NCBI GenBank assembly: GCA_009761415.1
Contig: QUOL01000013.1
Coordinates: 610,501 to 674,500 of the forward strand
Origin: Sarcomyxa edulis
Taxonomy: Eukaryota > Basidiomycota > Agaricomycetes > Agaricales > Mycenaceae
DNA: 64,000 nt
Direction of reading: 5' to 3'
Made by a program: the position numbers and the translations under genes
Shown: positions 1 through 64,000 of the stretch, piece after piece
Layout of the letters: each line of letters begins with the position of its first letter
How positions within the stretch are numbered: the first letter of the stretch is position 1
The notes under the pieces: model-generated
What the model was told of the DNA's origin: nothing
What the model saw: only the letters and a program-made list of their open reading frames with translations
The model's database searches: none

Positions 1-280
1 CAACAGGCTGTGACCGAGACTCTCGATCGTCTCCTCAAGCATGGAGCTCACATCCCTACCCTTGAGCTCCTCCTGATCGGCATAGATGTTGCTGTGAACG
101 AGGTTCTCGCGGGTGTTGAGATTTTAGTCGTTGGTGCTCTTGAACTCGTCTCCTCTCTGTAAGCATCATATATCCAATATTTGGTCTTCTTTCTTACAAG
201 TTTTTCACAGCGTGGTCGGCGTTGCGGTCATCCTCCAAGAGCTTGCTTTCAGTTTGACTCTCGCTGCGCTTGGGCTCTGA
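1..280 (+). CDS. C-terminal end of an unidentified hydrophobic protein
   Basis: The window opens inside an exon whose frame begins at base 1. The frame runs to a clear donor (GTAAGC at 159) and resumes after an acceptor at 208-210, ending with TGA at 278-280. The 75 or so residues are rich in Leu, Val, Gly and Ala and look like repeated amphipathic or hydrophobic segments (for example NEVLAGVEILVVGALELV). No catalytic motif or recognisable domain is visible and the N-terminus lies outside the window. Without the splice the frame would stop at 160-162, but splicing continues the same hydrophobic pattern, so I prefer it. Small secreted or surface-associated proteins of this composition occur in basidiomycetes, but I cannot name the family. 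Confidence 0.5.
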
Positions 281-1229
281 CTCGACTCTCTTTTTCAAAA
301 CAAAACTCGTCTACTTTTGTTGGGGCTCATTTCATTTGGAACTTTTGGGATCTTTAGTACTACTGGGATCTTTGGTGCTGTATATATGTGAATTTTACTT
401 GTACCGAAAGCCAGAGGCGTGACATTGGCGTGACACGTTGATATCGCGAATGCGTGCCATGCTTGCAACAGAAGGCATTGCAATTTTCACAGTCCGCTGA
501 GCGTCTTTTCTCCTCCGGACTTTCCTTGGATTTTCCTAGAGTTTTCACTTTTCGTTCTCGCACTGCAGACACTATGATCAGTCTCGGGCCCGCAGTCTCA
601 GTTTATCAACTTATAGGCTATTTCGTCCGTATGCCTTTCTCTTTCCCGACTCAACCGCGTCCTAAATTGAGCTAAGCTCTGCCAATAATACCACCAGCAC
701 TTGAAGGCCATAGATGGGGAGTGGCTCGTCAGGCTTGTCGGTGTTAGATAACCTTTTACGATCTCTGAACACGATACCCGAATCTTTAGCATACAGCTCA
801 ACGTGGGTCGGGCGACTCGGCCACCCGTTCTGCTCGAGCTCCAAGATGTATTCTGCAGCTGGCTAAATGTGTCGATTCGCTATTCCCAGTGGCGCATAGC
901 AACCGTATTGATACCCTGCTGCCCGAGCCTTATTAGTGAGTGATACTGCTGATAGCTTGCTGCTGGTACCCATACTACTCCGACTCGGGGACCCAGCAAT
1001 TCGCGTGTGTGATGTACGTGCGTGCCTAACGTATCTTCCGCTCTAGTTCGTAAGCCTGACTTGTCTATGCTTAGGAACTACTCTAGATACAAGCAGATAA
1101 CCTGTTCCCGCTTCGGCTATGATCCATACATTAGACCATCTGACCAGACACCCCAGCAAGGACTACCTGTAGTGGCGCTCAACTGCAGCACCATGCGGAG
1201 CTCCGTCTTAGAGCTCTATAGAGCATCCG
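281..1229. other. intergenic stretch, no gene recognised
   Basis: Only short open frames under 75 codons occur on either strand and none joins to a neighbour through good splice sites. The right end is the upstream region of the P450 gene. I see no repeat or RNA gene. Confidence 0.5.
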
Positions 1230-1237
1230 TATAAATA
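1230..1237 (+). promoter_or_regulatory. TATA box of the first P450 gene
   Basis: TATAAATA lies 46 bp before the chosen ATG at 1283. The CmcJ-like gene has a match at almost the same spacing. Confidence 0.6.
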
Positions 1238-1282
1238 TCAATCCTCCATGATTCGTTTTGCTCTATCTCCACCAATACCGAC

Positions 1283-3604
1283 ATGTTCAAGACATTTCTT
1301 CTATGGGCTATCTCTTTCATATTTGTCTCCATCTTCAGGCAGCGTTCACGATACAAGCGTCCTCAATCTGATCCTTATCATGATCGTTATCCACCTGGCC
1401 CCTCGCCGCTTCCATTCATAGGCAATTTTTTTGACGTTCCCAGGTTCTTACCCTGGATCACTTACACTATCTGGCGAAGAAAATACGGTAAATTGTATGG
1501 TTGAACTTCGAGGCTGGCACTAATTGATATGCTTTCAACAGGCGACTTGGTGCATATCACCGCCCTTGGACAGCATATCTTCATCCTGAATTCAGTTAAG
1601 ACCGCCACGGACCTGTTGGAGAAGCGATCTCGCAATTACTCTGACAGACCCTATATCCCCATGGTAGACCTGTGAGTAACCCACAATTCAGCCTACTGTT
1701 CCCGTCTGATCAGTATCTCAGAACTGGCTGGGACATCAACATGACGGTCATGCACTACGGAGTGCGATGGCGGACACATAGGAGGGTTTTCCACCAGAAA
1801 TTTCGGCCTGACGCAGTCTCCTTTCTGAAACCAATCATATTCGTCAAGATGCGCGAACTCTTGCGAAATTTCCTCTGCGATCCAGAAGCGTTTGCGACTC
1901 ACGCGAGAAAGTAAGTTATATACACTGCACTTTTGCCAGAGTTACTTACCCGTTCTGTTCCAATAGCTATCCGGCTTCTATCATCATGTACACCACCTAT
2001 GGTCACAATGTTGCTGGAAAGGACGACCGTCTTGTTAGACTCGCAGACGATGCCACTATCGTTATCTCCGAAGGTCTTTTTTCCGGGGCACAACCTGTCA
2101 ATGTATTTCCTATTCGTAAGCATATTCCTCTCCTGAATTTTTCGTTCTGTTGATATGTTTATAGTGCGCTTCGTCCCTTCGTGGATGCCTGGGGCTGGAT
2201 TCAAACGACATGCCCAGAGGTGTCGGATGTTGCTTGATAAGATGCAAGATGTCCCATTGACGGCAGTGAAAGAACGGATGGTATGTGCCGTCGCAAGATT
2301 GTTCCTCCTCTTGACGTCTCATGATTGGTGTTGACAGGCTAAGGGTACCGCGATTCCCTCGTGGACGACAGACCTATTGGAGAAAGCCCGTCCTGAAGAG
2401 GATGCGAGGGAGCGGGAAGATATGGTTAAAGCGGTCACTGCCACTGCATTTGCGGGTAAATTCTATCTTTGTTTGTATGTTGGCATAAATTTTCAATCAC
2501 CTCTCTGCGCACAGCTGGGACAGACACTGTAAGCAAACCCGTTACCTGTATCGTCAGCGACATTGATCGAGGGTTTTTCTAGACGGCAGCATCTATGACT
2601 TCCTTCATATTAGCTATGGCTCTATTCCCCGAGGTTGCTCAGAAAGCTCAATATGAGATAGACACATTCGTGGGCAATGACAGACTTCCGGATTTCAAAG
2701 ACCGGTAACATCTACCTTTTCCATCATCTGTCCTACTGATGATGTCCTCAATTGCAGAGAGCACTTGCCATTTGTTGAAGCGTTGTGTCGTGAATTGCGA
2801 AGATGGAGGCCTCCGGTCCCCTTGGGTACGCGGTCGAATAATCCTATGAGACAGATATGTCGACTTCATATCCATCCTTCCTAGGTATTCCGCATGCTGC
2901 TCTGGAAAATGATTTTTTCGACGGTTACTTTATTCCAAAAGGTTCGTTCTTTCCATGTCTACGGAATGCTTGAAAGTAAGGCCTCGTGCGTCCAGGTTCT
3001 ACAATCTTGACAAATATATGGTACGTCTGGTATTTACACGTCTTCATTTTTTTGTGATTGGTGTTGAACTCGACGCTCTGAAGGGCAATGTGTCACGACG
3101 AAGCAATATTTCCTGAGCCAGACCAGTTCAAACCAGAACGGTTTTTGACGGCAGATGGACGTCTTACTGACAATTACTCGGACCCTGCTTTCGGATTTGG
3201 ACGACGGTGACATTCCAGAAACACGAGCGAGTGCATCGAGTTCTGACTTGTCTCGGCTTAGAATTTGTGTAGGCCGATCATTGGCTGATGCCGCTATGTG
3301 GATCGCAATCGTTTCAATCCTAGCAGCGTTCGACATCTCACAGGCTCGCGACGAGGTTGGACGAGCATTGGACATATCAAAGATCAAGTACTCCACTGGA
3401 GTTATCAGGTCAGTCTAGTGAACCATATTCACGAGGCTTCGCTGACACCTTGATTCGAGTCACCCACCGCCTTTCAAATGCTCCATCGCGCCTCGATCGA
3501 TAGAAAAGCGAGGTCTTGTTGCGGAGATTCCTTTGTTTGTCATTGACGCACCCCAGTTGCATCCGACTCTGGTTGAATCGACTTCGAGCTTATATGACAG
3601 TTGA
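1283..3604 (+). CDS. cytochrome P450 monooxygenase (OrdA-like)
   Basis: Haem-thiolate monooxygenase of the fungal type often annotated as O-methylsterigmatocystin oxidoreductase-like; it should sit on the ER membrane and hydroxylate a small hydrophobic substrate. Exons: 1283-1487, 1542-1671, 1722-1910, 1967-2115, 2165-2280, 2338-2455, 2515-2528, 2583-2704, 2758-2825, 2885-2941, 2996-3020, 3084-3206, 3262-3408, 3460-3604, giving 535 residues, normal for the family. Visible marks: N-terminal membrane anchor, proline hinge (YPPGPSPLPF), I-helix AGTDT spread over the 14-nt exon 7, E360-L-R-R363 for the ExxR pair, PERF, and the haem loop FGFGRRICVG with the Cys at about 441. Its TATA box and the adjacent CmcJ-like gene on the same strand suggest a small metabolic unit. 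The substrate is unknown. Confidence 0.93.
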
Positions 3605-3723
3605 GAGTCTGGTTCGTGATCATTGTTATCTATTCCGAGACGCTTATTGAGCACCGTGACAGGCCTTCGGCTTCATAGATTGTCCTGTACTAATATTATC
3701 GTGTCACCTGAGACTCCCGCAAC

Positions 3724-3731
3724 TATATAAA
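3724..3731 (+). promoter_or_regulatory. TATA box of the CmcJ-like gene
   Basis: TATATAAA, 47 bp upstream of the ATG, the same spacing as in the preceding P450 gene. Confidence 0.55.
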
Positions 3732-3777
3732 GTTGATGTAACTCATCTCACGCCGTCATCGTACACCACTTCGTATC

Positions 3778-4738
3778 ATGACTGTTACTCAGCCTCGCTC
3801 TTCCACCGCAACTCTCATATATGTTGACCCTCCTGCAGACGGCTCCCGTGCGTACACCAACATCAACGTCGACGCCGAATCGGGTGTTCGTGATAAGAAT
3901 TGGGTTCTAGTGGAAAAGCAGGTGGAAATAGAGAATCTCAGAGGCGAGGAAGATTCTGTCACTCTCGATACTGCTGGATTCCAATATTTCCATCGTGCCG
4001 CAAAACACGAGGCATTCGTCAACGATGCAGAGGTCGAGAGAGAATATTATACAGAGAGTATCGAGCTCATCAAGGAATTGACGGGTGCAAGTCGAGTTGT
4101 CATATTCGATCATAGTGGGTCTTGCGAGTATCGAACATTTGATTTTGAAGCGTCTAATATGGCTTCGACAATCTAGCCATTCGTCGACGTAACCCCGGCC
4201 AAATTGAAGATGTCCCTGGGAAGCGTCAACCTGTTGCACAGGTCCATGCAGACCAAACACCCTCGTCGGCCGTTGCACGTGTACATCGCCATCTCCCAGC
4301 AGCGGATGCCCCTTCCCTTCTTGAGCATAGATTCCAGATAATCAATCTATGGAGGCCTATCTCACACTCAGCTTTGGATTGGCCACTTGGATTGTGCGAT
4401 TACAGAAGTCTTGATCTGGAGAAGGACATCTTCCCATTGACTCTGAAATATCCTGATCGAGATGGAGAAATATTCGGGATTCGATACAGTCCTTTGCACC
4501 AGTGGAAGTATTTTAGGGGTTTGAATCCCGATGAGGGAGTCCTGATCAAATGGTAAGCATTCTTGTGTCTCATCGTCGTGGTATCTACTTACTAATATTG
4601 ATTGTCAGCTTCGACTCAGCAGAAGATCCCAATGTGGCCAAGTTCACGCCGCACACTGGATTCGAAGACCCTACTACGCCTAGGGACGCACCATTGCGTG
4701 AATCTATTGAGATTAGGGCCCTCGTCTTCTATGACTGA
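3778..4738 (+). CDS. CmcJ-like (7-alpha-cephem-methoxylase-type) oxidase
   Basis: Resembles the fungal family annotated as CmcJ-like methyltransferase, GA4 desaturase-like or AsaB-like proteins, which act in secondary metabolism and are thought to adopt a 2-oxoglutarate/Fe(II) oxygenase-like fold. Exons 3778-4114, 4177-4552 and 4609-4738 give 280 residues, typical for the family. Family landmarks seen: FDHTIRRRNP, VHADQTP followed by a HLP segment, INLWRPI, the long DWPLGLCDYRSL block, HQWKYFRGLNPDEGVLIKCF with the Cys formed across intron 2, and FTPHTGFEDP. The start is the first ATG after the TATA box. It lies about 170 bp downstream of the P450 stop on the same strand, so joint action on one product is plausible but unproven. 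Confidence 0.85.
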
Positions 4739-5115
4739 GCATTGGGTATAATGGACAAATAAGGAAGCGTTTAATTGGTGCAACTGAAGAGTCTACAGAC
4801 CAATCATACCATTCTTATCAGTCGTCCTAACCTCCAAACCCCTCATGTATACATATATACGGCCCAGGATCACGCAGATTGTCCGAGTCAATCACTCCTG
4901 CCCCTTGACGAAGCTTTTGCAGTGACTTTCTCCATATAAGTATACGACTGCCCGTAAACAATGTACATATGCAATCAATCTTATACTGTCTTAGATTGGC
5001 AATTCGCTTTCTGTATGGTTTACGTGAACTGGACTTGCAACACGCGTTCGACGCGACGTGCCACAGATTTCAGGAAGTCCAACGTTCAACCTTCTTTCTC
5101 AGCTCGTTGCTAGTC
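4739..5115. other. short intergenic region
   Basis: Between the CmcJ-like stop and the methyltransferase ATG. An open frame from 4969 runs into the next gene in frame, so the methyltransferase start could lie further upstream. I see no other feature. Confidence 0.4.
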
Positions 5116-8100
5116 ATGAACATGGCCCACCAACCTTCTCCAGGTCCTGTGTGGGCTTCCCTCAAAGGTGAAATAGCCGGCAAAACCTTTACTTCCGTGA
5201 TTACATCACCGTTTACACTTACTTTTCACTTGTCTTTCACCATTAGAACCTGCGCCGTCTTCATCTTCGGTTGCTCCGTCTGAGGATGAATTAGATACGG
5301 ATCAAATGAACGAAGATGACGTTGCTGATCTACCCCGCAAAAGAAAGGCTACCCATCTATCCTCACCAGGGGCCAAGCGACCGAGGGTGGGATCCAACTC
5401 GAATGCGAAGGAGCATGGGAATGGGAGTAGGGGGAAGACAAGTGCAGATGAGCATGGTACGTATTACTGTCTCTCAAGTCTTTACTTTCTGTAACTGCTT
5501 GCATCAGGTCCAGAAGCCCACCAGCGTACACAGAAGTTGGGCTCATCGAGCCACCATCCCGCTATCGCCGGGTCATCCAAGCCTCATTCAGTCGCAAGAC
5601 GTCGCTTGAGCTCACCATCCATATCTTTTGGTTTGTCTCGGAACGTCAAACAGAACGGTATTAGTCCACCATTGCTAGACCTAAGATCATCATCGGCAGC
5701 GACGAAGCCTGTCAGACGAACGAGACGAGAGAAGGAAAGGCAACGAAGCAGCGAGTCTCCTCCGCCTATGGATAATGCATTCAATGCCCAACAAACTGCC
5801 CCACAAGCTCGCTCGCAGATGCTTTCGATGGCGTCACAAGTCACGAAGAGGGTCAAAAAGCCTAGTGAACCGACCAAAGGCAAGCATCGTGTTAGTCCAC
5901 TCAGCTCTTCAGGACAAGGAAAGATAGGTATCAGTCTGAAGTCTAGCTCGGGCCAAAATCGTCGTAAGCATGACCTTGTCTCGTTGTTTTCGTACCTGAT
6001 GGTAGCCCTCCTTAGCTTCCTCGACGTCTAAATCACGTCCAACGGTCGCGTCACGTAGCCATACAGACCCAGAGATTATCGAGATCTCTGATAGCGACGA
6101 TGATATCCCCCCCAAGACTAGTATTCCTCCCAACCGCCAAAAACCTGTACTCCTAGGTACGATCTCACTTTCGAGCGAGGACGAACCATCAAAGTCCGTC
6201 TCTACTTCCAAGGCTACGTCTTCCAATGCCAACAGGCCTATGGTACGAAAGCCAAGATATACTCTGCCTGCTATGGGATCCTCGAAACCACTACTCCAGG
6301 CTCGCGCTGCCAGTATTGAAGTCATCGACCTTTGCTCGAGTGACGATGATCTTCCTGTCCCAGCCAAGCCAATATCGGATCGTCCTACCAATCCATCTGT
6401 AAAGTCTCGCCCGAGGTCTGTTACCAACCCTGTTCTTGCCCCTTCTCCAGCGGTGCCCTCGACAGTAGCTGCTGCGCCAGAACCTCGACCTGACGCCCTC
6501 GACGTCAATGATTTTCCTGCTGTGGGCCAAGACGTTGATTCGCTCCTCGATTTTACAGAGGATCACATCGACAACGAGGATCGTCCTCAAACTCCATCTG
6601 CCAGCAAGCAATCCGTTGATCTGTTCGCGGATGATCTGAACCTAGTTGTCCCCGCTTCTGCCCCTTTGCCAGCGGCCCCTCCAAAATCGGACATGGAACC
6701 CGAAAGTTCTGGTGCGGAACAGAATGTGCCCGAAATCGAGTCGGAGCAGGAAATAGTGATGAACGTCGAACCTGAAGTAGACCATGGTATGGAGTCCCCT
6801 CAACGTGATCACAGTGTCAAAGAAACATCTCAGGCTGCTGCTGGGACTCCGTTTAGCCTAGACGAAACTCGTATCGCGAGTCCAGAGGCGATGCAGATTG
6901 ACGAGACACATTCTGTCGAAATGTCTGGTCAGCTATCTAATGAAGATCCAACCGTTCCGCCTTCAGCTGGCCAAAACATCTTTGTTTTGCGAAATGATTC
7001 GAGTCTTCTCTCATCGGGAAACTCCTCATCTTCCAAGCACAAAGAAACAATAATGCCAACTCCCGGGGAACTAGACCACGTTGCACCAGCAGTTTCGGAG
7101 GCTGCTAGCGCGTCGCCTACAGGACCTGTCAACGCGGTGGAGGCGTCTCCCGTGGATGTCGTCATGGCGTCGCCTCCGTCTACGAACCTGACTGTCGAGC
7201 TTCCTCCGCCCCCATCTTCACCGAGGCCTCCTCGAAAATCTTACACAGATTCCTTTTTCCAGCGGATCATGGAACGCAATAGACGATCCATCCAAGAAAA
7301 TCACACGAACTTGGGGAGTCAGAGTCAGCCGCCTGCGCCACCGTCACTCAATGCGACACCCAACAAACCAGTCATTCCACCTCCACGAAGATGGTCTGGC
7401 TCCAAGCCTTTTGCCAGTTTGAGCAGATCTGTAAGAATCCTTGCACGTTTAGTATACGAGGTTTAACTAATTTGTTTGGGGTAGACGTCTTCCTCTCAAG
7501 TGGCTTTCCCTTCTCCTAGCCAACCTAAATCAACGCCTAGTGGTTCAACTTTGGCCGATGTCATCAATCAAGCGAAACTCTCGTCCACGAAGAATATAGA
7601 GCCTCCTGCCACACAGTCTCCCATCAAACAGCAGTCTCCACCCCAGCAGCCTCTCCAAACACAGCCCCGGCCCGAACCGCCCCACGACATAATCGACTTA
7701 AGCCTCGACGACGACGATGACGACGAACATGCTGGTCTGGATGAAGATACATTGGCGTCAATGATCGAGAGCACTAAAGTATTAAGTCTCTTCTTTCCTC
7801 CTCAACCTTCTCCAAAAGCACCATCCAGCGATGAGACTACAGGTGAGCCAAAAATATTGACATCCGTGCAGGCTGCTGATTTTTTTCTATATAATTAGAT
7901 GCCCTAACGGATAGAGAGCCGTCAGCTATATCACCGCCACGTATCAAGATTCAGCAGGATGTCTCTGTATCCCCTGCACGCAGTTTAGGCCACGCTGGCT
8001 CGAGTACTACCGACCTAGAAAGAATTGATCCCTCTCAACCTGCCGCATTCTCTTCGGTATCTGTGTCTGCACCTCCAAAAGATGTTCTAGACTCAATTAG

Positions 8101-10613
8101 TATCGATGGTAAGAACAATTGTCCGTCATTATCTACCGCGTTTCTAATTACATCATGTCAGATGAACGTTCTACCCCGAGTCGGCCGTCAATCATGGCTA
8201 TCGAGGCCACAAGTTCGCCAAAACCAAGTGCATTGTCGACTATTCGATCTATCCGGAAGATGGCCACAGCCCAGCACCCTGTCTCACCTCCTGTATTGAC
8301 CCAATCACAATCGGAAGGCCTCGGTTTGCCAAATATCTCATTCTCACAATCGACCGAGACATTCTCTCCCGAAACTCCTTTGTCTGGTAGCCGTGACGTC
8401 TTACCGACGGTACTGAAAGTGCCAGGGCCTATCGCTCTTACGCAGGCAGCGTCACTTCCGATCGCCCACAACGATGACTCCTCATCCACGACTGTCGGTA
8501 TCTCTTTCCTAGCTGAAGGTGTTCCTCACCCTCCTGTTGGTGCACCGTCTTCTGCCCCAGACACTCATTCTACTACGACTGGAACCCCTGAGAAAGCTCC
8601 TTTCTCTATCTCATTCCTTCGGGCTCCAGCTCAGAACTCGGAAGTCGACCATGATGCGGCAACTAGTGCCACTCTACCCTTGAAAGAGGTTTCTGCTGAA
8701 AATGCGGAACAAAAGCTCCGGGTGCGCTTCCTCAAATCATCTTATCGCGTACTCAATAAATAACCCCCATCTGCACGCTTCAGGGGTCCGATGTGGGGTC
8801 CGATGTGGAATCACATTCTTTGATGGAAGAGGGAGGAGGTGGGGATCTGGAGGAGGAGGACGAGGTGATTGAGTATATGGACACCCAAGAAGATACCGAA
8901 GACGACTCTGCCAATCATATGGAACCCGATCTCGAGGTTCGGTTTCATCGTTGTAGCCGGTACTATATCTGACTGCACACTATTCAGGGACATGACACAA
9001 ACATATTGCAACTGAGAAGCGCGACTGGGACGTCGTCTCGCTCGTCTCTACCTCGTTCCTCAGGACTTCCATCCAGACCTTCGTCCCAGTCTTCTATAAA
9101 CGATCGGGCGCATTTCGATGACGACGAACTATACGAGCCTCTCGACGAGCTTGTAATTTCCCAAACTCTGAACCGTAGCCCGACGCCCGACGAATCGTTG
9201 CCTCCCACAACTAAGAATTTCAACGGCATTCCGGTTCTGACATGGCGCGATTTCCGACGTGATCTGAACAATTTCAAGGTCGAACATCTTTTAGCCAAGG
9301 ATCTGCCGCATAATCTTCAAGATTATATCAATGCTATGGACCCTTACGTTCGTGAATGGCAAGGTATGGCCACTATCTTGGAGATCGCTATTGCCGAAAA
9401 CACAGCGGACGATGAACCCGATGCTCCACCCATCAAAGTTATCAACAATGTCGACGACGAGCCCACACCTCCTTGGGAATTCCACTATACGAACAAAATG
9501 TATCATGGGGAAGGAGTCCCCGGTCCTGATATATCCACGCTGGAGAGTTGCGATTGTATTGGCCGCTGTGACCCGAAGTCGAAGACTTGTGCGTGTGTTC
9601 GACGCCAGGAGCGATATACGAAGGATTATCACGAGGATTTCTCCTATGATAATCGAGGCCGGGTGAAGACGAACGGTGTTCCTATATTTGAATGTAACGA
9701 CCTATGCGGGTGTGGTGATGAGTGCAAAAATCGGGTACGTCAGAAGCTATGGTTTCTCCTCTAAGCTATTACTGATCACTTCGTCCAGGTTGTCCAGCAT
9801 GGACGGAAATGTATCATAAACCTCGAAAAAACAAAAAACAAAGGATGGGGTTAGTAGTCCGAGGGGAACATCTACTCGTATGATATACTGATTATCCTTC
9901 GCATCAGGTGTGTTCGCAGGACCTAAGAAAATACCCAAAGGAACCTTTGTTGGAATATACTCTGGAGAGTTGTTGACAGAAGCTGTCGGAGGCGAACGTG
10001 GCATGTGAGTGCTCATGTTGGCAATTATACAGGTTGCTGATTAGTCATTTGTTCGTCCCAGAAAATACAACCAATTCGGCCGAACATATCTATTTAACAT
10101 TGACTACTATTATTTAGATGACCAGGGCAAATATGTGGTCGATGCATATCATGCCGGAAATGTAGGAAGCCAAACATTCATCATGGTGGACTGTATTAAC
10201 TCACATACATTTTTTCATCATAAGTTCACTCGTTTTCTAGTCAGTCCTATCTAATGTGCCCTCTGGTGATGATTTCTCATTTTTTTCCCTCAGAATCATT
10301 CCTGCGAGCCGAACTGCGCATTCAACCCATGCTATATCAACGAATCAAATATCGACAAACCTCTCCTAACTGTCTGGACATTGTGCGACATTGATCCTCA
10401 CGAGGAACTCACCTTTTCATATCACGGGCCTGTGGATGATGATGAAGAGGATACCAACAGCGCGCCATCCTCTTCTCCGGCGAAGCATAGGGATGATACA
10501 ATCTATGCTCCGTGTCTCTGCGGAACTCCAAGTTGCAAAGGTAATTCGAACCATACTCTTCCAGGGTATCCAGCTAACACGGTTTTCGATGATTAGGCAA
10601 GATGTTTTCGTGA
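5116..10613 (+). CDS. SET-domain histone H3K9 methyltransferase (Clr4/SUV39-type)
   Basis: Likely transfers methyl groups to histone H3 lysine 9 and so writes heterochromatin in the nucleus. Exons: 5116-5167, 5247-5456, 5508-5963, 6016-7430, 7485-7842, 7899-8108, 8162-8721, 8784-8936, 8988-9734, 9789-9849, 9908-10004, 10062-10161, 10225-10239, 10294-10540, 10597-10613; 1,565 residues. The first 1,300 residues look disordered and Ser/Pro/acidic-rich, with three SUMO-interaction-like patches near 258, 339 and 778. A pre-SET Cys cluster starts near 1325 (CDCIGRCDP...CACVRR, then CNDLCGCGDECKNR). The SET core follows (GWGVFAG, RFLNHSCEPNC, ELTFSYHG), then post-SET CLCGTPSCKGKMF. Exon 13 is a 15-nt micro-exon coding FTRFL inside the SET core. 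No chromodomain is visible, unlike fission yeast Clr4. The ATG choice is uncertain; the domain call is secure. Confidence 0.93.
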
Positions 10614-10674
10614 TTTACAGAATTCTTATCGCAATCTAAGTATATCTATGTGTCCTTGTTGCAATCTAAGGCTA

Positions 10675-12941
10675 TTATAAATTGTTACGTAAACCTAACG
10701 TAAACCAGGTTCGTAGATATGTGGCGCATGCTGCATAAACCATACCGCGTAGTATATGCAAGGAAAAGAGGATCGTCTGCGGAGCGATGAACATCCTTAC
10801 TTTCCAAACAGCATAGGCAGCCTCTGGATCCTGTTGAATGGCTGACTTAGCGCGATAGATTATATGAAATGGCTTAAGCACGTACCCGATGAGCCATCAA
10901 CATGAGTTTATCGATGTACCATCGTGTTAGGCATCCATTAGAGAGCTTCTCTCCGTCTACAGGCTGTGTAGAGTCAAAACCGTAGTCTGAGTAGACGAGA
11001 AGCTTGAAAGTTAGCACAATGTCATTCGAGTTGACCGCCTGGCCTACCAATGGCTTTGGTGGCGTCCCTGATAATGACTATCAGATAGTACAATCATGAG
11101 CATGACTTTGAATGAACCCGTACCACAAGTTTTCTGTGCGACGCGCAGTAGACCTGAAAAAGCCAGACGCAAATTTCTTCGGCAACTCTGACTTATCGGT
11201 GCATGACGTCAAAAAATGATTCAATGTCATAACTTCCAGCAAGGCTTTGCTACATCCTTGTCTGCGTAAAATCATCGAATTAGACCACTGATCAATATCA
11301 TTGCCAAGGGTGAGAGAACTTTGGACATACGCAAATATAGGGTCCAGCTGCATCGTAGAATCGCCGATGGCAACAAAATTAGAAGGCAAATGGCAGAGAC
11401 GATGATAGCGGATATAAGAGCATGGTGCTAGAACATGATACAGATTGTGAGACATCCACGAAACTGTGACTGCTGCTAGTTCCAGACTCACGAATTCTGA
11501 CGAGTTTGAAAACGGGTTTGCCGTCTTCTGACAGACGACGAACAGTGTTGACTACCCATTCGGGCACGTCTTCGCGTCCCTTGACTTCCCGGACATATGT
11601 CTCTATCTCGCTTGGGTTTCTGGGAAGGGTGATATCGCCCCAGCCACCGCAACACAGTTGAACTATCAAATACACGAAAGTCATTGGTGGATTACAACAT
11701 CTAGCCATGACGAATGAAACTCACTTGTATCGCTGTCCATCTTTGTAAGGACAAAACCCGTATTACCATACTTAGAATCAGCATAGAAAGTATAGAGCCA
11801 GTCCGCCTCTTCATATTGCATACCAGCCGGTAATGTGAGCATCCGCTTCAACTCCGAAGAAACAGAAAATGTCACGGTAGTGTAGTGCATCTTCGGGTCA
11901 TACATGAGACGCAATGATTTGGGCAAGGAATATCCAGCCGCTTTGAGCCACTTCAAACCAGCTTGTGCAGTTCCTGTGCAGTCTATACTGGAAAGTCTGT
12001 TAACTCTAAGACACCGTGATTACTTTCTGACTCACCGACGACAAGAGATATATCATCGAGAATCAAGTTGTTTCCGTCTGATGCTCGCACTGTAACTGAA
12101 TGAATTTGTCCCTTATCCAGCGAAGGTACGACTGTCCGAACCGTACCATCCACCACCTGGATGTCGGGACAGTTTTTGAGAAGGAGCCTTTGTAAAAGGC
12201 TCTGGAGTCGTGACCGTCTGAGAATAAACATCTGCGGGAGACTTAATTTGGACACCGGTAGGGGGGAGTCGTTGTCATAGGGAGTAGCGATATGGAGGCC
12301 GCCATAGTGAAGTTTGAAGTCACCATCACACGCACTGTAATGCTTCACGTTTGGCCGCCAAGGTAAGAACAGTATCGGGTTCTGAACTCACATGCCACCT
12401 GCTTTCTTGAGTTCTACGTCAAACTCTGGCCAAAGACGCCGGAGGCCATCGAGCATGAAAGTCAAGTATCCTTCAGTAGTAGTGTCAATGTTGGAAAACT
12501 TGTTTTAGAACGATCGGGTACATACCATGTAAAGAATCATACTGAAGGATTCGTTTCTTAGGTTCGATAGACATCTCGGGATCCACCAAATAAACCTTCG
12601 AGAAATGGTCTGCGCATATTCGAGCGGTCAAGAGTCCTGCTATACTGTTATATTGTCAATATCATTGTAAGTGAAGATCTAGAGCAAATGGCTTACCTTC
12701 CACCGCAAACTACTGCAGTTCCTGATCGTTTCTGGCTAGGAGAGCGCGAGGTCCCGAGTTGAGAGAGTTCGCGTGCCCACATGGGCTGCTTGGCAGGAGG
12801 GAAGCAGAATCTGAAAGTAAGCCAGATCGAGAGTCCGACAAGTATAATAATGGGACCAATGAGAGCGAGACCGCAAGAGAAGTCGTGAGTGACGACAAAA
12901 GAAAAAGGGGAGCAACGACTATCGGGACTTTGCACTTCCAT
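10675..12941 (-). CDS. FAD-dependent oxidoreductase / monooxygenase-like, N-terminal membrane anchor
   Basis: Flavoprotein with an amino-terminal membrane segment (about residues 23-45) followed by an FAD-binding fold. Exons (minus): 12941-12697, 12644-12526, 12470-12392, 12334-12036, 11982-11725, 11662-11492, 11427-11331, 11261-11118, 11067-11048, 10986-10886, 10830-10675; 562 residues. Seen: dinucleotide-binding CGGSIAGLLTAR joined across intron 1, LVVDCTGTAQAGL joined across intron 4, and the second FAD motif FVAIGDSTMQLDPIF leading into QGCSKAL. Exon 9 is only 20 nt. This layout matches a family common in Agaricomycetes and distantly like squalene epoxidase or aromatic hydroxylases; the substrate is unknown. 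It ends about 60 bp from the convergent methyltransferase gene. The last C-terminal residues are less certain. Confidence 0.85.
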
Positions 12942-14046
12942 GAGATGCCTACTTGAATAGGACTCTGGGTTGCTGGACAAGCCGAAGCTTAAATATCATG
13001 TCCGATAGCTATGTGAGTTATTCATATCGCAGTCAATGAAGTGTCCACGATGAAAGGTCCTTTGACCACGCATCAACGGGAAAGATTGGCATGGGTCTAT
13101 CACCCGGAGGTGAGAAACTAGCCGCTAGATTTGGAATAAAAATATGACTCACGGGTCTGTGCCATAGTCTGAGTACCGTTCGTGAAAGTGCAGAACGGAA
13201 AAGTTCCCAAATGCCTTAAGCGCTCGATGTTGGTGACGGAACTCCTGCTTCGATGCCGCTGGAACCGGATAATCCGGGTTGGTTCATATCTCAAGGTGAA
13301 CACCACGCCAAAAACCGGAAACCGAGCCAAGAGGAGAAACGGAAACAAAAGATTGAAGGCTAGTCTGCCTAAAATGATTGAGTTTCGGGATGTTCGGTGG
13401 CTTCTAGGGGCGCTACTTCACTTCTACTGACCGGCCCTTTGGCCGCACATCAAGGAGATTGGACTGGAACCAATATCTGACCGATGTGCCAGTCAAGGGT
13501 CGGGAGTGTGGTTGATGAAGGATAGATATAGAGATCGAGAAAGATAGGTAGAGTTTCAGTAAAGACAAAGTAATAATATGCATACTTCTCGACGCCGATA
13601 AGGAGGTCTCCATCAAGCCAGTCATAGTCAAGCCGATCTTTGTAAACAACTGAGACGCACCAAAGCCTAACTTTTTCGGGACCAGGTTGGAGGATGATTG
13701 TCACTCTGGACCTTGCACCGTAACAACCTCGTAATAGCTGTAATATATCCGAGAAGCAACCGAAAGGATTGAGAAAAATGATCGTCAGAATTTCGCAACA
13801 GATGTGTGCAGTCTGGAATGACAGACCTTGAGTGGCCGCTGGTTTGTTTCCGGACGATGTACGTTCAATCGGCACTGTGGCACTGACAAGACGGCGATTT
13901 GGACGTCGACCGGGGTGGATTTTGGGGGGGCTAATGTCATTGTGCTCGTTCATGGCAGGCAGAGTGTGATATGAGCCAACAGGGCCTCCATGATCATTGA
14001 TGAACGAGGCATCCACGACGTGAACATCACTGTTCCTTCCTTCGAC
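12942..14046. other. gene-poor stretch before the LINE insertion
   Basis: Several open frames occur (the longest on the minus strand at 13450-14166, which runs into the LINE) but none shows a recognisable domain or splice pattern. The last bases are the pre-insertion target of the LINE. Confidence 0.4.
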
Positions 14047-14060
14047 AAGGTGATGCTGGA
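14047..14060 (+). repeat. left target-site duplication of the LINE
   Basis: aaggtgatgctgga, repeated at 16623-16636 directly after the poly(A). The first two A are ambiguous with the tail, so the duplication is 12-14 bp, normal for LINE insertion. Confidence 0.75.
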
Positions 14061-16624
14061 TGGGTGTAAGGCTGAAGAGTTGATGGTCATGTGCGAGAAA
14101 CATAATATTTTGCCTGCAAATCACTTCGGAGGTCGACCTGGACGAGCGACCACGGACTCGATCCACCTCATGGTGAAGACCATCAAGGATGCTTGGCGGA
14201 GGGGGGAGGTAGCTTCAGTGCTACTGTTGGATGTTAAGGGAGCATTTCCCAGCACCGTGATTGACCGACTGGTACACAATATGAGGAGGAGAGGTATTCC
14301 GGTGGAGCACACTGAGTGGATGCTGCGACGCCTGACGGGACGCAAGACGCGACTACGCTTTGACGATTTTCACTCAGACGAGTTTGAAATTGACAACGGT
14401 TTGGACCAGGGCGATCCAAAGTCCCCCATTGACTACGATATTTATAATGCAGATCTCCTCGACATCCCCATCAAGGCCAATGGAGAGAGCGCTACCCTCT
14501 TCATCGACGATTGTGGCGCCATTGCAACAGCACCTACTTTCTCAGAAACGCATAGCAAACTCCGTTCGATGGTGACGCGACCAAACGGCATCGACCAGTG
14601 GGCACTTGACCACAACTGCAGCTTCGGCATCGAGAAATATCAGCTCCTTGATGCCGCTAGGACTCTGGTTCCCCACCCCTTCCTACCGCGACGACGAATT
14701 CCTACTCCTCGGAAGGCACTGGTACTTGGAACTCATCGGATTGAGTCTCGAGAGTGTGTCAAGTTTTTAGGGGTGCACATCGACCGAGCTCTACGCTGGA
14801 AGGAGCAGAGTGCTGCGGCTTTAGCCAAAGGCCAGGATTGGCTCATGCAGTTTGCTCGGCTCTCGAAACCTTCCCGGGGTGTCGCTTCCAAACACGTTCG
14901 CAGGCTTTACCTCAGTATTGCAGTTCCTAGGATGCTATACGCGGCGGACATATTTTTGACACCGGGGAGGCGTAGTAAACGCAAGCAGAGTGCATTGAGA
15001 GCAGGAAGAGCAAATCTCAATAAACTAGCCGGGATACAACGACGAGCAGCACTACAAATTACTGGGGCTATGTGCAGCACCGCGACGGATGTTCTCGATG
15101 CTCATACTGACCTTCTCCCTTTCCACCTTCTGGTGGACCAACATCGACAGCGATCGGCCCTACGACTTGCGACTCTTCCCGTCACTCACCCTCTTCACAA
15201 ACCTGTCCTCAATGCGGCACTACGAAATGTGAAGAGACATCCAACGCCGCTACATGACCTGATGGCATCCTTCAAGATAAAACCAAAGCTCGTCGAAACA
15301 ATTGAGGCAGTGCGACAGGATACGCGTTGGAATCCGGAGGTTGCCATTCGAATTGCCCCAGATGCCAAGCGTGCGGAGGCAGAGGATAGCCAGGATCAGA
15401 ACGACATTCAGGTATATTCGGATGGGTCAGGGATCGAAGGAAAGGTTGGAGCGGCCGCGGTTTTGTATCGGGGAGGACGAGTGAAGAGGACATTGCGATA
15501 CCAGTTAGGGTCAACAAAGCATCACACTGTTTTCGAAGGCGAGGGTGTAGGGATGGTTTTGGGATTGGAGCTATTACGGAAGGAACGGGAGGTGACCGAA
15601 GTCTCTATGGGCATCGACAATCAGGCCGCGATTCTGGCGACTGGCAATAGGCGACCTACTCCGTCGCATCATATATGGGATCTCTTCCACAAACGCCTAG
15701 CTATGGTGACTCGTCAACACCCCGACATCTTCTTGTTGGCTCGCTGGACTCCAGGTCACGTCGACATTGCCGGGAATGAGAGGGCAGATGAAGAAGCGAA
15801 GAAAGCGGCCCAGGAGGGCTCTAGTACAATGCAACATCTCCCCGCTCCACTGCGACGACCACTTCCCTACAGCAAATCGGCACTCAAGCAAGCGTATCGA
15901 AGGAAACTGAAATTGGCAGCTAAAAAGATATGGGAGGCTTCGCCCCGACATTCCGCTATGCAGCGTATCGACCCATCTCTACCATCGACTAAATTCAGGG
16001 TTTTCGTAGCGCCGCTATCTCGCAAACATGCTAGTATCCTCATCCAGCTTCGGACTGGCCATGTTCCCCTCAACAAGCATCTCCATCGAATTGGGAAGGC
16101 TGACTCCCCCACATGCCCGTGTTGTCGACAAACTCCCGAGACAGTATACCACTATCTTATGCGATGCCCTGCACATCAGAACGCGCGACGCGAGCTTTTC
16201 CGAGCTGGCGGATCCAAAGCCCGGCAGATTTCGAGCCTCTTGTCCACTCCAGAGACAGTCAAGGACCTCTTCCGATTCATTGCTCGGTCAGGACGGTTGC
16301 GAACTGTGTTTGGGGACGTGACTCCAACAGATTCCGACGACGAGGCGTAGATGCTGGATCAGCGACTTTCCTTTTCTTTTTCTCATTCCGTTTTCGTTCC
16401 TTTCTCTCTCACTACTCTATTTCACAGTTAACACTACTATATTTTATGCGGATCCCTCCGCTTCGAGTGACGCTCTGCGTTACTCAAAAGCTCTTGCTCG
16501 AGTCAGGCCTAATAATGGACATTACTTATATATGAAGCTAGTTTACCGCATGTATTTCTCTACCATAGGGTTCGCCCCACAGGAGAATAAACGAGGAATT
16601 AAAAAAAAAAAAAAAAAAAAAAAA
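14061..16624 (+). mobile_element. 5'-truncated LINE (non-LTR retrotransposon)
   Basis: The element starts abruptly inside a reverse-transcriptase coding region, continues through RNase H and a Cys/His knuckle, then has about 250 bp of 3' untranslated sequence and an uninterrupted A tract of about 25 bases. Flanking 12-14 bp direct repeats mark the insertion. The endonuclease and ORF1 parts are missing, as in typical 5'-truncated copies. The surviving frame has no internal stop, so the insertion is probably recent. Confidence 0.88.
14062..16350 (+). CDS. LINE reverse transcriptase-RNase H, 5'-truncated
   Basis: About 762 codons of a Tad1-like pol protein. The reverse transcriptase part includes HFGGRPGRATTD, LLLDVKGAFP, the GDP block (LDQGDPKSP) and an active-site FIDD in place of the usual YVDD/FADD. 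The thumb (KFLGVHIDR...) follows. A full RNase H domain has the Asp of VYSDGSG, the Glu of FEGEG, the Asp of GIDNQAA and the Asp of GNERADEEAK. A C-terminal knuckle (CPCCRQTPETVYHYLMRCP, CCHC spacing) closes the protein before an acidic tail. The open frame extends upstream to an ATG at 13990, but the residues before 14062 come from host DNA on the other side of the insertion, so this is not a native start. Almost certainly not an autonomous copy. Confidence 0.85.
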   Translation, partial: GCKAEELMVMCEKHNILPANHFGGRPGRATTDSIHLMVKTIKDAWRRGEVASVLLLDVKGAFPSTVIDRLVHNMRRRGIPVEHTEWMLRRLTGRKTRLRFDDFHSDEFEIDNGLDQGDPKSPIDYDIYNADLLDIPIKANGESATLFIDDCGAIATAPTFSETHSKLRSMVTRPNGIDQWALDHNCSFGIEKYQLLDAARTLVPHPFLPRRRIPTPRKALVLGTHRIESRECVKFLGVHIDRALRWKEQSAAALAKGQDWLMQFARLSKPSRGVASKHVRRLYLSIAVPRMLYAADIFLTPGRRSKRKQSALRAGRANLNKLAGIQRRAALQITGAMCSTATDVLDAHTDLLPFHLLVDQHRQRSALRLATLPVTHPLHKPVLNAALRNVKRHPTPLHDLMASFKIKPKLVETIEAVRQDTRWNPEVAIRIAPDAKRAEAEDSQDQNDIQVYSDGSGIEGKVGAAAVLYRGGRVKRTLRYQLGSTKHHTVFEGEGVGMVLGLELLRKEREVTEVSMGIDNQAAILATGNRRPTPSHHIWDLFHKRLAMVTRQHPDIFLLARWTPGHVDIAGNERADEEAKKAAQEGSSTMQHLPAPLRRPLPYSKSALKQAYRRKLKLAAKKIWEASPRHSAMQRIDPSLPSTKFRVFVAPLSRKHASILIQLRTGHVPLNKHLHRIGKADSPTCPCCRQTPETVYHYLMRCPAHQNARRELFRAGGSKARQISSLLSTPETVKDLFRFIARSGRLRTVFGDVTPTDSDDEA

Positions 16625-16636
16625 GGTGATGCTGGA
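16623..16636 (+). repeat. right target-site duplication of the LINE
   Basis: Second copy of aaggtgatgctgga, directly after the A tract. Confidence 0.75.
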
Positions 16637-18147
16637 GGCCCGTAAAAAGGTCTGGATCGCGCACTGAGATACTTTTCTTGGAGTAGGAGACTCAGCGTGC
16701 ACCAGCGGCTTTTAAGTATCGTCACGGCTCAGCGATGACTTCAGAAGCGAATCGAACCAGATGTCTCTGTTCTTCCTTTTGGACGAGAATAAACGAACGT
16801 ATACGTGGGGTGACGATAGATTAGGTGAGGAGAGGTTTGGGCGACAAAACACGCCATACTTATCGTCACCGCCCTCTCGCACGGACTCTGAATGCAGCCC
16901 GGGCTCAAGACGACGTAGGCGAATCTGTACGGCTTGAACGGTTCGAACGAGACTCTGACGAGAAAACAGAGAGATTGGAGGCCGAAAGTGCGTACGACTC
17001 GAGGAGAAAGAAAGAGAAAGAAAGACTTTTTTGTTTGTGATCGTCGATCGAAGCTTCGACCTGACATCGACGCCTCGAAGCACCCACCGTCTTGCGGCAT
17101 CCCTGAATAAGTGCTGAAGTAATCATTGAACGATTCAGAGAGGGAAGTCATCCGACAAAAGCTGTCCATGAAGCGATGTAGGAGACTAGCTGCCTGCAGC
17201 CGTACTTGGTCTGAAGGACGTTCAGACCAACTTGAAGTTCATACCTCCTTCAAATCGTCTTATCGCTGTGCTAAAAGGGTTCCCGGACGGATCTTTACTT
17301 CCGATGTATTTGACTAGGTCGCTTTCCTGACTATTGGTCTGAAGATGCGACGTCGCAAATGCATAGGACCTCAGGTCAAAATGTTCTGCACGGGTAGTCC
17401 TTAGCTGTATCTACATTACAAAAGATGACGCGTGGGAAACTGCCTCATTAGGCAGGAAGACAAACCACGCGAGACAAACCACGCGGCGGCTTGCTTGAGG
17501 CGAGATGTGACGCCAGTCACAATGCGTCACGAGACGGATTCGACGTCTGACACTCACGAGTCACGTCGCTCAGGCTCTTCAGACTTTCTCTCCACTCTAG
17601 CAGCAAATAGACTCTTTTTTCTCAAGCCCCAAGCCCTCTAATTTGTCAGATATAGGGAACAAAGCCCTCCAAATGCAATCTCTTGATAACAGCCTCGCAG
17701 CGCAGCATGTACTCATTGGCATCTAGCCGTTCGCAACAACTGGAGTCTGGCAGCAGTCTAGCAGTATCCATAACCCTTAATCTGGTCACGGTGTATCTTG
17801 AAGTTCTGAATGCAGGACTAGATATCTCACTACTGGACACTGCAGGGCTTCGAAGCTTTACATGAGTTGCGACAAACTTGGATTTATTTGGAAACTCGGT
17901 GCGCATGAATCTTCAGAAGTACTGGAGCATACGAGCCCGTATGTTGACCCCCGGTCTGTTGTATGCGCACATCGAGTGACGGTAATGTGCTCTTAATTAC
18001 TAGAAGCCTCATTGAGCTAATAAGGCTTGATATGATCATAGGAACTGCCCCAACAATCTCGAGAACCCGACGAGAACCCGAACACGCACAAGCGAGAAAG
18101 ACGTCGTTCCCAAGCTCAACAGGGCCAGCGGGGGACCCACAGCAACG
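16637..18147. other. intergenic, no gene recognised
   Basis: Short overlapping frames only. Around 17430-17580 there are repeated scraps (acaaaccacgcg twice, and several gacg/cgtca words) that do not form an ordered array. Confidence 0.4.
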
Positions 18148-18796
18148 ATGACCAGGATGCCAGAAGCAGGTATACGCATACAAATCCGACTGGTCTGTAC
18201 TTATGTATCCTGATCTTTAGTTTCTTCTCACTCAAAAAATGCAGGTGGACGCGATCTTGATTCATATCGATTAGTGATTCAGCGCAAAATGAAGTCCTCG
18301 AACTGTGTCCAAAGTTCAAACGGTATGTTGATCTCATTTAACAAATATCAAATTCTCAGGCTCCGAGTCGGAGAAGGAAACCACTACGGATCTCATAGGA
18401 ACTGACCACCCTTTCGACAATGCGGGTAAGTAAGTCTCATACCTTTTTGCATCGAGAATGACATTCTACAGTCTCTCAGGTCATGGTCACAGATTCTTTG
18501 GGCGTGAAACGCTCCTGGCATGGGTTTTGATTTTCTTCATATGATGCATGTCGCAGATGATAACGCTGCGCTTGGACTGTGCTTGGACCTCGCTTCTCGC
18601 CGTGACTTGGGACATTCAGGTTCTATGCCCATCGTGCCGAGTGACGAGCCGAGATGCTCTCTCGGTCCACAGCAGCAGCAACAACATTCGGGAAGTGCTG
18701 CAACCAGGGCCCAGTATGCCTCCCACTCCTCGAACATCTTCTAGCATATTATGCATGCTCTTTGTCGGTGACAATATCGACAGTCGGAGAAGTTAA
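18148..18796 (+). CDS. tentative small multi-exon hypothetical gene
   Basis: I do not recognise this gene. From an ATG at 18148 the frame passes through plausible introns (donor GTATAC at 18170, donor GTATGT near 18322, donor GTAAGT near 18425). It keeps open a Ser/Asn/acidic-rich stretch containing SESEKETTTDLIGTDHPFDN. Two readings of the last exon are possible after an acceptor near 18555. One ends in a Gln-rich tail (SLGPQQQQQHSG) with a stop at 18742-18744; the other ends at 18796. No domain is visible. It could equally be non-coding sequence with chance splice sites. Confidence 0.22.
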
Positions 18797-18799
18797 GAC

Positions 18800-19229
18800 T
18801 CGATGTCTGCAGCAGCTGCTAATACGACTCTTTAAGAACTTTCGATTACTTGGATGTATAATAGTTAGAAGACTCAACGACTGAGGAGGTCGAGCTTTTA
18901 GAATTGGTAACCGAGAACTCAAAAGAAAACGTAGAATTTCGCATCTCTCTCTGTATCATCGGGCCGTAAGGCACGGGTATCTGCTAGTATCTTACATATG
19001 CACACCCAGACATTGATGATCCAGGCACATGAAGCAGATCACTTCTGATGTCCCTCGGGATGCTCGAAAGCGAGGATGCTCGTATGGCACTGGGTGTTGG
19101 TTGTCCTCCCGAAGCGACTTGAATGGCAGTAGACAGAGGAGACGTGTAGCTGCATCCAGCGGTTTCCAATCGTCTGGTAAGGCCCAAGTGAATGAATTCC
19201 AGTGGTATCTGAGGTTGTATATAATGATA
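18800..19229. other. intergenic, nothing recognised
   Basis: Downstream flank of the G-patch gene; no conserved frame or repeat seen. Confidence 0.4.
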
Positions 19230-20325
19230 TCACCCTAATCTTAGCCTCGAAGAACCGATGCCGCTCCGAGGAGCATCGTAAGAGGGAGAGTCCGATGGAC
19301 CAATGTCCTGCTCTGGTGTCGTTGCACCAGAATTGACAGAGGAACTTTTGGAAGATCTAGCCAGGAGCTTCTCCTTGAAATAGTCGGCGACACTTTTCGT
19401 GGACGTAGTAAGTTTTTCCAGAGTAGGGCTGTCGTCCAGCGGCGTCAATGTTCCAGGAGTACCATATGCAGAGTTTGAAGCGGAAGTCAATGGGGTGGGA
19501 GCTACACCGAGGATCTCAGCAATTTCAGCTGCAGATTTAGACCGTATGTTTTTGGAGGCTACGGCTCGTGCACGATGCCTATGTTCCGATTCAATTAGTG
19601 AAGAGAGATTTGTCGAATTGAGAGCAGATAAACTTACGCGCCAACTCGAGAAGTGAAACGTTTGACTGGGGTCACCTGTACAGGTGGGTCTGGTGATGGT
19701 TTCTGACTTGGCCCTGCCTCGAGCTCTTTCGATTTCTTGCTCTTCTTCGATTTCTTCTCCTCAACGTCCTCTTCCTTCTTCCGCTTGCGTTTCTTTTCAG
19801 ACTTGCCCACCGACGTAGCTTCGTCTTCCCCTACCACCTCGTCAACTTTCTTGTCCTCAGCATCACGTTCCTTCCTCCTTTTCCGCTTCTTCTCAGATTT
19901 GCTCACCGATGCAACATCGCTCTCTGGTATCGCTTCGTCTACTTCCTTACCTACCTCTACGTTATCGGCATTATTCTTTGATGCACTATCATTCAACCGT
20001 CTCAGGACGTCCTCGAAATCCTTGTTCTGCTTCCAGGCGATACCATTAGGGTCCTTCGTGTGTGCTGCTCCAATTCCCAACATATCAAGTTTATGCGAGA
20101 CTTTTATGTGTGACGTTCGGCCTTCGCCAGTGGCTCCTAGACCTTTTGAGGGGTCCCACCCCATTTTTGCGAGATAACTCTGGCCAAACTTGGCAGCATC
20201 TGAAAAAGATGCGAAATTTGAGTTGAACGCAATTTTCAGGAGTGTAAGTGCATACCATCAGCCCACGATAGATTCCGTGGATCAGCGGGAATACGCTGTT
20301 TCTCTTTTCTCCCGGAGAGACCCAT
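19230..20325 (-). CDS. PXR1: PinX1/Gno1-like G-patch protein
   Basis: Nucleolar G-patch protein of the PINX1 / yeast Pxr1 (Gno1) family, which helps pre-rRNA and snoRNA processing, probably by activating the Prp43 helicase, and can inhibit telomerase. Exons (minus): 20325-20256, 20199-19638, 19578-19230; 326 residues. The N-terminus (MGLSGRKEKQRIPADPRN) is family-typical. The G-patch (FGQSYLAKMGWDPSKGLGA through SHKLDMLGIGA) spans about residues 25-65. The middle carries a near-duplicate Lys/Glu block (SKSEKKRKRRKERDAEDKK, then GKSEKKRKRKKEEDVEEKK) that resembles nucleolar-targeting sequence, and the C-terminus is Ser/Thr-rich after AHRARAVASKN. Confidence 0.93.
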
Positions 20326-20598
20326 GTTAGTTCGACAGACGATAGAAGGGCCACTGGCGACGACGAAGCTCAGGCCTTGCAAGTGATGCAAGCCTGAGAG
20401 AATTGCACCGAGGAGCACAGCCACATCCTAAGCGCGACTCGATCCGAAGTCACCGAATCACGATTCAATTGGCATCCACGAGTTATGGAATATGAGTTCG
20501 TAGGCAACGCAGAACAGCACAACCCGACCGCATCCAATTGCGATAAATATACTGTTATTTATTCGAAAGGATTGACCCGAAAAAAATTTGACGATGAA

Positions 20599-22776
20599 TC
20601 AAGAGATCAAGTACATCATGCATCGTGACTCGGATTGACTATGTCTCCGTCGCCTGAAAAGGACCTCCGCTTTTTGAGATGGTACGCACATAGGCCCGAA
20701 CCATTCATCCAGTGGTCTGACACCTTCATTCGCCATCTTAACATCGTAGTTGAGAATCACGTGCGCTAACATGTATTTCATTTCGAGCGCAGCGAGAAAA
20801 CGACCGGGACTGAGTGTATATCAGACATTGGATTCGAACGGTGCGTGGAATTGTATGGCTTACCACGTGTGTCGTCCTCCTCCAAATGCCAAGTAATCTA
20901 GTCCAGTACTTGTCAAGCGATGCTTGAACTCTTCTTCTCTTCCGCCGTTCGCAGCCGCTTGTTCTCTTGCCCTCGAGAACCTGAAGCCATCGAAATCAGT
21001 GGGATTATCGTATAACTCCTCATCATAGTGCGTCGCAGTAGGCGCTGCAGCGACAATAGTTCCGACCGGAATAACAGATCCGTCAGAGAACCGGAAAGGT
21101 ACCAAAGCCTTGCGAGGTAACGAGACTGTATGAGATACAAATGAGCCGTGAATAGATGATCAGCGAAGGTCTAAGCCTTACGTGCACCTAGTCCATTCAT
21201 ACGTTGGGATTCCTTCAAGAATGAATCTAGTCTCCAGCATTTTCCGAGATCGTCTTCATCGAGACCATAATTCTGAAACACGTATTTGGGACCCATATTT
21301 GCTTCTAGTTCCTCTCTCAGTAAACTAAGGTATATCGGTTTGGACGCCAAGTGATACAGCGCATGAGTAAACGTCTGCGAAGCTAGCGACATGAGCTTTA
21401 GGAGAGTCAGAAGAGGAGAAAAATGTATTACCATAGTAGTAGAATGGAGAGCCATGAAATTGACATTCAACATTCGAAGCGATAATGATTCCGCTGTACG
21501 CGCCTGTCCAGGCGTCGCAGCATCCATCAACCAAGTAAGCATGTCGTTCTGACAGTCACTCAAATGATGAGAAAACAAACTGAAGAATAAACGAGCTCCG
21601 CAACTTACAAGCTTATCATCTTCCCCAACGTCGGATTGGGTAATTCGGCGACGCCGTTCTTCAATTAGCGGGAAAAGATGTTTGGTCATACGCTCTTGAA
21701 GGCCAGCTAGTATCGCGTACGCAGTTCCAGCAATTCTAACGTTATGTGAGCCATGGTTGCTGACCTGAAACAATTTCTACTGGAAAAAAACACGAACGGT
21801 TTCAAAAATCCAGGGAATACATTCACGAACACAGCTCCAAAAATTACATGTCCTGTGAATTTGATGTTGATCTGGCAGTAGTCTTTGTTACGGCCTAAGC
21901 AGAAAGACGATCGACAACGCATCGGACCATAAACCAGCAAACACTTACAGAGGGGCAGTCCAACAAACGATCGATTAACGGCTCGGCATACTATCTGCTT
22001 GAACGTCTCCGTAGCTGGAATGGGTACCCAATCTTGGAAACGCTATCCATAACTATGTCGTCTCAAGAAGGTTGACGACTTACCTTCACCCGACAATTTG
22101 GCATCTATCAAGTCAGAAAAAGCTGACACAGTTTCGTCCAAGATGTCCGGGAGTACTTGGTTGAGGTTCTTGTTCATGGCGGTACGAATGACACCAAGAT
22201 GGTAGGTATCGTGGCGAATTTCGGAGCCTAAGGTGTAATCGGATTGGAGAAGCTGGTAGAACCGTAAGTATGGGATACATTCACCGATGAATAAATCGAT
22301 AAATCGCACATCAACCATTGCAGCCTCCATAGAGAGAACATTCTCAGGCGCAGATCGGAGATCATCTAGCAGCTCTTGTCCAGTCGCTATCACGATCCAT
22401 CGATCCATTTGCGCGATTTTGAACAATCGGCCTTTATACTGCAGTCAGCGTAAGTAAACATCGAGATATGACCCAGAAGGGATAACACAGGAAAATATAC
22501 CATTTTAAATCCGGACTGGAGCACAGTGTTCGCATCCACGAGGTATTGGATAGCAGTGATATACGACGTTAGTATGCCGCTGTATCCAGCAGTCGGTATG
22601 CCGCTCTGATAAAAGCAATCAGGATATGATATCGTGCAGGCAGATGACACCTTTACCAGATCCAGACGCTCTCGAATGGCTCGCCTGACAGCCACGAAGC
22701 CGAACCAACTGAGTAGCACATAGAGGGAGTATAATAGCAGGGATCCTTCCATGGCGATATTGCGTCTGAGAGCCAT
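20599..22776 (-). CDS. cytochrome P450 monooxygenase (second)
   Basis: Haem-thiolate monooxygenase, different in family from the one at 1.3 kb and closer to basidiomycete P450s often called ent-kaurene-oxidase-like. Exons (minus): 22776-22657, 22605-22501, 22438-22084, 22032-21949, 21894-21798, 21735-21609, 21548-21432, 21374-21182, 21125-20864, 20809-20599; 556 residues. Seen: N-terminal membrane anchor, the family segment LQSDYTLGSEIRHDTYHLG, an I-helix NFMALHSTTMTFTHAL, E390-S-Q-R393 (ExxR), DFDGFRFSR in place of the PERF loop, and haem loop FGGGRHTCPGRFLA with the Cys at about 487, its codon split by the last intron. A second in-frame ATG lies eight codons downstream. Substrate unknown. 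Confidence 0.92.
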
Positions 22777-23984
22777 GGGACCTAGTTATATAAGAAATAA
22801 ACTTGAGAAAGAAGTTGATGAGGGTTGGTAAGTCATCTGGACTAGACTGCACACACATGCTATATTGAGAGCGCCACTATCATCATCGAAGTAGAGTTGT
22901 GTATCTTTGGTTGACGGTGCCCCAAGTCCCTCTGAAGATTGATATTCTCATGTTGGTGAGAATCGAAAAAACTTTGGGAAGAGGTCTGTTCCTGGGAAAG
23001 GAGATCTGCAAAATTTTGGGGCTCGGGGTTGTAGACTGGCACGGACATTCTTGTCATAGCAGAATCGATAACGAGTAGCCACCATGTTTGTCAGTGGCGT
23101 TAGTGGTACGAGTCCATGTAATTCAGTAGCCAAGAGTAAGTCCCGGATTTTGAGAAAAATGGAACGTATCGTTTCTCAGACCCAGAGAAGGGATCTTCGG
23201 ACATCTTCGGTCGCTTCGGTGACGCCCCTTGACAAACACCTCCAAAGTGCGCCGAATGCTCAAGTACCGATGAGCTACTATCAAGTACTTGAGAGCGTCG
23301 AGTAGAATAGTCCAAGTGCTGTCTTGGTGCTCTCGTCGTTCGACGGCTTTGCTAAATGTAAATTTCTAAAAAATATGCCATTTTCGGTTACATAGGTTAG
23401 AGTCACACTGCAGAGAGTTCTATGAGCGCTCAAAATGTTATTCAATACGAGAAGAACTCACTCGATAATTGGGTATGGTCGTAGGTCGTAGAGGGTATCA
23501 ATTACAGAGAGGAAAAAACTCAGTAGAAATGACCCTGGACGTACGTGACGAACAACCTGAACGTTGTGGTAGAGAATATGATCTAGGGGAGGAAGTAATA
23601 CGGTCGCCTGAAGCTGAATGTGGTCCGAGTGATAGAGTACCTAGAAAACCGAATAGTCAGCAATATAGGACTTTTAATGAAACCAAACCTCTTCGATCCA
23701 CAAGCGAGTGGAGCTAGAGAGTCTGTCTGGAGTTTAGGAAAGGCAGTCGAGATGTCGGTGTCGAGACGCGATGCGTGTGCCTGTTCTCGATCAGAGTTCC
23801 CAAAAAGGGAAATTCCGCGTCGGCTGTGGTTGGAGTGAATGCGAATCAGGAATTGGGGAGATATGAGACTAGGATAATATGGGGGAAGGCCCTTCGATGC
23901 TGCTGTCGACCAACGAGCGAGCTTTTGTCGTGGTGGGAAGAGAAAAGAAGGCGCAAAGCTTGATTCTCGTGGCTGTGTAGCCAA
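22777..23984. other. intergenic, up to the chromovirus insertion
   Basis: Open frames on both strands (longest minus 23583-24095, which runs into the LTR) have no recognisable domain. The chromovirus is inserted at 23985-23989. Confidence 0.4.
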
Positions 23985-23989
23985 ACTTG
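23985..23989 (+). repeat. left target-site duplication of the chromovirus
   Basis: acttg, repeated directly after the right LTR at 41257-41261. Confidence 0.85.
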
Positions 23990-24141
23990 TGTAAGCGTAG
24001 CTTACCAATACGTTACACTGTTTGGCTACGCCTTTAGATATCTCCGTCTCGCGTGTATTCCGTTCTTTACCTTTTAATACCACGCTCCGTTTCATTTTAC
24101 TTCTGTCTGTCTTTCAGTGAAGACAACACGGTCGTCTTACA
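23990..24141 (+). repeat. left LTR of the chromovirus (152 bp)
   Basis: Starts tgtaagcgtagc and ends gtcgtcttaca. Identical by eye over its whole length to the right LTR (constant offset of 17,115 bp). Unusually short for an LTR. Confidence 0.92.
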
Positions 24142-24626
24142 CTTTTTTTTAAAATCGTACTCGGATCGTCCACCGCCCAAGCTTTTTTCGAAGCGTTTTG
24201 GCCTATTTTGGACTCAGCGTGTTCAAATTGCTTCCGCGGCCCTTTTTTCACATCATCGTCTCTTTACTCGCTCAACTCCCCTCCCTCATATCCTCCTTTC
24301 TCGATAAAATCCCCTGATACGTTCCCGAATACCCACCCCCTCCATTTTCTGTCTGAAAACGGCGCAAATTTGTGCGCATATATCGACCCCTGTGCTCTCT
24401 CAACGCTCGCCTTGTCACGCTGGCACGCACCCGTTCTTCCTATCGCTCGTCCAGCTTCCATAGCTCGACATCCTCTCGCCTGCCTTCCTTGACACCGTCC
24501 CCCGAACGTCCTACGCCGGCCACTCAAGCCCGCCGCCCTTCTCAGCCCCTTGCTACTCCTCCTGTTCCTTCTGACTCCGAATCCTCTTCCGACTCCGAAA
24601 CCGATCTGTTCACTGTCTCCAACGCC
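24142..24626 (+). other. chromovirus leader and 5' gag region
   Basis: Begins with a T-rich run right after the LTR. The gag frame is open from 24372, but its first codon there is GTG; the first in-frame ATG is 24627. The stretch in between codes Ser/Pro/Thr-rich sequence and may be untranslated leader or an alternative start region. Confidence 0.5.
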
Positions 24627-25006
24627 ATGTCTACCTTCTCGAAATTTGCCTCTCGCGATGCTGTTGTTACGCAATTGTCTCCTTCCAGCGCTCCGACTAT
24701 GACTCACGGCGATTTGACTCCTGCCGTCTACAACCGTTGGGAAACGATGTGTAAACGTTACTTCGCTACCAAGAAGGTCCCCGCCGACGAGAAGGTCGGA
24801 CGCGTCATCTACAACCTCGAATCTCCCGCAATGATCGAATGGATCAATGTTGAAGAAGACAAATTGCTCGCGATGACTTTCGCTCAATTCTGTGTCGTTT
24901 TCAAGAAGGAGTGGTTCCCGAAGGATTGGGAAGACGCTGTTCGCGCCCGCATGATAGAAATGCAGGGTAAACGCGTTTTTTTCGACTGGCAGAACGCTGT
25001 TCGCGC
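24627..25006 (+). pseudogene. gag N-terminal part, severed by the nested element
   Basis: First 126 codons and two bases of the chromovirus gag, including a capsid-like segment (YNRWETMCKRYFATKKV, then PKDWEDAVRARM). In the present arrangement the frame reads about 27 codons into the inserted LTR and stops at 25086-25088. It belongs with the frame that resumes at 36715. The full gag-pol would be 1,561 codons, in frame across the insertion once the nested element is discounted. Confidence 0.85.
25003..25006 (+). repeat. left target-site duplication of the nested element
   Basis: gcgc, matched by gcgc at 36711-36714 just after the right 1,750-bp repeat. The surrounding gag codons need only one copy, which confirms that this is duplicated target. 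Confidence 0.85.
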
Positions 25007-25997
25007 TGTGAGGATGCCAACATCCCCAGCCAAGGAATCGACAACTATACAACAACCTACTCTTATGCGACTCCTCAGACATAGCTAACTACAGAGATAC
25101 TGGTGGCATCACCACAAACGACTTACTTTTCGAATGACCGGACACTGAAAGACACCAAGTACCCGCTACTTGACGGTTTCTCCCCGAAAGCGGCCTCTTC
25201 ATCCACTCACCAAACGCTAACCCGCCTTCGGTCACGTCTCAGAACGTTTCGGAATACTTGAAATCACACACGAACAACTTCTCCGAAGGAAATCTACCGC
25301 CAGAACCCAATTCCCTATCGTCGTTTCACCTGACCGAAGGCCCAATGTACTCGATCACCTCTCCGCAGCCCCCTAGATCCTTCGGACAGATCCCAAATCG
25401 TTTCAAGAGGCTCCCTTTCACCTCTAGAAGACCTCATCGAGAGATACTTCACCGACAAAACATTGCCACCAGTCGACATACCGCCAACGTGATGCTTGCT
25501 GCCCTGAGCTGTTCTTCCTATCAAATCGGACATATTCCCTTTACATTGTGATCTCAATTCACACCTTTCCATGCATCTGGACGCCTCGTTAAGACCTCCG
25601 TCCACCCTGACCAAGTGGTGCTACGGAATATTCTTCCCTCTGTGTTTATCACATGACACAGCACTTGTAAGCGAGGTATCGCCCGCTAACAAAGACACTA
25701 CAGGTCTCCGCCTAGCAACCCACATCAAATTCACTCTTCTCGGACAACTTTGGCCGTCGCATCTTGGAAAAAATCTATCGGAAGCTCCCCATCATCCTGC
25801 TCACTCGGACATGTTTCATCCCTTCACAAATTCACCTTGCAACGCTTTCAGAGAACACCTCAGGCCCTAACCTTTCACACTGAGCGAGGTTCGGACACAT
25901 CAAAACCAATACCGGATCTGTTTCATCATTGGAGATCTCGGGGACCTTGGGATGGCACTCGGGGTGAAGAATTAGGCAAGGACAGGGAAGGAATTCA

Positions 25998-26005
25998 TAT
26001 ATAAA
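25998..26005 (+). promoter_or_regulatory. TATA box inside the nested element's LTR
   Basis: TATATAAA about 1 kb into the LTR, in the element's sense direction. It probably sets the U3/R boundary near 26030. A second copy lies at 35952-35959 in the right LTR. Confidence 0.55.
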
Positions 26006-26220
26006 GTAGGATAGGACATGGAGAACGGTAGATAGAATCAGTGTGGACGAGAACCAGAGGAACACACCCGAATCGACCAACTACCCAGTCACTCTCTATA
26101 GGAATTCTATCTCTTTCTCATACTTCTGAAACCGAGACAAGGAAACGATTACAGGAGTCGGTCAAACAAAGAGAAAAGGACTTGATTCAGCCAGCAGTAC
26201 CACCCCCCGGAACAAAGGAA

Positions 26221-26527
26221 GCTCTCCGAAATCAGTCCAGAGCTGTCCGAAACCCTCGAAGCTCTCCGAAATCAGTTCAGAGCTGTCCGAAACCTTCGAT
26301 AGCCCTCCGAAGACGTTTTATAGTTATACAAAGCATCGGTCAGCTCACCAAAAGCTGTCCGAGGCCCTCGTAGGTTCTCCAAGATCGAACTTATAGCTGT
26401 CCGAAGCCCTCGATAGCTCTCCGAAGACGTTTTATAAGCCGTCCGAAGCATCGATCAGCTCTCCGAAAGCTGTCCGAGGCCTTCGTAGGTTTTCCAAGAA
26501 CGAACCTATAGCTGTCCGAAGCCTCTA
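26221..26527 (+). repeat. degenerate CCGA-centred repeat block in the LTR
   Basis: About a dozen imperfect copies of words such as agctctccgaa and agctgtccgaag, arranged in longer units that include tccgaagacgttttata twice. The same block is at 36175-36481 in the right LTR. Confidence 0.7.
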
Positions 26528-26758
26528 AACGGCCTACCGAGAACAATCCTACAAGTCCGAAGCTTACCTTACACCTCATCATCTCATACCCACCTCACCA
26601 TCGTTTTACGAACACATTATCCAAACACAAGTCACTGGGCATTAGGATTACTCGCTACGTAAAATCCCCTCCGAGAAAACGTCACCTTACCCCCTAGAGG
26701 CGAACTTTAGTTAGGAGTCTAGCACATCTACTCCTAGCGCCGCAGTCCTCATCACAAC

Positions 26759-26776
26759 TGGAGCCCACCGCGAGGG
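26759..26776 (+). other. candidate primer-binding site of the nested element
   Basis: TGGAGCCCACCGCGAGGG starts two bases after the LTR end. TGG can pair with the CCA end of a tRNA, but I cannot assign which tRNA. Confidence 0.45.
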
Positions 26777-27106
26777 GAATTGAAAGCCTCTTCTTAGGCC
26801 TTCCAAATACCGCGATTATCCGTTAAAATATCCATAAAACAACCCCTCCAAAGAAACCGCTCCGTTCACCGCTACTACCATCGATAAATCACAGATGGGT
26901 CTCATCCCAGACGCTTTCTTCCGACCATAGACATCACGCATAAAGAACTACTTCTCTACCCTATCCACAGACACTACTTCCAACGACTATATTAAAACGG
27001 ATATACGTCTCTCGGTGTCCGAAATTAAAGAAACAGAATTGTGGTTTATTCTCTTATAAATTACATAGGGAACAAAAATATTACTTTCAATAACCGATCT
27101 ACTATT
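26777..27106. other. nested element interior, no gene
   Basis: AT-richer spacer between the candidate primer-binding site and the 3' end of the Zn2Cys6-like gene. Nothing recognised. Confidence 0.4.
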
Positions 27107-28864
27107 TTACACGGAATCGGCCTGCTCCTCCTCAAAAATAAACCCGTACTGGTCCTCAACTTGCGATATAGCGGCATCGATAACACCCGACAGCTGATCA
27201 CGGATGACAGGAGCGAGCTTACCAAAAACCTCGACACCAGCGGCGCCATCGAGTATCCTGACCTTCAACCCGTCAACCACTGACTTCCATTTTTCCCGAC
27301 GACCTGTGGCCTGAGGAACGGACGAGGGATTGATCGAAGAGGGTTCAGGAGCACCGAATGGCTCAACAATACCCGTGTCATCAAAATCTTCGGATCGACC
27401 CGTGGCTCCTTGCTGAAGGATGGTCCTACGGGTTTCGGGCATATGCATCTCGCCGAAAGAGATTGGAGCATCGGAGAAGGCGCCGCTGGACGCTGGCTCG
27501 ACAACATAACGATCACCGACGGGTTTGGGTACTACAAGTAAGGAAGACAGCGGTAAATTCGAGAAAAACACGTTTTTTGAGGAAAAAAGAAAACATACCA
27601 CGAATTTTTAAAGGCGCCAACCGGGATCTCTCGACATCGACCGGCGAAACCTCACGGGCTTTTCCCTTCCCTTTGTCCCTCGGAGGTATTTCCTGCCGCC
27701 TGTTGATAATCGAAGGACCAGGAAGACTGTCGGAGGTTTCGGATACGGGAGCAACCTTCTTTGGGGCAATAACGATTTCCCCCAGTTCGATGGCGCGGGT
27801 AAGATCGAGAAGACCCTCGTCCTCGTGAATATCGCAGCCGGTCCTCCGAGCAAAGCATCTGTCGCAGGCGTGACTACGATGCCCATTACAAGTAACGTTG
27901 TGCTTGATACACCTGCTACAACGCCAGTCCTGTAAAATGGGGATTTTAGAGCTAGAAAGAAGAATGGAAGAGAAAAAATGTACCAGGTGGCGGACGAGAT
28001 AAGGCTGCTGGGCCTTGAGGATACGACCGGCTCTTTTCGAAGAAATACCTGGGGGTTTTTTGATAGGAACCGCGCGAGTCGCTGAAGGAGGAAGGACTAC
28101 GGGCCTGATACGAGGATGGACGATGTCTGTGTCGGACTCTTCCCTTGCGCGTTTAACACCCCGAGGATACCTGATTCTTACCTCGGGGGACGGGACATTT
28201 CCCTCTGAACCTTCAGGGTTAACAAGACTCGAAGGACCGGTAGTCACGAGAGGTAGGTCTGCCGGGTGAATGGTGGCGGCGCTACCGAGATTGACGTCCG
28301 CGTCCTCGGCTGGAAGAAAACAAATTGGAACCGGTGAATAAAAAATAAGGAAGGATTAGGAACGAACTCACCGAGCTCATCGATCTCATCCTCGGACAAG
28401 TTTGGGAAATGAGACGTTCCCAGTATTTCTTCAAAGCTACCGTACCACGGAGCGGGAGTTTCCTCCTTCGCGGGAAGGAAAAGGGGAGTGTGGCGAGGAG
28501 GCAGGTTGTACTCGAGAGCCTCTAAAAAGAAGTCGGGAATGATGACGAGCTGACGAACGAAGCCGATAATATCGTCGTCCAAAGTAGGGAACTCGTCGAA
28601 AGCTGGAGGAAATGGAGGCGTCCACCCAATGTGTAGGAAAGCCACACAAGCTGAGTGGAGCTCCTCGCGACTTCTCGCGGTAGCCGGACGGAGCGCCTCG
28701 ATCAGACCATACTCGGCGCCTGAAATCCTCCGTGTCGACCTCATAGAGGCCGAAACCTGTGCTGGAACCTTGGTGGTAGGAAGGCCACCGGATAGCGCGA
28801 GGTTGAAGGCCTCAGAGAACGTAAAATCGGGAGCGACTTGTGACGTGGACGACGATAGAGGCAT
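27107..28864 (-). CDS. Zn2Cys6-like protein carried by the nested element
   Basis: Unknown function. Exons (minus): 28864-28372, 28309-27984, 27929-27599, 27531-27107; 524 residues. Residues about 274-302 hold six cysteines spaced C-x2-C-x6-C-x7-C-x2-C-x6-C (CSRCIKHNVTC ... CDRCFARRTGC), which fits the fungal Zn(II)2Cys6 binuclear cluster; the exon begins just before it. The cluster is internal, whereas in most Zn2Cys6 regulators it is near the N-terminus. Basic stretches flank it (RGVKRAREES, RDKGKGKAREV) and the C-terminal 80 residues look helical. DNA or RNA binding is therefore possible. It lies last in the antisense series. I see no TATA box close upstream, so an upstream non-coding exon is possible. 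Confidence 0.7.
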
Positions 28865-29680
28865 GGGAATAGTCTTAGGAGGTAATGGGAGAGGTGATCG
28901 AGACGCGTTTGGTGCTGGAAAAATGGTGGGCAGAGGGCGACTGAGATTTGATCGATAAAGTTCGAAAGTGATTCCATACCTCGGCGATCTCGTTTCGGGT
29001 ATCTCCAGGCACGTGTCGATCTAATCGCGCTTCGCATCTCGCGGCGGCACCAAACAAAGGAGAGGCCGATGCCAAACACCCACTGGTAACCGAAGGATCG
29101 GACAGCCTAAAGGAGATCGGGCTCGATCACATCGAAAAACGAAGAAAGTCGAGACCGGAGAACGACAATCATGGAGATAAAAATCGTCGGAGCAAGCATA
29201 TCCAGGCGAACAAGCACGATTGGAAATGAAATAATGGAAGTCATCGAACATAAAAAGTTAAGGGTTAAACGGTACCCAGGAAGTCAATAAGAAGAACGAA
29301 CGATTAAAGCAAGCACGAAACGGACAAGTTTGCGCCATGGGAGTCATAAACCCATAACGGATAGAGAGCGACGGCTCTCCTGTACACAGTGACGAAATAC
29401 TGCGAAAAGACACGGACGACAAACGATCGAAAGAAATTGGAAGAAAACGACTATGCGGGGTTCGGAGACGGTAGATCTGGCTGGCCAGCGGATCTACTGA
29501 CGCAGACCGAACCCAATTATGCGCTGATATGATTAAAAGTATGCAACTCACAACGTTTTACAGATTTACGAGGAGACCGAGACGCTGGGTCTCACACTAT
29601 GCAAAATTATGAACGAATTATGCGCCTGTTATCAGGCATTTATTTTACAGAAACAAGGAATCGGAAACTCATCGGACGGT
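28865..29680. other. nested element interior, unassigned
   Basis: Between the Zn2Cys6-like gene and paralogue E. Short frames on both strands, Arg/Ser-rich in translation, none with a domain. May hold promoter or 5' untranslated exon of the Zn2Cys6-like gene. Confidence 0.35.
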
Positions 29681-30616
29681 CTACAGAATGGTAGTATCAG
29701 GTACCGCTCCAGCTCCTCGACGATTAGCCCTTGCCCCTCCGCGACCTCTCCCACGCGTCGCAGCGTTCCGAGGATCTACCTGTCCGAAAGCTCCAGGGCC
29801 GAAATGAACTTGGTGGAGGCCTCCGAGACGAGGATCGGGAACGTCTCCGTGAAGACGGACCTCTTCAAAGCCCTCTTTCACGGGAAACCTCGCAACGAAG
29901 GGGACAAGAGGATATTGAGGAGCAGGAAGAACAGGATTGGGAACGAAAGCCGCCCGCAATCTGAGCAGGTCGTTAACTTGCTGCTGCTTCATTTCGGGGA
30001 GCACGCCGTACACGTTGTACGTATCGGACGACTCAAATCCATCGAAATCCAGGGCAGTTCCGACGTATCCGACCTAGAAAAAGACGAAAAGAAATAAATC
30101 AACGAAGAATGAGAACCAAGAAATATGTAAAACGTGCCTGGGCAACCATCTCGCTCTTCACCGACGACAAAAGATACCCAACGTTCCTAACGTTGACCGC
30201 AACGTAGTCCCCCTCGAAACCAAAGTTCTTCAGAAAGAACTCGAGCATGGCGACGGTAGTGGTGGCTTGAGCGGGAATTGGAATGGTATCCCAAGAACCT
30301 GATTTAATGGCTTCGGAGGCTCGGAGCTTCATAGCTTGATGCTGGACGGACGATGTTGAAAGAGGAACGATGAAGGAAAAACAAGCGAGCCGCTTACTAC
30401 GTAATTGACGATCCGGGTGAGGAGGGTCCTGACCCAGAGCCTTTCCTCGAGAGGAACGTCCGTCGGACACCTTCCATTAACGGAGAGATGAACGATGCCT
30501 AGGAGGCTACGAATTGACCGAGACCAGATGGTGGTCGGAGACCTCTCATTCTCGAGGTCGGGATCCTGGGGATTTTCGGGAAAGCGATTTGCAGACAAAC
30601 GGAGAATAAAGGACAT
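29681..30616 (-). CDS. paralogue E of the antisense gene family
   Basis: Unknown function, 271 residues. Exons (minus): 30616-30398, 30341-30138, 30073-29681. Exon 1 holds the family box around IWSRSIRSLLGIV; exon 2 starts after the phase-0 intron shared by all five paralogues and contains the box IPIPAQATTTVAMLEFFL, equivalent to the P-S-E box of the others. The second intron appears to use a GC donor (cag|GCACGT) with acceptor ctag: only this joins MVAQ to VGYVGTALDF in frame. The unique third exon ends in an Arg/Gly-rich tail (RGRGRGGARANRRGAG) that could bind RNA. TATATAAA lies 52 bp upstream of the ATG. Confidence 0.65.
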
Positions 30617-30667
30617 CGTTGATGGAACTTTACTGACTTAAGGATCAGAGCAAACAATTCGGGGAGG

Positions 30668-30675
30668 TTTATATA
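30668..30675 (-). promoter_or_regulatory. TATA box of paralogue E
   Basis: TATATAAA on the minus strand, 52 bp before the ATG. Confidence 0.5.
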
Positions 30676-30717
30676 TGCAGACTACAATAAGCGGCATATG
30701 ATTCTGGGAGCGTTACT

Positions 30718-31436
30718 TTACTCCGTCGTTTCCTCCTCCGACCCTGGCCAGTCCTCCGCGTCGCTATATCCTGCACCTTCGGACTCCCCCTCGACTACGA
30801 CAACGCGCTTAGGTACGACCCTTTCGAGGAGATCGAGACGGATCGATCTGGTCATCGCGCTTTCCAACGCGGCATCCCCGGGCTTCTCGTACTCCGGCCA
30901 ATCGAAGGCATCTTCAGCCGACGCGTAAGCCGCCAGGGCGCGTATGCTAAGCTCGGTAAGAGCTCGGACGGCTTCGACCTCCCAATGAATGGGGCTTGCT
31001 GGCTGAATTCGGACAGCCCGACAAATCAAGCGCAAATGGCTAATCGTTCTATTCATCTCGGACGGAATCATGTATAAACGCCTGTCCTGCTTGTTCAGCT
31101 CCTGCCACTGGCTGTGGAAATGGACCTGTTACCGATCAAGTGAAAACCCGTTAAACAATGAGATCGCTAAGGGTCGAGTTTAGACCAACGTACCGCGAGG
31201 AGCAACACGATTTGCGCATTGCAGTAGTAGGGAACCCTCTCGCGACCAGTTAAAGCTACGAAGTAGCCATCGGGCCCGAGTTCACGGAATATAAAATCGG
31301 CAACGAGGCCGACAGCGGGGCGCAGGAGGCACCTGAGATAGTGAATCATTCCGTCACGATCAAGGATATCGAACGTTGCTGCCTCTTGGGCAAGAGTGTT
31401 CAAAAGGACTTGGTGTAGGGGTTCCATAATTTTCAT
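30718..31436 (-). CDS. paralogue D of the antisense gene family
   Basis: Unknown function, 216 residues from exons 31436-31194 and 31125-30718 (minus). Exon 1 has the first family box (HYLRCLLRPAVGLVADFIF). The intron is phase 0 after codon 81, at the place seen in the other paralogues. Exon 2 has the second box (YMIPSEMNRTISHLRLI) and the third (FDWPEYEKPG), then an acidic C-terminus (AEDWPGSEEETTE). The family looks helical and globular with no signal peptide or membrane segment. A TATA box lies 41 bp upstream, so it appears to have its own promoter rather than depending on read-through. Confidence 0.65.
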
Positions 31437-31476
31437 GGGCTCTGCGGTGACCCGTACGGAGGAATTGATTCACCCT

Positions 31477-31483
31477 CTTTATA
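31477..31483 (-). promoter_or_regulatory. TATA box of paralogue D
   Basis: TATAAAG on the minus strand, 41 bp before the ATG. A GTCCGA word, as in the LTR repeat block, lies about 30 bp further upstream. Confidence 0.5.
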
Positions 31484-31521
31484 CTAAAAATATCGCGCTA
31501 TTCAGCTATCGGACACCCCTT

Positions 31522-32117
31522 CTACTTGCCCGTACCCTCCCCTGCCAACCGTATCACGAACTCCGGAAATTCCACGGCAACTGCCTCTCGGTGCATTACA
31601 GGGACGATAGACCAAAGGAACTCCTTCGTTAAATCCTTCCTCTTCACAAGTACATCCTCATCGTACCCGAGCTCAACTCCGTGATGGATAAGGAATAGCT
31701 GCACCATGCTTGCGAGGCGCAACGCTTCTGACGGAACCACGGCCTCGTCCCCTCGGCCAATTGCCGTCACCCTATCCCTAAACCGTAGAATGGCATCCTA
31801 GAAGACGTAAGGTTAACACTCCGAAGCTCACCGAGTGAAACACGGACGCCTACCAAATGATCCAACACGATGCGGAACCAGCCTTTCGTCTCGCTCCATA
31901 TGATTGGTTCAACAGTGTCTCTTGGGGAACTCGTTATAAGATAAGCCGCGTACCCCCGCTCGACGATCTCCACCATAGGGCGGAGGCGGAATCGAAGGAA
32001 GTTTGTAAAGCCCTCGGTAGGAGCGAAATCCCCGGCAAGAACTTCAGGAGGATGAGCGTACGACAAAAACTCGTCTCGGAGGGCTTGAGTAAACGATGAA
32101 CTAACGACATGCGACAT
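31522..32117 (-). CDS. paralogue C of the antisense gene family
   Basis: Unknown function, 179 residues from exons 32117-31854 and 31797-31522 (minus). Exon 1 carries FTNFLRFRLRPMVEIVERGY, the clearest form of the first family box. The phase-0 intron follows codon 88. Exon 2 carries the second box VVPSEALRLASMVQLFL, then a DE-rich turn (GYDEDVLVKRKDL) and the third box (VEFPEFVIRLAG). With B it is the most compact pair of the family and best defines the shared core. Confidence 0.68.
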
Positions 32118-32159
32118 TTTGGCTGGAATAACGATGGCTATCCTGCGCCAGCTGGCGTT

Positions 32160-32166
32160 CTTTATA
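32160..32166 (-). promoter_or_regulatory. TATA box of paralogue C
   Basis: TATAAAG on the minus strand, 43 bp before the ATG, with GTCCGA just upstream. Confidence 0.5.
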
Positions 32167-33180
32167 CCTCATCGGACTTAGGACTGACGTCTCGGACCGA
32201 TAAGAGGTGTCCGAACGGACTCCGTGCAGCCACTGTTAACCGTTGGATTTTCCGGACCGTGCCTTATCAGAAGCAGTAAAGACGCATGTTCTTCGGTATA
32301 GATGCTCACGGAACGATTGCGAATGCCACATGCAAAAGAACACGAGCTGGCCGCCACGTCGCGCCGCTACCCTGGGACCATCTTTTCGACTATTGTCGCA
32401 GGTCCTTGCCTCACCTGATACACTTCGCCGTGTCTCGTTCCTTCGCGAAGATTTCGCAAGATCGCGGTCACATCACCCGCACACGTATTAACCCGCACAG
32501 TCTCAACTGCGCCGTAAGAACAACGACGATCAGGACGCAAGCCACCTCGATCTAAACGGCCATGACTTCATGAAGCCACTGGCGCTTGACGGCTGTCGGC
32601 TTTGAGCGCTGTAGAAATGCAACTGCATCATCTTGAAGAAGAGAACAGCATCTTGCGCCGGCCGAGTTATTGAACGGGACGAGAAGATCATCCTGACATC
32701 GCATATCGGCGAGGCTACGGAAGAACGAAATGATGACCAGGCCACTGAGCGATATAGCGAAACTGTAAAGGAGAAAAGCTCTGAAAGCATTAATAACCTC
32801 TCTCCGTTCTCATCTCACTCGCCTTCCCTCTGAACTTTCCTCTCATCAAGAGCCGCTGACTGAGTTACGAACTGTCCGCGATTCAAAATGTCTGCGCACA
32901 GCGGGTGGAATCATCGGACATCGGTACCCTTTATAAAGGAGGTTGGGAGGCTGCCCGAGACCGTCGTTGCCCTCCGAACCGACAGGGCATTCCATAAACT
33001 ACAAGATATTCAAACGCGGCACGCGAAAGGAGTGTTTATCCGTTAAAGTACCAACGATGACAAAAAACCCCTCGGTCACATCCAGGAAAGCTTCCCCGCT
33101 ACGCGTGCGTTCTGAAATGCGAATTTCCGACTATTAGTATCCCTCTGAGGGGCCCAAAGAACGAGACCGACGGCGCCTGC
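32167..33180. other. nested element interior between paralogues B and C
   Basis: The minus strand shows no family member here. On the plus strand several adjacent frames between 32243 and 32833 stay open for 60-90 codons with gene-like composition, but I could not join them convincingly. A palindromic ctttataaag lies near 32933. A decayed or plus-strand gene is possible. Confidence 0.35.
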
Positions 33181-33767
33181 TTACCAGAACACCAGGTCCT
33201 CAAATTCGGGATACTCCTTTGCCCCGCCAGTCAATGAAGCGTTAACGTCGGCCTCATCTTTTAGTGACTGAAGCATTTCCCTCCTCTGACCGACGCTGCT
33301 GAGGGCCCAGTCCCCGTGAAATCCGACCTTGTCATAAACGATAAGACTGAACTCCATCATACGGGATACCTCTGAAGGAATTTTAAATTCGGCGGCGTTG
33401 GCATCGGTCCTGGCCCGCTGACGGTATGCAACGATGAGTTCCTGCGCAGAAGGATTTTTTTTAGTATCTCTGCGTTGCCCCGCTGAACAACGGTGGAAGC
33501 CCGTACAACGTTCTCGACGAAAAACCGCATAAGCCGCCTCGACAGCGTATACTGCCCGATAACGCTATCGGTGTCATCGGGAAATGCTGTCACCCTATGG
33601 GGAAGCGTCGCCTGGATGACACCGAACATCATACGGAGGCGTTTGCGGAAGAATCCATCGAAGCCCTCGTGCGGATAGAAGACGGGTCGAATGAAGGACG
33701 GGACGTTCAGCGTCATGAAGTAGTCGCAGAGTCTCTCGCGAGCCATTTGCATACTGCGGGCAGGCAT
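33181..33767 (-). CDS. paralogue B of the antisense gene family
   Basis: Unknown function, 173 residues from exons 33767-33507 and 33441-33181 (minus). Read without splicing, the first frame stops at 33357 and hides the homology. With the intron (donor GTACGG, acceptor gcgcag) exon 2 supplies the box KIPSEVSRMMEFSLIV and the third box KEYPEFEDLVFW, matching paralogue C in order and spacing. Exon 1 has FDGFFRKRLRMMFGVIQ, the first family box. The intron is again phase 0, after codon 87. The open frame extends five codons upstream of the ATG. TATAAA lies 30 bp upstream. Confidence 0.66.
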
Positions 33768-33796
33768 TTCGATTTTCAACACGAAAGGACTCGTCG

Positions 33797-33802
33797 TTTA
33801 TA
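33797..33802 (-). promoter_or_regulatory. TATA box of paralogue B
   Basis: TATAAA on the minus strand, 30 bp before the ATG; closer than in the other paralogues, so the true start may be downstream. Confidence 0.4.
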
Positions 33803-33862
33803 TGTACATGATGACTGCATGCCCTCGATCACCTCTCCGAACCCTTCCCTCTTCTTGCCGCC

Positions 33863-34801
33863 TCATGCCCCCGACAAATTGTTTAGTCCCTGTTCGATAA
33901 TCGCCGCCCCGCCAATCAAACCGTTCCTCTCCTCTTCGGATAACGTCTCCAAAAGCAGGCGAAATGCCCCGTGTGTTGCCAAGCTTGCGAGTGGCTGGAC
34001 TGTACCTCTCCGATCAGCTCGTTGCCGCACCGCTAAAGTGTCAGAATTCTTACCGGACAAGGCCCTTTCTACCTCGGCCACCTCCATTTCTTCGTCCCCG
34101 TCGTCCGTTGCAATACTTATGACGGATATGCCTTCGTCTTCGTTGTTAGCCGGATTTTCTTCCCCCTCGAGGCTGTTGCCCCTGTCCGTACTAATCGTAC
34201 CATCTCGATGAACCCTGGGACCGCTGTATGGATGCTTCTTCAACACGGCATGCGCATGGAACCGACCACGCGGGTCCGCCTCGATATAATCGAAAGCGAC
34301 GCCAAATGTCGATCGGCGGGCATATTCTTCTATGAAGTACAAGATAACGTCGATCTTATGTGCCTCGTCCTCGTCCTGATCCCCGGAAAACCCTACGACG
34401 TGGACACATCGCTGCACCTGGTAAACGGCGGTCACTGCTTCCTTGGGAAACGGCTCCGTGGTATCGTCCATGCACCTCCCCTTCAGTACCCATCTAAGTC
34501 TGAGCATGAATACCTTAACCTTCGCAATTAGCACGGACCCCCTGAAAGGCGCACACGCACTCACCATGTGCTGGCACAAGATTTTAACGTGCTTTCTCAA
34601 CGTGTATACACCGTGACTCGAGAACTCCGGAAGGAGAACGTCCGCCACAGCATCTTGAAAAATGCAGCTGACGACTAGGTGAACCATGGGACGGATATTG
34701 TTACGCAGGTATCCGAGGAAAGTTGCCATCGTAATATCGCCATCTATCCCGTCCAGATCGAGGCAACGCGTAAAGAAGAGTTCTTTTGCTATGGGATCCA
34801 T
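33863..34801 (-). CDS. paralogue A of the antisense gene family
   Basis: Unknown function, 297 residues from exons 34801-34565 and 34519-33863 (minus). The 45-bp intron is a multiple of three and open, so the unspliced frame also reads through, but GTGAGT and a gcgaag acceptor sit exactly where the other four paralogues have their phase-0 intron. First box: FLGYLRNNIRPMVHLVVSCI. Second box: PFPKEAVTAVYQVQRCVHVV, followed by GDQDEDEAHK. The C-terminal 120 residues are unique, acidic in the middle (ISIATDDGDEEMEVAEVE) and unlike the rest. First gene of the antisense series, reading from the right LTR. Confidence 0.66.
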   Translation of the reverse strand: MDPIAKELFFTRCLDLDGIDGDITMATFLGYLRNNIRPMVHLVVSCIFQDAVADVLLPEFSSHGVYTLRKHVKILCQHMVSACAPFRGSVLIAKVKVFMLRLRWVLKGRCMDDTTEPFPKEAVTAVYQVQRCVHVVGFSGDQDEDEAHKIDVILYFIEEYARRSTFGVAFDYIEADPRGRFHAHAVLKKHPYSGPRVHRDGTISTDRGNSLEGEENPANNEDEGISVISIATDDGDEEMEVAEVERALSGKNSDTLAVRQRADRRGTVQPLASLATHGAFRLLLETLSEEERNGLIGGAAIIEQGLNNLSGA

Positions 34802-34847
34802 TTGGCTTGTTGCTTTCAGGAAAGCCCTGGCTGTCTTGACCTTGGGA

Positions 34848-34853
34848 TTTATA
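34848..34853 (-). promoter_or_regulatory. TATA box of paralogue A
   Basis: TATAAA(T) on the minus strand, 47 bp before the ATG. Confidence 0.5.
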
Positions 34854-34944
34854 GGTCCTCGACCGGTCGTCCTTGCCCTGTTTTGGTCGTGGACACGTTG
34901 TTGTGTTTGCCCTCTGGATGATCGACCGGGGACGGTCGATATTT

Positions 34945-34960
34945 AAAAGTTAGGAGGAAG
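34945..34960 (+). other. polypurine tract of the nested element
   Basis: aaaagttaggaggaag directly abuts the right LTR on the plus strand. This fixes the element's sense direction as left to right, opposite to its genes. Confidence 0.6.
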
Positions 34961-36710
34961 TGTGAGGATGCCAACATCCCCAGCCAAGGAATCGACAACT
35001 ATACAACAACCTACTCTTATGCGACTCCTCAGACATAGCTAACTACAGAGATACTGGTGGCATCACCACAAACGACTTACTTTTCGAATGACCGGACACT
35101 GAAAGACACCAAGTACCCGCTACTTGACGGTTTCTCCCCGAAAGCGGCCTCTTCATCCACTCACCAAACGCTAACCCGCCTTCGGTCACGTCTCAGAACG
35201 TTTCGGAATACTTGAAATCACACACGAACAACTTCTCCGAAGGAAATCTACCGCCAGAACCCAATTCCCTATCGTCGTTTCACCTGACCGAAGGCCCAAT
35301 GTACTCGATCACCTCTCCGCAGCCCCCTAGATCCTTCGGACAGATCCCAAATCGTTTCAAGAGGCTCCCTTTCACCTCTAGAAGACCTCATCGAGAGATA
35401 CTTCACCGACAAAACATTGCCACCAGTCGACATACCGCCAACGTGATGCTTGCTGCCCTGAGCTGTTCTTCCTATCAAATCGGACATATTCCCTTTACAT
35501 TGTGATCTCAATTCACACCTTTCCATGCATCTGGACGCCTCGTTAAGACCTCCGTCCACCCTGACCAAGTGGTGCTACGGAATATTCTTCCCTCTGTGTT
35601 TATCACATGACACAGCACTTGTAAGCGAGGTATCGCCCGCTAACAAAGACACTACAGGTCTCCGCCTAGCAACCCACATCAAATTCACTCTTCTCGGACA
35701 ACTTTGGCCGTCGCATCTTGGAAAAAATCTATCGGAAGCTCCCCATCATCCTGCTCACTCGGACATGTTTCATCCCTTCACAAATTCACCTTGCAACGCT
35801 TTCAGAGAACACCTCAGGCCCTAACCTTTCACACTGAGCGAGGTTCGGACACATCAAAACCAATACCGGATCTGTTTCATCATTGGAGATCTCGGGGACC
35901 TTGGGATGGCACTCGGGGTGAAGAATTAGGCAAGGACAGGGAAGGAATTCATATATAAAGTAGGATAGGACATGGAGAACGGTAGATAGAATCAGTGTGG
36001 ACGAGAACCAGAGGAACACACCCGAATCGACCAACTACCCAGTCACTCTCTATAGGAATTCTATCTCTTTCTCATACTTCTGAAACCGAGACAAGGAAAC
36101 GATTACAGGAGTCGGTCAAACAAAGAGAAAAGGACTTGATTCAGCCAGCAGTACCACCCCCCGGAACAAAGGAAGCTCTCCGAAATCAGTCCAGAGCTGT
36201 CCGAAACCCTCGAAGCTCTCCGAAATCAGTTCAGAGCTGTCCGAAACCTTCGATAGCCCTCCGAAGACGTTTTATAGTTATACAAAGCATCGGTCAGCTC
36301 ACCAAAAGCTGTCCGAGGCCCTCGTAGGTTCTCCAAGATCGAACTTATAGCTGTCCGAAGCCCTCGATAGCTCTCCGAAGACGTTTTATAAGCCGTCCGA
36401 AGCATCGATCAGCTCTCCGAAAGCTGTCCGAGGCCTTCGTAGGTTTTCCAAGAACGAACCTATAGCTGTCCGAAGCCTCTAAACGGCCTACCGAGAACAA
36501 TCCTACAAGTCCGAAGCTTACCTTACACCTCATCATCTCATACCCACCTCACCATCGTTTTACGAACACATTATCCAAACACAAGTCACTGGGCATTAGG
36601 ATTACTCGCTACGTAAAATCCCCTCCGAGAAAACGTCACCTTACCCCCTAGAGGCGAACTTTAGTTAGGAGTCTAGCACATCTACTCCTAGCGCCGCAGT
36701 CCTCATCACA
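34961..36710 (+). repeat. right LTR of the nested element (1,750 bp)
   Basis: Same length as the left copy and identical wherever compared. Followed by gcgc and the resuming gag frame. Confidence 0.9.
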
Positions 36711-36714
36711 GCGC
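36711..36714 (+). repeat. right target-site duplication of the nested element
   Basis: Second copy of gcgc. Confidence 0.85.
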
Positions 36715-39700
36715 CGATAACTTACTCCTCATTGGAACGAACGACCACATTAAGGACGACGACCTCCGTAAATTTCTCTTTGATAGAATCAATCTCGAAC
36801 TGCGCACCGCCTACAAGAAGAACGATAAGAAAGGCGAAATTTCCGACATTACAAAGCTCAATCTCTGGATCGCCGAGGTTCGCACTCTCGACGAGGAGAT
36901 CAGCTTGGAATTGAAGAAGAAAAACGAATACTGGCGCAGCGCGATGGAGAAGGAGGAGAAGAAGGCTATTTCCAACGGGACCTCCGCAAACTCCAGCAAG
37001 AAATCTGGCGATAACAACAATGCCGCCTCTACTTCCAAGTCTAAATCCACTGCCGCCGCCCCCGTTTCCCGTCCTCCGAAGATCACCGACGAAGAGCGTA
37101 AGCTCATCAACGATCACAACGGTTGCCTCAAGTGCCGTCGCCTTTACACAGATCACTGGGCTAAATCTTGTGAAGAAGACGCCCCCTCTGGCGACAACTA
37201 CGTCCCCATCACCGCCGCTCATGCTCTTGCCGCGAAGACCGCTTATCTCGCCTTACAGGGAAAGTCCGGGTCAATGAACGTCAACGCCGTCTTCGGTAAT
37301 ACCGACGAGGATCATGGGTCCGCTAGGTCTTCCTCTGCTTATGACGAAGACTCTGGTGATTCAGAATCCATGGACGAGTACGTACTTCCTCCGTCTCCAT
37401 CTAATCTGCTTCCGCCTTTGTGGTGGCGTGCTCGCGTCGATCACGCTTCCGCAGTTGATGCTCCATCGTTCAATGCGCTAATTGACACCGGCTGTCCAAC
37501 AGTTCTGATTTCGCCTGAGCTCGTCTCGAGTTTGGGCCTTGAAATCAAAGCGCTACATCAACCTCTACAAGTCTCCGCGGCTTACTCGAAGAATGGAAAG
37601 GATGGGTCTAAAGTTTCTCTCTCTCAATTTGTACGACTTTCTGTATGTTCCGACGACTTTTCATTCCAATCGAAGAAATGTTATGCTGTCCTTTGTCCCG
37701 GCCTCCACACATCCCTTATCCTGGGGAACTCTTTCCTAGGCCACAATAAAATCGTCGTTGACGTCGACAAACGTACCGCTGTCTTGAGAGGGACCACCCA
37801 CGATCTTTTGTGTCCACCTGATCCTAAACTCGCGCGGATCGATCCATCCCGTACCAAATCTCCAAGGGCTAGGCGTCGCGAGTGGCTCGCTACGGCCAAG
37901 ATCTTGAAAGATCAAACCAGACTCGCGTTGCAGCAACGTTTCCTGCGCGACGACATTAAAGAACGCGTCGAAGAGTCCTGTACTCCTGCTGAAGGGGTCC
38001 CCATGGTTGCCTACGTACGCACGCGTATCACTCAACTGGCTGCACAGGAACGTCTGGCGAAACGGGATGCTAAGCTCAAGAAGAAGCACGCAGACCGTTT
38101 TCCCCAGGATATTCCACACACCAGCGAGTTGCCCGAAGACGTCCTACACCGTATCGTGGTGAACGACGACGCGAAGAAAATTCGGGTAGCGCGCGCATAC
38201 ACATGCCCTAGAAAATTTCGAGAATCCTGGCGTATACTGATCGAGCAGCATGCAAAAGCTGGTCGTATTCGTCCGTCCTCCTCACAGTACGCTTCCCCGT
38301 CTTTCATTATACCAAAGGCTGACGCCGCCGTCCTGGCTCGGTGGGTCAACGACTATCGCATTCTTAACTCCGTCACCGTTCCCGACAATTACCCGTTGCC
38401 TCGTATCGAGGACATCCTCGCCGATTGTGCGAAGGGTAAAATTTGGGGAAAGATAGACATGACCAACTCCTTCTTCCAGACCCGAATGCACCCTGACGAC
38501 ATAAAATACACAGCTACTCTCACACCTTTCGGTCTCTGGGAATGGGTAGTCATGCCCATGGGTTTGCGCAACGCACCTGCGACCCATCAACGTCGGGTTA
38601 TGCTCGCCCTGAAAAAGTATATTGGAAAGATATGCCACGTCTACCTCGATGATATCATCATCTGGTCTAATACCATTGAGGAACACGAAATTAATTGCTC
38701 CCTCGTTTTGTCCGCTCTCGCCGACGCACATCTTTATTGTTCCTTGAAGAAGACGAACCTTTTTTGCACCGAAATCGATTTCCTCGGCCATCACATTTCG
38801 AACCGCGGGATTGAGGCCGACGCTGCAAAAGTCGAACGAATTATTAACTGGCCAGTTCCGCGATCTGCGAAGGAAGTCAGGATGTTTCTTGGTCTTGTCC
38901 GTTACCTCGCATCATTCCTGCCCGCGCTCGCCGAACACACCGCGGTCCTCACTCCTTTGACGACGAAAGAGTGCAACTCACATTTTCCACCCTGGACGGA
39001 CGCCTTTCAGGCCTCTTTTCAGGCCGTTAAGGATCTGGTCCTCAGCCGCGAATGCTTGACAACGATCGACCATGACAATCCTGGCGAAAATCATATCTTT
39101 GTGACTTGTGATGCTAGTGGTGTCCGCACGGGTGGAGTTCTTAGTTTCGGCCCTACCTGGGAGACTGCTCGACCCGTCGCCTTCGATTCAATGCAATTCA
39201 CTGGTGCTCAACTACACTATCCCGTACACGAACAAGAAATGTTAGCCATCGTCCGCGCTCTAAAGAAGTGGCGGGTCGATCTGCTCGGTTCCCACATCAC
39301 TATCGTTACCGACCACCGTACACTTGAAAATTTTGACACCCAGAAAGACCTGTCTCGGCGTCAAGCTCGCTGGATGGAATTTCTCTCTCAATACGACTAT
39401 ACTATCCGTTACGTTCCCGGCGAGGACAACACTGTCGCCGACGCCTTGTCGCGTACCGCTATTCCTAACTCCCCCCCTTCCTGCGACGCCTCGATTAACG
39501 CCGTTTTTGAAATTGGTTCCGATCCTGCTATCCTCGCGGAAATCAAGTCTGGTTATTTGTCTGATGCCTTCTGTAAAAACCTATTCGACGATATCGCTTC
39601 CGGTAAAATCGACCATAAAAGCGGGGTGCACTTGAAAGACGGTTTACTCTTCTTGGGAGACCGCCTCGTTATTCCTCGTTCCAGTTCCCTCCGCGATAGC

Positions 39701-41020
39701 TTGTTCCACATGGCCCACGACGCCCTCGGTCACTTTGGCGGTGATAAATCTTACGCCGCGTTACGCAACGACTACTATTGGCCGAATATGCGAAGGGACT
39801 TGGTGGATTTTTACGTCGCTTCTTGTCCAGACTGTCAACGAAACAAAGGGCGTACTGCAAAACCTTCCGGCCCTCTTCACCCTTTACCTGTACCCGACGG
39901 CCGTCTCGACTCCATCACAATGGACTTCGTCGGGCCTCTGCCTGAAGAAAACAACGTGAACTGCTTAATGACGATCACCGACCGCCTTGGCTCCGACGTG
40001 CAAATCATCGCTTGTAGAACGGACGCCACTGCTCAGCAGATTGCGGGACTGTTCTTCGACCGGTGGTATTGCGAAAACGGTTGCCCATTGGAGATTATTA
40101 GCGACCGCGACAAACTGTTTATCTCGCAATTTTGGACCGCGCTGATGGTTCGCGCTGGAATAAAGCACCGATTATCTACTTCCTACCACCCACAATCCGA
40201 CGGACTTTCAGAACGATCCAATAAGACTGTCATCCAGGCCATTCGCTTTCATGTCGAACGTAATCAAAAGGGATGGTCCACTGCCTTGCCAGCCGTTCGC
40301 TTCCACATCATGAACACGTTAAACGCCTCCACCGGCTTCACCCCATTTCAACTCAAGACCGGTCGATCTCCCCGATTGCTTCCTCCCCTCGTGCCCGGCG
40401 ACATTCCGAGCAGTGTAGAAGACTCTGAAGTGGTCGAACTGCTGAAAGCACTTCAAGTAGACGTTCTCGAGGCCAAAGACAACTTAACCGCCGCCAAAAT
40501 CGAACAAGCACATCACGCCAATAAATCTCGCGCCGTCGAACATACATATAACGTTGGAGATCGCGTCCTCTTAACTACAATCAATCGACGCCGTGAATAC
40601 ATGCAGGCCAAAGACGGACGCGTCGCTAAGTTCATGCCGCGTTACGATGGACCTTATAAAATACTCGACTTTCATCCTGAAACTTCCAACTACGTCCTCG
40701 ATTTACCTAATTCGCCTAATATCCACCCTAATTTCCACGCTTCACAAATCGTACCATTCGTGGAGAACGACCCTGTCCGTTTCCCGCATCGCGAACACTC
40801 ACGTCCTGGTCCAATCGTCACACCTCAAGGTCAGACTGAGTTCTTCATCGAGAGGATTCTCGACGAGCGCCCGAGGGGCAAAGGTCGCCAATACTTGGTC
40901 CGCTGGGTTGGTTACGGGCCTGAAGATGATCTCTGGCTTGCCGGCAAAGAGCTCGAAGACACTGCCGCTCTCGACGCTTGGGAATCTCGTACAACCACTC
41001 CTGAACTGGACCCTGTTTGA
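36715..41020 (+). CDS. chromovirus gag-pol, 3' part (capsid end to chromodomain)
   Basis: Continues the severed gag and codes the whole pol polyprotein without a stop. In order: end of capsid; zinc knuckle CLKCRRLYTDHWAKSCE (C-x2-C-x6-H-x4-C); aspartic protease with LIDTGCP; reverse transcriptase with the YLDD site (VYLDDIIIWS); RNase H (TCDASGVRTGG, then the DRTLEN-like DHRTLENF); integrase HHCC zinc region (HDALGHF ... CPDCQRNKG) and catalytic D, D, E in MDFVGPLP, IISDRDKLF and DGLSERSNK; and a C-terminal chromodomain (ILDERPRGKGRQYLVRWVGY). Chromodomains of this kind can steer insertion to methylated-histone chromatin. Gag and pol are one frame. Translation from the native start is prevented by the nested insertion, although all catalytic residues are kept. 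Confidence 0.93.
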
Positions 41021-41104
41021 ATTTCTCCATATTCTTATTCTATTTTATCTCTTATCCGCTTTCATTTTTTGGGGAGACTGCTATGGTTTTATGGTATAGG
41101 AGAG

Positions 41105-41256
41105 TGTAAGCGTAGCTTACCAATACGTTACACTGTTTGGCTACGCCTTTAGATATCTCCGTCTCGCGTGTATTCCGTTCTTTACCTTTTAATACCACGC
41201 TCCGTTTCATTTTACTTCTGTCTGTCTTTCAGTGAAGACAACACGGTCGTCTTACA
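41105..41256 (+). repeat. right LTR of the chromovirus (152 bp)
   Basis: Identical to the left LTR, followed by the acttg duplication. Confidence 0.92.
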
Positions 41257-41261
41257 ACTTG
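41257..41261 (+). repeat. right target-site duplication of the chromovirus
   Basis: Second copy of acttg. Confidence 0.85.
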
Positions 41262-42442
41262 TAAGTCCGCGGAGAGTGGATTTAGGCGGTTCCTACAACC
41301 GTAGATAGTTAGCGTATCGACGAAGGGGTATAGTGCTCAATGTATGCTAGTTGTGGCGCGTTTTGTGGCTCTGAATGTTGTTGCTCGGGGATGTGGCTCA
41401 AGACTTCTGAAGTCAACTGTGAAATCCAGGATAAAGGAGATAATTTTTTCGAAAGGCCAAATCGAGCCTATGAGTCCGAGCAGATAGGAGTAAGGGATAT
41501 TGCCCGCGTGCTCTCGCGTCAACAGGGCCCAGAAACGATGAAACAAAAAGGAAATTCGAAATTATAAGAAAAATGGTGAGATATTGGGATTTTAATATTT
41601 CGTGATGATATCAAAGGTAGATTGAGTGGTGGAGCGTTTTCAGTAGGTGATAGTGTATTGTATAACGTTTGAATCGATGCCGCAGAACGGTGAGTTCACC
41701 GAGAATCCACCAGGAAGAGGGAGTCAGTGACGAGGAAACACAACCCAAAACTGGTGCACGAATCACTGCCCCCGTCAGTGCGGCGACTCAGTAGGGTGTG
41801 GACTGGGCTCTCCTAGGTCTCATCTCGGCTGCGTCGTTCGTCGTTGGCACGTTTGAAGGGAGAATCGAGTGGATGAAGGTAAAATAGTATGAAAAAGTCT
41901 GGAACATGACGAATTTAGTAAAAGTAAATGAGCAGAAAGCGTACTAGATCCTTGTATAACCCAGAACCATGCTCAAAGGCTCCATCTAGCGTATCGCGTA
42001 TGATGAACGAGGCGAGAGTGTGTGTCGACGGATGGTGGGGGTAAATGGTCAAGACCGCGGCGGACTTTGTCGATGTTTGGCTACGGCTTCTGGACTGTAA
42101 GGGGACTTGGGCGTTTCGCCGAGTTCGAGCTCTGTGGTGTTTTCTATATATTTTGCTGAGTATGTTAGTAGAGGAGTGGAGTGGAGAACCAAGGGATTCA
42201 AAGAAAAATCTAAAAACCACATGATTTTGAATTTCTGTGGTAAAATGAAAATAAGGCAATAAATCCGTAAGATTTAGATCAAGCGCGAATTCTTCTCATG
42301 TGGAGGGATCGACGAGTAGGCCGTTTTTCCCTTCCACAACGTTAAATTACTTTCCTACATTCCTAGAACGCCTGATTAGCTTCGGTGGGAAAAAATAACG
42401 CGAGAGGGTAGACGAGGCGCTTACCTCTATTACCAGGTATCC
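41262..42442. other. intergenic between chromovirus and lanosterol synthase
   Basis: No convincing gene; short frames only. This is the continuation of the region left of the chromovirus plus the 3' flank of the cyclase gene. Confidence 0.4.
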
Positions 42443-45310
42443 CTAGAGGTCAAGAGTAGCCAAGTATCTATGCGCCATGCCCAGCATCCATATCGTGAAA
42501 ACAAACTTGAAATTTGGATACGAGATCATGCAATTCTTGTTGAAGACTCCTTCGATCGCTTCTTGAGCCCAGGAACCGTCCTATACATAGATTGAGAATA
42601 AGCACATAATCGCGATGATTTGGTGGCTCAACGGGTAGTTGTCGGGACATGACCAGCTTCACAGCGCGTTCTATGGGTTCTCGATAAGGATATCGCGCAT
42701 GCATGAGGGCCATTGCTGCCCATGACGTCTGCACAACCTGCGATTGCTCGTGTTGAATGTATTTTTCCGCCTCGCAGGACTAATGACAGTATTTGATGAG
42801 ATGGACGAACTGGTACCAAAGATATAACAAGATAACATACCTTGTAGCTTTCGCCCCAGCCGCCATCTGGCTTTTGCCTATCTATCAAGAATTGACACGC
42901 TTTCTTGGCGCTACTGCTTGTCGAGTATGTCTCGCCGACGAGAGCTAAGCTCTCAAGTGCGAACATGGTGGCGTACGTGAAGCAAATACCCCAGGAGCCG
43001 TACCAGCCTCCTTCCGGACGTTGAGAATCGTGAAGGAATTTCATCGCGCCTTTGAGGACACGGCTACACATAGAGGAGGTTCTCGCGGTCAGATTATCGA
43101 CGCGGGAACGAGACGAAAACGAACGCACCCAACGTCATGCTTCCGATAGTCTGGGTAATGCTTTTGGAATATTCGGAAAGAGGTGATGACAGAGGTTGTA
43201 CATTCGGGATATGTGAATTCGACCATTATGTTTCCTGAAAGCAAGGTTGGCAAGTACGTAGGTGTCTCTAATCGAGGCTTACCGAAAACTTCTGCAGGAT
43301 TCAGCATCTCAAGCAGACGAGGGGCTCGTACTGGCTCGTAGCTGGCAAACCCACCGTCGGCGCATTGCATCGACAAGAGGAGATCTATCGAGTCAAAGAT
43401 ACGTCGATCGGAAACCCGTATGGGAGAGTCTCTATGGAATGAAAGGATCCTCAAGAGAAACCCAGATTACGACAGGTACGCACGCACCTCCACTTGTTCT
43501 GCAGATAAAGGACTGCTTTCAATGCTTCTCCAGTGCAGTCCGTTAGTGTATATCCTTGAGCCTTCGTGCTAAATCCCCTGAAAGATACAGATTCTTCGTC
43601 AGCCCATAAGGAGCGTGGGACCATATTCAAAAGAACCCCCACCACGCTCCCTTGGTAGCCTGACGATATGCAGTCTGATGATGCAGTGGGTTGTCAGTGA
43701 TCTGTGCCTTGTCCAACCAATCCAAAATCCTCAACGTCGACTCCTTATTCTCTTCAATGTCCGCCAGACCCGTTTCTACCAAGGCTTGAGCCATAAAGGC
43801 CGTATCCCACAACTGACTTCCGTTTGTACCGCACACACGCATACCCTCTGGACCAACCCACATGAAATCAGCTCGGGTAAGAGCATGTTGCCGGACTGCA
43901 TCGCTCTCTGGGCCTTCCGCGTGCGCTCGGCATACCATCTGCATCATCTTGGAGACGGGGGCGATGTCTTGGTATGCTGTGTTTTCGTCTTCCATGCAGA
44001 TCAGTTCGTATGCTCGGTGAAGAGCCTGGCGTTGAAGAGGAGGGAATGAGCATGATTCAAGGGTTCCGCTCAATAAAATGTTCAGGAAATCGAGCAAGTA
44101 GGAGTGAGGGGTATATAAGTCCGCTTGAGAGATGTTGTTTCGCTGGGAAGGCCAGTCAATGGAATAATATGATTCGGTGTATATTTCCTAACGGATTGTA
44201 GGTGAGCAAGGCGATCAAGGGAATCAAAAAGAAAGTGGCGTACTTCTCGAAGGGACAAGATCAGAGGTGTTTCCTTCACCTGGAATCGCACCCGGTAGAG
44301 ATACGACATTGGTAGGTACACTGCACGTGTATGTACCCACCATCTGTGCGGGTGTAGAGGTAACCAGTCCGGCAGCAGCCTGCAATCAAGTAAGACATGC
44401 ATGACAACGTATATATCGTCTGACAAGCCTCACCAGAGTTCTGGTGGGATCGGGTTATTACCATCCCACTCGTATACATTGAGAATGGTGAGCCAGAACT
44501 TGCCCCAGGACGGAGCCGCGGCCGCGCCACCTTGGTTAATGTCCAAAGTCAGATCAACGTCACGGAACTAGCAGAATGTAAATGAACCTAAACGATGAAG
44601 TGTCGTTCGCGCTTTGATAAGGGCAGGGTGGTCTGCCGAAACACCGAGCAGACGCATAGTGCAATAGTTGAGTGCAGTACCAAGGACCGTAGAATGACCT
44701 TCGACGTGACTAGTCGAGTGAGAATGGGGCATGAGAAACTAGGCATTAACACATAGAGACCCCTTACATTCCCCAGCCTCCATCATCTAGATGCGCTCTG
44801 TTCAGCAAATATCTGATCATTTCTAAGCGCTCTTCCTCTTTGAACCATGCTCCAGAGGCGTAGGACCCTATGACAAGGCCCGGTAGAAGGAACATAGGTC
44901 CACCATATTCTCCAGGGAAATGACCGTCGGGAGCTTGCAATCGTTTATAGAACGAGTAACCATTTTTTGCAGCTTCGAACGCGTTCTTTGCCAGAGTCAG
45001 TCTCGGCGCATTCTGTAGAGTTTCTTTCAGATTGGGTCCGTTCATTGAGAATGTCAAGGTCACATACGACCAACGGTAAGCCAAGCCAATACCTGTCAAC
45101 GTCGGTTTGGGGCCAGTCTCTACATTGACTGGGCTGTAAATATTGCCAAGTATGTTTTCCACCGTCTCCGAGTATGAGCCTCCAGCGGGAATAGTCCGTG
45201 TAAGGTTCGCGTCCATTAGTAGGTATGGTCCCAGTCGACGATCGCGACAACATAGGAGGAGACGCGTGAAGTTTTCTCGAGGTCGGAGGCTGCTCATTTG
45301 TGAAATTCAT
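42443..45310 (-). CDS. ERG7: lanosterol synthase (oxidosqualene cyclase)
   Basis: Cyclises 2,3-oxidosqualene to lanosterol, the first sterol of ergosterol synthesis and the precursor of mushroom triterpenoids; membrane-associated at the ER or lipid droplets. Exons (minus): 45310-45068, 45012-44768, 44709-44588, 44530-44434, 44379-44244, 44187-43643, 43577-43488, 43431-43283, 43234-43129, 43063-42841, 42779-42633, 42580-42443; 746 residues, full family length. Seen: YTDYSRWRL near the start, several QW repeats ([44 protein letters not shown]), the catalytic DCTGE (Asp at about 476) and [14 protein letters not shown]. The Gly in DCTGE, where yeast has Ala, also occurs in mushroom enzymes as far as I recall. 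Probably the housekeeping enzyme, but it may feed the nearby oxidases. Confidence 0.95.
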
Positions 45311-46981
45311 CCTGGTCTGAAGCAAATACAAAGTCGTACGACTTCCGAGATGACAGAACTAATCATGGAGCTTGATTGGCAGGATTCCCATACCTCAGCG
45401 CCCTAGAAGGGGAAGCCTCATAACGAGATACATTGGTATCCTTGGGAGCCTGGACTGACAAAACAACAGGGAGCCACGACTTGGGAGGAGGAGGACTTGA
45501 CCGGCGACCGCACATGCGCGTTCTTTCTTTTTTTGGTTTTTACTCTATAGCGTCTACCACTTCAAGCTACAAGCTTCGCTTCACCATATCGACCGTCGAC
45601 TTAGTCCGCAGATAGCAGTCGCCGATGCAGCTAGAATTGCACTTCTACGATTGCGAAATTTCACTTCTCTTTGACGTGAAGCGTACGCGTAAAAGGACAT
45701 TGATCTCTGAAGTCGACTAAAATCGATCTTGGAATACTCTGGCTCGCACACAAGAGATCTACAACTCCATCGACCCAGAATATGATCAGGAAGTAGAGAA
45801 TATCAAGTGAGTGTCCTCTTGGTTCATCTCTCAAACTGATTCCTGGCACAAGCGATGCTCTCTCCAGAGGCTGGCGTGGCTTCGATAGGATGACCTCTCT
45901 CATGGCTCTCCTAGACCTGCCCAAAGATCTTTCATCGTCGGGGACCCATATACACATGAAAATACCACGGCTTAACGATGTCCAATAGACTTTAGGAGGT
46001 TTCCCAAAGTACGCCGTGTACGCCTGCCAAGAAGGCCAATCTGCAATTCGGCATCTGCAAATGTGCCAACGCTGCTCACTTCTGTTGCAACAAATCATCC
46101 TTCCTCGGAGACGAGATCTGGGGCATAGTCCAGCACAGACGGATTCTCTTGCTCTCGGTCTGAAACTTGAAGGAGCCAATTCGAGCCCTGTCGTCGCGAG
46201 CTCAGGATCCTGGTTCCTCAGTCAACCCTAACATTTGATCCATACACGATGTATCTGGTATCGTGTACAGGTATCATAAGTCTTCCTTTGGAGCTTGTCG
46301 TTCCTGCTCCGTGCTGTCGCTCTCGCGTCATCTTTCGCTGTTCTGTTTCTACATCGCGGACGCGGTGCCTCTGCCCGAACTGCACTCCGTCCATATCCGT
46401 TGTCGATCTCCTCAGATCTTCTCCGATGTTTTTTCTTTATGACGATGAGTCGATCATCGCTACTTATGTGCACTCATTGATAACTTACCCCATGTTCATA
46501 TTGCAATCCCACCTTATCCTCATTCCAGAATGTGCCAGATCAATTGAAGTAACGATCTACAAATCATTTCATGCTTATCCAGATCACTAGACTACTTGGC
46601 CAAAACGGCCTGTTATCCTGGTGTCATAGATTATAGATAACGAACTGTTTATCGGGATTGTCGGTAGCCGGGACGGATGAATCGCCTTCGCCAAGCTTGA
46701 CCAGGACATCCTAGATCCTTGCCTCCAGCGACATATATATCCGTTCTAGTCTGGTGTCTCAAGGAAATTGCTGCTAATTCACTCATCATATCAGGTTGCA
46801 AATTCTACCACTTATCGTTCGCTGCGGGTATGCCCATTGCTTGGCCGCATGGTATCTCGCCAAAGAAGCGTACATCGGAATAGTTTATGCAATCTCTTGC
46901 ACTCACGCCTATACGCTATCTCTACTATAAGTGGATGTTCTTATCAGGAACATTGACAGTGCCATCAAAATAGGCTTCCAG
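45311..46981. other. intergenic between cyclase and MFS gene
   Basis: A 172-codon minus-strand frame (45661-46179) contains one hydrophobic stretch but starts at TTG, resembles nothing I know and lacks supporting splice sites. I leave the region without a gene. Confidence 0.4.
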
Positions 46982-46992
46982 TATATATATAG
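46982..46992 (+). promoter_or_regulatory. TATA-like run before the MFS gene
   Basis: tatatatatag, 72 bp upstream of the ATG at 47064. Confidence 0.4.
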
Positions 46993-47063
46993 GGCCGCCA
47001 TGGAGCGATTTGCCTCCACAGGCTCTCGTGCCTCTCACAACATCTGCAGCGAACATCTCCACC

Positions 47064-49559
47064 ATGGGCAGCGCGTCGGACCTTGACGAAAAGCACCCCA
47101 GCTTCGCGGTGTCAGCTAGAGAAGTTGACACAGCTGCTGAGCTCGCGGGCAGCCAGACAACACTTGACCCAGCCGAGGCATTACGGATAAGGTGCGGTCT
47201 CAGTGACTTCCAACGAGATACGACGGGACTCATAGCGAATGGGTGCACCAGGAAGAAGATCGACAAACATATTCTTCCTCTGATGTGTGGTGAGTTCGAG
47301 ATCCTCCTTGTCCTTCCAGATCTAGTCACTGAGCAAGCTGCTAGTTCTTTACTGGTACGCTTCCTTTCCAATTCCTATTCGAAGTCGTGATGCCCAGACT
47401 TTCTACAGGGTACAATTCATGGACAAGACGACGTTGGGAAATGCTTCTATTCTGGGAATCAAGTGAGCTTGTTGCGTTCGTGTTATGTTAAAGTAGTCTC
47501 TAACATTGGGATGTTATAGGGAGTCTGCTCATCTGACGACAAATCAGTAAGTATTGGGATTCGCCTAAGTCTTGAGTTTTAGACTCTAACGATATGGATC
47601 CACCCTTTAGATATAACTGGTGCGTGTCCGATAACGGTCATGACCTCATTCTAGTCCCTTCTGAACACTCTGCAGGCTCGGGACGATATTTTATCTCAGC
47701 TATCTCCTTTTCGAATATCCTCAGAACCTGGCTCTTCAGCGCTTCCCGGTCGGAAAATGGATGAGGTACGCTTGTAGCTTCCTATATCCACCACTGAGAT
47801 TGAACTTCAGGGTAGCTTGAATATATCGATCTGGGCGGTTGCTTTATGTGCCCACGCTGCCTGCCACAACTTCGCGGGCCTTTTCGTCGTTCGGATTTTC
47901 CTGGGCATGTGTGAAGGTTCCATTACAGCCGGATTCATGATCGTTAGTTCCATGTTCTACACTCGCAAGGAGCAGACGCTTAGGGTCGGCTATTGGTGTA
48001 CGTTTCTTGATCTGGAATGATAGTATGATTTACTGACCAGAGGCCTACTGTAGTTTTGATGAATGGAACGGGTGAGCTCAAAGATAGAGTCTTGAGTATA
48101 GGAGGCGAGGCAGCTAACGGTTGATATAGCTCAGATCATATCAGGGTTCATCAGTTTTGGGGCATTGCACATTAAGACGAGCGGATTTGAACCGTGGCAA
48201 TGGTAAGCAGAGCGTTTGTTTCTGACCATCGACGAGATGTTCAATTGCATCCTCAGGCTTATGATCATCACTGGTATCATAACATTGATAGTCGCAGTCG
48301 CGTTCTGGTGAGTGGTTCGAGAACGTTCGGCATATCTTGGATTCGGAATTTATACTTGTCGGCAGGTTCCTCTTCCCAGATAGTCCAACCACTGCGTGGT
48401 TTCTCACTCCTGATGAACGTGCCAAAGCAGTCGTTCGCATAAAGGTAAATAAAGACCCTTCTTTGCGTATCTTGATAGCTCACAGTGTCTTGCAGGAAAA
48501 TCAAACTGGAATCGAGAACAAGCATTTCAAGAAAGAGCAGTGAGTACAACGTCTATTACACAGTACAACGTTTTTCTCATTATTTGAATCGACAGAATGA
48601 TCGAAGCTCTGACCGATCCAAAGACCTGGTTGTTTGCGCTATTTTCGGCGTTGGACAATATCCCCAATTCCCTCACAAACCAGCGTGCTGTGCGTAGCTT
48701 AGCTGTTTCAGACTCATCGGCATTTTTGACACTTTCCACTAGATCATTGTCTCTGGTTTCGGCTTCTCGAACCTTCAGACCACTCTTCTAGGTTGCGTAG
48801 ACGGTCTTATTGAAGTCGTCACAATCTGGACGGGTGTAACTATTGCTGCACGCATACCAAATAGCATTGCGTATGTTGGGATGATATACTTCATGTGTGT
48901 GCTGCCCTGCGCATCATGAGCTACTTCGTCTAGACTTATCACTTGCTTTATCAGCCCGAACATATTGGGGACGTTCTTGATCAATTTCCTCCCGTGGAGT
49001 GACAAGGTCGGGCTACTGTTCGCTCAATGGACGACGGGTGTTGGCACAACCGGGTTCGTTCTGGCTCTTTCTTGGCTCTCGAATGTCACTGCAGGACACA
49101 CGAAAAGAGTGACCGTGAACGCTATCATGCTGTCAGCGTATTGCATCGGTAATTCTGCGGGGCCTTTCATGTGGCAAGCAAAATACAAACCTCGGTTAGT
49201 TCTATGTGCTCTTCTTACTAGATACAATGGACTAATGTTCTGCTGTCCAGTAACCATATTCCTTGGATCATCATCGGAATCTGCTACCTCTGCTGTATAT
49301 GCCTGATGTTCGCGATTCGTTATGTTCTCGCTTCCGAGAACAAACGACGCGATGCCGAACCCGTTGACGATACATATGACGAAGTTTATATCGAGAAAGC
49401 TATTGGGGAGGATGGCGAGATGGTGAAGGTGAAGGTCGATAAGGTCTGCATTTTTTTGATACACCTAGCGTATTTGAAGCCTGTCTGACCATGGTTTTTT
49501 TACAGGAATTCCTGGATCTGACAGATATTCAGAACAGGGACTTCAGATATGTGTTATAG
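47064..49559 (+). CDS. MFS transporter, DAL5/allantoate permease family
   Basis: Plasma-membrane anion:cation symporter of the fungal DAL5/TNA1-type family, importing small organic anions such as allantoate, nicotinate or related acids. Exons: 47064-47191, 47252-47289, 47345-47354, 47409-47462, 47520-47546, 47611-47619, 47676-47765, 47816-47997, 48054-48071, 48130-48202, 48257-48307, 48366-48444, 48496-48539, 48596-48689, 48743-48894, 48955-49194, 49251-49443, 49506-49559; 511 residues. Family marks: QFMDKTTLGNASILGI, LFEYPQNLALQRFPVGKWM, RIFLGMCEGSI, FLFPDSP, and a C-terminal tail ending LDLTDIQNRDFRYVL. Three exons are tiny (10, 9 and 18 nt) yet each restores family sequence. The substrate cannot be told from sequence. 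Confidence 0.93.
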
Positions 49560-49776
49560 ACTCTGATTCGAAGTTCTTTTGTACTTATATCCACGACATA
49601 TATGAATGAAAAAACGATTGAAAGCACCGAGTCTTGCGCGATTCGTAAGATCCTGAGGTGATTGCCTCAGCATGCCCTTCAATTCACAAGCCTTCAGTTA
49701 TGCTGAGACTGCGCCCTGGATTAAGGATACGTGCAAGAACAACCTTGAACGGTGAGTCGACCATTAACCATACATA

Positions 49777-51050
49777 CTAATCATCAATAACGATGACATC
49801 TCCAATCTGCCGGCCTGCCCCTAGCCCGCTTGCACTACTACTGTCACCGACAGTATTTCTCTTCCGCTTACTCTTACTTCGATTGCCTTCCGCATCATCC
49901 TCTCCCACCAAATCAATATTAGTTCCTCCTCTAGCTTTCGACTTGCCCGCTTCTCTTTTCCTTTTCATCCCCGTTGACCGTGCACCACCAGAGCCCTCCT
50001 CCTCCTCGTCGGAGTCTTCTATAGTGATGGTGTCTGCATCAATGGCAGTCGGCATTCGAGCTTGCCGTGCTCTCGTGGAAGATAAAGGCCCGGTCCCAAT
50101 TCGTGAAGACGACGGTCCACTACTCGATGACGCAGTCGGCTCGGGTGCTTTCTTCTTCCCTTTGGCTCTGGCTGTAGGTGGCGGACTGGAGGCAGGTTTA
50201 GGTGCTACGGGTTTAGGACGTGCATACAGCTCGGTCCATTGTCTCGCAGTCTTGTCGTGCTGGGGGCGGTTACGCATAAATTCCATGGCTATCGATGGCA
50301 CTGCAAGGGGGAAGATGTGAGTGATTAGGCTAAATGTCACAAAAATCCGCGAAGACTGTTGACTCACCCAGCGGATCCTCTGATGCAAGATGTTGGCATG
50401 AGATTAAGGTGGAAGTACAAAGTGAAGGTGCTCACGGGGATTTGGATCAGTCAAGAGAGATGACAGGGAGAGCATAACCTTAAATAAGGAGAGTGCGGGT
50501 GACCAGTTGTGTTTGAGAATATCGATGCATATACTGCCCTTATCTGAGATCTACACATGAGACAGTGTGTTGATGAGTTACATAGAGATCGACTATAACG
50601 AAATCCGACGCACATTCATGTGGTATATCCTAGAAATAGAAAACAGAATATATAAGTCTACGCGATGACTGATCGTGTCACCGAGGAGCGCACCGAGTAG
50701 CAAATGTGATCTTTGGGGCGGAGAATCTGTGCGTACATATGTGCGTCAGATGGAAAGGAGAGGCAGTCGCGTTGGACATTACGTACGGATAGTCTGCACC
50801 AAGATGCACATCGAGATGAAAAATGCCACCCTCGTAACAGCTTCCTTGTGGTCCAGGTATGGTGCCCTTCCAATGGAAGATGTTATCTTCAGACGGTGCA
50901 AGGGATATCGATCCTAGATGACCTCCAGATTCTTCCTTCTTTATGTCCGCGATTTCACGATTTATTCGCTTGATGGTCATCTGTGCGACATGAGGCATTG
51001 AGCAAAAGTTATGAGGGTGTACATACCGCAGAAGTTGGAGGAGGAGGCAT
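49777..51050 (-). CDS. ubiquitin-conjugating enzyme E2, UBC4/5-like, with acidic tail
   Basis: Carries activated ubiquitin (or a relative) from E1 to an E3 ligase. Exons (minus): 51050-51027, 50980-50787, 50726-50694, 50629-50614, 50550-50436, 50379-50368, 50300-49777; 305 residues. The UBC core (about 9-155) resembles UBC4/5 and UBE2[37 protein letters not shown], active-site Cys near 97 in [16 protein letters not shown], and DPNPQDPLV, built partly from a 12-nt exon. The usual HPN triad reads H-M-N (YHMNIS). The tail of about 150 residues is Pro/Ser/Lys-rich and carries two SUMO-interaction-like patches, [12 protein letters not shown] and, at the very end, DVIVIDD. The first exon codes only MPPPPTSA. 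Confidence 0.92.
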
Positions 51051-51394
51051 GGTTGTTGAGAGAATATAGGCGGGGTAAGATTTGACGGCTGTCGTTGTGG
51101 TCGCACTGGTCGGTGTTGTGGTCGGAGCGAGGTCGTCGTGCCAGTCGGCAGTGACCTCAGACAACGGCATGTGACGTTACGAAGCACGAGCGTGTGACAT
51201 TTCATCGCGTCCAGATCGCGTCGCAGAAAATGGTAATCGTTATTAACCCTCCAGAAAGCAAAATAAAAGCAAAGTCTTAGATGAAAACATTGGTACAACA
51301 TGTGGCTAATTATACAACAAAATCATTCCGTCTATCCCAAAAGAAACCTAGTGAACTCTGTGTCTATCACGTCAGTCCCCAGCCAATTGTAGGA
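51051..51394. other. intergenic between E2 and OPT genes
   Basis: 5' flank of the E2 gene and 3' flank of the OPT gene, both on the minus strand. Nothing else recognised. Confidence 0.4.
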
Positions 51395-54300
51395 TCAAGG
51401 AACGAACCCAAATTTTTCCCCCTCTGCAAGGGTCTTGTAGGCAGTACTATTCCAATCCATCGTCCGTTTGAAAACTGTGTTGCCCCACCATGTCTGTATC
51501 GAGTATCGCCCGATTGCACCATTATTTGGATATTGCAGGCTTTGTATCGTGTATCAGGTCAGTGGCTTTCAGAAGAGAATGACGACACGCACCAGAAAAA
51601 TACGAGAATAATACCGACGCCAGTACCAGCATCGAGGGCAGCAGATAAAACATCTGGATCGGAAAATTTGAGTATTTCTCACACAAGACACAGTTTACTC
51701 ACAATTGTACTTCGCCCAATAGGAAAAATTCCTCCGTCGTACCAAATATTGGAAGACATATCCCACCATGGCCCAGGGGATATAGTTGACCGCTCCAGCT
51801 GGTGGCATAAGCCCCACTCCAGCAAAAATAAGCCTGAAGCAGGGTTAAAGACCTTGGCGTATGTACGATCTATGGCACTCACGGAAAACTGAGTGAGGGA
51901 CGTCAATGATTCGTTCTACAGTAATCATAAGTTGCAACGACCCACTTGATATAGTTGAGCCTAGTGTTAGGATATTTTCGAACGATAAGCCAGAGGATGA
52001 CCGGACATGCAGCACCAACAAGGAACATGAATGTCAAAGCTGTCCAATTTGTCAGTACGCCGAAGACATGACGAGTTCAAACAATTACGACTATGCAGCT
52101 CGAGTAAGTAGCCGAAGGAGAAATTCTTGGTCTGAGGAGAGCACTCACTAATAGACTTGATGCTTCGAGAATTGCAACGCAGGACCAATGACTCCCCACT
52201 GCATGCCAAAGTTCAGTCCTGGAATAAGACGCAGATAAACTGAGGCCTACCAGAACCGATGCGGTCGAAAATACTTGCGTTCCATTGCAAGTGAAGCTAT
52301 GTGATATAAACGGGTTCAACAAACCTAGTTCCACAGACAGAACAAGAAATGCATCACTGACTTGTCTTTCTGTGTAGATTGACAGATATCCCTGCAATCA
52401 AGTCACGATAAGAATAACACCACTATATCTTGAAAGCCGCCTTACGAGATATTTTCGAACATCCTGCATGCGTCTCTTTCAGCAAGATGTCATATGTAAC
52501 TAAAACCGGCGCGGCGGACTGACCATGTCTGAACACCCAGTTGGCTAGTCCCAGCAATGATTGTTGCCACAATCTATCAGGAACAGGAAGACAGTTCTAG
52601 ACATCCTGAATGGAACACCAGGGTAATCACGCACTTGACACCAGAACATCGGTCGTGGGGGTACTTTCATGTAGTGCCCAAGCTTGAAGTCGGCCGTGAA
52701 TTGCATAGCTACACGGGGACAGCTTGGTGACTTGATCCCAACAATGAAGTATCATGAAACTCACCTTGGGCCATAGTGATATCTGAGGGAAGGGCCAGAT
52801 GAGCAGAAGAATCTGATGAGGCACAACGCAGACTCACAGCCGTAGGTCTATAAAAGGCCAGGGAAGTTAGAGAAGAAGTCATCCGTCACTAGCATTTCAG
52901 GTCACCTTGAATCTATGCATGATTGATTGAGAAACAGATCGAATCAATGGAAGAGTCAAGGTACGCACATCATCATTGCTATAGGGCGACCGGGTAGCAA
53001 GAAACCCACGATGAGCTCCGTTAGCACACTAGAGCGGATGATCAACATAGTTGCGACATGAGAGTGAGGTTCAAAGCTGACTTGAGGCCGATCTGTCGGT
53101 TCGTAACAGCTTGTATCATGCCTGCAAAGGGCGAGAGATTTATTCAGTATAGAGAATGGCTGCATCCAATTTCGCATACCTATCGGAATCACATACAATA
53201 CAGCTTTACGGAAAGAAAGTTGTAAGGCGATGTGGCTCGTGCCAGACAAAGAGGGAAACGTACCTATGACAAGTGCGATCACCAGCGCCCAAATTGGAAG
53301 CTGCGTAGGCCATACTTCGGCGCAGATGCATGCGAAGGCAAAAGTGACACCTAGAACAGGACAACGATGGTAAGTTGGTCGATACTCGAGATTGATGAGT
53401 TCATTAGTACTGACCGAAAATTATGGCATACCACCACTCAGGGACCTGCGGGTAGCTAAGGGGTATGTTATATTTGCATCCCATGAATCGAGAGCTGGTC
53501 AAATACTCACTAGCTCATCAATCGTGCGTGCACGTCGGGTTGGTCCCGCAGTGATTGCTTGAAATGGATCTTTATCGGTTTCCAGAAATTCAAGATGGCG
53601 TGCGTGATAGTTGCGCTGATCGCTAGGAAGGAGAGGCCGTACGAGACGGCAAATGTCATCCTGATAATCTGTTGATTAGAATGCGATGCAGATAGGGAAC
53701 TTAGTTGGATACTTACGAAAGATACAACGGGCTATAATTCTCGTAAGCCTCGATGTCCATGGTCGTCATATTCGTCAGTATACGAGACAGATTGTAGGGC
53801 TGTCCCTGATTATCGAAAGCGCCTGGAGACGACATGCTGTTGATGCTGTTCAGATAACTATAAGAAATTGATGGGAGATAATGACTAACGGAAGATACTG
53901 GCTGTTCCAGACATTGGAATACTTGAGCCAAATCAGTCACCAACAACCAAGATACTTTATGAAATAATAGTTACGTAGAGAACTGGCGTCAGGAACCCTG
54001 TAGAGAATCTGTAAGTGATTGCGAGGAGATTGCAACCTCTGAAGGAGATAAAATAGTGCGTACAGTAGAAGAAAAAGAATCCCGCAATGACGTTGGCCTC
54101 TGACCACCCTGCATGTTACATGTAAGAAACCAGAGATCGTCCCAAAAAACGGAATCAAACTTCACGAACATGGGGTTGCAAGTCTAAAGATACGTATATG
54201 AAGCGTTCAGCAGACGGATAAAGTGCAGATCAATGAGTACGTACGGGCTGCCTATGAACGCTATCTGGTTCCAGTCGAACGTGAAGAGAGAGAACCCTAG

Positions 54301-55861
54301 GCCGCTTCGGTACCTTTATACAGCGTGTGAATGGGTCACAGGATAGTCAGGAAGAAACGAGAGTTTCATTACTCACCCAAACATCTGATTGACCTTCTGT
54401 GGGACGTGGATGGAGGATTAAAGCTTAGATTCGGGAATCCATATGCCTGGGTACTCACCACGTTGTTTGGCGCAATCCAGCAGACCTGATATTTAGTAAG
54501 TCAGCGAAGATCCTCGAGGAGGTGAGACATCAGATGAGCATACCCAACTAAAAACGCTATATGCAAGGGAGAAACCCTGATCAGGTAACATGGTTCATAT
54601 GCAGTATAACTTCACATACCTTAGAGCCGTGAAAAGATAACCCGGTACAAAATACCAAAAGATAGCTCCAGCAAAAGCGTAGACAAAGAATCGCTCTCGA
54701 CTCATTCCTTCATGTTCCCCAATGCCGGCGTACGTTTGAGAGTGAAGGGTGTTAAACAGGGCGCATTGAACAAGCGTGTTAGGCCAAACTAAATCCACGG
54801 TGTGATTAGAGCAGAAGGTCAGTAAAAGCAAGACTACCACTGACTCATTGAAGGGGGAGAAACGAGAAAACGGCGGGCGATACCACCGATAGAAAACCCA
54901 ATAAGTTGGGTAGACATTACCAGCATCCATCCGTCTGGTTTTATTTGAAGCGTAAGTATTTATGTGAATGGAATCAACACGGACTGCGCACGCACAAGCA
55001 AAGCTGTAAGTCTGGTGATAAAATACTCTTTGAACAGCTATGATGTTCGTCGCGTACGCACTCTGCGCACCCACCGACGCCATTATGGTAACCAGTACCT
55101 GGGAGAACGATAGAATTCAATATGTTAGAGCATGACGACGAGACAAGCGAGCTCACATGTTCCTTGATTGTAAAAGGACCGGGATTAAGAGAAAATCCGA
55201 AGACAGTGACAGAAGGAACCACCCGTGCCCAGGCACGCCCAAGTGGAAACACTATGAGGAGGGCGACGAGCTATGCAGCAAGCGTAAGTGAAGACCAAGT
55301 GAGAAAGATACTGCTGCGGGATGCTTACACCACCGATCATAACGCTGGGGTATCGAAAGAAAAATATTTGGTTCATCCCCGGGACAACTATGGATAGAAA
55401 CACGCCTAATGTCCATGCTCGGATCGTAGACGCAGGCATTGATGGGTCATCAAAATTGGCGACAGCACTTCGAACCTGAGTCCCAGCATTAGCCACAAAA
55501 CAGATGGCTCAGTCAAAGAGTCCGTTCACCTCTGGATAAGGAGAGTCTTCTTCTGACCGAAAGAAAATAAAGATCAGAATATGACAACAGCGACAAAGTA
55601 ACTTTGGAAGATGAATACCGAGAATTCCCGTGTCACTATCGATGTTGGGGTCAAATATATCGTGGATACTACTACCCCTGTCACTTGATATTGAGAGATC
55701 ATTTCTGGAAGTATAACGAGTATGGCTCTCTTTGAAAGAAGGTCAGGATATCCAAGCAAAGACAACAGATGCAAGTATTAGATACCTAGAGATTTCTCCG
55801 CATCCCGAAGGTCATAGAAACTGGTTTCGCGAACGTCCTCTCCTCGAACTGATTCTGACAT
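51395..55861 (-). CDS. oligopeptide transporter (OPT family)
   Basis: Multi-pass proton-coupled importer of small peptides or metal chelates. About 36 exons (minus): 55861-55786, 55552-55530, 55475-55329, 55270-55157, 55098-54996, 54934-54845, 54788-54620, 54556-54544, 54485-54459, 54396-54377, 54313-54245, 54183-54170, 54108-54064, 53997-53975, 53921-53890, 53845-53717, 53660-53511, 53456-53416, 53350-53264, 53203-53180, 53121-53082, 53028-52969, 52913-52907, 52847-52838, 52782-52765, 52708-52635, 52573-52524, 52463-52446, 52391-52362, 52296-52251, 52198-52149, 52039-51946, 51888-51883, 51833-51703, 51653-51593, 51539-51395; about 745 residues. Landmarks: SPYPEVRSAV, LNPGPFTIKEH, FNTLHSQTYAGIGEHEGMSR, SPLATPWWSEAN, TELIVGFLLPGRPIAMM, PPRPMFWCQ and QTWWGNTV. 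The junction between 52149 and 52039 does not keep frame in my model; the N-terminus is uncertain. Confidence 0.88.
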
Positions 55862-58543
55862 CTCATCCCTCTTGAGGAACTCGATGCTCAGGTCAGTCGG
55901 AGGGAGATTCCGCGGTAGTTCTGGCGTCGGGTGATGTATATTTGACAACTGCGGCTGCAGTGAGATATGAGGTGAATGCACGGAGACGAATGTAGATGTT
56001 TTCGAGCTAGTGAAGAGGCTAAAGACCCTATTTTTTTCACGTATAATCCTAAAAATTCCCGAGATAAGATGTTGGAAAAATGAAGCGTAGATGGTATCGG
56101 TCTCAGTCGTTTCGGGCGTTGGGGGTATGAATAGTCGTGTGTGGGTATTTGGAAAGGTATAGGATGTGTGTGTATGGGGTCGAGAGCCAATGCTTGGCCA
56201 GAGATCGCTTTGAGTCTGAAGATACGGGAAAAGAGGAACTGCAAGGCAGATGCGCCAAATGCAGCCAAATGCTTCGAAAGACGAAAACAGCCAAGGTACG
56301 CGGCAGAGCCACGTGGACGGAGGCTTTACGCTCAGCAATATTTCAAAAATAATAATTTTTTCACCTCCTCACCATCATGTAAAGACGCTTCCTTGTTGTT
56401 CCGTTCTCCCATGAGAGAGTGTGCCATATAGAGATATCAGGATGTACCCCCTGGATATTCTGCAGCAACCATCGTCTTTGCACTCCTTGACTCGGCGTTG
56501 ACGTTCTTCGGCGCCAGAAAGGACAGAAAGCTCGCTGGCAATGTCTGGCAGGCTCGCTAGGTGCCTGGAACCACACTTATTCCCATTTGGTCTTCACAGC
56601 ACCGCTCATAGACGGATTTTACTGCTATATCTGTCGATTTCGATGTTCCCATATTCCTGCTGGCTCGTTCCGTGGGTGACCGCATGCATATGGATACTTC
56701 CGTAAAGGCGCCGGCCGTAATAAGCTTCCTTTGCTGATTCCCAAGGAAAAGGTCACAGGTGAGTAGACTCTACCGCGTCCTCGATAGGGTAGGACAGGAC
56801 AAACGACGATGTCAGATGAATGTGACCGACCGCGAACATTGTGCGATCCCAAAAGCACTCAAAATTTAGTTCATCTCGCGTTCCTCTTGCAGATCATCGT
56901 CATTGGTCTCTAGGTATTCCTCCTCGCTTAACCAACCGGATGATTTCGGAAACGCCACCATATATTCTATGTATGTTGTTCTGGTGTTCTTTGCCTACGA
57001 CCTATTCTCTGTCTTATCTCGTATCCCAGACGTACTGGGATTCGAATGTGGAGATAAGCCCACAAACATGTGGCATTCTGCAAGCGGTACGTAGAGGCTA
57101 GTATTAGTGTCTTTCTCAAACGACACTGATGATCTTTTTTCTCACAAAGAGAACTTAGAAGACGATCCTTAGTGCAGATGCGACTCGTGCGAGGGCTTTC
57201 CTTCTATTTATTCCTCCCTCCTTAACTCTGAACTGTGACCCGACATTGCGTCTGTAGAGCATCTTTCGGCAACTTACTTGAGCGTTTTCTCCAGCTGATC
57301 AGAAACTGTAGGCGGCTTGCGGTACAGTGGACATCCGAGGACTGAATTTTTTTTTAGAATTTCGCCGCAACTCGCAACTGACCCATCATCATCATCAGAA
57401 ACCTTTGGACTGCTTCCTTATATGTGTGATACGCAAGGGGGGAGGCCTAAAGTTAAATCATTCGAGTCGTCATTCGCGGCGCGCTCATAATGTTCACGAC
57501 ATGCCGAACCAGAATCGTCTGGCTAGCCCACTGAATTCTCCTTCTGGTCTTACCTATGTGAGTTTTCCAACTGCGCGTCTGTCCTGTCGGTATTCTATTT
57601 ACAACCCTCCCTTCAACCTACCATACAAATACTTGATGATTGATCAGTGATTCATCTCTGATTAGCCATGTCTTTACACTTTTTGGGACAACCCCGCGCC
57701 TTCCATGCTAATGGTAAAATAAACCGTTCCTTGGCGCGTTGACCGAAGCACCCGAATGCCTGAAACAAACCTCCTTCGCATGCTCCGTTCATGACTTTCT
57801 ATTCTTCCGGCAATATGCACTTATGTATTTCAAGTTGTCTCGCTGGAGACACTGGTTTGAGGGATACAACAGAGACACATTTTCGTATGATATGTCGCGA
57901 TCGCGAGTATTAGTGAGCGGGAGGAACCTCGGGAGAACCTTGCATCCAATGCTAAGGACTATACGCCATGATAGAATATACTATCAGTGGAGCCTCATAC
58001 TGCAGAATGATGTATGTACTCATATATGATATTATGCAGTCTACGGCGGGCGGATCCTCTCAGAGCCATGATAAGAGAGGATAAGAGCCACTGTATGGAA
58101 GCATAAGCATGCTAGCGGGACGCGGGTTATATAGTATGCCGGAATACCCTCCTACTTGCCCACTCACGCCACCGGCCACCCTCGTCTCAAGTTGAGAATG
58201 ATCCGGCCACCGCGTCAAGATTAATTTTCAACGGTAACAACGACCGTTCGGATCATCAGCGCTTAGCGATATAAGCTCTGCGACGTCCTGTACTTGATAT
58301 TAAATCGGTAATGATTTCTGGTGCCGTAGTACAGATCGTGTCGTGGGCTCGCGATCGTGGAATTGGAGGAGTGCATGGATGTCGCGTTACTGCGGTTTCC
58401 AACGATATAAATATAATGTTTATATCGCATGTGGAGGCTGGAAGGCGTGTGTCTCGTATGTTGACTGGATGGATGGATAAGATGCCGAGGAGCGGTATCG
58501 TCAACAGGAAGGCAAAGAGAGCAAAAGGTCAACCCCCGAGATG
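55862..58543. other. long intergenic region, no gene recognised
   Basis: The OPT frame stays open upstream to 56338 without a good ATG, so part of this may be 5' untranslated sequence or an upstream exon. The rest holds only short unrelated frames on both strands. Confidence 0.4.
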
Positions 58544-60426
58544 TCAGAACAACACCGCCATTTCAGCCGAAACGACAGCCAGTCCCACGGCAGTCATAAC
58601 AGCCAACGGCAGAATGTTCCAATAAGCGAATGTCCTCTGACCAATCAAAATCCCTTTCTGCTTCAGGATATCTCTCCAAAGGAGCCCAGCAAGACTAGCA
58701 GAGAACGTAAAACTGACAGCCCCAATATTACTAGCAACAGCTAAAGAGATAGCCGTTGCTCTCAATGTGTGGTCGTTGAGCTGAGCTGCACGGGCGACTT
58801 TTGTTAGGAGAATCGTGGCGCCTATATTCGTGCCGGAGAGATTACAGAGAATGACGCCAAGGACGCCAATTATCCAAATGGTAGAATATAATTGACCATG
58901 GTTGGTCGCGCGGATGAGCCACTTAGCAAAGACGGTTATCCAGCCTTGGTGTGCGAGGGCTTCGATTAAGATGAACTGAGAGAAGGCGAATGGGACGAGG
59001 GCGAATGGAAGTCGGGGAAGAGCGGTGAAAAATGTTGGGAAGTGAAGAGATAGACGGGTGTGTAGAGTGGTAAGGCTCAGAGGAATTGTTTTGGGTGTGG
59101 GCGTTCGATTTGATGCAGATAAGGAGGGAGGAGGCGAAGTGGGCTGTGTCTCCGGAAGTGCTGTGTCTTTCTTCGGAGCATCTTCATTCTTTGCCTTGGA
59201 CGGTAGTTCCGCCCTTGATGGTCCTGGCTGACGATTTGGATGTGACGAACGCCGTTCGAGCTGCTCGAGCATCACAGCTTCATCGGCTGTTGCAGTCCGC
59301 ATCCCAGCCTCAGGATGTGAACCACCCAGCATCGGTATATCATGAGTGAACCTATAATTATCCCATACCAGATCATATACGAGTTTGGTCACCGCGAAGG
59401 GAAGACTGATCTTCCAGACGTCCACTTCGAAGAAACTGACGACGATGATAACCGCCAGACAAGTACCCAAGAGGATACTCCCGACCCACGCGCCAATAGG
59501 ATCGAGTAATACAGATCGCACATCTAAGTCCCCAGTGACGTTAAGCCTCCTGGGGAGGTATTTTTGATTACGGAACTGTATTCCGAGGGCAATGAAACAT
59601 GCCAGATTGCATGCAAGGAATGGAAGGATCGTGTAGGCTGTAAAAGCGGCGTTATTGACTCTGAATCCTTCACAGATAACCACGTTTGTTGGATTGCCTA
59701 CGAAGAGGACCATACTGGCGGTATTGGCTGCTGCAAATTCGGAGATGAGCCATGAGATAGGATTGAGTTCGACCACTTTGGTGTAGTAGACGAGGAATGC
59801 TGTCCCGGATAGTATGACTGGATCGTTTCCAAGGAATATGCTCAACACCGTAAGCATGACGTAGAAGTAGAGATAAAGCTTCCAGCCGTTGAGACCTCCT
59901 TTGTTACTGACCCAGAAAGCTGCTGCCTGTACAGTGCAGTACGATCACAGTTTTCATCAGAGCTGGAAGTTCTCTTCAAGTTACATAATATTGACGAACC
60001 TGGAGAACTCCCGATATATCCAAAGTGATAGCCATATAGGCCAGAGAAAAGAACAGAATCAAGATATTGTAGGGCTTGACTCCGTCCGTCCCGACGATCC
60101 CTGAACGATCGAATGACGGTCAGGTCATATCGAACAAGACGTACGTGCTATCTGCATACCATCACGGATGACCTGTGCACCAAGACATTGCGAAGCCCAT
60201 AATACCGCGATAGCAATGATCGGGGCGGTCGTCACTACCATTGCACCCGTGAGCCCATCGTCAGAAGAGGTACAAGTACAAGTGATAGCGGAAACTCACG
60301 ATTGATGAGGACACGTTTATGCCCTATGTACGGGAGGCGTATGGGTATGGACAATGGATGAATGACGAAGCATATCGAGAGTACGAATATCACCAGCGTG
60401 GCGATTGATTTTCCAGAAATACTCAT
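58544..60426 (-). CDS. ArsB/citrate-type ion transporter
   Basis: Polytopic membrane protein of the ion transporter superfamily that includes arsenical pump ArsB, NhaD and citrate transporter-like permeases. It probably moves an anion or exchanges ions at the plasma membrane or vacuole. Exons (minus): 60426-60300, 60234-60160, 60100-60000, 59926-58544; 561 residues. Seen: first membrane span after MSISGKSIATL, LTTAPIIAIAVLWASQCLG, DGVKPYNILILFFSLAYM, LGNDPVILSGTAFL and VGNPTNVVICEGF in the first half. A hydrophilic, Pro/Ser-rich loop of about 100 residues follows, then a second half with CNLSGTNIGATILLTKV and SNIGAVSFTFSASLAGLLW. The two-half layout with NDP and NPTN motifs is typical of the superfamily. 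The ion cannot be assigned. Confidence 0.88.
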
Positions 60427-61917
60427 CTAGTCTGAGTATTATACCAGTCATCATGAAAAAGGCCAAATTCTGATAAGCCCTTACAATCGATTATATACCC
60501 TGTAAAGTCTGCAAGATCTACAAGGCTTACGGGAGAGGTTATAAACCTCATATAAGGGAACAAAGCGTATATAGATAACTGCCAGCCCTATCAGACTTGT
60601 GAGATCCTGTAAGTCTTGTGAGGCTCTGTTGGTCCATTACGGGGCTTACAAACTCTTACCATGAGCAGATTTCTGGGCTTCGTATTGCTCTGGGCTCAAA
60701 TGGAGGGAGAGGCTTATTTAAACAGAGAAGATGCAATGGATACTATTGGGAAACGACTATATTGTGGCCTCTGCACATAAGGTCTTCGCGACGTAAAGAA
60801 TCGGGTACATAGGCGGCGGCGACAAAAAGGGGAGGGACTGGGGGGAGTGGGAAGTCTAGATATATACAATATGTAGACATGGATGAAAGGAAACAATGTT
60901 AAGAAGACACAAAAGGTGGTCCCCGACACATGGAGGATCGACACAAAATATACATCGATAGACGCCGTACAACGGGTCAAGTTCTCAGGAACTCGTAACA
61001 TCGTTATCAGCAACACGCTGGACCATCTACAAGGAGCCAACAAGGCTCGGATAGCGCACAAGGAAGACGAGCGCAAACTCGGGAGGAGTCGTATAGTGGG
61101 CAAGCCAATTGAGACGGGGAGGGGGAAAGATGTTGCAAGACTTGAACGCCAGCGCACGACTTTGAGGATTGTTTTCAAGCCCCGACGTATCACCGGATGA
61201 TGCCGGACGACCGGAACTGACTTGCGTCGAGCGCAGCCGTGCACATGTACCGACATGCAAGAGTTCTGGAGGCTTACAATGCATTTATAAAACGCTAAAA
61301 ATGTTTTGTTCACCTTATAATTTGTTAGATCTCTTGGAGGAGATTACAAGCAGCCACAAGAATTGTGCATCGATTATAAGCAATTACAAGTCGTTACAAT
61401 ACTCCGCAAGACTTGCCGCCTACTTACAAACTCCGCCATCTCATATCAGCTTTCGGCCGTTTTCACGATGGTGCTGTCGGTGGCTCGAAGACTATGAAGT
61501 ATTACTGGGTGTTAGCAGCCTGCACGAGGACGTTAACAGAGGTTGCTGGGCGCCATCTTTAAGGGATGACGGTCATGGGCGTTGTGCATGGGCGCCAGAT
61601 TGCAAAAGCAAAAACTGACAGGGGCAGATGGGCTTGATCGGGAAGCAAAGTCCAAAACTTCGAAGCCAGGCAGGATACCAACTCTTCTGTAGTACAATTC
61701 AGGCTCGTATGTAGGCTGAAATAAGTACAGCATATACATCGGGATATCCAAGAAGAAAGTAAAGTAGATAGTCCAGATACCAGGCAAAATTCGAAAATTA
61801 AATGGTGCTCATAGGCCCGCTGAAATCAAAGAAAGAGAGAAAGGTAACGGATAAAAAAACTAATACATACAATACATACCGTACGACAATTACACATTAC
61901 ACCGTGGTGTTATCATA
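60427..61917. other. intergenic, rich in TTACAA-type words
   Basis: No gene recognised. Two patches (about 60470-60660 and 61310-61430) contain many short ttacaa/cttgtaag words, partly in opposite orientation, but I could not define clean terminal inverted repeats. Confidence 0.35.
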
Positions 61918-63591
61918 TCACACCCACGAAAACCCACCAAAATCCAAAAACCCCTCCTCAAGAGACATCTTGCGAACTACCAGCGCTTCGACGATGAGTC
62001 GGGTACCGGTGTCTGCCCCCCTCGGGTTCGGAGAGATAGTGGAGGTGGCGATGTCGGAATTCGTAGTGGAGGTGGCGCAAGTAGATGAGATGTCGTTTAA
62101 AGATACATGTACATCAGGGAGGTGTGATGTAGTAGAACTGGTAGTGGAATTGGGGAAGGTGGGGAATCCGAATCCTGTGATTTGTGTGGGGGAGGCGAAT
62201 ACGTCTAGGTCGTTGTCGTTGTCGTTATCGTCATAGTTGTCATCTAGATATGAAGATAGAGATGGATCCTGTTCGAGTGCATTTGGGGGTGGGTTAGACT
62301 TGGAGGGGGATAGATGGAGTGTCGACAGGTCATCTACGAGCGGGTCCATTTTAATTGGGCTTTCTCGAAGCTCGGTACCATCCTCATTCTCATCTACATC
62401 GCGAGTAGCCTGAGAAACAGGAACGGGAACGGGAACAGCATACGCCATCAATGCCTTCCTCTTCTCATCCCTCCTACGATCACGCGCTTGTCGGCGATTT
62501 AGTGATTTTGGCTGCTGGTGCTGCGCCTGAGTATGCTTGTTGTCGACCACTGGTACTAGCGCTGGTACTGTATCCCGATGCGGGAGGTGTAAAAATCGCT
62601 CCTTCTTCCCTCCCCCTCCTCCTCGCTCTCGTTTGACTTTTTGAGGAACAGGAACGAAAGCAGGAGCAGCACGTGTGCGGGTGGGACGAGGTTTGAAGAC
62701 GGATGCTATCTCGAGGTCGATTGAGAATCGGTGTGGGTGGGAGTGTTGAGGCACTGAGTCATCTACGTCTGCGTCTGCGTCCTCTGACTCAAGCTCGAAC
62801 AGCTCACTGTCAGTTGGGAACGTAACGAGGGAGGTCGTTTTGGTATTGGAACCGAGAGTAGACTTTGACGAGAAACGGAGGTGGAAAGGGATGGGACGGA
62901 TGGTCCCATGAGTGGGTTCATTCTCTTGGTCCCGGTCGTGGTCTGTCTCGTCATCTGCGTCAACGTCAACATCAGTCGAAGAGGAGGATAGGTCTGGTTC
63001 AGTCGAAGCCTCAGCCTCCGTCTCAGTAGTCGTAGCACCGTCCTCATTCCATTGCTGATCATGAAGTCTCTTCATCCGTCTCTTCACATTCCACCTATCA
63101 ATATCCGTCTCCGACCCCGACCCCGCAAGACCAGCCATGTGCATACCAGCAGGTATCTCAACCTCCTTGACCACAATAACGCTCGCGCCAATTTCCCCCG
63201 CCATCATCTCCAGCGTCTCCAGACTCTCTTCGAGGGCAGCCCGGGGGAGTCCGACCAGACAACCAGAGTCAGCTACTCCGAGCTCGTAGTACGCTTGACC
63301 CCCACCTTCGAGAAGCCGCCATTTCATTTGGGTGACGAGACGGGCGAAGCGGGAGGGTGAGGGGGAGAGTAGTTGGAGTTTGTATTCGACGTTGCCTTCT
63401 TCTGCCTCGGGGACTAGTTTTGGGATTGTGGGGTATGTGGGGGTGGTTGTGGTTGTGACGCTGTTGGTATTGGTAGACGGGGGAGGGGTGGATTCCCTCA
63501 GGGAGGATGGTGTTGGAGTAGGAGATATGGAGATGAGAGAGTCCCATGGGCTTGGAACGCGGGGGCTCTCTGATTCAGATTCACCGAACAT
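61918..63591 (-). CDS. protein with GTPBP1/2-like N-terminal domain, no GTPase domain
   Basis: Single-exon gene of 557 residues starting at the ATG of MFGESES; the frame is open three codons further up but begins there with TTG. Residues about 65-155 (from GNVEYKLQLLSPSPSRF through TQMKWRLLEGGGQAYYELGV to VKEVEIPA) resemble the N-terminal region of eukaryotic GTP-binding proteins 1 and 2, which act in translation quality control. The rest is low-complexity: acidic Asp runs (DVDVDADDETDHDRDQ, YDDNDNDNDLDVF), Ser/Thr/Pro stretches and a basic patch (LNRRQARDRRRDEKRK). No P-loop, DxxG or NKxD motif follows, so it cannot work as the full GTPase. Function unknown; it could be a spliced-off relative or a regulator. 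Confidence 0.75.
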   Translation of the reverse strand: MFGESESESPRVPSPWDSLISISPTPTPSSLRESTPPPSTNTNSVTTTTTPTYPTIPKLVPEAEEGNVEYKLQLLSPSPSRFARLVTQMKWRLLEGGGQAYYELGVADSGCLVGLPRAALEESLETLEMMAGEIGASVIVVKEVEIPAGMHMAGLAGSGSETDIDRWNVKRRMKRLHDQQWNEDGATTTETEAEASTEPDLSSSSTDVDVDADDETDHDRDQENEPTHGTIRPIPFHLRFSSKSTLGSNTKTTSLVTFPTDSELFELESEDADADVDDSVPQHSHPHRFSIDLEIASVFKPRPTRTRAAPAFVPVPQKVKRERGGGGGKKERFLHLPHRDTVPALVPVVDNKHTQAQHQQPKSLNRRQARDRRRDEKRKALMAYAVPVPVPVSQATRDVDENEDGTELRESPIKMDPLVDDLSTLHLSPSKSNPPPNALEQDPSLSSYLDDNYDDNDNDNDLDVFASPTQITGFGFPTFPNSTTSSTTSHLPDVHVSLNDISSTCATSTTNSDIATSTISPNPRGADTGTRLIVEALVVRKMSLEEGFLDFGGFSWV

Positions 63592-64000
63592 CCTCTGCAA
63601 GTACTATCTAGGTTGATTGTTTGATTGTTGGGTAATGTGATAGATTTATGAGTAGTGTATTCGAGGGATCATGGTTGTGTTTCAGTCGCTATGAGCTTGA
63701 GATGGTCTTTATGAGAGAAAGGAAGAGCGCGAGTCATACGATCGCTTTTCGATTCGAGTCATGCAAATGGTTTAGCTCCTAACATCTTCCATGTATAAGT
63801 GCGATACAGCTTCAGCTTTCTAGAATATCTGTGCTACTAGTCTCTGGAATTTCCGTCTTCGTGTTTCCTGATAACTACGCCGACGTTACTGTCAGGCGAT
63901 TGGGCTACACCTTGGAATTTGTCTTCATCGACATTCTGATTCTTGCGCGACACTACTACTCAACTACTACTTGCTTCCAAGGGAGAAGTACTGCCAGTAC
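63592..64000. other. upstream flank at the window edge
   Basis: Probable promoter region of the preceding minus-strand gene; nothing else recognised. Confidence 0.35.

Follow-up and report, generated by a model that had tools for sequence, protein, structure and literature searches.

A 64,000-nucleotide stretch of the Sarcomyxa edulis genome (the window) contains an 11.7 kb LTR element (25007-36710) that is very probably the short, gag-pol-less form of a recently active Ty3/Gypsy-type lineage, copied in trans and carrying antisense genes of its own. Here this form is called S, its gag-pol-bearing sister form G, and the six antisense genes A-F. The identity of the element and its mode of movement are well supported by comparison of the copies at the sequence level.

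Architecture and insertion site

The element has the following parts, listed with the surrounding features:

23990-41256 (+): outer, older chromodomain Ty3-type element, broken by the window element; 5-bp duplication ACTTG
25003-25006: target-site duplication (4 bp), left side, GCGC
25007-26756 (+): 5' LTR, TGTGAGG...ATCACA, matching the 3' LTR at 1750/1750 bases
26759-26776 (+): primer-binding site (PBS), complement of a CCA-tailed tRNA 3' end over 18 nt
26777-29355: S-specific segment (leader and gene F); the G form has gag-pol and F' here instead
34952-34960 (+): polypurine tract (PPT) AGGAGGAAG, directly adjoining the 3' LTR
34961-36710 (+): 3' LTR
36711-36714: target-site duplication (4 bp), right side, GCGC

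A preliminary description of this DNA had reported 1,750-bp direct repeats with TG...CA ends, a 4-bp duplication, a candidate primer-binding site and purine tract, and an interior without pol but with six spliced genes on the opposite strand, all of which were recovered here. Within the interior (26757-34960) there is no match to the Pfam reverse transcriptase families RVT_1 and RVT_2, and none of the open reading frames is a sense gag-pol frame, so that the overlooked reverse transcriptase named in that description as a ground for rejection is absent from the interior. The reverse transcriptase at 38312-38797 is instead part of the outer chromodomain element. This nesting of one retrotransposon within another, which the preliminary description lacked, is evident when the flanks of the window element are joined, giving a single uninterrupted 1651-aa frame of the outer element.

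The 19-mer starting at 26759, which includes the PBS, is exact in all 15 fetched 5'-LTR loci and in 7 of the 9 fetched interior loci that span the PBS, and the polypurine tract adjoins the LTR in 13/13 fetched 3' LTRs. The corresponding tRNA gene end has six exact occurrences in this genome, two of which Rfam confirms as tRNA; the tRNA gene bears an intron, and we read the primer as tRNA-Lys from the anticodons. One of the tRNA loci, L053, was found by Rfam and missed by ARAGORN, which reported no tRNA in L053 or L054.

A gag-pol-bearing partner and movement in trans

Among the matches listed, some of which may be duplicated contig ends, the S form is present in at least about 15 copies (that of the window included) and the G form in at least about 15 sister copies, about 17.4 kb long in the three that were measured. 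The two forms have in common their LTRs, PBS, PPT and a 4-bp NCGN target signature. They differ in that a Ty3/Gypsy gag-pol sits in G where S has 2.6 kb of its own; G copies align to the S interior only from about base 2522-2600 onward, and within the S-specific segment, leader included, the S copies also differ among themselves.

With its LTRs, PBS, PPT and target-site duplication, G has the structure of a Ty3/Gypsy element, and its domains follow the order protease, reverse transcriptase, RNase H, integrase. Pfam places the protease in the gag frame and RNase H and the integrase zinc domain in the pol frame. The reverse transcriptase, which genome searches with RVT_1 and RVT_2 missed, was located at region 215-524 by similarity to solved reverse transcriptase chains. 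Ty3 is the best solved-sequence match of the G-form pol, and the best 120 of its 1602 database relatives include named proteins of Leucocoprinus, Candolleomyces and Pleurotus.

Matching 4-bp duplications flank all eight elements for which both ends were fetched (four S, four G) and both solo LTRs, with NCGN at every flank of these elements and solo LTRs. The two LTRs of any one element are 99.89-100% identical (8/8). LTR identity between S and G (98.44%) is close to that within each form (98.57%), and S and G LTRs are intermixed. Given this intermixing, and the existence of a gag-pol-bearing partner whose LTRs, PBS, PPT and NCGN signature are those of S, S is most likely a non-autonomous form moved in trans by G proteins. 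The preliminary description had proposed a cargo-bearing element moved in trans. Its second half agrees with the existence of G; its host-like cargo is not supported, since the genes are also present in the autonomous form and five of them keep their order in a second element family. Trans-mobilisation alone does not account for the retention of working genes by S.

The antisense genes

In the window copy, six spliced gene models on the minus strand span 4980 of the 8204 interior bases:

27107-28864 (-): gene F, 524 aa; exons 28864-28372, 28309-27984, 27929-27599, 27531-27107; Zn2Cys6 cysteine spacing
29681-30616 (-): gene E, 270 aa; exons 30616-30401, 30341-30138, 30073-29681; second intron GC-AG
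30718-31427 (-): gene D, 213 aa; exons 31427-31194, 31125-30718
31522-32117 (-): gene C, 179 aa; exons 32117-31854, 31797-31522
33181-33767 (-): gene B, 173 aa; exons 33767-33507, 33441-33181
33863-34801 (-): gene A, 295 aa; exons 34801-34565, 34513-33863; intron from comparison with the second family

Gene A was also modelled as intronless, which left only 6/10 copies open as against 8/10 once the intron had been added after the second-family comparison; in copies C11 and C38, length changes of the gene fall within this predicted intron. A-E appear to be diverged paralogs whose first introns match, although by profile comparison the paralogy of D, as well as that of gene X2 of the second family, is weak. 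TATA boxes accompany most of the predicted genes; gene F has none within 200 bases, and no other promoter word stood out.

Pfam yielded no family above cut-off for any of A-F. A structure predicted for A from a two-sequence alignment, which included 17 residues later read as intron, had a mean pLDDT of 40.9. Searching the PDB with a profile built on 11 proteins gave no match, and a scan of viral contigs with A gave no relative. Two database proteins match B and one matches A, in a database where intron-bearing genes may be poorly represented. Zn2Cys6 proteins have the spacing C-x2-C-x6-C-x5-12-C-x2-C-x6-8-C. This spacing is found in F of all eight S copies and in F' of both G copies scanned; against Pfam Zn_clus, F scores 13 bits, below the cut-off of 21, and F' has no Pfam match.

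Gene comparisons covered 10 copies for A-E and 8 for F. The frames of B-E are open in 10/10 copies, that of A in 8/10 (it is interrupted in the other two) and that of F in 8/8, and all 84 introns checked are retained. With dN/dS between 0.008 and 0.15 for A-F, and with 17, 11 and 101 variable sites at codon positions 1, 2 and 3 of B-E, the predicted genes are, by this codon-level measure, under purifying selection.

Ownership of the genes

A-E are common to S and G, with F present in S and F' in G; in family 1, A-E were compared in two G copies and F' was modelled in one. A second element family (one copy), with a pol 79% identical, repeats the A-E order in antisense; its introns match, and it shares the PBS, including the exact 19-mer. 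It has an extra gene, X2, for which the stretch separating B from C in the window gave no counterpart (best E 4.9). In the one copy examined of a more distant pol group, about 50% identical, the 9 kb downstream contain nothing of A-F type at E < 0.1. In this genome the relatives of A-F, where compared, all lie in copies of the window-type element or of the second family. From these sequence relationships, the predicted antisense genes belong to the element lineage.

Alternative explanations

The preliminary description called the genes host-like, and the element could have captured a group of host genes that it spreads and that serve the host. Introns and TATA boxes of their own do give the genes the look of ordinary host genes, and they remain open in copies without gag-pol. 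However, genome protein searches place A-E-type and F-type matches only beside element genes, where compared; the spacing from B to E is constant at 25 of the 26 loci with B; the A-E order recurs in the second family; and no known host domain was found by Pfam. We therefore consider host cargo improbable. It is almost inconceivable that a single host region was trapped once between two LTRs, the outcome that the preliminary description had set against its own proposal. Nothing was found in its favour, and it is refuted by other loci, each with its own 4-bp duplication, at which these LTRs again enclose the interior with its gene order unchanged.

The antisense RNA itself might be the function, with minus-strand transcripts pairing with the genomic RNA and limiting copy number while the proteins are secondary. 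Any minus-strand transcript would have a sequence complementary to that of the genomic RNA, and such control has been proposed for other elements [PMC7264820]. Pairing alone does not need selection at the level of codons, yet dN/dS is 0.008-0.149 and 101 of the 129 variable sites in B-E are at third positions; this explanation has the same low probability as host cargo. Less probable still is that S arose from G by mere deletion and has yet to decay. The LTRs and A-E of S are 98-99% identical to those of G, but the S segment differs from gapped G sequence, and the match between F and F' is partial, at 36-40%. In addition, among S copies F has a synonymous divergence of 0.396-1.053 in 26 of 28 pairs with a dN/dS of about 0.15, which indicates that the preservation of F goes back much further than the separation of the shared parts. 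A simple deletion is thus disfavoured.

A possible mechanism

A-F would be transcribed from the minus strand, most of them from TATA-bearing promoters. The sense RNA would be packaged and reverse-transcribed; in it the introns would lie reversed, unrecognised by the splicing machinery, and they would survive the RNA stage because their antisense placement hides them. Template switching may keep the LTRs and A-E alike between S and G. Tentatively, F and F' may regulate the element as DNA-binding proteins and A-E may be accessory proteins of its life cycle, although these functional assignments, the most plausible we can offer, are less likely right than wrong. More speculative, and rather unlikely as a whole, is a two-strand ("ambisense") retrotransposon with gag-pol on one strand and a multi-gene regulatory/accessory programme on the other, in which antisense placement is an intron-keeping device and S and G form a two-component system, S supplying diverse F proteins rather than being merely parasitic.

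Relation to known elements and significance

Large retrotransposon derivatives (LARDs) are long, lack gag-pol and have LTRs in common with an autonomous family, as does S. We know of no LARD with coding capacity, whereas S encodes six genes that appear to be under purifying selection and so falls outside a class defined by the lack of coding. The G-form pol is related to those of agaric Ty3/Gypsy elements, from which the antisense cluster sets G apart. Among fungal LTR elements, Boty of Botrytis cinerea has likewise been described as having an antisense gene, brtn; that description gives one additional antisense gene, as against the cluster of six here. The plant LTR elements Retand, Grande, RIRE2 and PvRetro13 have an antisense coding region between pol and the 3' LTR that is conserved in many copies, and gag-pol-less members of Retand, resembling S, are described as well [PMC7264820, PMC11963269]. 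The S. edulis element differs from these in having six genes, all with introns, of which five are apparent paralogs; neither paper uses the word "intron" in its main text. The antisense protein of the Retand lineage contains a TRP28 domain, for which Pfam gave no match in A-F or F'. Single antisense ORFs are already known in plant elements and Boty, and several spliced antisense genes are what differs here; among the papers listed by an open-access literature search, none reported an LTR element with several such genes.

What antisense ORFs do in LTR retrotransposons is not known [PMC7264820]. The S. edulis lineage is an unusually clear case, having several intron-bearing genes, an order kept in two families, strong codon-level selection and a gag-pol-less form that retains the cluster. 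Two questions can be put to a direct test in it: whether the element benefits from its antisense genes, and whether their orientation is what lets genes with introns last through an RNA stage. It also indicates that a large LTR element without gag-pol can be coding.

Structure and insertion site of the window element

The element under study (25007-36710) lies on contig C5 of the genome that was searched (35.6 Mb, 40 contigs). Its ends, primer-binding site (PBS) and purine tract, the last two put forward as candidates in the preliminary description, are as follows:

25007-26756 and 34961-36710: 1,750-bp direct repeats (LTRs), identical at every base
26759-26776: PBS, 18 bases complementary to the CCA-bearing 3' end of an intron-bearing tRNA gene
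directly adjoining the 3' LTR: purine tract, AGGAGGAAG

All of these agree with that description, as does the 4-bp duplication, GCGC, present on each side. The window element lies within an older Ty3-type element that has a chromodomain, short LTRs and its own 5-bp duplication; because the sequences on the two sides of the window element join into a single, uninterrupted 1651-aa frame, the insertion is clean. The outer element also accounts for the reverse transcriptase at 38312-38797, which lies outside the window element. The tRNA gene end predicted from the PBS has six exact sites in the genome (none with a reversed control). At both of the two sites checked, Rfam scores a tRNA (53.3 and 50.3 bits), and we read the anticodons from the sequence as TTT and CTT, which would specify Lys. 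The placement of the PBS and purine tract identifies plus as the genomic-RNA strand; thus, the six spliced genes of the element, A to F, are antisense to it. This arrangement would allow the introns to outlast the RNA stage, since reverse-transcribed sense RNA presents them the wrong way round for splicing.

Each LTR also contains internal, tandem-like repeats of 80-93% identity (26218-26523 and 36172-36477), and the LTR of a second, diverged element family likewise has internal repeats. Elsewhere in the window, 13975-16350 (+) holds a frame of a non-LTR-type element with matches to reverse transcriptase, zf-RVT and, below cut-off, RNase H.

Copies and the S and G forms

The proposal that the element is multicopy holds: a genome search yields at least 42 LTR matches (40 of 107 candidates scored) and at least 21 interior matches (21 of 37 scored), and, of 28 loci that match the first exon of B at ≥90% identity, 26 were compared and 25 of these have an E locus at a distance of 3.05-3.15 kb. 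Eleven of the 21 interior matches, including the window, span most of the interior, eight start only at interior base 2522-2600, and two are truncated at the opposite end; this list is incomplete, as a C12 copy found through F is absent from it.

The copies can be classified as S, the window type without gag-pol, or G, sister elements with gag-pol, together called family 1. G elements are ~17.3-17.5 kb, judging from LTR positions on contigs C1, C7 and C36. In the C1 and C7 copies, ~8.4 kb replaces the first 2.6 kb of the S interior and includes gag (an 878-aa frame with protease) and pol (a 1280-aa frame with RNase H and an integrase zinc domain). Past pol, at the place of F, these elements carry another antisense gene, F'; its model, built on the C1 copy, has four introns and encodes 411 aa. 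The first exon of F has 15 matches in the genome, and F' has a separate 15 plus one fragment; family-1 E second exons number 30 plus one partial, and pol is present at ≥93% identity over most of its length at no fewer than 14 places, plus fragments (36 of 175 candidates scored). The copies counted may include duplicated contig ends.

Several nearly identical G copies are found ≤~16 kb from the ends of contigs C7, C8, C11, C17, C22 and C25, which may reflect subtelomeres or assembly breaks. S elements adjoin or are inserted into each other at C38:1736960-1754566 and C38:361737-377956.

Probable mobilization in trans

The 30 LTR loci fetched comprise 15 5' LTRs (seven followed by S and eight by G sequence), 13 3' LTRs and two solo LTRs. 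Matching 4-bp duplications flank both solo LTRs and all eight elements with both ends fetched (S in the window and on C6, C2 and C11; G on C7, C12, C1 and C13). Every flank read at the 30 loci (L009-L038) is NCGN, and this central CG suggests a strong integrase preference for CpG targets. Mean LTR identity is 98.44% between S and G and 98.57% within each form (12 LTRs per group, excluding four unclassified and two solo), an LTR tree does not separate the forms, and the two LTRs of a single element are 99.89-100% identical in all eight cases. From the duplications and LTR identities, S and G appear to use a single, recently active integration machinery. Given the shared LTRs and NCGN duplications, the earlier idea of movement in trans is most likely right, with the RNA of S presumably handled by the proteins of G.

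From the PBS to ~29300, S copies are mostly 10-40% apart, with blocks of 2-5% difference that switch partner along the segment; the remaining interior mostly differs by 0-6%. For F, dS is 0.396-1.053 in 26 of 28 pairs (0.003 and 0.235 in the other two), far higher than the mean dS of 0.04-0.06 for A-E. On the simplest reading, the S segments would be old, and template switching during reverse transcription would homogenize the LTRs and A-E across S and G.

Integrity of the antisense genes

The gene models come from the window copy and were tested on 10 of the ~30 copies: eight of S and, for the part held in common with S, two of G. All ten copies have open B, C, D and E; F is open in each of the eight S copies and A in eight of the ten copies. 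All 84 introns in the compared copies are kept, starting with GT or GC and ending with AG. The intron of A was found through comparison with the second family. An apparent break of A in four copies was rejected for copies C11 and C38, whose length changes lie wholly within this intron; A is interrupted in copies C34b and C3 even with the intron modelled. Pooled dN/dS is 0.084 (A), 0.008 (B), 0.080 (C), 0.146 (D), 0.088 (E) and 0.149 (F), and between two G copies 0.032 (gag) and 0.046 (pol). Variable sites in B-E fall at codon positions 1/2/3 as 17/11/101. TATAAA or TATATA is present 35-59 bases upstream of the A-E start codons; neither was found within 200 bases upstream of that of F.

A second family and the origin of the genes

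Distant B matches (33-39% identity) at eight loci reveal the second family, whose pol has at least six long matches with 77-84% identity to G pol. One copy is:

C12:984683-1005290: second-family element with mutually identical 2,090-bp LTRs, gag and pol

Its PBS has 19 bases the same as that of the window element, and its antisense genes are ordered A2-B2-X2-C2-D2-E2, with introns at matching places and, from A to E, 41, 32, 30, 31 and 47% protein identity to the window genes. Past E2 is a cysteine-rich reading frame; comparison of F with this stretch gave nothing significant (best E 0.99), and no trace of X2 was seen in the 1-kb B-C gap of the window element (32118-33180 (-)). E2-type genes occur at nine places in the genome, and the antisense cluster was not found in the one copy checked of a more distant pol group, at ~50% identity. 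The C12 element is accompanied by a family-1 gag fragment at its left (L052, 3-686) and, past its 3' LTR, a partial family-1 LTR (L051).

Since the A-E order recurs in the second family, the antisense genes are read as the element's own rather than captured from the host, and their description as host-like cargo is not supported. B and C are clear paralogs (BLASTP 6e-9; profile probability 98). Weaker pairs are B-E (3e-4) and A-E (0.009) by BLASTP and A-C by profile (probability 85.5); profile comparisons involving D or X2 give ≤10.5. The feature common to the whole set is a phase 0 first intron at alignment columns 90-93 in 11/11 proteins; since these proteins align only loosely, at 12-33% identity to the first row, and splice sites were picked with relatives known, the coincidence is not fully independent.

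Plant elements are described as carrying antisense ORFs (PMC7264820, PMC11963269) and Botrytis Boty an additional antisense gene, brtn; in the open-access literature we found no LTR element described as having several antisense genes with introns. The protein database holds two matches to B (one half-covered, and identical over that half) and one to A; pol, by comparison, has 1602, and the named ones among these suggest that the host is a mushroom. F in all eight S copies and F' in both G copies scanned have Zn2Cys6 cysteine spacing; in Pfam, F falls under the cut-off and F' has no match. The likeliest reason that S keeps working genes is that the element itself is the target or the beneficiary of their putative products, with F a putative DNA-binding regulator, which would parallel a role suggested for plant antisense proteins (PMC11963269).
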